DNA from: Psychromarinibacter sediminicola
Lineage (GTDB): Bacteria > Pseudomonadota > Alphaproteobacteria > Rhodobacterales > Rhodobacteraceae
Direction of reading: 5' to 3'
Assembly (NCBI RefSeq): GCF_029168335.1
Contig: NZ_JARGYC010000046.1
Span: forward strand, 1 to 35,213
DNA: 35,213 nucleotides
Both the position numbers and the translations under genes were made by a program. The notes under the pieces were generated by a model, which saw nothing but the letters and a program-made list of their open reading frames with translations, did no database searches and was not told where the DNA came from. Of the stretch, positions 1 through 35,213 are shown piece after piece. Within the stretch, counting starts at the first letter, position 1. Every line of letters starts with the position of its first letter.

Positions 1-2
1 AC

Positions 3-92
3 GAACCCGGCACCTTCGACGAATGCCTCTACGTCCAGCCCCGCCTGCGCAGAAGCGCCCGCCTGAGACTCAGGCGGAGCGACAAGGCGTAG
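3..92 (+). CDS. 3' end of an unidentified protein (partial)
   Basis: An open frame runs in from the left edge and stops at TAG 90-92, giving 29 residues that begin EPGTFDECLYVQ and end in an arginine-rich tail, LRLRRSDKA. I do not recognise the family. The arginine-rich tail coincides with a nested inverted repeat (39-100), so the last residues may come from a palindromic element that has extended the reading frame rather than from a conserved domain. The frame could also be chance. It is on the same strand as the sugar-oxidation pair downstream but is separated from it by 299 bases. Confidence 0.3.
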   Translation, partial: EPGTFDECLYVQPRLRRSARLRLRRSDKA

Positions 93-100
93 GGGCGGGG
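39..100. repeat. Nested inverted repeat, possible REP-like element or terminator
   Basis: The inner arms CCGCCTGAG and CTCAGGCGG (59-67 and 69-77) are perfect complements around one central base. The outer arms CCCCGCC (39-45) and GGCGGGG (94-100) also pair. The element overlaps the end of the partial gene. No T-run follows, so it is a poor intrinsic terminator, and a dispersed palindromic repeat is an alternative. Confidence 0.4.
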
Positions 101-391
101 TCCGTCTCCGGCTGATGGACAGGCAGCGCCCGTCTGGTAGGCTGTCGCGCGTGTCGCGGGAGGTTCGCGGATTTGACCTTGGTGTCAGTTAACAAGTGTG
201 TGTCCATTTGGGGCGTCTCAAGATGTCCCCGCCTGGCTATTCGAGTCACAGTTTAGGAGTAGGAAACCGAGGAGGTACGGCCAGATGTGCCCGCGCTTGC
301 CCACGTTTGGCGTGCATGTCCATGCGGGGAGAACTGGTTCCCCCAGAGCCCCCTAAGCGTATTTGCAACGAGAAGAATCAGGGGGATCGGA
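93..391. other. Gene-poor leader region before the sugar-oxidation pair
   Basis: No convincing long gene lies here. The stretch is less GC-rich than the flanking genes and presumably holds the promoter of the aldo/keto reductase operon. It contains one possible short frame, 285-356 (ATG to TAA, 23 residues, starting MCPRLPTFGV). That frame is preceded at nine bases by a strong Shine-Dalgarno-like GAGGAGG (269-275). The frame has no recognisable family and may be a leader peptide, a remnant or chance. Confidence 0.4.
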
Positions 392-1444
392 ATGACCATC
401 GAAATGCGGGACTGGGACCGGCGCGGCGACGGCGGGCTGAGCTTTACCGAGATCGGGTTCGGGACGGCGCCCTTGGGGAACCTGTACCGTGCGGTGCCGG
501 ACGCGGAGGCGGACGCGGTGCTGGAGCGGGCCTGGGACGCCGGGATCCGGTATTACGACACGGCGCCGCTTTACGGGATGGGGCTGGCGGAGGTGCGGCT
601 GAACCGGCTTTTGCGCGGGAAGCGGCGGGACGACTACGTGCTGTCGACGAAGGTCGGGCGGCTCCTGCGGCCGTGTCGCCCGGAGGACCGCGACGGGATC
701 GGCAAGTGGTTCGACGTGCCGGCGCGGCAGGAAGTCTACGACTACGGCTATGACGGCGTCATGCGGTCGCTGGAGGTCTCGCTGGAGCGGCTGGGGGTGG
801 ACCGGGTGGACATCCTTTATGCCCACGATCTGGACCTGTTCAACCACGGCACGCCGGCGGCGCTGGAGGCACGGCTCGCGGAGTTCATGGACGGCGGCTA
901 TCGCGCGCTGTGCGATCTGCGCGATCAGGGCGTGATCCGGGCCTTCGGCGCCGGGATCAACGCCTGGGAGCCGGCGCAGTGGATGGCCGAGCGCGGCGAT
1001 TTCGACCTGTTCCTGCTGGCCGGGCGCTACACGCTCCTGGAGCAAGCGGCGCTGGAGACGTTTCTGCCGCTCTGCGCGCGCAAGGGGATCGGGGTCGTGA
1101 TCGGCGGGCCGTACAATTCCGGCATCCTGGCGACGGGGCCGCGGGAGGGCGCGTTCTACAACTACGACCCGGCGCCGCCGGAGATCCTGGAGCGGGTCCG
1201 GCGGATCGAGGCGGTCTGCACCGCGCACGGCGTGCGGCTGGTGGATGCGGCGTTCCGGTTCCCGCTGGCGCATCCGGCGGTGGTGTCGGTCATCCCCGGC
1301 GGCCAGGGGGTGGCGGAGATGGAGGCGAACCTCGCAGCGGCGAAGGCGGAGATACCGGCAGCGCTGTGGCGGGACCTGAAGGACGAAGGGCTGATGCGGG
1401 CGGATGCGCCCGTCGATGCGCCCGTCGGGGAGGGCTCGGGATGA
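392..1444 (+). CDS. Aldo/keto reductase, L-fucose / D-threo-aldose 1-dehydrogenase type
   Basis: A 350-residue NAD(P)-dependent oxidoreductase of the aldo/keto reductase superfamily, a cytoplasmic TIM barrel. The catalytic tetrad is visible: Asp56 and Tyr61 in YYDTAPLYG, Lys87 in LSTKVG and His145 in LYAHD. Length and sequence fit the D-threo-aldose/L-fucose dehydrogenase group, which oxidises L-fucose or a related sugar to the 1,5-lactone. I chose the ATG at 392, preceded by GGGGGA, over an in-frame GTG at 287. The upstream 35 codons look unlike the family N-terminus and have no suitable ribosome site. Its stop overlaps the start of the next gene as ATGA, so the two are translationally coupled, and the lactonase downstream supports the sugar-lactone role. 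The exact sugar is inferred. Confidence 0.88.
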   Translation: MTIEMRDWDRRGDGGLSFTEIGFGTAPLGNLYRAVPDAEADAVLERAWDAGIRYYDTAPLYGMGLAEVRLNRLLRGKRRDDYVLSTKVGRLLRPCRPEDRDGIGKWFDVPARQEVYDYGYDGVMRSLEVSLERLGVDRVDILYAHDLDLFNHGTPAALEARLAEFMDGGYRALCDLRDQGVIRAFGAGINAWEPAQWMAERGDFDLFLLAGRYTLLEQAALETFLPLCARKGIGVVIGGPYNSGILATGPREGAFYNYDPAPPEILERVRRIEAVCTAHGVRLVDAAFRFPLAHPAVVSVIPGGQGVAEMEANLAAAKAEIPAALWRDLKDEGLMRADAPVDAPVGEGSG

Positions 1445-2283
1445 CACGGATCGACGCGCACCAGCATTTCTGGAACCCCGCGCGGGGGGACCACGACTGG
1501 ATGCCGATGGACAACGAGACCCTGGCGCGGCGCTACACCCCGATGGACATGGCGCCGGCGCGGGAGGCGGCGGGCGTCGCGCAGACGGTGCTGGTGCAGG
1601 CGGCGGCGACGGTGCACGAGACCGAATACATGCTGGGGATCGCCGACGCGACGCCGCATGTGGGCGCGGTCGTCGGCTGGGTCGATTTCGAGCGGCCGGA
1701 GGACCGGGCGCAGCTGGAGCGGCTGGCGGGACACCCGAAATTCCGCGGCGTGCGGCCGATGATCCAGGACATCCCGGACGTGGACTGGATGCTGAAGCCC
1801 GAGGTGCAATGGGGCTATCGCGCGCTGGCGGAGCTGGGGCTGAGCTTCGACGCGCTGGGCTTTCCGCGGCATCTGGCGAATTTCCTGGAGGTGCTGACGC
1901 GCTATCCGGAGATGCGCACGGTCGTGGACCATTGCATGAAGCCGGACATCGCCGGGCATTCGCCGGAGTCGTTCCGCGTCTGGGCCGACGGCATGGCGCG
2001 GATCGCGGGCGAGACCGGGGCCTATTGCAAGCTGTCGGGACTGGTCACCGAGGCGGCGGCGGACTGGTCGGTCGAGGCGCTGCGGCCCTATGCCGACCAT
2101 GTGCTGGAGGTCTTCGGGCCGGCCCGGGTGATGTGGGGCAGCGACTGGCCCGTCGTGCGGCTGCGCTGCGAGTACGGCGACTGGCTGGCGGCGGCGGAGG
2201 CGCTGACCGAGGGGCTGAGCGCGGACGAAAAGGCGCGGGTCTTCGGCGGGACGGCGGCGGAGTTCTACCGGCTGGAGGGGTGA
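1441..2283 (+). CDS. Amidohydrolase family 2, L-fucono-lactonase-like
   Basis: A 280-residue amidohydrolase-2 family protein. It shows the N-terminal metal motif DAHQHFW (His7, His9), an internal VVDHCMKPDI segment and the C-terminal WGSDWPV with the catalytic Asp. This pattern is typical of sugar-lactone hydrolases acting on L-fucono-1,5-lactone, L-rhamnono-lactone or galactaro-type lactones. The start is fixed by the ATGA overlap with the dehydrogenase stop. Together the pair would oxidise an aldose to its lactone and open it to the aldonate. The remaining steps (dehydratase, aldolase) and any transporter are not in the window and may lie to the left. The gene is convergent with the next one, with 13 bases between stops. 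Confidence 0.88.
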   Translation: MTRIDAHQHFWNPARGDHDWMPMDNETLARRYTPMDMAPAREAAGVAQTVLVQAAATVHETEYMLGIADATPHVGAVVGWVDFERPEDRAQLERLAGHPKFRGVRPMIQDIPDVDWMLKPEVQWGYRALAELGLSFDALGFPRHLANFLEVLTRYPEMRTVVDHCMKPDIAGHSPESFRVWADGMARIAGETGAYCKLSGLVTEAAADWSVEALRPYADHVLEVFGPARVMWGSDWPVVRLRCEYGDWLAAAEALTEGLSADEKARVFGGTAAEFYRLEG

Positions 2284-2296
2284 GGCGACGCGGGCC

Positions 2297-2572
2297 TCAG
2301 CCCTCGGCGAGCTCGGCCATACGGTCGCGCAGCACCGCGCGGCGGATGCGGTTGAGGCGCCGGGCCTCGCGGTCTTCCGGCGTCGTCTCGCGCAGGATCT
2401 CGCGCTCGCGCGTCAGCCGCGCCTCCTCTTCCCGCAGTTCCTCGGGGCGGCAGAGCGCGTAGATGACGCGCCACTGGCGCGACAGCGCGTCGACGTCGGG
2501 CTCTGGCTGGGCCGGACGGCGTCCGGCCGGGCGGAGGGAAACGTAACGGGAAAAGTCGGTTGCGGCGATCAT
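2297..2572 (-). CDS. Hypothetical protein, short, charged and helical
   Basis: A 91-residue protein starting MIAATDFSRYVSL. Its second half is rich in Glu, Arg and Leu (for example LREEEARLTREREIL), which suggests a long helix or coiled coil. There are no membrane segments, signal peptide or cysteines that would point to a function. The start at 2572 is chosen because the upstream in-frame extension to 2701 is low-quality sequence; the ribosome site before 2572 is weak, so the N-terminus is uncertain. It converges with the amidohydrolase and lies about 190 bases downstream of the sdh operon on the same strand, so read-through from sdh is possible. I do not recognise the family. Confidence 0.6.
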   Translation of the reverse strand: MIAATDFSRYVSLRPAGRRPAQPEPDVDALSRQWRVIYALCRPEELREEEARLTREREILRETTPEDREARRLNRIRRAVLRDRMAELAEG

Positions 2573-2764
2573 TTTGGTTGGCCCTGTCGGTGTCACATTT
2601 CGAACTAAGGCCGGCGCGACGATGCGCCAAGTCCGAAATACCTGACCCCGGGCGCGGTCGGCATGAACCGGCCCATGCCTGCGCAGGATGCCGCGCGGCA
2701 CGGGGAATGACCGGGACGTAGCAGGGGTTTTGCCGCCGCCGGGCGTCAGAAATATGTCAGCGGA

Positions 2765-2959
2765 TCACGGCAGGCGGCGGGCGCAGTGGCGCGGCGTGCG
2801 GCCCGACTCCGTCCGGGTGCGGGCGCCGCAGAAGGCGCAGCGCCATTCGCCGGCGGCCTTGTCGAGCCGCCAGCGGCAGTCGCGGGTGAGCGTGGTGCGG
2901 TGCCACTTCCACCACAGGTAGGCGAAGGTGCCGACCGCGAGGAGGACGAAGACGACCAC
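2765..2959 (-). CDS. Small membrane-anchored protein with zinc-ribbon-like cysteines
   Basis: A 64-residue protein with a GTG start at 2959, four bases after the sdhB stop, so it is probably the last gene of the sdh operon and translated by coupling. Residues about 1-17 (VVFVLLAVGTFAYLWW) form one membrane segment. The rest is basic and carries Cys in TRDCRW, a CAFCG pair and a PRHC, a spacing that resembles a small zinc ribbon. I infer an inner-membrane protein with a cytoplasmic metal-binding tail. A role in sdh assembly or regulation is speculation from position only. The family is not recognised. Confidence 0.6.
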   Translation of the reverse strand: MVVFVLLAVGTFAYLWWKWHRTTLTRDCRWRLDKAAGEWRCAFCGARTRTESGRTPRHCARRLP

Positions 2960-2963
2960 GCGG

Positions 2964-3743
2964 TCAGACGATGCGGTTGACCATCATCCGCTTGATCTCG
3001 GCAATCGCCGCCGCGGGGTTCAGGCCCTTGGGGCAGGTCTTGGCGCAGTTCATGATGGTGTGGCAGCGGTAGAGCTTGAACGGATCCTCCAGATCGTCCA
3101 GCCGCTCGCCCGTCGCCTCGTCGCGGCTGTCGACGATCCAGCGGTAGGCGTGCAAGAGCGCGGCCGGGCCGAGATACCGGTCGGAGTTCCACCAATAGGA
3201 CGGGCAGGCCGCCGAGCAGGATGCGCACATCACGCATTCGTAGAGGCCGTCGAGCTTCTTGCGGTCCTCGATGGACTGCTTCCACTCTTTCTGCGGGCGG
3301 TTGGTCTTGGTCTCCAGCCACGGCATGATCGAGGCGTGCTGCGCGTAGAAGTGGGTGAGGTCGGGGATCAGGTCCTTGACCACCGGCATGTGCGGCAGCG
3401 GGTAGATCTTCACGTCGCCCTTGATCTCGTCCAGCCCGTAGATGCAGGCGAGCGTGTTGATCCCGTCGATCATCATCGCGCACGACCCGCAGATGCCTTC
3501 GCGGCAGGAGCGGCGGAAGGTGAGAGTCGGGTCGATCTCGTTCTTGATCTTGATCAGCGCGTCCAGAACCATCGGACCGCAGGCGTCCATGTCGACGAAA
3601 TAGGTGTCGACGCGCGGGTTCTCGCCGTCGTCCGGGTTCCAGCGGTAGATCTGGAACTTGCGGACGTTCTTCGCCCCTTCGGGTTTCGGCCAGGTCTTGC
3701 CGGTGCGGATCTTGGAGTTCTTGGGAAGCGTGAATTGGACCAT
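2964..3743 (-). CDS. sdhB: Succinate dehydrogenase iron-sulfur subunit
   Basis: A 259-residue electron-transfer subunit of complex II at the inner face of the membrane, passing electrons from the SdhA flavin to quinone. The N-terminal plant-type ferredoxin domain holds the [2Fe-2S] ligands Cys80, Cys85, Cys88 (CREGICGSC) and Cys100. The C-terminal domain holds the motifs [17 protein letters not shown] and [14 protein letters not shown] for the [4Fe-4S] and [3Fe-4S] clusters. Length and motifs are normal. The ATG at 3743 follows AAGAGGAT. It is separated from sdhA by a small secreted-protein gene, an arrangement different from the E. coli operon. Confidence 0.97.
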
Positions 3744-3773
3744 GTCATCCTCTTGCCCGCGTGGCGGCGGGCG

Positions 3774-4151
3774 TCAGTACCAGGGGTCTTTGATGCAGTA
3801 GGAGGACCCGCCCCTCATCACCGCGGGGCAGGTCGAGCGGCGCAGCCGGAGCTCGACGCCGCCGGCGGTGACCACCTCGGTCGCCTCGCCGCGCTTGAGA
3901 CCGGTATAGTGGGCGATGCAGGCGTTGATGCGGCGGCTGTCCTCTTCGGTGACGGCAAAGCCGGGCAGAACCCGGACGGTCACCGCGTGGACGATGCGCG
4001 GGTAGGTCAGGCGAAGGGGGGTGCCGATGCCGTACTGCGCGGCGCAGTTCACGGCAACCTCGGCCGGGACGATCGGTGTGCGGTCATCCCAGGCGGCGGC
4101 CTGGGTGGCGAATAGTCCGGCGCTAAGTGCGATCAGTGGCAGCAGTCGCAT
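3774..4151 (-). CDS. Secreted hypothetical protein within the sdh operon
   Basis: A 125-residue protein with a clear signal peptide (MRLLPLIALSAGLFATQAAA, cleavage expected near residue 20). The mature part has four cysteines (NCAAQYG, NACIAHY, STCPAV, YCIKD) that could form two disulfides in the periplasm. The gene sits 22 bases after sdhA and 30 before sdhB on the same strand, so it is co-transcribed. I see no catalytic motif and no named family. Its position may reflect a lineage-specific insertion rather than a role in complex II. Confidence 0.78.
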   Translation of the reverse strand: MRLLPLIALSAGLFATQAAAWDDRTPIVPAEVAVNCAAQYGIGTPLRLTYPRIVHAVTVRVLPGFAVTEEDSRRINACIAHYTGLKRGEATEVVTAGGVELRLRRSTCPAVMRGGSSYCIKDPWY

Positions 4152-4173
4152 GGGTCTTCCCCTTCGGTTGGTG

Positions 4174-5979
4174 TCAGAACGTCCTTGCCTTGGGCGCGAT
4201 CCTCTTGAGTTCGATGCCGCCTTCCGTCTCGGTGGTCAGCGGGTCGGTGATAACGGGACGATAGCTGAGTTTCACCGTGTTTCCATCCACGTGGCTCACG
4301 GTGTGGACGCGCCAGTTCTTGTCGTCGCGCTCGGCGTGGTCCTCGTGCGCGTGGGCGCCGCGGGATTCCTTGCGCGCCTCGGCGCCGACAATGGTGGTCA
4401 GCGCGTTGGGCATCAGGTTGGTCAGCTCCAGCGTCTCCATCAGGTCGGAGTTCCAGACGAGGCTGCGGTCGGTGACGTGCAGGTCGTCGAGCTTGGCGGC
4501 GATGGCCGTCATCTTCTCGACCCCCTGCTTCAGCGTGTCCGAGGCGCGGAAGACGGCCGCGTCCTCCTGCATGGTGCGCTGCATCTCGTCGCGCAGCTCG
4601 GCCGTGGGGGTGCCGCCGTCGGCGTGGCGGTAGTGGTCGAAGCGGTCGAGCGCCTTGTCGACCGACACCTGGTTCGGGGTCGGCGTGTGGCCCTCGCGCT
4701 CGACCACGTCGCCGGCGCGGATGGCGGCGGCGCGGCCGAAGACCACCAGGTCGATCAGCGAGTTCGAGCCCAGGCGGTTGGCGCCGTGGACCGAGGCGCA
4801 GCCGGCCTCGCCCACCGCCATCAGGCCCGGCACGATGGCCGTGGGATCCTCGGCGGTCGGGTTCAGCACCTCGCCCCAGTAGTTCGTGGGGATGCCGCCC
4901 ATGTTGTAGTGGACGGTGGGCAGGACCGGGATCGGTTCCTTGGTCACGTCGACGCCGGCGAAGATCTTGGCGGATTCCGAGATGCCCGGCAGACGTTCGG
5001 CCAGCGCCTCGGCCGGCAGGTGGTTGAGGTTCAGGTGGATGTGATCGCCGTTCTCGCCGACGCCCCTGCCCTCGCGAATTTCCATCGTCATCGAGCGGCT
5101 GACATAGTCGCGGGGCGCGAGGTCCTTGTATTGGGGCGCATAGCGCTCCATGAACCGCTCGCCTTCCGAGTTGGTCAGGTAGCCGCCCTCGCCGCGCGCG
5201 CCCTCGGTGATGAGGCAGCCGGAGCCGTAGATGCCGGTGGGGTGGAACTGCACGAATTCCATGTCCTGCAGCGCCAGGCCGGCGCGGGCCACCATGCCGC
5301 CGCCGTCGCCGGTGCAGGTGTGGGCGGAGGTGGCGGAGAAGTAGGCGCGGCCGTAACCGCCGGTGGCGAGCACGGTCATCTTGGCGTTGAAGACGTGGAT
5401 CGTGCCGTCGTCGAGCTTCCAGGCCACGACGCCCTGGCACTGCCCGTCCTCGGACATGATGAGGTCGATGGCGAAATACTCGATGTAGAATTCCGCCTGC
5501 TGTTTGAGGCTCTGGCCATAGAGCGTGTGCAGGATGGCGTGGCCGGTGCGGTCGGCGGCGGCGCAGGTGCGCTGCACGGCGGGGCCTTCGCCGAACTCGG
5601 TGGTGTGGCCGCCGAAGGGGCGCTGGTAGATCTTGCCCTCTTCGGTGCGGGAAAACGGCACGCCGTAGTGTTCCAGCTCGTACACGGCGGCCGGGGCGTG
5701 GCGGGCGAGGTATTCCATCGCGTCGGTGTCGCCCAGCCAGTCGGAGCCCTTGACGGTGTCGTACATGTGCCACTGCCAGTGGTCGGGGCCCATGTTCGAC
5801 AGCGAGGCGGCGATGCCGCCCTGCGCCGCGACGGTGTGCGAGCGGGTCGGGAACACCTTGGTCACGCAGGCCGTGCGCAGCCCCTGTTCCGCCATGCCCA
5901 GAGTGGCACGCAGGCCGGACCCGCCGGCGCCGATCACCACGACGTCATAGTCATGCGTCTCGTAGTCGTAAGCCGCCAT
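4174..5979 (-). CDS. sdhA: Succinate dehydrogenase flavoprotein subunit
   Basis: A 601-residue catalytic subunit that oxidises succinate to fumarate. The N-terminal FAD-binding fold is seen as [14 protein letters not shown], and the covalent-FAD histidine is His48 in [10 protein letters not shown]. The substrate-site segments HPTGIYGSG and TEGARGEGG are intact, as is the capping segment [13 protein letters not shown]. The C-terminal region ends in the usual basic [10 protein letters not shown] tail. Length is normal for the family. It starts nine bases after sdhD and is part of the C-D-A-x-B operon. Confidence 0.98.
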
Positions 5980-5988
5980 GTGTGCCCC

Positions 5989-6360
5989 TCAGAGAACGAG
6001 TTTGGCCAGCGCGAAGATCCCCGCGGCCATCAGGAAGTAGGAAATTGTGATCACAGCGATGATCAGGATCTTGCGGGTGCTGCCGCCGGCGTAGTCCTCG
6101 ATCATGCCCTTGCAGCCCTTGATGAAGTGCTGCAGCCCGACGACGAGCGTCAGGCCGGTGACGATGGCCGGGATCGGGCGCGAGAAGGTCTCGACGACGA
6201 CCTCGTAGCTGCTGCCCATGGCGCGGCCGAAGATGAACAGGAAGGCGGGGATCAGAAAGGCCAGCCCCACGCCCGAGACGGTCATATACCAGTGTTCCTC
6301 GGTGCCGGCATGGGCGGCGCCCTTGCCCTCGGCGCGCTTGCGGGCGGTCAGGTAACGCAT
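5989..6360 (-). CDS. sdhD: Succinate dehydrogenase membrane anchor subunit
   Basis: A 123-residue inner-membrane protein with three predicted transmembrane helices (about residues 26-47, 63-83 and 97-121). The conserved LQHFIKGCKGMIEDYAG segment contains the likely haem b ligand histidine and the ED pair typical of SdhD. With SdhC it anchors the SdhAB dimer and forms the quinone site. It lies ten bases after sdhC and nine before sdhA. The N-terminus has a charged, non-membrane lead of about 25 residues. Confidence 0.94.
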   Translation of the reverse strand: MRYLTARKRAEGKGAAHAGTEEHWYMTVSGVGLAFLIPAFLFIFGRAMGSSYEVVVETFSRPIPAIVTGLTLVVGLQHFIKGCKGMIEDYAGGSTRKILIIAVITISYFLMAAGIFALAKLVL

Positions 6361-6370
6361 CTGCCCCTCC

Positions 6371-6760
6371 TTACACGATGATCAGGGTGATTACGGTCAG
6401 CACGACCGAGCCGATCACGCAGACCCAGCCGAGTTTCTCGGCGGTCTCGATCTGCAGCCCGTGGCCGGCATCCCACAGGAAGTGCCGCAGCCCGGCGAGG
6501 TAGTGATACCAGACGCCCAGGACCGACAGCGCGAAGATCAGGTCGCCGAACCACGACGTCATGAAGGCGTTGACCGGTTCGAAATAGTCCGGCCCCGAGG
6601 CGGCGGCGACGAGCCACCAGACGACGAGGAAGGCCGAGACGATCAGCGCGTTGCCGGTGATGCGGGTCAGGATCGAACTGACCGATGTCATCTGGAGCCG
6701 GTAGTACTGTCCCAGCATGAAGGGCGAGAGCGGCCGTTCGACGGGTTTGCCTTGTGCCAT
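6371..6760 (-). CDS. sdhC: Succinate dehydrogenase cytochrome b556 subunit
   Basis: A 129-residue first gene of the sdh operon, an inner-membrane subunit with three helices. It shows the family start RPLSPFMLGQYYRLQ, the quinone-site segment SSILTRITG and the haem-ligand region HYLAGLRHFLWDAGHG. The ATG at 6760 is chosen over an extension to 6805 because AAGGAG sits seven bases upstream and MAQGKPVERPLSP is a natural N-terminus. Residue 32 is Thr where the E. coli-type SIxHR motif has His. This may be a lineage feature. The paired palindromes 130-160 bases upstream are the likely control site. Confidence 0.94.
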   Translation of the reverse strand: MAQGKPVERPLSPFMLGQYYRLQMTSVSSILTRITGNALIVSAFLVVWWLVAAASGPDYFEPVNAFMTSWFGDLIFALSVLGVWYHYLAGLRHFLWDAGHGLQIETAEKLGWVCVIGSVVLTVITLIIV

Positions 6761-6889
6761 GTCAGCTCCTTGCGTGTCGCGCTGCAGCGGTTGCCTGTTT
6801 CCCATATCGCAGGTCTTTCCCGCAAGTCACGGGGGCAAGGCAGCATTTCGTATGGGAAAATCTCCGGACCGGGCGGTTTTTGTCGACTC

Positions 6890-6920
6890 TGTGATCACGG
6901 GATTCGATGGCGTGATCACA
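6890..6920 (-). promoter_or_regulatory. Paired operator upstream of sdhC
   Basis: TGTGATCACG (6890-6899) and CGTGATCACA (6911-6920) each contain the 8-base palindrome GTGATCAC. Together they make a perfect inverted repeat with centres 21 bp apart, two helical turns. The pair lies about 134 and 155 bases upstream of the sdhC start. A further inverted repeat, GGCGGTTTT (6872-6880) and AAAACCGCC (6920-6928), flanks it. The same pair with the same spacing occurs before sucC, which argues for a shared transcription factor. The distance suits an upstream activator site, but the promoter itself was not identified. Confidence 0.7.
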
Positions 6921-7000
6921 AAACCGCCGCAACGGACCGACCGGGCAATCCTGACCGATTCCGGTGGTCATGGGGTCGTCATCGCCGCGTCACCGGTCCG

Positions 7001-7747
7001 TCAGCGGTTCGGGGCGAGGTCGTGCAGGTAGCGGGCGAATTCGGTGCACATGATGATCTCGCGCGTCTTGGAATCGTAGAAGGCGTTGGCGACGCCGCAT
7101 TCCTCGACCCTGACCAGCATCCGCTTGGGCAGCGACAGATCCTTGTTCATCGCGTCGATTTCGACCTCCAGCACGCTGGCGGTGAAGCGGCCGTACTCTC
7201 CCACCTTGTGGTCCGCCAGGAAGCGGATCGAGCGGCCGGGGCCGTTGTCGTAGAGCTTCTCGATGACCGGCCCCCAGCTTTGCCGGGCCTGATTGTACTC
7301 GTCCTCGCAGGTGCGCTGCCGCGGCTCGGGCAGTTCCAGTTCCTCGGCCACCTGCTGACGCGCGGCGGGGTCGGCGCCGTAGAACAGGCAGACGAAGGTG
7401 TAATAGCGCTGCAGGTCGGGGCCGTGAACATCCCAATAGGCGGGCTCGGTGCCGGAGCGGTTCTTGGCCTCTCCAAGAAAGCCCAGCGCCGTGTGGCGGG
7501 CCATCGAGATGGCGGTCTCTCCGTCGAACAGCGTGTCGATCAGGAAGACCGACAGAACGTCGGCGGCGTCCTCCTCCTGCCCGAAGATCGGCAGTTTCAT
7601 GATGTCGATCAGGGCGTGGCCGAATTCGTGGTAGAAAATCGCCAGCAGGTTGGCCGAGAGGTATTCGTGCCGGTCGCTGCGCAGGCGGGCGGCGTCCGCG
7701 GGAAGCGCGAGGGCCAGGGCGAGGACGAGCGGAATGACTTTTTTCAT
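7001..7747 (-). CDS. Putative secreted metallopeptidase, DUF4344 family
   Basis: A 248-residue protein with a short signal peptide (MKKVIPLVLALALALPADA). The mature N-terminus carries a zinc-binding HEFGH (His40, Glu41, His44) followed by GQEEDAAD (58-63), the layout of the DUF4344 putative metallopeptidase family. Two cysteine-containing segments follow (VCLFYGADP, TCEDEYNQ), and the C-terminus contains a REIIMCTEFARYL segment. It is probably periplasmic. Substrate is unknown and activity is unproven for the family. It is transcribed away from the sdh control region's far side, on the same strand as sdh but upstream of it, and may have its own promoter in 7748-7981. Confidence 0.85.
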   Translation of the reverse strand: MKKVIPLVLALALALPADAARLRSDRHEYLSANLLAIFYHEFGHALIDIMKLPIFGQEEDAADVLSVFLIDTLFDGETAISMARHTALGFLGEAKNRSGTEPAYWDVHGPDLQRYYTFVCLFYGADPAARQQVAEELELPEPRQRTCEDEYNQARQSWGPVIEKLYDNGPGRSIRFLADHKVGEYGRFTASVLEVEIDAMNKDLSLPKRMLVRVEECGVANAFYDSKTREIIMCTEFARYLHDLAPNR

Positions 7748-7981
7748 TGGGATAACGCTATCGGCAGAATGGTTGCGGGGGAATTAAGGCGTGCCCTGCC
7801 CCACGGGTCAAGCCCCCTGTCCGGGGCGCACCGGGGCGTGCCAGGGCGGACGGGCGGTGGCAGCCGGGGTTGTGCGGCGGCCGGAGCCGGCGACTTGCAG
7901 CTTGGCCGGACGGGTCCGGTGTGCCAGTCTGGCGGCAATCTCACAGGTTTCGTCGCCGCGAGGCCCATTGCGCCGAATGGG

Positions 7982-8488
7982 GTGTCATCCTTGTCCCACG
8001 ACCCTCCGACGCTGCACATGCTGTGCGGCAAGATCGCCGCCGGGAAGTCCACGCTGGCGGCGCGGCTGGCGCGGGCGCCGGGGACCGTGCTGATCGCGGA
8101 AGACGTCTGGCTGGGCGCGCTGTTCGCCGATCAGATGTCGTCCGGGGCGGACTATGTGCGCTGCTCGGGCCGATTGCGGGCGGCGATGGGGCCGCATGTC
8201 GTGTCGCTGCTGGAAGCCGGGGTTTCGGTGGTGCTGGATTTCCCCGCGAATACCGTCGCGCAGCGCGGCTGGATGCGGGAGATTCTGGAGGCGTCCGGGG
8301 CGGGGCATCGGCTGCACCTGCTGGATCCGCCAGACGCGGTGTGCCTGGCACGGCTGCGGGCGCGGAACGCGCAGGGCGATCATCCGTTCGCGGCGACGGA
8401 GGCGCAGTTTCACCGCTTTTCCCGGCATTTCGCGCCGCCCGGGCCGGACGAGGGGTTCACCATCGTGCGGCACGGCGTGGCGGACTGA
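7982..8488 (+). CDS. P-loop ATP-binding protein, kinase-like (AAA_33 type)
   Basis: About 168 residues with a Walker A motif GKIAAGKST near residues 16-24, followed by LIAEDVWLGALF, where Asp is the likely catalytic or Walker-B-like acid. The rest (SVVLDFPANT, LHLLDPPDAVCLARLRARN) matches the family of small zeta-toxin/gluconate-kinase-like ATPases often annotated as AAA-family ATP-binding proteins. Substrate is unknown. The start is unclear: GTG at 7982, TTG at 7991 and ATG at 8018 are in frame, and the last is close to the P-loop. I list the first. It converges with mch, with three bases between stops. Confidence 0.82.
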   Translation: MSSLSHDPPTLHMLCGKIAAGKSTLAARLARAPGTVLIAEDVWLGALFADQMSSGADYVRCSGRLRAAMGPHVVSLLEAGVSVVLDFPANTVAQRGWMREILEASGAGHRLHLLDPPDAVCLARLRARNAQGDHPFAATEAQFHRFSRHFAPPGPDEGFTIVRHGVAD

Positions 8489-8491
8489 GCC

Positions 8492-9520
8492 TTATACCGG
8501 CATCAACACCCAGTAGTCGAGGTCGAGCAGCACGTCGGGCAGGTACTTGCCGTCGTCGCCCTTCAGCTCGAACGGCGCACCCTTGGTCGCCACCAGCCGC
8601 AGGCGCAGCGCGCCGACGCCGGGGGCGGCGGTTTCGGCCTTGTCCAGCACCTCGGACCAGGCGCGCACGGTGTCGCCGGCGAAACAGGGGTTGGCATGCG
8701 CCCCGGCGTTCAGGCCCGCGATCAGCTGCGCGTTGGCCAGCCCGTTGAACGACAGCGCGCGGGCCAGCGAGATCACGTGGCCGCCGTAGATCAGGCGCTG
8801 GCCGTCCGGGCGCAGGGTGGCGTCGAAATGGACCTTGGCCGTGTTCTGCCAAAGCCGCGTGGCCATCATGTGCTCGGCCTCTTCGACGGTCACGCCGTCG
8901 ACGTGGTCGATCTGCTCGCCGATCTCGTAGTCGCCCCAGCGATGCGGCTCGCCCGCCAGCGTGACATCGTAGCCGGTGAAGTCGAGGCCGGGCGGCACGA
9001 CGAGGTCGTCAGCGGCCACGGCCGGGGCGAGGTCTGGAATGACCGTCTCGGGCGCAGGGGCCTCGGGGTCGCGTTTGCGGACCATGACCCAGCGCACGTA
9101 TTCCAGCACCGCCACGCCGTCCTGGTTCAGCCCGCGGGTGCGGACCCAGACGACGCCGGACTTGCCGTTGGAGTTCTGCTTGACGCCGATCACCTCGGAC
9201 ACCGCGCGCAGCGTATCGCCCGGCCAGACCGACGCGCGCCAGCGGCCCTCGGCATAGCCGAGATTGGCGACGGCGTTCAGCGAGATGTCGGGGACCGTCT
9301 TGCCGAAGACCACGTGGAAGGCGGCGAGGTCGTCCAGCGGCGCGGCCGGCAGGCCGCAGGACTGCGCGAAGGCATCGGACGAGTACAGCGCGTGGCGCGC
9401 GGGATAGAGCGCGTGGTAGAGCGCCCGCTCGCCCGCGGTGACGGTGCGGGGAACGGCGTGCTCGATCACCTGCCCCGGCGCGTAATCCTCGAAGAAGCGG
9501 CCCGCATACGTCTTGGACAT
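8492..9520 (-). CDS. mch: Mesaconyl-CoA hydratase (beta-methylmalyl-CoA dehydratase)
   Basis: A 342-residue double hot-dog (MaoC-like) enzyme. In the ethylmalonyl-CoA pathway it interconverts mesaconyl-C1-CoA and beta-methylmalyl-CoA during acetyl-CoA assimilation. Sequence such as FFEDYAPGQVIEHAVPRTVT, the LYSSDAFAQSCGL segment and the second domain (MATRLWQNTAKVHFD, YGGHVISLARALSFNGLAN) match Rhodobacter-type Mch. Length is normal. It overlaps the DUF1737 gene by the ATGA junction and closes a four-gene operon that begins with mcl2, another enzyme of the same pathway. This identification is strong from sequence and context combined. Confidence 0.92.
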   Translation of the reverse strand: MSKTYAGRFFEDYAPGQVIEHAVPRTVTAGERALYHALYPARHALYSSDAFAQSCGLPAAPLDDLAAFHVVFGKTVPDISLNAVANLGYAEGRWRASVWPGDTLRAVSEVIGVKQNSNGKSGVVWVRTRGLNQDGVAVLEYVRWVMVRKRDPEAPAPETVIPDLAPAVAADDLVVPPGLDFTGYDVTLAGEPHRWGDYEIGEQIDHVDGVTVEEAEHMMATRLWQNTAKVHFDATLRPDGQRLIYGGHVISLARALSFNGLANAQLIAGLNAGAHANPCFAGDTVRAWSEVLDKAETAAPGVGALRLRLVATKGAPFELKGDDGKYLPDVLLDLDYWVLMPV

Positions 9521-9723
9521 CACAGATCGCCCAGCTTCATGTCGGGGTGATAGTCGGCCTCCACCTCCTTCACCACCGCCTGGGCACAGCGCATCCGCCC
9601 CGTCTCGGCATCGAAGGCCATCGAGGGCGAGCCGTGCAGCTCCCACCCCTTGGACAGGGCGCGCGTGACCTTGTGGCAGAACACCGAGGAATCGTCCTCG
9701 GTCAGCAGGCGGTAGGCTTTCAT
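9520..9723 (-). CDS. DUF1737 domain protein
   Basis: A 67-residue cytoplasmic protein with the DUF1737 pattern: YRLLTEDDSSVFCHKVTRAL, then GWELHGSPS, and a C-terminal CAQAVVKEV. The function of the family is not known. It is translationally coupled to mch (ATGA overlap at 9520) and starts nine bases after the nnrU stop, so it belongs to the mcl2-nnrU-DUF1737-mch operon. Any link with the ethylmalonyl-CoA pathway rests only on this linkage. Confidence 0.88.
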   Translation of the reverse strand: MKAYRLLTEDDSSVFCHKVTRALSKGWELHGSPSMAFDAETGRMRCAQAVVKEVEADYHPDMKLGDL

Positions 9724-9732
9724 GCGGAACCT

Positions 9733-10293
9733 CTACGCGGGGAAGGGATAGTAGCCGAGCCAGGTGTGGATGCCGGCGATCACGCCGAAGACGACCACCG
9801 AGATCACGGCCAGGCGGATGTCGCCGGCCAGGCTGCCGCCCTGCCAGGGGGTCCAGATCGGTTCCGCCCGGTTGATGGCGATCATCTCGGCGATGGCCCA
9901 GAGGCCCAGAAGGCCGAACAGCAGGAGCGACGCCAGATCGCCGTTCACCAGCAGGTGCGCCACGGCCCAGGTCAGCATCCCCAGGAGCATCGGGTGGCGC
10001 ATCCGGGCGCGCAGGCGGCTCTTCGAACTGCCCACGCCGAACAGCGCGACGGCGATCAGCATCAGCAGGTTGTTCAGGTGGCGGCCCCACTCCGGCGGCT
10101 CGTAGACGAAGACGAAATCGGACCAGCGATAGCCCAGGATCATCAGGATGACCGCGATCAGCAGCACCAGCGCGACCACGCCCTTGGCGCCGTCGCCCAT
10201 CCGGTCGGCCAGCGCGCTGCGCTGCGCCGGGGCGAGCCGCTTGAACAGGTGCGCCGCGCACCACAGGACGATGCCGAGGATCAGAAGCGTCAT
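9733..10293 (-). CDS. NnrU family integral membrane protein
   Basis: A 186-residue protein with about five hydrophobic segments (roughly residues 1-15, 39-55, 73-90, 103-140 and 158-182). It contains the NnrU-family signatures MRHPMLLGMLTWAVAHLLVN and WTPWQGGSLAGD, and starts MTLLILGIVLWCAAHLFKR. NnrU proteins were named from nitric-oxide metabolism loci and are related to methyltransferase-type membrane proteins; this copy is not near denitrification genes. Its start overlaps the mcl2 stop as ATGA, so it is the second gene of that operon. Confidence 0.9.
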   Translation of the reverse strand: MTLLILGIVLWCAAHLFKRLAPAQRSALADRMGDGAKGVVALVLLIAVILMILGYRWSDFVFVYEPPEWGRHLNNLLMLIAVALFGVGSSKSRLRARMRHPMLLGMLTWAVAHLLVNGDLASLLLFGLLGLWAIAEMIAINRAEPIWTPWQGGSLAGDIRLAVISVVVFGVIAGIHTWLGYYPFPA

Positions 10294-11150
10294 TGTGCCA
10301 TCTCCAGTGCCGTAATGGCCGCCGCGCGGGCGAGCGTGTTGCGTGCCGTGGCGACATGCAGGTTCTCGACGATCCGGCCGTCCAGCACGGCGACCCCCTG
10401 CCCTTCGGCCTGCGCCGCTTCGTAGGCGGCGATCTGGCGGCGCGCGGTCTCGACCTCGTCCTCGGTCGGCGCGAAGGCGGCGTTGGCGGTGGCGAGCTGG
10501 GCGGGATGGATCAGCGTCTTGCCGTCGAAGCCCAGGTCGCGCCCCTGCTCGCATTCGGCCTTCAGGCCGTCGTCGTCCTTGAAGGCGTTGTAGACGCCGT
10601 CGACGCAGACCACGTCATGCGCCCGCGCGGCCAGCAGGGCCGTCTGCAGGCTTTGCATCAGCGGCAGGCGGTCGGCGCGGAACCGGCAGCCCAGTTCCTT
10701 CGCCAGGTCGTTGGTGCCCATCACCATGCCCTTGAGCCGGGGATGCGCGGCGATCTCCTCGGCATTGAGCACGCCGGCCGGGGTCTCGATCATCGCCCAG
10801 AGGTCGGTGTCGCCGGTCTGCTCGGCCGCAGCGTCGAGGTCGGCCGCGCCACCGACCTTGGGCAGCAGGATCGCGTCCGGGGCGGCGCGCAGGACGGCGG
10901 CGATGTCGTCGGCGCCCCATTGGGTGTCGAGCGCGTTGACCCGGACGATCCGCGCCCGGTCACCGTAGCCGCCATGCATCAGGGCGGCCACCAGCGTCTG
11001 GCGCGCGTTTTCCTTTTCGTCGGCGGCGACGGCGTCTTCGAGGTCGAAGATGATCGCGTCCGCGGTGAGCGTGCGCGCCTTGTCGAGCGCGCGCGCCTTC
11101 GAGCCGGGAATGTAGAGAACGGAACGGTAGGGCCGGGCCTCGCCTGTCAT
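10290..11150 (-). CDS. mcl2: (3S)-malyl-CoA thioesterase, CitE-like family
   Basis: A 286-residue HpcH/HpaI aldolase-superfamily (CitE-like) protein. Seen are YRSVLYIPGSKARALDKA, the metal/CoA region IIFDLEDAV, RVNALDTQWGADD, the glutamate-bearing MIETPAGVLNAEEI and the C-terminal GKTLIHPAQ. It is shorter than malyl-CoA lyase Mcl1 and is in an operon with mch. In Rhodobacter sphaeroides that combination corresponds to Mcl2, which hydrolyses (3S)-malyl-CoA to malate and CoA at the end of the ethylmalonyl-CoA pathway. A lyase activity instead is possible from sequence alone. I chose ATG 11150 over an extension to 11246 because family members start just before this point. Confidence 0.85.
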   Translation of the reverse strand: MTGEARPYRSVLYIPGSKARALDKARTLTADAIIFDLEDAVAADEKENARQTLVAALMHGGYGDRARIVRVNALDTQWGADDIAAVLRAAPDAILLPKVGGAADLDAAAEQTGDTDLWAMIETPAGVLNAEEIAAHPRLKGMVMGTNDLAKELGCRFRADRLPLMQSLQTALLAARAHDVVCVDGVYNAFKDDDGLKAECEQGRDLGFDGKTLIHPAQLATANAAFAPTEDEVETARRQIAAYEAAQAEGQGVAVLDGRIVENLHVATARNTLARAAAITALEMAQ

Positions 11151-11395
11151 GATTCTCGCCTTCGCTGTTGATCGCGCAGAACCCACCACGTGGCGGAATG
11201 CGTGGCAAGCACGGAATTGCCGCGCTGCGGAATCATACTGCGCCATATAGGCTTTGCCTTTCCGGATATTACCGTGAACGGTCCGTTAACCAATTCTTTG
11301 CGGCGGTCGGCCAGTGTCGTCTCCGTGCCGCGTGGCGGCGCGAGCGGGACCAGGGGCGCGCGGGGACGCGCCCCGCAAGCAAAGGGAACGGACGG

Positions 11396-11704
11396 ATGAA
11401 ACGCAGGATTCTTGCACTTTTTCTTGTCGTCGGCGCGGGCGCCCTCGCGGCGCCGGCCGCGGCGCAGCGCAACTGTGCCGAGCGGCAGACAGTGATCGAC
11501 CGGCTGGCCGAGGGCTATGGCGAAAGCCGGCAGTCGATCGGGATCGGCGCCAACAACTCGGTGGTGGAGGTCTTCGCCTCGATCGAGACGGGAACCTGGA
11601 CGATCACGGTGACGATGCCCGATGGCACCACCTGCCTTGTGGCGAGCGGGCAGGCCTTCGAACGGCTGGACGAGGTGCCGAGGCCGGCGGGCGTGAGGAT
11701 CTGA
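11396..11704 (+). CDS. Small secreted hypothetical protein
   Basis: A 102-residue protein with a signal peptide (MKRRILALFLVVGAGALAAP, cleavage near AAAQ at residue 24). The mature part of under 80 residues contains two cysteines (RNCAER, TTCLVA) that probably form one disulfide. The sequence TWTITVTMPDGTTCLVA suggests a beta-rich end. The ATG at 11396 is preceded by GGGAACGG. It faces the mcl2 operon divergently and converges with the TauE/SafE gene with five bases between stops. I do not recognise a named family, although such small proteins occur in this lineage. Confidence 0.8.
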   Translation: MKRRILALFLVVGAGALAAPAAAQRNCAERQTVIDRLAEGYGESRQSIGIGANNSVVEVFASIETGTWTITVTMPDGTTCLVASGQAFERLDEVPRPAGVRI

Positions 11705-11709
11705 ACGCC

Positions 11710-13585
<1,876 letters not shown>

Positions 13586-13586
<1 letters not shown>

Positions 13587-14440
13587 TGAACGGCGCGGCC
13601 CCTTCCCGCGGGTTCGTCTTTGCGGCGACGGGGCCGGGCTTCACAGAGATCGCCGGCCGCGCGGCGGAAAGCGTGCGGTCGGTCCACCCGGACGGGCAGA
13701 TCGACCTGTTCACCGACCAGCCGGAGGCGGCCGGTGTCTTCGACCGGGTCCATCCGCTGACCAATGTCAGCGTACGCCCGAAGTTCGAGGCGCTGCTGCG
13801 CAGCCGGTTCGACCGCACGATCTATATCGACGCCGACACAAGGATGATCGCGCCTGTCGGCGATGTCTTCGACCTGCTCGACCGGTTCGACATCGCGGCG
13901 GCGCAGGACGAGGGGCAGAACAACCCCAACAGCCGCCGATTCTGGCGCACGTCGGTGCCGGCGGCCTTTCCGCAATACAACACCGGCGTCATCGCCGTGC
14001 GGCGGTCCGAGGCGACCGACCGGCTGTTCGCCGAGTGCGACCGCGCCTTCCGCGAGAACGGGCTGGAGAAGGACCAGCCGGTGTTTCGCGAACTGCTGTA
14101 TCTCAGCGACTTCAGGATCGCGACGCTGCCGATGGCCTATAACTGCATGTTCGTCCGGCTGCTGGCGGGGCAGGATCACGAACAGATCGCGCCGCGCATC
14201 CTGCACCTGCCCCGGCTGCACCAGCACCTATCGACGAAGAAGCCGCAGCTCGTCACCGCGCGCGATGTCGTGGGCCCGCTGATGTGGCGGCACATCCTGC
14301 GGATGCGGCGGTCGGACATGACGCTGGACGGCAAGCGGTATCGCAAGTTCGCCCCGCTGATGGATCACGGCCCGCTCGGCCGGCTGCATCGCGGCTATCG
14401 CGACTGGCTGCATCGCCGCGCGCTGCGCGCGTCGCGCTGA
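13586..14440 (+). CDS. GT-A type glycosyltransferase-like protein
   Basis: A 284-residue protein that looks like a nucleotide-sugar transferase of the GT-A/GT8-like fold. RTIYIDADTRMIAPV contains a DxD motif (Asp82-Asp84) for the metal and nucleotide sugar. YNTGVIAVRRSE and KDQPVFRELLY are the later conserved elements of this group. There is no signal peptide or membrane helix. The C-terminus is basic (HRRALRASR), compatible with membrane association. The start is fixed by the TGATG overlap with mdh. The sugar and acceptor are unknown, and no polysaccharide genes are near. Confidence 0.78.
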
Positions 14441-14509
14441 GATCTCGGGGCTAGGCGGCGGGTCCGGTTCGGCGTAGGCTGACGCCATTCCGGTACGGAG
14501 GCTTGCGGT

Positions 14510-15706
14510 GTGATGATCCGGTTCCTGCTGATCCCCCTTATTTTTCTTTCGCTTCCCGCGGCGGCGCGGGCGCAGGCGGAGATCACCGACCGCCTGCGCG
14601 ACGAAGGCCTTCAGCCGACCGAGGCCTACCTGGCTGGGCTGGAGGCGCCGGACGCGACCGAGCGGTTCGCGCTGGGCGCGGTGCGCTTTCTGCGGGGGAT
14701 CGAGAAGACGCTGCAGACCCGCTGGCTTCTGGGGATGAACGCCGCGCGGACGGAACTGCCGGTACTGCGGCTGCCGGTGCCGGCGAACCCGGACCCGCAG
14801 CCGTTCACCGGCGATGCCATCGACGCGCTGGTCGTCGACCTGATCGCGGATCTCGACGCCGCCCGCGCGCCGCTTCTCACCATCGGCGACGAAGACGCGG
14901 TGTCGCTGCCGGTGTCGCTGGACGCGCTGTGGTTCGACATCAACCTGAACGGCACCCGCGACGACGGCGAGGGGCTGATGAACGTGGCGGGCCGGGCGCT
15001 GACCGGGCGCGGGATGGGCGGGGACACGGGCGCGCAGGTGGTCTTCGACACCGCCGATGCCGCGTGGCTGGCGGCCTATACGCATTTCCTGTCGGCCTTC
15101 GGCGAGATCGTGCTGGCCTTCGACCCGGCCGGCCAGATCGCCCGCGTCGTCGAGGCCTCGCGCGAGATGGACGCGCTGGCGGCCGACACACCCTATCAGA
15201 ACGCGATGGACATGCAGTTCGGCCAGCAGGTGGACCGGATCGCGATGATCTATTTCGCGCTGCAGCAGCAGCCGGACGCCGCCCACACCATGGCCGCGCG
15301 CGAGCACCTGTTGCAGATGATCGCGCAGAACCGGGTATTCTGGGCACGGGTCGCGGCGGAGACAGACGACCGCGGCGAATGGGTGCCGAACGACATGCAG
15401 AGCCAGGCGCTTGGCCTGCGGGTGCCGGAGGGCACGGGCGCGCGATGGCAAGCGGTGCTGGATGACGCCGAGGCGCTCTTGAACGGCGAAAAGCTGATCC
15501 CGTTCTGGCGGCTGCGCTCGGGCGCGGGGCTGAACCTGAAACGGATGTTCGAGGATCCGGTGCCGGTCGACCTGGCCGAGTGGATCCACGGCATTGGCCT
15601 GATGCGCTATGCCGAGGAAGGCCCGCGCGTGGCGCCCGACAGCTGGCTGGATTTCGAGCGGCTGATGCGGGGGCAGTCGCTGCTCTATGTCGTTTTCCTA
15701 AACTGA
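14510..15706 (+). CDS. Large secreted hypothetical protein
   Basis: About 398 residues, beginning with a signal peptide (MIRFLLIPLIFLSLPAAARA). The mature protein is helical and acidic, without cysteines or a catalytic motif that I can name. It includes FDINLNGTRDDGEG, a possible calcium-binding-like Asp loop of about twelve residues. Two starts are in frame, GTG at 14510 and ATG at 14513. GGAGG at 14497-14501 is eight bases before the GTG and eleven before the ATG, so either is possible. It stands alone between the glycosyltransferase and the suc promoter. I do not know the family. Confidence 0.78.
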   Translation: MMIRFLLIPLIFLSLPAAARAQAEITDRLRDEGLQPTEAYLAGLEAPDATERFALGAVRFLRGIEKTLQTRWLLGMNAARTELPVLRLPVPANPDPQPFTGDAIDALVVDLIADLDAARAPLLTIGDEDAVSLPVSLDALWFDINLNGTRDDGEGLMNVAGRALTGRGMGGDTGAQVVFDTADAAWLAAYTHFLSAFGEIVLAFDPAGQIARVVEASREMDALAADTPYQNAMDMQFGQQVDRIAMIYFALQQQPDAAHTMAAREHLLQMIAQNRVFWARVAAETDDRGEWVPNDMQSQALGLRVPEGTGARWQAVLDDAEALLNGEKLIPFWRLRSGAGLNLKRMFEDPVPVDLAEWIHGIGLMRYAEEGPRVAPDSWLDFERLMRGQSLLYVVFLN

Positions 15707-15767
15707 CCCGTCGCGGGGGCGGCCGAATCAGCCTGCCGCGGCCCTGTCATGCTGCAGCGCGGAAATT

Positions 15768-15798
15768 TGTGATCACACCCAGAAATCGTGTGATCACA
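15768..15798 (+). promoter_or_regulatory. Paired operator upstream of sucC
   Basis: Two identical 10-base palindromes, TGTGATCACA, lie at 15768-15777 and 15789-15798. Their centres are 21 bp apart and are 134 and 113 bases before the sucC start. The arrangement and spacing match the pair before sdhC. Downstream, GAAATT and AATTTC flank a GC-rich inverted segment (about 15807-15842) that may form a hairpin in the leader. The paired sites probably bind one dimeric regulator twice, on the same face of the DNA. Confidence 0.72.
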
Positions 15799-15906
15799 TA
15801 TGCGGGAAATTCGGCGCCGGCGGGGCGGCCCGGCGCAATTTCTGTTTAAGGCGGCCTCTTTATCGTGTCATGCAAGGCGCAACGCCACGATGCAGGGAAC
15901 GGCTTC

Positions 15907-17100
15907 ATGAATATCCACGAATACCAGGCGAAGGCGCTGCTGCGGGACTACGGCTGTCCGGTCTCGGACGGGCGCGTCGTGCTGACCGCCAACGATGCCA
16001 AGACCGCGGCCGGCGAACTCGACGGCCCGCTGTGGGTCGTGAAGGCGCAGATCCACGCCGGCGGCCGCGGCAAGGGCAGCTTCAAGGAGGCCCGCGCCGG
16101 CGAGAAGGGCGGCGTGCGCCTGGCCAAGTCGGTGGAGGAAGCCGCCGAGGAGACCAACCGCATGCTCGGCCACACGCTGGTCACACACCAGACGGGGCCG
16201 GCCGGCAAGCAGGTCAACCGCATCTATATCGAGGACGGCTCGGACATCGAGCGCGAGCTTTACCTGGCGCTGCTGGTCGACCGGGTGTCGAGCCGCGTCT
16301 CGGTCGTCTGCTCGACCGAGGGCGGGATGGACATCGAGGAGGTCGCCGACAAGACGCCCGAGAAGATCCTGTCCTTCTCGATCGACCCGGCCGTCGGCTA
16401 CCAGGGCTTTCACGGCCGCCGCGTCGCCTTCGCGCTGGGGCTGGAGGGCAAGCAGGTCCGGCAATGCGCCAACCTGATCGGCAACCTGTATCGCATGTTC
16501 ACCGAGAAGGACATGGAGATGCTGGAGATCAACCCGCTGATCGTGACCGACGGCGGCGACCTGAAATGCCTGGACTGCAAGGCCGGGTTCGATTCCAACG
16601 CGCTCTACCGCCATGCCGACATCGTGGGCCTGCGCGACGAGACCGAGGAAGACCCCAAGGAACTGGCCGCGTCGCAGCACGACCTCAACTACATCGCGCT
16701 GGACGGCGAGATCGGCTGCATGGTGAACGGCGCGGGCCTGGCCATGGCGACGATGGACATCATCAAGCTCTACGGCGCGGAGCCCGCGAACTTCCTGGAC
16801 GTGGGCGGCGGCGCCACCAAGGAGAAGGTGACCGAGGCGTTCAAGATCATCACCTCGGACGAGAACGTCAAAGGCATCCTGGTGAACATCTTCGGCGGCA
16901 TCATGCGCTGCGACATCATCGCCGAGGGCGTGATCGCCGCGGTGAAGGAGGTTGGGCTGCAGGTGCCGCTGGTCGTGCGGCTGGAAGGCACCAATGTCGA
17001 GAAGGGCAAGGAGATCATCGCCGGGTCCGGCCTGAACGTGATCGCGGCGGACGACCTGAAGGACGGCGCCGAGAAGATCGTGAAGGCTGTGAAGGGCTGA
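15907..17100 (+). CDS. sucC: Succinate-CoA ligase (ADP-forming), beta subunit
   Basis: A 397-residue ATP-grasp subunit of succinyl-CoA synthetase, which makes succinate and ATP/GTP from succinyl-CoA. It has the standard N-terminus [19 protein letters not shown], the nucleotide-binding segment [14 protein letters not shown], the metal/phosphate region [13 protein letters not shown] and the glycine-rich C-terminal domain ([24 protein letters not shown]). Length is normal. It heads the suc operon under the paired operator. Unusually, sucD is 2.2 kb away, with five small genes between. Confidence 0.98.
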
Positions 17101-17105
17101 GCCTT

Positions 17106-17627
17106 ATGCAAGGCGCTCCACTCCTGACGGTAGTTCCGTTCGCCGCTGTTATTGCGGCCATCACTTCAGTATTGACTACTCTTCTACAACAACGCCTCAC
17201 ACACAGGCGCGAAGAACGGCTTGTTCGATTTCAACTTATGGCAAGATCACAAGAACATAAGCTTAATCGGCTCTATGAGGTTATAAGAACCAGGCCGATA
17301 GTGAAAATATCCTCTCGTCGAGATGAAAATGGTGAAGTGAATCGCAATCTGAACGAATTCGCCAATTCGACAAACAAACTTCTTGACTGGATTGATCGCG
17401 ATGTAATGCCGCTCCTAAATACGAAACATCGTAATACCATCAGAACACACAAGGAACCAGTTCACCAAGAACTAGAGGCAATGAGGGCGCAATTCGAAAA
17501 AGGGTCGGATATTGTGAGTTTTAGGAACGCTGCACAAGTGCGGGAACTATCTGATGTAGTCGTCGAGACCGTTCACGCCGAAATAGATGACATATGCTCC
17601 GCTTTTGAGAGTTTGGCTGTGAACTGA
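17106..17627 (+). CDS. Unknown membrane-anchored protein in a low-GC insertion
   Basis: A 173-residue protein starting five bases after the sucC stop. Residues about 5-27 form one membrane segment ([20 protein letters not shown]). The rest is a charged, mostly helical cytoplasmic part ([41 protein letters not shown]). The codon use and base composition are strikingly different from the neighbours: AT-rich, with codons such as TTA, ATA and AGG that the TCA genes avoid. This indicates recent acquisition. I do not recognise the family. A phage-defence or mobile-element accessory is possible but unsupported. Confidence 0.7.
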
Positions 17628-17646
17628 TGACAAGAGGGAGGCTTTG

Positions 17647-17778
17647 ATGTCCATCTTCACGGCGTCGGATACGGCTCTAAAACCCTGCGTGTTCGATCTG
17701 ACTGGGATTTCAGAAGGGCTGACTCCATACACCACCCTGATCATCTATCCCGTGCGGACGGGGCAGGCCGGCGGGTGA
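17647..17778 (+). CDS. Short frame following the low-GC gene, possibly a fragment
   Basis: A 43-residue frame, starting MSIFTASDTALKPCVFD and ending in a GC-rich RTGQAGG tail. It has a strong ribosome site (GAGGGAGG) a few bases before the ATG and begins 19 bases after the preceding stop, so translation is plausible. The composition returns to GC-rich near its end, which suggests the insertion boundary falls here and that the gene is truncated. A 65-residue frame on the opposite strand (17547-17744) overlaps it and is not clearly worse, so the coding strand is uncertain. Confidence 0.4.
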   Translation: MSIFTASDTALKPCVFDLTGISEGLTPYTTLIIYPVRTGQAGG

Positions 17779-17863
17779 CGCGCTATGACCCGCGTTGATT
17801 TCATATCCTCTTTGCCGGGCTCAAGCGTGGGCTATCTGGCACCTCCAAGAGACGGAGGATGCA

Positions 17864-18202
17864 ATGACGAGCTTTCTGCCGAACAGGCTGCGCCGGGCGC
17901 CGGCCCGGCCCCGCACGCGCGACCGGCTGTGGCCGGTGGCGGCGGGCATGGGCCTTCTGATCGCCGGGGCGTGGCTGATGCGCTGGAAACCGTCGGCGCT
18001 GGACATGCCCGACCCGGCGCCGCTGGAGGAAGCCGAGGCGCCCGGGGCGTTCGGGCGTGCGGCACAGCACACGCGGGACGGCGCCGCGCATCTGGCGCCG
18101 GACAATCTGGGCGTCTCGCTGGGCCGCTCGATGCTGATCGCCGGCACGGCGCTGACGCTGGCGCGGCTTCTGGACGAGGCCGCCGGCTCCGGGCGGGGCT
18201 GA
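17864..18202 (+). CDS. Small single-pass membrane protein, hypothetical
   Basis: A 112-residue protein starting MTSFLPNRLRRAPARPRTRD. It has a highly basic N-terminus, one membrane segment at about residues 23-39 (LWPVAAGMGLLIAGAWLMRW) and a second weakly hydrophobic stretch near the C-terminus (SMLIAGTALTLARLL). GGAGG lies seven bases before the ATG. Composition is back to the GC-rich type of the TCA genes. Its stop overlaps the presumed start of the next gene by CTGA, so the two are probably coupled. Family not recognised. Confidence 0.7.
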   Translation: MTSFLPNRLRRAPARPRTRDRLWPVAAGMGLLIAGAWLMRWKPSALDMPDPAPLEEAEAPGAFGRAAQHTRDGAAHLAPDNLGVSLGRSMLIAGTALTLARLLDEAAGSGRG

Positions 18203-18696
18203 TCGTCGGCGCGCTGGCGATCTGTACCGCGCTGCCGGCGCAGGCACAGAAAGCGGGGCAGACACTGGACGCGCCGCAGGGCCTGGAGGCGATGCGGCAG
18301 GGCACCGAGCTTTGCCTGCGCAATTACCGCACGCCCGACCGGATCGCCCCGGAACTGGAGGCGGCCGGCTACACGCTGACCCCCGGCATGGATCACGGGA
18401 GTTTCGATGTCGCGGCGCCCGGGTTGTGGGGCGTCGTGGTGCCGGCGGACGCCTATTGCACGTTCCAGTCGGAGGACGTGCCTCTGGCCGCCGCGCAGGC
18501 CATGGGCGAGGCGCTGGCCGATACGTTGTTTCCGGGACAGGTGCAGCCGGGCCACCCCGAACGCGGCATGGCCTCTCCCTGCAACGGCATTTCGATCTTC
18601 GCGCCGCAACGGCTGATCTGGGTCCACTACGCGCAGGCCGGCAATTCCGGCGAATGCGTGCACGACGGAACCAGCGCGATCATCGTGAACATGTGA
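18199..18696 (+). CDS. Secreted four-cysteine protein, paralogue 1; start unclear
   Basis: About 165 residues. A hydrophobic signal-like stretch (LIVGALAICTALPAQAQ) precedes KAGQTLDAPQG. Four cysteines follow (LCLRNY, YCTFQS, SPCNGI, ECVHDG), probably two disulfides. It resembles the next gene in the order of motifs: AGQTLD near the start, matching cysteine positions and a C-terminal ECxxxGTS. No ATG, GTG or TTG lies in frame close to the signal sequence. The best candidate is a CTG at 18199 overlapping the previous stop as CTGA. Alternatively translation begins upstream by frameshift, or the sequence has an error. The coding content is clear but the start is not. Confidence 0.65.
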   Translation: MIVGALAICTALPAQAQKAGQTLDAPQGLEAMRQGTELCLRNYRTPDRIAPELEAAGYTLTPGMDHGSFDVAAPGLWGVVVPADAYCTFQSEDVPLAAAQAMGEALADTLFPGQVQPGHPERGMASPCNGISIFAPQRLIWVHYAQAGNSGECVHDGTSAIIVNM

Positions 18697-18702
18697 GGTT
18701 CG

Positions 18703-19242
18703 ATGAAGGCTCTTCTCTCCGCCCTTTGCGCCATCGCGGCGCTGACCGCCCCGGCGAACGCGCAGGACGCGGCGCGCGCGGGCCAGACCCTCGACACCGC
18801 GCACGAGGACGTCGCGCTCGGGCTGCGCCTGTGCCTCGGCGGCGGGTCGGACATGGAAGCCTGGGCGCAGACGTTCTATGACGCCGGGTTCACCGGAGAG
18901 GTGGAGCGCAGCGCCGTGAACAGCGACACCACCCACCGCCTGCGCGCGCCGTCGGGCGCCGCCGAGGTCGAGCTCTACTACGGCGAGATGCCGGAGTACT
19001 GCGCCGTGACGTCCGGGCACATGGGCGTGGCGGCGGCGGCCGGTGTCCTGGACCGAGTGATGCCGACGCTCCGGCCCGGCTATGCGCGCAAGGTCACGAC
19101 CGGACCGGACGGCACGCGATGCGTGCGCTACGAGGATCCGACCAGCCCCATCGGCCACGTCGTGGGCGTGCTGCCGGGCGGCGACAGCAACGAATGCACC
19201 GAGAACGGCACAAGCCGTATCTACAGCTCATACCGCGTTTAA
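18703..19242 (+). CDS. Secreted four-cysteine protein, paralogue 2
   Basis: A 179-residue protein with a signal peptide ([20 protein letters not shown], cleavage near residue 20). The mature part begins [16 protein letters not shown] and has four cysteines (LCLGGG, YCAVTS, RCVRYE, ECTENG) at positions that parallel the gene just upstream, from which it is separated by six bases. The pair looks like an old tandem duplication. It is probably periplasmic. No enzyme motif is visible and I cannot name the family. It lies 17 bases before sucD and is in the suc transcription unit. Confidence 0.78.
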
Positions 19243-19259
19243 AAGGAAAAGGGACAGAC

Positions 19260-20141
19260 ATGGCAGTCCTCGTCGACGAAAACACCAAGGTGATCTGCCA
19301 GGGCTTCACCGGCTCGCAGGGCACGTTCCACTCCGAGCAGGCGATCGCCTACGGCACCAAGATGGTCGGCGGGGTGACGCCGGGCAAGGGCGGGCAGGAG
19401 CATCTGGGCCTGCCGGTCTTCAACTCCTGCTTCGAGGCGGTGCAGCAGACCGGGGCGAATGCCTCCGTCATCTACGTGCCGCCGCCCTTCGCGGCCGACT
19501 CGATCCTGGAGGCGATCGACGCCGAGATGGAGCTGGTGGTCTGCATCACCGAGGGGATCCCGGTGCTGGACATGATGAAGGTCAAGCGGGTGCTGGAGAA
19601 TTCCAACACCACGCTGATCGGGCCGAACTGCCCCGGCGTCATCACGCCGGATGCCTGCAAGATCGGCATCATGCCGGGCCACATCCACAAGCGCGGCAAG
19701 GTCGGCGTCGTGTCGCGGTCGGGCACGCTGACCTACGAGGCGGTGAAGCAGACGACCGATGTCGGGCTGGGCCAGTCGACCTGCGTCGGCATCGGCGGCG
19801 ACCCGATCAAGGGATGCGAGCATGTCGACGTGCTGGAGATGTTCCTCGCCGACGAGGAGACCGAGGCGATCATCATGATCGGCGAGATCGGCGGCTCGGC
19901 CGAGGAGGACGCCGCGCAGTTCCTGGCCGACGAGAAGAAGGCCGGCCGCTGGAAGCCGACCGCCGGCTTCATCGCGGGGCGCACCGCGCCTCCGGGCCGC
20001 CGCATGGGCCATGCCGGCGCGATCGTCGCCGGCGGCAAGGGCGGTGCCGAAGACAAGATCGAGGCGATGCAGAGCGCCGGGATCACCGTGGCCGACAGCC
20101 CAGCGGGGCTGGGCGAGGCCGTGCTGAAGGCGATCGGCTGA
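19260..20141 (+). CDS. sucD: Succinate-CoA ligase, alpha subunit
   Basis: A 293-residue CoA-binding subunit of succinyl-CoA synthetase. It shows the N-terminal CoA-binding Rossmann domain ([18 protein letters not shown]), the linker segment [10 protein letters not shown], the [11 protein letters not shown] motif and the phosphorylated histidine, His251, in [13 protein letters not shown]. Length is normal. The ATG at 19260 is preceded by AAGGAAAAGGGA. Its partner sucC is upstream across the five inserted small genes, and a DUF805 gene and sucA follow. Confidence 0.98.
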
Positions 20142-20216
20142 CGGTGCCGCGGGCAGGTCACATATCGGCGGCGGGACCGGCATGAGGGCGCTTGGTCCCC
20201 TCTGCGGCACGCTCTG

Positions 20217-20242
20217 CGCGGCGACCTCTCCGGGTCGCCGCG
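20217..20242 (+). repeat. Hairpin between sucD and the DUF805 gene
   Basis: CGCGGCGACC (20217-20226) and GGTCGCCGCG (20233-20242) form a perfect 10-bp stem with a 6-base loop, inside a 186-base GC-rich gap. No T-run follows, so it is unlikely to terminate fully. It could stabilise mRNA ends or reduce read-through between sucCD and sucAB. Confidence 0.5.
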
Positions 20243-20327
20243 TCGCTGCGTCATGCCCGCCCGCACGGGACGCGGCCCGCTTCGGCCCTCGCGGCCGAGA
20301 CAACTCCGGGGGGCGTGACGACTTGCC

Positions 20328-20855
20328 ATGAGCTTCCCCGACGCCATCCGCACCTGTTTCCGCAAATACGCCACCTTCTCGGGGCGTGCCGCGCGGCCGG
20401 AATACTGGTGGTTCGTGCTGTTCATCGTGCTGGGCAACATCGTGCTGGATGTCGTCGACGGGGCCCTCTTCGGCAGCGTGTCGGTCGTGGTCGCGCCGGG
20501 CACGGTCCAGTTGCAGTCGCGGTCCGTCCTCGGCGCGATCTTCGCGCTGGCGACGTTGATCCCGGCGCTGGCCGCCGGCTGGCGGCGGATGCACGACACG
20601 GGCCGCTCGGGGCTGTTCCTGATCTATCCGCTCATCGCGATGGTGGGCGTGTTCACCTATTTCAGCTTCGTCGCCGGTCTGGGCGGTGCCCTCAGCGGCA
20701 GCTTCGGGCCGTATTTCGCCGAGGGCGCGGGGCTGATCGGGTTTCTCGGGCTGATCATCGCGATCTTCTCGCCGCTCATCGTGATCTGGTGGCTGACCCG
20801 CCCGACCCAGCCGAAGACCAACGAATGGGGCCCGCCACCGGGCCGGCCCGCATGA
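20328..20855 (+). CDS. DUF805 family integral membrane protein
   Basis: A 175-residue inner-membrane protein of the DUF805 (YhaH-like) family. It shows the signature start FRKYATFSGRAARPEYWWFV and the conserved WRRMHDTGRSGL, with about four membrane helices (roughly 26-46, 68-88, 102-124 and 136-158). The function of the family is unknown. It sits between sucD and sucA, 47 bases before sucA, and is probably co-transcribed. No enzyme motif is present. Confidence 0.9.
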   Translation: MSFPDAIRTCFRKYATFSGRAARPEYWWFVLFIVLGNIVLDVVDGALFGSVSVVVAPGTVQLQSRSVLGAIFALATLIPALAAGWRRMHDTGRSGLFLIYPLIAMVGVFTYFSFVAGLGGALSGSFGPYFAEGAGLIGFLGLIIAIFSPLIVIWWLTRPTQPKTNEWGPPPGRPA

Positions 20856-20901
20856 CCGTGACCGCTCGCGCCCTCCGACCTTCAACCCCAGGGGAAAGAC
20901 A

Positions 20902-23856
20902 ATGACCGACCAGAGCCCCAACGACCAGTTCCACGCCTCGTCCTTCCTGCAGGGGCACAACGCGGAATACATCGAACAGCTCTACGCCCGCTACGCCACC
21001 GACCCGGCCTCGGTCGACGAAAGCTGGTCGGAGTTCTTCCGCCAGATGGGCGACGACGAGGGCAACGTGAAGCAGGAGGCCGCCGGTCCCTCGTGGGAGC
21101 GTCCCGACTGGCCGCCGATGCCCTCGGACGAGCTGACCGCCGCGCTGGACGGCCAGTGGGCGAGGGAGGAGATGAAGGACGCCGGCGCGAAGATCGCCGC
21201 GAAGGCCGAGGAAAAGGACATCAAGGTCTCGGACGAGCAGGTCAAGCGCGCCGTGCTCGACTCGATGCGCGCGCTGATGCTGATCCGCGCCTACCGCATC
21301 CGCGGCCATCTCGTCGCCGACCTGGACCCACTGGGCATGCGCAGCCAGACGCCACATCCGGAGCTGGACCCGAAATCCTACGGCTTCACCGAGGAGGACA
21401 TGGACCGGCCGATCTTCCTGGACAACGTGCTGGGCCTGGAATTCGGATCCTTGCGCGAGATCCTGGAGATCGTGAAGCGCACCTATTGCGGCACCTTCGC
21501 GCTGCAGTACATGCACATCTCGGACCCCGAGCAGGCCGGCTGGCTGAAGGAACGGATCGAGGGCTTCGGCAAGGAGATCCAGTTCACCCGCGAGGGGCGC
21601 CGCGCGATCCTGAACAAGCTGGTCGAGGCCGAGGGCTTCGAGAAGTTCCTGCACGTGAAGTACATGGGCACCAAGCGTTTCGGCCTGGACGGCGGCGAGG
21701 CGCTGATCCCCGCGATGGAACAGATCGTCAAGCGCGGCGGTAACCTGGGCGTCAAGGAGGTCGTCATCGGGATGCCGCATCGCGGCCGGCTGTCTGTGCT
21801 GGCCAACGTGATGCAGAAGCCCTATCGCGCGATCTTCAACGAGTTTCAGGGCGGCAGCTTCAAGCCCGAGGACGTGGACGGCTCGGGCGACGTGAAATAC
21901 CACCTGGGCGCCTCGTCGGACCGGGAGTTCGACGGCAACACGGTGCACCTGTCGCTGACCGCGAACCCCTCGCACCTGGAGGCGGTGAACCCGGTCGTTC
22001 TGGGCAAGGCGCGGGCCAAGTCCGACCAGCTGAACGACCCCGAGCACAAGGCGGTCATCCCGATCCTGCTGCACGGCGACGCGGCCTTCGCCGGCCAGGG
22101 CGTGGTGGCGGAATGCTTCGGCCTGTCGGGCCTGCGCGGGCACCGGACGGGCGGCACGATCCACCTGGTCGTGAACAACCAGATCGGGTTCACCACCGCG
22201 CCGCATTTCTCGCGCTCTTCGCCCTACCCCACCGACATCGCGCTGATGGTCGAGGCGCCGATCTTCCACGTGAACGGCGACGACCCCGAGGCGGTGGTCC
22301 ACGCCGCCAAGGTCGCCACCGAGTTCCGCCAGAAGTTTGGCAAGGACGTGGTCATCGACATGTTCTGCTATCGCCGGTTCGGCCATAACGAGGGCGACGA
22401 GCCGATGTTCACCAACCCGATCATGTACAAGAAGATCAAGGGCCACAAGACGACCCTGTCGCTGTACACCGACCGGCTGGTGCGGGACGGGCTGATCCCC
22501 GAGGGCGAGATTGAGGACCTGAAGGCCAAGTTCCAGAGCCACCTGAACGAGGAGTTCGAGGCCGGCAAGGAATACCGCCCGAACAAGGCCGACTGGCTGG
22601 ACGGCCGCTGGTCGCATCTCGACCGCGAGGGCGAGAAGTACCAACGCGGCAAGACCGCGATCTCCGAGAAGACGCTGAAGGCGGTCGGCAAGGCGCTGAC
22701 CAGCGTGCCCGACGGCTACCCGGTTCACCGCACGGTGGAGCGGCTGCTGGACACCAAGCGCGAGATGTTCAAGACCGGCAAGGGGTTCGACTGGGCCACG
22801 GCCGAGGCGATGGCCTTCGGCTCGCTTCTGACCGAGGGCTACCCGGTGCGGCTGGCCGGGCAGGACTCGGCCCGCGGCACGTTCAGCCAGCGCCACTCGG
22901 CCATCATCAACCAGGAGACCGAGGACCGCTATTACCCGCTGAACAACGTCCGCGAGGGCCAGGCGAAGTTCGAGGTGATCGACTCGATGCTGTCGGAATA
23001 CGCGGTGCTCGGCTTCGAATACGGCTATTCGCTGGCCGAGCCCAACGCGCTGGTGATGTGGGAGGCGCAGTTCGGCGACTTCGCCAACGGCGCGCAGATC
23101 ATGTTCGACCAGTTCATCTCCTCGGGCGAACGCAAGTGGCTGCGGATGTCGGGCCTGGTGATGCTGTTGCCGCACGGCTTCGAGGGCCAGGGCCCCGAGC
23201 ACTCCTCGGCCCGGCTGGAGCGGTTCCTGCAGCAATGCGCCGAGGATAACTGGATCGTGGCCAACTGCACCACGCCGGCCAACTACTTCCACATCCTGCG
23301 GCGGCAGCTGCACCGGTCCTACCGCAAGCCGCTGGTGCTGATGACGCCGAAGTCGCTGCTGCGGCACAAGCTGGCGGTGTCGGATGCCGAGATGTTCACC
23401 ACCGGGTCGAGCTTTCACCGCGTGCTGTGGGACGACGCCGAACAGGGGCATTCGGAGACCGAGCTGAAGCCCGACGACGAGATCAAGCGCGTCGTGATCT
23501 GCTCGGGCAAGGTCTATTACGACCTCTTGGAGCAGCGCGACGAGGCCGGGCTGGACGACGTCTACCTGATCCGGCTGGAACAGTTCTATCCCTTCCCCGC
23601 GTTGGCGCTGGTGAAGGAGCTGGAGCGGTTCAAGGGGGCCGAGATGATTTGGTGCCAGGAAGAACCCAAGAACCAGGGCGGCTGGACCTTCGTCGAGCCG
23701 AACATCGAATGGGTGCTGAGCCGGATCGGCGCCAAGCACACGCGGCCCGTCTATACCGGCCGCCCGGCCTCGGCCTCGCCGGCCACCGGGCTGGCCTCGC
23801 AACACAAGGCACAACAGCAGGCGCTGGTGAACGCGGCGCTGGGAATCGAAGGATAA
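20902..23856 (+). CDS. sucA: 2-oxoglutarate dehydrogenase E1 component
   Basis: A 984-residue thiamine-diphosphate enzyme that decarboxylates 2-oxoglutarate and transfers the succinyl group to the lipoyl arm of SucB. The N-terminal E2-docking helix region ([20 protein letters not shown]) and the [14 protein letters not shown] segment are typical. Catalytic and cofactor regions include [16 protein letters not shown], the ThDP/metal region ([21 protein letters not shown]), [12 protein letters not shown]-like [11 protein letters not shown] and [13 protein letters not shown]. The C-terminal [14 protein letters not shown] and [12 protein letters not shown] are present. Length is normal. GGGGAAAGAC precedes the ATG, and sucB follows after ten bases. 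Confidence 0.98.
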
Positions 23857-23866
23857 GGCAGACACC

Positions 23867-25435
23867 ATGAGCACCGAAGTCCGCGTGCCCACCCTGGGCG
23901 AAAGCGTAACCGAGGCCACCGTCGCGACCTGGTTCAAGAAACCGGGCGACAGCGTTTCGGTGGACGAGATGCTGTGCGAGCTGGAGACCGACAAGGTCAC
24001 GGTGGAGGTCCCCGCCCCCGCCGCCGGCACGCTGGGCGAGATCGTCGCTGAAGAGGGCGCGACCGTAGGGGTCGACGCGCTGCTGGCGACGATTTCCGAG
24101 GGCGCCGCCAAGGCCGGCGGCGATGCCGGCAAGGCCGAGGCGGCCGACGCGCCCGCCGAGGAGGCCGACAAGGCCGACAAGGCGCCGGCGGCCGCCGTGT
24201 CCGAGGGCGGCGACGGCGAGAGCATCGACGTGATGGTCCCGACCCTGGGCGAGAGCGTCAGCGAGGCGACCGTCGCGACCTGGTTCAAGCAGGAAGGCGA
24301 CTCGGTCAAGCAGGACGAGATGCTCTGCGAGCTGGAGACCGACAAGGTCTCGGTCGAGGTGCCGGCGCCGGCGACCGGCGTGCTGACCGAGATCCTCAAG
24401 CCCGAGGGCGAGACGGTGGAGGCCGGCGGCAAGCTGGCCAGCATGTCCAGCGGCGGCGGCGCGGCGGCGAAGCCCCAGGCCAAGGCCGCGGCAGAGGAGG
24501 CGGAGAAACCGGCCGCGAGCCGCGACGGCAAGGATGTCGAGGACGCGCCGTCGGCCAAGAAGCTGATGGAGGAGAAGGGCCTGACCCCCGACGACGTCAC
24601 CGGCACCGGCCGCGACGGGCGCATCATGAAGGAAGACGTGATGAAGGCCGCCGAGCAGCCCAAGGCCAAGCCGGCCGAGGCCCCTGCCCCGGCCGCCAAG
24701 CAGGCGCCGCGCGCGCCCTCGCCGGCCGAGGATGCCGAGCGCGAGGAACGGGTGAAGATGACCCGCCTGCGCCAGACCATCGCCCGCCGGCTGAAGGACG
24801 CGCAGAACACCGCCGCGATGCTGACCACCTATAACGAGGTGGACATGACCGCGACGATGGACCTGCGCTCGGAATACAAGGACCTGTTCGAGAAGAAGCA
24901 CGGCGTGAAGCTGGGCTTCATGTCCTTCTTCACAAAGGCCTGCTGCCACGCGCTGAAGGAGGTGCCAGAGGTCAATGCCGAGATCGACGGCACCGACGTG
25001 GTCTACAAGAACTTCGTGCATATGGGCATCGCCGTGGGCACGCCGAACGGGCTGGTCGTGCCGATCGTCCGCGACGCCGACCAGATGTCCTTTGCCGCGA
25101 TCGAGAAGAAGATCAACGAGCTGGGCAAGAAGGCCCGCGACGGCAAGCTGTCGATGGCCGAGATGCAGGGCGGCACCTTCACCATCTCGAACGGCGGGGT
25201 CTACGGCTCGCTGATGTCCTCGCCGATCCTGAACCCGCCGCAGTCGGGCATCCTCGGCATGCACAAGATCCAGCAGCGCCCGATGGTCGTGGACGGGCAG
25301 ATCGTGGCGCGGCCGATGATGTACCTGGCGCTGAGCTACGACCACCGGATCGTCGACGGCAAGGGCGCCGTCACCTTCCTGGTCCGCGTGAAAGAGGCGC
25401 TGGAGGATCCGCGGCGCCTGTTGATGGACCTGTGA
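23867..25435 (+). CDS. sucB: Dihydrolipoyl succinyltransferase E2 with two lipoyl domains
   Basis: A 522-residue E2 core of 2-oxoglutarate dehydrogenase. It has two lipoyl domains (residues about 3-80 and 120-197, lipoyl lysines Lys43 and Lys160 in ETDKV). An Ala/Pro/Lys-rich linker leads to a peripheral-subunit-binding domain ([20 protein letters not shown]), then the catalytic domain with His493 and Asp497 in [10 protein letters not shown]. coli SucB has one lipoyl domain and about 400 residues. The two domains here are near-identical over 53 residues (44 matches). Many Rhodobacterales are thought to have a long form, but I cannot confirm it here. Confidence 0.97.
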
Positions 25436-25460
25436 TCGTCCGGCCCCGATAGAAGTTTTC

Positions 25461-25487
25461 GCCCGCCGGCCGAACTCTCCGGCGGGC
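25461..25487 (+). terminator. Hairpin after sucB, candidate terminator
   Basis: GCCCGCCGG (25461-25469) and CCGGCGGGC (25479-25487) form a perfect 9-bp stem with a 9-base loop, 25 bases after the sucB stop. Only a short TTT follows, so termination may be partial or the hairpin may protect the suc mRNA 3' end. Genes from cupin to lpdA continue on the same strand. Confidence 0.55.
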
Positions 25488-25524
25488 GGCGGCGTTTCCG
25501 GTGTGAGGAAAGGAGGCAGACGCG

Positions 25525-25911
25525 ATGCAGACACCCAACGCTTCCGTCATTCCGAAACGCGCCGTGCCGCCGCGGATCGAGGACGACGCCTGGGCGCGGA
25601 TGCGGTTCCGCAACCTGGTCGACGCGCGCTGCGCGCCGGGGATGGGGATCGTTCAGGGCACCGCCCGCTTCGCGCCCGGCGAGGGCGAGGCGCTGCACAG
25701 CCACCCCATCGGCGAGACGGCCCATGTGCTGACGGGCGGCGGCACCGTCACGCTGGACGGCGCGCAGCGCAGCGTGGAGCCCGGCGACACCGTCGTCGCG
25801 CCGGCCGGCACGGTGCATGGCTGGCAGGCGGGGCCGGCCGCGCTGGAGATCCTCTATACCTTCCCCGCCGACGATTTCGACGCGATCGAGTACCGCTATG
25901 TCGACCCCTGA
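25525..25911 (+). CDS. Cupin domain protein
   Basis: A 128-residue single-domain cupin. The metal-binding motif is seen as LHSHPIGETAHVLTGGGTV (two His and a Glu), with the second motif PGDTVVAPAGTVHGW supplying the fourth ligand, His. Such small cupins bind a metal and may be sensors or enzymes; the substrate is unknown. A strong ribosome site, AAAGGAGG, precedes the ATG. It follows sucB across a hairpin and precedes two small genes on the same strand with 18 bases between stop and next start. Confidence 0.85.
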   Translation: MQTPNASVIPKRAVPPRIEDDAWARMRFRNLVDARCAPGMGIVQGTARFAPGEGEALHSHPIGETAHVLTGGGTVTLDGAQRSVEPGDTVVAPAGTVHGWQAGPAALEILYTFPADDFDAIEYRYVDP

Positions 25912-25929
25912 CAGAAGGACGCGCTGCCC

Positions 25930-26349
25930 ATGATCCACAGATGCAGCGCGGCGCTGGCCTGTGCCGCGGCGCTGGCCGCACCGGTCCATGCCCAGGAGAC
26001 TGACCTGGCGGCCCGCGTCGAGGCGGCGATCGACGCGCGGCTGGCCGAACAGCGCGTGGTCCTGACCTGTTCGTCCACATTCCCGCAGACGCACGAGTTC
26101 CTGCTGGAGGCCTGGCAGGAAGAGATCGACCGCACGCTCGACGTGCTGCAGGAGACGGCGCTGCCGGGGATCCTGCGCATCCACCTGCGCGACGACGCGG
26201 CGCCGGAGGCGGTGATGCTGCCCGACGACACCCCGTTCGGCGAGGTCCGCGCGTTCTGCGCATCGCATCCCGACTGGGAGCGCGAGCTGCGGCTGATGCG
26301 CTACGCGCCGCTGTTCGACAACATCCCCGATCTCTTGGCGGAGGAGTAG
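25930..26349 (+). CDS. Secreted hypothetical protein
   Basis: A 139-residue protein with a signal peptide (MIHRCSAALACAAALAAPVH, cleavage after HAQ near residue 22). The mature protein is acidic and helical. It has two cysteines (VVLTCSSTFPQ, RAFCASHPDW) that may form a disulfide. No named family or catalytic motif is visible. It starts 18 bases after the cupin gene and ends four bases before the next start, so the three are probably one transcript. Confidence 0.75.
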   Translation: MIHRCSAALACAAALAAPVHAQETDLAARVEAAIDARLAEQRVVLTCSSTFPQTHEFLLEAWQEEIDRTLDVLQETALPGILRIHLRDDAAPEAVMLPDDTPFGEVRAFCASHPDWERELRLMRYAPLFDNIPDLLAEE

Positions 26350-26353
26350 ACGC

Positions 26354-26623
26354 ATGGCCCTGCAATTGCTTCTGCGCAACGACGTGACGGAGTTCGACGG
26401 CTGGAAAGACGCCTTCGACGCCGATTACGAAGCGCGCATGCATGCGGGTCTGAGCGTGCTGCAGATCTGGCGCGCCGAGGATGCGCCGGGGACGGTCTGG
26501 ATCCTTCTGGACGTGAACGACGCCGGCAAGGCGCGAGCCTATCTGCGGGGCGAACATCTGCGGCTGCTATACGAGCGCGCGGGCGTGACGGACAGCGAAC
26601 ATCACCTTCTGGAAACGGCCTGA
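26354..26623 (+). CDS. Small protein with possible dimeric alpha-beta barrel fold
   Basis: An 89-residue cytoplasmic protein. The pattern LQLLLRNDVTEFDGWKDAF, then LQIWRAEDAPGTVWILLDV, then ARAYLRGEHLRLLYERAG suggests the beta-alpha-beta-beta arrangement of the antibiotic-biosynthesis-monooxygenase-like or related ferredoxin-like folds, usually dimeric. I infer fold only; the function is unknown. Its start is four bases after the upstream stop, and the MAPEG pair follows after 85 bases. Confidence 0.75.
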   Translation: MALQLLLRNDVTEFDGWKDAFDADYEARMHAGLSVLQIWRAEDAPGTVWILLDVNDAGKARAYLRGEHLRLLYERAGVTDSEHHLLETA

Positions 26624-26708
26624 TGACGCGGACGGGGCCGTATCCGCGCGTGATCCGGCGTGCTAGCCTCGGCGGCACGGATGCATGCCCTATAGGAAGG
26701 ATAACGCC

Positions 26709-27119
26709 ATGGGTTCCGAACTGACCGTCCTCGCCCTTTACGGGCTTCTCGTGCTGGTCACGCTGTTGATCCAGGTTCTGCTCGCCCTGCCGAATGTCGG
26801 CCTGTCCTACCTTGCGAGCCCGCGCGACGACGGCAACCGGCTGAGCGGCGTCGCCGGCCGGGCGCAGCGCTGCCTGGAGAACTCGGTGACCGCGATGGCG
26901 CTGTTCGCGCCGGCGGTGCTGATCCTGGCCGCGCAGGACGGGTTCACGGCGAACAGCCTGCTGGCCGCGCAGGCGTTCCTGATCGCGCGGCTGGTCTATG
27001 TTCCGGTCTACCTGGCCGGCATCCCGTGGCTGCGCACGCTGATCTGGCTGGTCGGGTTCCTGGCCACGGCCTGGCTGTACCTGATGGCGCTGGGCGGCAC
27101 GGCGGCGATGCCCGCATGA
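26709..27119 (+). CDS. MAPEG family membrane protein, copy 1
   Basis: A 136-residue inner-membrane protein with four helices, matching the MAPEG (membrane-associated eicosanoid/glutathione metabolism) family. Seen are MGSELTVLALYGLLVLVT, the loop ASPRDDGNRLSGVAGRAQRC, then the LENSVTAMALFAPAVL and ARLVYVPVYLAGIPWLRT segments that family members share. Bacterial members are mostly uncharacterised, some with glutathione-linked activity. I chose ATG 26709 after AGGAAGG. It overlaps the next, related gene by ATGA. Confidence 0.88.
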   Translation: MGSELTVLALYGLLVLVTLLIQVLLALPNVGLSYLASPRDDGNRLSGVAGRAQRCLENSVTAMALFAPAVLILAAQDGFTANSLLAAQAFLIARLVYVPVYLAGIPWLRTLIWLVGFLATAWLYLMALGGTAAMPA

Positions 27120-27526
27120 CGTCCGAGCTGACGGTTCTGGTCCTCGCCGGCCTGCTGCAGGTCGTGCAATACGCCCTGATGGTGGTGCCGGCGAACCTGG
27201 AACTGGGCGCGGGCAAGACGCTGAGCCCGCGCGACCCGGACCACCTGGGCACGCCGCTGGTGGAGCAGGTCAGCCCGCGCACCGGCCGGCTGATCCGCGC
27301 GCTGAACAACCATTTCGAGGCGCTGATCCTGTTCACCATCGCCGTGGTCGCGGTCACGCTGTCGGGGCAGTCGGGCCCTATCACCACGGCCTGCGCCTGG
27401 ACCTACCTGGCCGCGCGGATCCTCTATGTCCCCGCCTACGCCTTCGGCTGGGTGCCGTGGCGGTCGCTGATCTGGGCGGTGGGATTCCTGGCAACCCTGT
27501 TGATGCTGCTGGCCAGCTTGCTATGA
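27116..27526 (+). CDS. MAPEG family membrane protein, copy 2
   Basis: A 136-residue protein, the same length as the gene before it and with the same plan: MTSELTVLVLAGLLQVVQ, the loop LSPRDPDHLGTPLVEQVSPR, LNNHFEALILFTIAVV, then ARILYVPAYAFGWVPWRS. The two are tandem paralogues, diverged, and are translated together through the ATGA overlap at 27116. This suggests a heteromeric membrane enzyme, since MAPEG proteins form trimers, although that is inference. It ends 36 bases before lpdA. Confidence 0.88.
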   Translation: MTSELTVLVLAGLLQVVQYALMVVPANLELGAGKTLSPRDPDHLGTPLVEQVSPRTGRLIRALNNHFEALILFTIAVVAVTLSGQSGPITTACAWTYLAARILYVPAYAFGWVPWRSLIWAVGFLATLLMLLASLL

Positions 27527-27562
27527 CCGGTCCAGCGCCCGAAACCGACCGAAGGAGAAGTT

Positions 27563-28951
27563 ATGTCCAGCTATGATGTCATCGTCATCGGGTCCGGCCC
27601 GGGCGGCTATGTCTGTGCGATCCGCTGTGCCCAGCTGGGGCTGAAGACCGCCTGCGTCGAGGGGCGCGAGACGCTGGGCGGCACCTGCCTGAACGTCGGC
27701 TGCATCCCGTCCAAGGCGCTGCTGCACGCCAGCGAGATGCTGCACGAGGCCGAGGAGAACTTCGCCAAGATGGGGCTGAAGGGCAAGGCGCCCTCGGTCG
27801 ACTGGAAACAGATGCTGTCCTACAAGGACGACACCATCGGCCAGAACACCAAGGGCATCGAGTTCCTGTTCAAGAAGAACAAGATCGACTGGCTGAAGGG
27901 CTGGGGCTCGATCCCCGAGGCCGGCAAGGTCAAGGTCGGCGAAGAGGTGCACGAGGCGAAGCACATCGTGATCGCGTCGGGCTCCGAGGCGGCCTCGATC
28001 CCGAATGTGGAGATCGACGAGAAGGTCGTGGTCACCTCGACCGGCGCGCTGGAGCTGTCGAAGGTGCCCAAGAAGATGGTGGTGATCGGCGCCGGCGTGA
28101 TCGGGCTGGAGCTGGGGTCGGTCTACAACCGCCTGGGCGCTGAGGTGACGGTGGTGGAATACCTCGACAACATCACGCCCGGGATGGACGCCGAGACGGC
28201 CAAGGCGTTCCAGCGCACGCTGAAGAAGCAGGGCCTGACCTTCGTGCTGGGCGCCGCCGTGCAGGGCGTCGAGGCGATGAAGACCAAGGCCAAGGTCAGC
28301 TACAAGCTGAAGAAGGACGACAGCGAAGAGGTGCTGGACGCCGATGTCGTGCTGGTCGCGACGGGGCGCAAGCCGTTCACCGACGGGCTGGGGCTGGACA
28401 AGCTGGGCGTGAAGACGACCGACCGCGGCGTGATCGAGACCGACAAGCACTATGCCACCAGCGTCAAGGGCGTCTACGCCATCGGCGACTGCATCACCGG
28501 CCCGATGCTGGCCCACAAGGCCGAGGACGAGGGCATGGCGGTGGCCGAGATCCTCGCCGGGCAGGCGGGCCACGTGAATTACGGGGTGATCCCGTCGGTC
28601 ATCTATACCTGGCCCGAGGTGGCCACGGTGGGCGAGACCGAGGAGACGCTGAAAGAGGCCGGCCGGGCCTACAAGGTCGGCAAGTTCTCCTTCATGGGCA
28701 ACGGCCGGGCAAAGGCCAACTTCGCCGCCGACGGGCAGGTGAAGATCCTCGCCGACAAGGAGACCGACCGCATCCTCGGCGCGCATATCATGGGGCCGGC
28801 GGCGGGCGACCTGATCCACGAGGTCTGCGTCGCGATGGAGTTCGGCGCGGCGGCCGAGGATCTGGCGCGCACCTGCCACGCGCACCCGACCTATTCCGAG
28901 GCGGTGCGCGAGGCGGCACTGGCCTGCGGCGACGGCCCGATCCACAGCTGA
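27563..28951 (+). CDS. lpdA: Dihydrolipoyl dehydrogenase (E3)
   Basis: A 462-residue FAD disulfide oxidoreductase that reoxidises the lipoyl groups of SucB (and probably of pyruvate dehydrogenase) with NAD. The FAD fold is [17 protein letters not shown]. The redox disulfide is Cys42-Cys47 in [16 protein letters not shown]-binding is [16 protein letters not shown], and the catalytic His-Glu is in HAHPTYSEA near the C-terminus. Length is normal. GAAGGAG precedes the ATG. It is the last gene of this plus-strand run and ends just before three palindromes. Confidence 0.98.
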
Positions 28952-28972
28952 GCCGGGGTTGAACGTCGATTG

Positions 28973-29046
28973 GGCCAAGCGGTTTCGAAACCGCTTGGCC
29001 AAGGGCCTTCCAAGGCCCTTGTGCAAGGCGCTTCGAAGCGCCTTGC
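28973..29046. repeat. Three abutting palindromes between lpdA and a convergent gene
   Basis: Palindrome 1, 28973-29000: arms GGCCAAGCGGTTTC and GAAACCGCTTGGCC, 14 bp, no spacer. Palindrome 2, 29000-29021: arms CAAGGGCCTT and AAGGCCCTTG, 10 bp around CC. Palindrome 3, 29023-29046: arms GCAAGGCGCTTC and GAAGCGCCTTGC, 12 bp, no spacer. All three share a CAAG...CTTG frame with different cores. Lying between convergent genes, they may act as a bidirectional terminator or be members of a palindromic repeat family. Confidence 0.75.
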
Positions 29047-29053
29047 GCCGGGA

Positions 29054-29722
29054 TCAGCCGGACAGCCCCACGACGAGATCGGCGCGCAGGTCCGAGGTCG
29101 TCCCGCTGACCGAGGCAACCGCCGCCTCGCCGGCGCGGCGGGCGATGAAGTCGCTGCCGTTCGTGGTGTCCGGCGGGCCGTTGTCGTAGGCCGCGCTGCC
29201 GTCATAGACCTCACGGCTGGCGCCGTCGGGAAAGAACAGCTGGCTGGTCAGGACCGAGCGGTCGTCGGGGAACACCTTGAAATGGATATGCGGCGTCCGG
29301 CCCGGATACCATCCCGGGTAGATCGTGGTGAAGCGCGCGATCCCCTGCCCGTCCGTCGGCTGCGTGCCCCTGAGGGAGGTGGCGCCCCGGGCATCCGCCA
29401 GCGGCGAGCGGACGCCGGAATAGATGCCGGCCGCGTCGCAGTGCCAGACATCGACCCGCGCGTCCGGGATCGGCCGGCAGCCGGCATCCACGACCTGCAG
29501 CCGCAGGGTCAGTGGCGTGCCCTGCCGGTCTCCGGTGATGTCGGACCGCACCAGGCCCGGATCGACATAGAACGGCCCCGCGGTCGTCTCGGGCGTCACG
29601 ACGCAGACATTGCCGGTGATCAGCCCGGCCTCCTGCGCCCGCGCGGCCAGGGCGAAGGGCACGGCGCCCGCGGGCGCGGCGGCGAGGGCGGCGAGCAGGC
29701 GGCGGCGGTTCAGGTCGGTCAT
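29054..29722 (-). CDS. Intradiol ring-cleavage dioxygenase family protein, Tat-exported
   Basis: A 222-residue protein. The N-terminus MTDLNRRRLLAALAAAPAG is a twin-arginine-type signal, so export folded to the periplasm is likely. The core matches the protocatechuate 3,4-dioxygenase-like family. The iron ligands expected are Tyr101 (GIYSGV), Tyr139 (GWYPG), His145 and His147 (TPHIHFKV), and all are present. The DVWHCDAAG and VDPGLVRSD segments are also family-like. It is shorter than the classic two-subunit dioxygenases; exported members of this group have uncertain substrates. Another minus-strand gene lies upstream. Confidence 0.85.
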   Translation of the reverse strand: MTDLNRRRLLAALAAAPAGAVPFALAARAQEAGLITGNVCVVTPETTAGPFYVDPGLVRSDITGDRQGTPLTLRLQVVDAGCRPIPDARVDVWHCDAAGIYSGVRSPLADARGATSLRGTQPTDGQGIARFTTIYPGWYPGRTPHIHFKVFPDDRSVLTSQLFFPDGASREVYDGSAAYDNGPPDTTNGSDFIARRAGEAAVASVSGTTSDLRADLVVGLSG

Positions 29723-29781
29723 CGGCTACGGCTCCTTTTCGCGATGCGCGGAAGGATAGCGCGATTCCCGCCGTGCGCCGG

Positions 29782-30345
29782 TCACGACCGCGGGACCGGC
29801 ACCGCATAGCGCGACTGCACGAAGCCGTTCGCGAAGCTTTCGGTCCCCGCATGCTCCAGCCACAGATCCTGCGCGAGCGCCCCGAAGAGCGGCCGCCCCG
29901 CCCCGATCAGCACCGGCAGGCGGGTCAAGATCATCTCCGCGATGTAGCCCGCGCGCAGGAAGCGCCGGATCGTCTCGCCGCCGTCGATATAGACGCGCGC
30001 CCAGCCGCGCCCGGCCAGCTGCTCCATCACCGCTGCCGGTTCGCCCGACATCAGCAACACGCGGCCGCGCAAACGGGCCGGAATGTCGCCCTCCGTCAGG
30101 GTGGAACTCAGCACCACGACCGGCATCTCGTAGGGCCAGTCGCCGAAGCCCAGCACGGTCTCGAAGCTCTCGCGCCCCATCACCAGCCCGTCCATGCGCG
30201 CGACGAAGGCGGCATAGCCGAAATCCTCGTCCTCCGGCGCCGGCGGCCCCGCGTCCAGCCAGTCGATGCCCCCGTCGGGCCGGGCGATGTAGCCGTCCAG
30301 CGACACGGCGATGAAGACATGACCCGTTGCGTGTCCCGTCGTCAT
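29782..30345 (-). CDS. Dihydrofolate reductase / RibD C-terminal family protein
   Basis: A 187-residue protein of the RibD C-terminal/DHFR-like fold. It shows HVFIAVSLDGYIARPDGGIDWL, the NADPH-side motif MGRESFETVLGFGDWPY, VYIDGGETIRRFL and LTRLPVLIGAGRPLFG. Proteins of this group are common stand-alone reductases of unknown substrate; authentic folate reduction is not implied. The start at 30345 overlaps the stop of the GntR regulator upstream as ATGA, so the two are coupled and this protein may be the regulator's target or partner. Confidence 0.87.
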   Translation of the reverse strand: MTTGHATGHVFIAVSLDGYIARPDGGIDWLDAGPPAPEDEDFGYAAFVARMDGLVMGRESFETVLGFGDWPYEMPVVVLSSTLTEGDIPARLRGRVLLMSGEPAAVMEQLAGRGWARVYIDGGETIRRFLRAGYIAEMILTRLPVLIGAGRPLFGALAQDLWLEHAGTESFANGFVQSRYAVPVPRS

Positions 30346-30992
30346 CCCACCAGCATCCTCAGCCCCTGGGTCACGTCGGTCCGCACCGCCAGCCGCAGCC
30401 CCGGCTCGTCGCCCGCGCGCAACGCCGCCACGATGAGCTTGTGGTTGTGCGGCACCTCGGTGCGCTGCAGCCGGCCATAGAGCTTGCGCATCGTCGGCCC
30501 CAGCTGCAGCCAGACCGTCTCTGCCATCGCCAGCATCGCCGGGGCCTGGGCGCGCAGGTAGAGCGTGCGGTGAAATTCCAGGTTGGTGCGGATGTAGGCC
30601 ACCGCGTCGTGCTTGGCCACGGCCTCGGCGATCAGGCCGTTGATCGCCTGCAGCCGCTCGATCAGCGCGATGTGGGCGCGCGGCAGGGCGCGGCTGGCCA
30701 GCTCGGTCTCCAGCAGCGCGCGCAGCGCCGCCAGCTCCTCGATCCGCTCGTTCGACAGCTCGGGCGTCGAGACGCGGCCCGACGCGGTCAGGGTCAGCGC
30801 CCCCTCGGCGGCCAGCCGGCGCACCGCCTCGCGCGCCGGGGTCATCGAGACGCCATAGACCTTGCCGATCCCCCGCAGCGTCAGCGCGGTGCCCGGCTCC
30901 ATCTCGCCATGCATGATCCGTGTCCGCAGATGGCGGTACACCTTGTCATGGGCGGCCTGCACGGCCTCGCCGGGGCGGGTCTGGATCAGCAT
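30342..30992 (-). CDS. GntR family transcription regulator, FCD (FadR) type
   Basis: A 216-residue regulator. The N-terminal winged helix (AHDKVYRHLRTRIMHGEM, then LRGIGKVYGVSMTPAREAVR) is typical GntR, followed by the FCD ligand domain (ALRALLETELASRA, NLEFHRTLYLRA, HKLIVAALRAGD). Many FCD domains bind a metal and an organic acid. Here the usual final histidine (of an AMRxH-type end) is replaced in AVRTDV, so metal binding may differ. It lies 1.4 kb beyond lpdA and is coupled with a reductase gene. It is a candidate for the TGTGATCACA binder but could equally control its own operon. Confidence 0.9.
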   Translation of the reverse strand: MLIQTRPGEAVQAAHDKVYRHLRTRIMHGEMEPGTALTLRGIGKVYGVSMTPAREAVRRLAAEGALTLTASGRVSTPELSNERIEELAALRALLETELASRALPRAHIALIERLQAINGLIAEAVAKHDAVAYIRTNLEFHRTLYLRAQAPAMLAMAETVWLQLGPTMRKLYGRLQRTEVPHNHKLIVAALRAGDEPGLRLAVRTDVTQGLRMLVG

Positions 30993-31023
30993 GGCCGTAT
31001 CGTGAGCCGCGGCCGGGGCGGCG

Positions 31024-31716
31024 TCAATCTCCGAACCGATAGCGGTGCAGCATGGCGCCGTGCCGCTTCAGCCAGCGCCGCGGTGCCTCGAAGCCCGGGC
31101 AGATGTCGCCCACCACGCGCCAGTAGGCCGGCGAATGGTTCAGCTCCACCAGATGCGCCACCTCGTGCGCCGCGACATAATCGAGCACGTCCTCCGGTGC
31201 CATCGCCAGCCGCCACGAGAACATCAGGTTGCCCTCGTGCGTGCAGGAGCCCCAGCGCGAGCGCGTGTCGCGCAGGGTGATCCGGCCCGCCCGCCGGGCG
31301 ATCCGCGTGCAGTAGTGCCGCACGGCCGGCTCCAGCCGCGCCCGCGCGTCGAGCTTCAGATGCGCCTTCACCCGCGCCGCGGCCATCGCCGGCGCGTCCG
31401 GCACGACCAGCGCGCCCTCCCGGACCTCGGCCTTGCGCACCGCGCCGGCGACGACCGGCACCTCCGCCCCGCGCAGCAGGACGGTCGCGCCGATGCCCAC
31501 ATGGACCGGCGCGTCGCGCCGATCCAGGTGGCCGCGGATCCAGTCCGATTTCTCGCGCGCGAAGGCCAGCGCCTCGCGCTCGGGCATGCCCTGGGGCATC
31601 GACAGCGTCACCCTCCCGTCCAGCGACGACACGCGCAGCGACACCCGCCGTGCCCGCGACGATCGCCGCAGCGTGATTTCCACCGGGGGGTTGCCGGGAA
31701 GAACCGCCTGACCCAT
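31024..31716 (-). CDS. YgjP-type zinc metallopeptidase domain protein
   Basis: A 230-residue protein of the YgjP (DUF45/SprT-like) family. The zinc site HEVAHLVELNH lies in the C-terminal third, preceded by the family motif DTRSRWGSCTHEGN and followed by SPAYWRVV, where Trp/Tyr are conserved. The N-terminal half is beta-rich (RRVSLRVSSLDGRVTLSMP). Family members are putative metal-dependent hydrolases of unknown substrate. ATG 31716 is chosen because AGGCAGGAT precedes it and the sequence upstream is poor. It is followed on the same strand by the GntR gene. Confidence 0.88.
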   Translation of the reverse strand: MGQAVLPGNPPVEITLRRSSRARRVSLRVSSLDGRVTLSMPQGMPEREALAFAREKSDWIRGHLDRRDAPVHVGIGATVLLRGAEVPVVAGAVRKAEVREGALVVPDAPAMAAARVKAHLKLDARARLEPAVRHYCTRIARRAGRITLRDTRSRWGSCTHEGNLMFSWRLAMAPEDVLDYVAAHEVAHLVELNHSPAYWRVVGDICPGFEAPRRWLKRHGAMLHRYRFGD

Positions 31717-31873
31717 ATCCTGCCTCGCCTTGCCTCGGCCGCAGGATAGCGCGCCGGGGCGGGCGGTGACCATGCCGAAAAACGCGCGCCGAAAGCCTTT
31801 GACAGGGGCTGGCGCTTGTGGCAGGGGACCGCAATTCACCGACCCGCCGCACCGAGTTGCCAAGAGGAACCGC

Positions 31874-32191
31874 ATGCCCAAGGAAGAATGGGGTACGAAA
31901 CGGGTTTGCCCGACGACCGGCAAACGCTTTTACGATCTCAACCGCAATCCGATCGTCAGCCCCTATACGGGCGAGGTCGTGAACATCGACTCCGGCGGCA
32001 AGACGCGCGCCGCGATCGCCGACAAGGCGGAGAAGCAGGAAGAGAGCACCGAGGACAGCAACGTCGATCTGCAGGCCGACGATTCCTCGGAGGTCGATCT
32101 GGACGACGACATCCTCGATGACGAGGACGACGACGACAACGTTTCGCTGGACGACATCGCGGACGTGTCCACGGACGACGACGAGAGCTGA
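31874..32191 (+). CDS. TIGR02300 family protein (FYDLN acid domain)
   Basis: A 105-residue protein with the family signature near the N-terminus: GTKRVCPTTGKRFYDLN with a conserved Cys12 and the FYDLN at residues 19-23, then NPIVSPYTGE. The C-terminal half is extremely acidic, dominated by Asp (for example LDDDILDDEDDDDN). This family is found almost only in alphaproteobacteria and is of unknown function. The GAGGAAC before ATG 31874 is a fair ribosome site. It ends 50 bases before a strong terminator and then tRNA-Ala. Confidence 0.93.
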   Translation: MPKEEWGTKRVCPTTGKRFYDLNRNPIVSPYTGEVVNIDSGGKTRAAIADKAEKQEESTEDSNVDLQADDSSEVDLDDDILDDEDDDDNVSLDDIADVSTDDDES

Positions 32192-32240
32192 TACATTTTC
32201 CGCTTGATCTGCCGGTCGAGAGTCCATAAGACCGGCGCGC

Positions 32241-32266
32241 GCGGCCCGGGCACGGGCCGCCCGGTT
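32241..32266 (+). terminator. Rho-independent terminator after the TIGR02300 gene
   Basis: GCGGCCCG (32241-32248) and CGGGCCGC (32253-32260) pair perfectly around a GGCA loop and are followed by CCGGTTTT. It ends three to four bases before tRNA-Ala, so it would isolate the tRNA from upstream transcription unless the tRNA promoter lies within or before it. Confidence 0.75.
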
Positions 32267-32269
32267 TTC

Positions 32270-32345
<76 letters not shown>

Positions 32346-32740
32346 AATCCCCCCGGATTTCCTATTTAATTCCAGCGCCTTACGTGAGTCGAGAAGACGG
32401 TGTCCCGCCACCTGTCCCACCATGCGCCCCGACGAAATCCCAATAGGGACAATGAGTTTGCGGCATCTCGGAATCGTCTTTCCGGGCTACGCCCGGCTTT
32501 CTGGTGTACGACAGGCGAGGCATAGAGCATGCTGAGGCTCTGGCGCGCCGGCGCGATGTCTCCATGCCTTTAAGGTTGCCCGCCAGAAAGTCGAACGGAG
32601 CCGACAAGGGCGTCAATGGTGCCGATGGTCATGGAAGCGCTGAGGGTCGGCTACAGCACGCAGAGCGAGGTGACAGCCTCGGGCGCAGCTTGCAATCACG
32701 AGCGAAAATGGACTGATGTAGAGCTACGCGACGAGCGCCC
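32346..32740. other. Gene-poor stretch next to tRNA-Ala
   Basis: No convincing gene. Three TGTCCC hexamers fall within 51 bases: 32401-32406, 32413-32418, and as GGGACA on the other strand at 32446-32451. The first two are in near-identical 10-base units (TGTCCCGCCA, TGTCCCACCA). Arm-type integrase or excisionase sites would be arranged like this, but that is only a guess. Short frames exist, for example 32625-32777 on the plus strand, but they overlap a better minus-strand gene and look spurious. Confidence 0.4.
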
Positions 32741-32899
32741 TTACTCTTGTGCCGGAACGAGCATTCCGGCCTCATAGGCTTGGGCCAGCGCGTTGAGGTA
32801 TTCCTTCCGCCGCACGCTTGGATGCGGCATGCCTTCGATGAGGGGGTCCTGCGCGGAGCGGAGGGCTTCCAGCGTGTTCCGAAGTTCTTGAGACGACAT
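32741..32899 (-). CDS. Small 52-residue protein
   Basis: Starts MSSQELRNTLEALRSAQDPL and ends VPAQE. It is charged and helical (RRKEYLNALAQAYEAGML), with no membrane segment. GAAGGACC precedes the ATG at a good distance and includes the end of the upstream micropeptide stop, so translation is probably coupled. I do not recognise a family. It is compatible with a small island or phage accessory protein or a small regulatory protein. Confidence 0.6.
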   Translation of the reverse strand: MSSQELRNTLEALRSAQDPLIEGMPHPSVRRKEYLNALAQAYEAGMLVPAQE

Positions 32900-32911
32900 G
32901 GTTCTGGTCCT

Positions 32912-32986
32912 TCAGGCGGCGAACGCCAACACCAGGAACAGGAACGCCATTTCGACCAAGGGCAGGGTGAAGCTTCCAAAACGCAT
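32912..32986 (-). CDS. 24-residue membrane micropeptide
   Basis: A 24-residue frame (ATG at 32986, TGA at 32912-32914) with sequence MRFGSFTLPLVEMAFLFLVL and a short FAA tail-like end. About 15 residues form one hydrophobic helix. GAGGACGAG precedes the ATG, and the next gene starts 12 bases after its stop. The combination of a ribosome site, a clean membrane helix and tight coupling makes it a plausible real micropeptide, similar in plan to type I toxin or small stress peptides, but that function is not shown. Confidence 0.5.
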   Translation of the reverse strand: MRFGSFTLPLVEMAFLFLVLAFAA

Positions 32987-33141
32987 CGTGCTCGTCCTCT
33001 TTAGCGCGCCCCCACGCTAGCCGCTGTCTAAACCGATCATCGAAAAGATAACACATATCCTTTTGGATACCTCTGCCGACTCGCGCCACGGCGAAATGTT
33101 CGTGGATCGATATGTCTATTTCGGCCCGCCCGGCTTCTCGC

Positions 33142-33573
33142 TTAGGTCGCAGGGTGTGCGGAACGTCCCTCAAACTCAGACAGGGCGCGCGCGAAATCCT
33201 CTGCCGCACGCTGACTCAGCGAGTAAGGGTCAAACTCGACGCCAATCGTGTACTGTAATAGCAGAGCCGTATGGCTTGCCGTAGGAGCGACACCGCGCAT
33301 CTGCCATTCCGAGAATAACCTGTGGGAGACCTCTGTGCAGGCGATCAGTTGCAGCGCTTCATGCCTAGGATCCGCGGCGATCCGCAGGAAGGTGGTGCTC
33401 ACGGGATCACGACCACCTTCGAGAACCTGCAGGTTGAAATCCTCCCGGTAGACTAAAGCGCCGGTCACGTGCGCACGCAAGTTGTTCACGTGTGAGCGCA
33501 TCAAGATATCGTCGTAGTGCTCGGCGCCCGTGACCTTTGGCCGGGAGACATAGATGAGGCGAAACAGGGTCAT
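33142..33573 (-). CDS. BLUF-domain blue-light photoreceptor, short type
   Basis: A 143-residue protein whose first ~95 residues are a BLUF (FAD-binding blue-light) domain. The three photochemistry residues are present: Tyr8 in LFRLIYVSR, Asn31 in RSHVNNLR, and Gln49 in FNLQVLEGG. The ~45-residue C-terminal extension is helical, as in stand-alone PixD-like BLUF proteins that signal by protein-protein contact. I chose ATG 33573 after GGAG; an extension to 33627 is unlikely. It is unusual to find it within an island-like segment next to tRNA. The partner is unknown. Confidence 0.88.
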   Translation of the reverse strand: MTLFRLIYVSRPKVTGAEHYDDILMRSHVNNLRAHVTGALVYREDFNLQVLEGGRDPVSTTFLRIAADPRHEALQLIACTEVSHRLFSEWQMRGVAPTASHTALLLQYTIGVEFDPYSLSQRAAEDFARALSEFEGRSAHPAT

Positions 33574-33736
33574 GTACCGGTCTCCTTTCTGATGCGCCTG
33601 CCTACTCGCGTTCAGTCGGGCAGGCAACGCTGCGAAGTTGCAGCCGACGACGATGCCACCGCGCTACGGCGCTCGGTCATGCGGACGGCGCCCTGAGGGT
33701 GAAGAAGGTATTCGCCCGCACCGGATCAGCTTAGCA

Positions 33737-34240
33737 CTACGCCCGATGACCACTGGCCACCACCAACGGCGGCTCCGGCGGAAACGACCGGATATCGAAC
33801 CATTTGAACCGCGTGCCGTCCGGGTTCGTCCGGTCTCCGCAACGGATCGGATACCCATTCGTGGCTTGCCGGATTAGCCCCGCACGAAAGGCGCGCAGGT
33901 CGATCAGCCACCACGAAGCCAGCCCGCGCCCGCTGGCATCGGCATGACCGTAGAACATCCAATCGCCCTTGCCGTTCACAATCTTGGACAGTTCGGTTTC
34001 GGCACCCGAGGGCACCTGCGCGCGAATGGTGAAGTCGTAGGGGTAAACGCGAGCGTAGCCGGGACGGCGAACCCTCGCGGCGATGTGCAGGTCCTTCGCC
34101 TCCATCATCAGCAGGTCAGTCGCTTCGTGCATGTCGAAGGCGTCGGGCGCGATGGAGAGAAGATGCGCGCCGACGATTCGCTGGATTTCGGGAATGAAGC
34201 GGTCGGACCAGGACCGGTTGATGGCGTATGGAAAATTCAT
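33737..34240 (-). CDS. Hypothetical island/phage-type protein
   Basis: A 167-residue protein starting MNFPYAINRSWSDRFIPEI. It is hydrophilic and has motifs such as ATDLLMMEAKDLHIAARVRR and GDRTNPDGTRFKWFDIRSF. The arrangement of Asp, Glu-x-Lys and the later acidic residues recalls PD-(D/E)xK-type nuclease folds, which is only a suggestion. There is no signal peptide or membrane helix. It is followed on the same strand by the BLUF gene after 163 bases and preceded by a small gene. Similar proteins are common in prophages and integrative elements. Confidence 0.65.
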   Translation of the reverse strand: MNFPYAINRSWSDRFIPEIQRIVGAHLLSIAPDAFDMHEATDLLMMEAKDLHIAARVRRPGYARVYPYDFTIRAQVPSGAETELSKIVNGKGDWMFYGHADASGRGLASWWLIDLRAFRAGLIRQATNGYPIRCGDRTNPDGTRFKWFDIRSFPPEPPLVVASGHRA

Positions 34241-34314
34241 GAACGTATGCTTTCAAGCAGGTCGGGGCCGCATGGTGGCGCGGCCCCGCTCTGCGCTGCA
34301 TGGCACCTTGCTAT

Positions 34315-34542
34315 TCACTCACCCCCTTTCCCCTTTTTTGCTTCGTGCAGCGCACGCTGGAAGATGGCGTCGGCCTTCGCCAATCGCCCATCGATGGCTT
34401 CTGCCAGCGCCGCGATGGCGTGATTGTCGTCTTCCGGGCCGTGCGTTTCTCGGCTCGCGATATCGAACATGCGGTTTAGGCTGCGCGCCCGGCCCATCTG
34501 GTCGATGCCGTCGAGAATGGCCGCGGTCGTTGCATTGGTCAT
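34315..34542 (-). CDS. Small acidic hypothetical protein
   Basis: A 75-residue protein, MTNATTAAILDGIDQMGRAR at the start, helical, with a lysine-rich end (HEAKKGKGGE). GGAGC precedes the ATG. It starts 13 bases after the upstream minus-strand gene stops, so the two are probably co-transcribed. No family recognised. Size and context fit accessory genes of prophages or integrative elements. Confidence 0.62.
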   Translation of the reverse strand: MTNATTAAILDGIDQMGRARSLNRMFDIASRETHGPEDDNHAIAALAEAIDGRLAKADAIFQRALHEAKKGKGGE

Positions 34543-34555
34543 TTGACGGCTCCTT

Positions 34556-35023
34556 TCACGCGGCGGCGGGGGATGGTTGGGCGCCCGACTTCATCGCGGC
34601 GGTCCACTCGACTTCGTGAAGCTCGATGAGCTTCTTGGCCTGTTCCTCGATGGTGACTATCAGCGCCGTGAGCGCGTTGCCCTCGTCGTCCGGCGTCGAA
34701 ATACGATTAGACTCACGCGCCATGTCGTTCAGCGCCGTGGCAAGGCCGGACAGCGTCGTCAGGGTGTATTCAACATCGTCATGTGCCCGGCGGTACGTGA
34801 GCTTGTCGAAGTCACCAGAGCGGTTGGCTGCGGCGCGGATCAGTGGACGGACGTCACCGCAGAAGATGTAGTCAAGGCTGGCGCCATGCGCCCGGCAGAA
34901 GTCCAAGACCTCGCGTGAAGGCGCACCGTCTTGCTCCTGAAGGCGCTCGGGCGCCTCGCTGCCGATGGTGCTGGCGAACAGTTGCAGACGCGTCCTGGCC
35001 TCCTGCAGTTCGGTGGTTTCCAT
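34556..35023 (-). CDS. Hypothetical helical protein of the island
   Basis: A 155-residue protein, METTELQEARTRLQLFAST at the start. The first half (LDFCRAHGASLDYIFCGDV) looks like the C-terminal part of a helix-turn-helix-type fold, as seen in some phage repressor-like proteins (SLDYIFxGD is reminiscent). The second half is a long helical region (LSGLATALNDMARE, LIVTIEEQAKKLIELHEV). A strong ribosome site, GAGGAGAGACGA, precedes the ATG. It follows a partial gene with a 13-base gap. The function is not assigned. Confidence 0.65.
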   Translation of the reverse strand: METTELQEARTRLQLFASTIGSEAPERLQEQDGAPSREVLDFCRAHGASLDYIFCGDVRPLIRAAANRSGDFDKLTYRRAHDDVEYTLTTLSGLATALNDMARESNRISTPDDEGNALTALIVTIEEQAKKLIELHEVEWTAAMKSGAQPSPAAA

Positions 35024-35036
35024 TTCGTCTCTCCTC

Positions 35037-35213
35037 TCAGGGTGTGTGGAATTGGTGGATTTGCCCGTTGACCGCGATCCGGCTGACGGTCGCGAGGTTC
35101 ACGGAACGCGGAGCCTTTGCCTCGGCATCCCAAACGGGCAGCAGGTGCGGGTGGCGGCTGGCACGGGTGACACTGGCCTTCCGACCTGCGTCGGTCGCCG
35201 CATTTCCCTTCAC
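35037..35213 (-). CDS. 3' end of an island protein (partial at window edge)
   Basis: A frame that runs in from the right edge on the minus strand and stops at TGA (35037-35039), giving 58 residues. The visible part includes HPHLLPVWDAEAKAPRSVNL and ends GQIHQFHTP. The VWDAEAKAPR-VNL pattern is typical of the C-terminal segment of small proteins found in phages and integrative elements, but I cannot name it. The 13-base gap to the following gene, which holds a strong ribosome site, suggests one operon. Confidence 0.6.
   Translation of the reverse strand: MKGNAATDAGRKASVTRASRHPHLLPVWDAEAKAPRSVNLATVSRIAVNGQIHQFHTP

Follow-up and report, generated by a model that had tools for sequence, protein, structure and literature searches.

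Paired palindromes 21 bp apart before sdhC and sucC in Rhodobacteraceae are probable operators of the TCA-cycle regulator AkgR

The analysed stretch of Psychromarinibacter sediminicola DNA (the window, 35,213 nucleotides) carries two pairs of the palindrome GTGATCAC, one before sdhC and one before sucC. Judging from the sequence and its conservation, both pairs are very probably operators of AkgR, a GntR/FCD regulator of the TCA cycle that we take to be RSP_0981 of Rhodobacter sphaeroides, and the gene at 30342-30992 on the reverse strand of the same window very probably encodes it. The four sites lie at 6891-6898, 6912-6919, 15769-15776 and 15790-15797, with a centre-to-centre distance of exactly 21 bp in both pairs, in agreement with the positions and spacing given in the initial annotation. 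The window holds five copies of GTGATCAC in total, against a mean of 0.61 and a maximum of 3 in shuffled sequences, none of the 100 shuffles reaching 5. Scanning of the genome (5.03 Mb in 278 contigs) with the pattern GTGATCACN{0,30}GTGATCAC, corresponding to a gap of 0-30, revealed exact pairs only before sdhC and sucC, and the ten-base form TGTGATCACA occurs three times genome-wide, each time within the window. No exact copy of GTGATCAC was found upstream of mdh, sucA or lpd in the window scan, as had been noted before, and the gene set from sucC to lpd has a single pair, before sucC. The earlier names of sdhC, sucC, mdh, sucA and lpd were upheld by profile searches, with NCBIfam profiles identifying sdhC, sdhD, sdhA, sdhB, sucC, sucD, sucA and mdh, and Pfam domains identifying sucB and lpd (Table 1).

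Table 1. Operators, genes and putative promoter elements in the window
Feature	Coordinates	Strand	Basis
Paired operator upstream of sdhC, proximal site 6891-6898	6890..6920	-	Exact pair; kept before sdhC in relatives
Paired operator upstream of sucC, proximal site 15790-15797	15768..15798	+	Exact pair; kept before sucC in relatives
GntR/FCD regulator P0001, 216 aa, likely AkgR orthologue	30342..30992	-	PF00392, PF07729; co-occurrence with the pair; own-gene sites in orthologues
sdhC, first gene of target operon	6371..6760	-	TIGR02970
sdhD	5989..6360	-	TIGR02968, barely above cut-off
sdhA	4174..5979	-	TIGR01816
sdhB	2964..3743	-	NF004616
sucC, first gene of target operon	15907..17100	+	NF001913
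sucD, start codon assumed	19257..20141	+	NF004230
sucA	20902..23856	+	NF006914
sucB	23867..25435	+	PF00198 and lipoyl domains
lpd	27563..28951	+	PF07992, PF02852
-35-like CGTGAC, putative sdhC promoter	6826..6831	-	Read from sequence and promoter alignment
-35-like GTTTAA, putative sucC promoter	15844..15849	+	Read from sequence and promoter alignment
Single TGTGATCACA within sdhD	6046..6055	.	Motif scan

The fifth copy in the window, missing from the earlier list of sites, is a TGTGATCACA inside sdhD (GTGATCAC at 6047-6054). Its best partner in the window at 21 bp carries 3 mismatches, and GTGATCAC was found within sdhD in 6/35 sequences, five of them from the window's genus. The site was rejected as a third operator and its functional role is doubtful. 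Degenerate pairs were uninformative as pointers to further targets: allowing up to 3 mismatches yielded 100 places in the genome, mostly noise, and no wider regulon is claimed.

For the GntR regulator RSP_0981 of R. sphaeroides, the predicted targets are the genes of succinyl-CoA synthetase (sucCD), succinate dehydrogenase (sdh) and 2-oxoglutarate dehydrogenase (PMC4344238), and the accessible text on AkgR describes a transcriptional activator with GTGATCAC among its sites (PMC6365646). The window resembles this system in the GntR-type regulator, in GTGATCAC at the targets and in all three of these target sets. The link to AkgR, which the initial annotation offered as a hypothesis, thus gains support from the reported targets and sites, from the regulator encoded in the window and from its co-occurrence with the pair. 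As far as the available text of these accounts goes, the regulon and the motif of AkgR are already known and the 21-bp paired arrangement is not mentioned; what is added here is the strict pairing kept across the family, together with the composite form of the operator (about 35 bp) and its nearly constant distance from a -35-like element.

Conservation of the pair before both operons, together with a strong spacing preference, was found in relatives. At least one pair is present in all five genomes of the genus, where every listed pair is spaced 21 bp, and in 267/295 genomes of the family (gap 0-30). Among the 75 family pairs listed, which come from 37 of the 267 positive genomes, 65 are spaced 21 bp, 5 are spaced 20 bp, 2 are spaced 18 bp, and one each 13, 27 and 31 bp. 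Outside the family, any pair occurs in 24/380 genomes of the class, with the 21-bp spacing in two of those. Each of the 12 named family members reached via PufL loci carries two or more pairs and an orthologue of P0001. One of them, Pseudotabrizicola formosa, shows coordinates identical to those of genome G139 of the family, on which basis the family is taken to be Rhodobacteraceae. A check of the genes in Cereibacter johrii, Mameliella alba and Rhodovulum imhoffii placed both pairs before sdhC and sucC. The 80 genomes chosen for a SucC search comprised the 28 lacking a pair, 7 discordant ones and 45 more, and 77 of them yielded SucC. Retrieval of 73 sucC regions from these relatives gave, with the window, 74 upstream regions. 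A pair at 20-21 bp, with one A-to-G change permitted, is present in 53 of these 74, and in relatives its distance to sucC is nearly constant. Where a genome has three or more pairs, the surplus ones were rejected as operators, since in the regions examined several fall within long reading frames and the spacings vary; the only one located at a regulator gene is the third pair of genome G190, 13 bp apart.

Alignment of the exact 21-bp pairs of 47 sucC and 26 sdhC promoters revealed outer flanks TTT and AAA and inner flanks A(C) and T. Because the outer (TTT...AAA) and inner (AC...GT) flanks are mirrored across its midpoint, the pair as a whole reads as TTTGTGATCACAC-N8-gTGTGATCACAAA, most clearly at sucC, and the operator is a composite palindrome of about 35 bp, a palindrome of palindromes. 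The fixed spacing of whole helical turns is that expected of a cooperative operator for two dimers, and from it we infer that two dimers bind cooperatively to the same face of the DNA. That each site is instead bound independently, the 21 bp reflecting history or shared promoter geometry with no contact between dimers, we regard as unlikely. Such binding would suit the many akgR orthologues with one site only and the sdhC promoters of two loci (L197 and L219) that retain one recognisable site, with no recognisable partner; however, it leaves unaccounted for the 21-bp spacing of 65/75 listed pairs (another 5 being spaced 20 bp) and the composite symmetry of the flanks. Where a site has decayed, its partner, often GTGATCGC, ATGATCAC or GCGATCAC, also remains at 20-21 bp with the spacing unchanged. 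In addition, 57 genomes carry two pairs spaced 20 or 21 bp, the combination being 21/21 in 50, 20/20 in 3 and mixed in 4 (20 bp at sucC in two and at sdhC in two), so that the 20-bp spacing tends to be shared by both operons of one genome (Fisher p 0.003, uncorrected for kinship). In this tally the operon served by each pair was verified by gene in the 7 genomes that have a 20-bp spacing, and in at most a minority of the 21/21 genomes. The shared spacing hints that the operator answers to the protein.

TTTAA-like (sucC) and CGTGAC-like (sdhC) elements, chosen as -35 candidates after the alignment was seen, start 49-52 bp from the centre of the proximal site in 28/53 sucC promoters and 60-63 bp from it in 22/29 sdhC promoters, the off-peak four-base bins holding at most 7 and 2, respectively, when bins overlapping the peaks are set aside. 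The distance from the operator to the -35-like element is therefore about 50 bp at sucC and about 62 bp at sdhC. These distances differ by about 11-12 bp, close to one turn of the helix, which points to a need for the complex to face the polymerase at these putative promoters. The opposite role, in which the pair represses by blocking the polymerase or by DNA looping between the two operons, seems improbable. GntR/FCD proteins are often repressors, and the two operators are 8.9 kb apart within the window, which would suit a loop; but the pair sits well upstream of the -35-like elements and not over them, and AkgR is called an activator in the accessible text (PMC6365646). We infer activation at the sdhC and sucC promoters.

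The candidate regulator P0001, which combines a GntR HTH and an FCD domain, belongs to a set of 25 FCD matches genome-wide. Comparison of strong orthologues of P0001 with the pair in 295 family genomes found both in 260, the pair only in 7, the orthologue only in 5 and neither in 23, with a Fisher p of 1.7e-23, uncorrected for kinship. A strong orthologue was defined by a best E of 1e-70 or better, a threshold picked after the values were seen; at 1e-50, the orthologue side gains G126 and G284, which have no pair, and G037, which has one, and the counts become 261/6/7/21, G284 being a borderline orthologue (E 2.2e-58). Two of the five genomes with the orthologue only (G044 and G294) carry the pair with one mismatch per operator, and no canonical sucC was found by the SucC search in the other three (G151, G158 and G169). 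The seven genomes with the pair only, which either count against the AkgR reading or reflect assembly gaps, have completeness values of 73-77% (G100, G267, G276 and G037), 93% (G259), 91% (G023) and 100% (G118). On the SucC tree, which is weak, both traits change many times, with 7/71 inner branches well supported and only 3 independent pairs. In one row of this tree, G140, a distant SucC (66%) lacks the pair, though the genome holds two pairs; it is perhaps not the canonical gene. In the class sample, strong orthologues were found in 5/385 genomes, all five within the family.

Sites at the gene of the regulator itself were examined in 58 distinct orthologue loci, a non-random set made up of the best 30 of the family search, those of the named genomes and 4 of the class search. 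Together these loci (209 kb) hold 41 copies of GTGATCAC, and in 33/58 a copy falls between -400 and +60 relative to the aligned start, 31 of the 33 at -25 to -9. A lone site over the start region of a regulator gene fits self-repression, as the position suggests. No own-start site was found in the five genus members (0/5, the P0001 of the window included), nor in C. johrii, a species with the same PufL sequence as the R. sphaeroides query. The P0001 orthologue of C. johrii (76% identity) adjoins sdhB, whereas the gene in the window lies beyond lpd. At least 98% of the 58 sequences retain the SMTP.RE stretch of the HTH and the residues H141, H184 and D206, three residues that may contact a ligand or metal. 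In G455, a genome outside the family, a GntR/FCD protein 29% identical to P0001 is encoded 32 bp after a 21-bp pair. This points to a wider branch of GntR/FCD proteins that shares the palindrome and even its spacing.

The own-start sites also bear on the least probable alternative, that another regulator (CceR or another GntR paralogue) owns the sites and P0001 merely shares their phylogenetic distribution. It draws on the 25 FCD matches, of which P0001 alone was profiled for co-occurrence, on an association that is not significant when corrected for kinship (SucC tree, 3 independent pairs), and on CceR (RSP_1663), to which control of central carbon genes, sdh among them, has also been assigned in R. 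sphaeroides (PMC11323563; PMC4344238). However, the available text places CceR in the LacI family and predicts for it a GTT-N6-8-AAC inverted repeat, not the GTGATCAC of both window operators (PMC4344238), a difference in motif on which CceR was rejected as the reader of the sites; and GTGATCAC stands at the starts of P0001 orthologues and is tied to AkgR and a GntR-like relative (PMC6365646).

That relative is PS417_07240 of Pseudomonas simiae, a GntR-like regulator of a deoxyribonate cluster that is 32% identical to AkgR (PMC6365646). Similar to the operators of the window, GTGATCAC has been proposed upstream of its gene, but it serves another pathway, and the accessible text describes one palindrome at -47 to -40 and no pair (PMC6365646). 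The best solved relative of P0001 by sequence is McbR (YncC) of E. coli (PDB 4p9f), which has the GntR/FCD fold and matches P0001 with an E of 1.9e-20 over residues 19-211. The target and the recognition sequence of McbR differ from those of AkgR.

Based on the operators, the candidate regulator and these relatives, we propose a mechanism for the control of the two operons by AkgR. Each GTGATCAC would be the site of one dimer, and two dimers would bind 21 bp apart on the same face of the DNA, the composite symmetry of about 35 bp being best explained if they touch each other. The complex would then act on RNA polymerase at the -35-like element about 50 bp (sucC) or about 62 bp (sdhC) downstream and would control sdhCDAB and sucCD-sucAB-lpd jointly, most likely by turning them on. 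The lone site that many relatives carry at the start of the regulator gene would lead to self-repression. The signal is perhaps a C4/C5 acid such as 2-oxoglutarate, a suggestion taken from the name of AkgR only. A further proposal, which we put forward tentatively as possible rather than probable, is that AkgR reads the architecture of its operators: a palindrome of about 35 bp, filled by two touching dimers at 21 bp (20 bp in a minority, where both operons of a genome tend to change alike) and helically phased at about 50 or 62 bp from the -35 element, would drive the target operons, the lone site at its own gene would form a negative loop, and the spacing would co-evolve with the surface between the dimers.

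A strictly conserved operator design would thereby be tied, throughout a large bacterial family, to a known TCA-cycle regulator, with the likely regulator gene of this genome named. In a laboratory Rhodobacter relative, the spacing, the helical phase and the logic of one site against two would become directly testable.

The ten-base form of the palindrome, TGTGATCACA, occurs unpaired only once in the genome, within sdhD, and the core GTGATCAC was found inside sdhD in all five genus members examined. The mesaconyl-CoA hydratase-like and HpcH/HpaI aldolase-like genes lie in the same position relative to sdhC and mdh in Cereibacter johrii, Mameliella alba and Rhodovulum imhoffii.

Coordinates of the sites and genes described
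Feature	Position	Strand	Location
Mesaconyl-CoA hydratase-like and HpcH/HpaI aldolase-like genes	8492-11246	(-)	between sdhC and mdh
Unpaired TGTGATCACA	6046-6055		within sdhD
Triple GTGATCAC, R. calidifons	G299:C11:327609-327658		
Pair, G455 (21 bp)	L313:992-1020		32 bp upstream of a GntR/FCD gene
Pair, G307 (20 bp)	L349:1444-1471		169 bp upstream of a Vut_1-domain gene

Runs of three GTGATCAC in 21-bp steps were observed in two genomes, G139 (same coordinates as Pseudotabrizicola formosa) and R. calidifons. The run in G139 (locus L229) lies upstream of sucC, and that in R. calidifons is at the position given in the table.

Outside Rhodobacteraceae, a pair precedes a GntR/FCD gene in genome G455, the product of which shares 29% identity with P0001, the likely AkgR orthologue of the window. 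Genome G307 carries a third pair, and the downstream gene, encoding a Vut_1 (vitamin uptake transporter) domain, might be an additional target.
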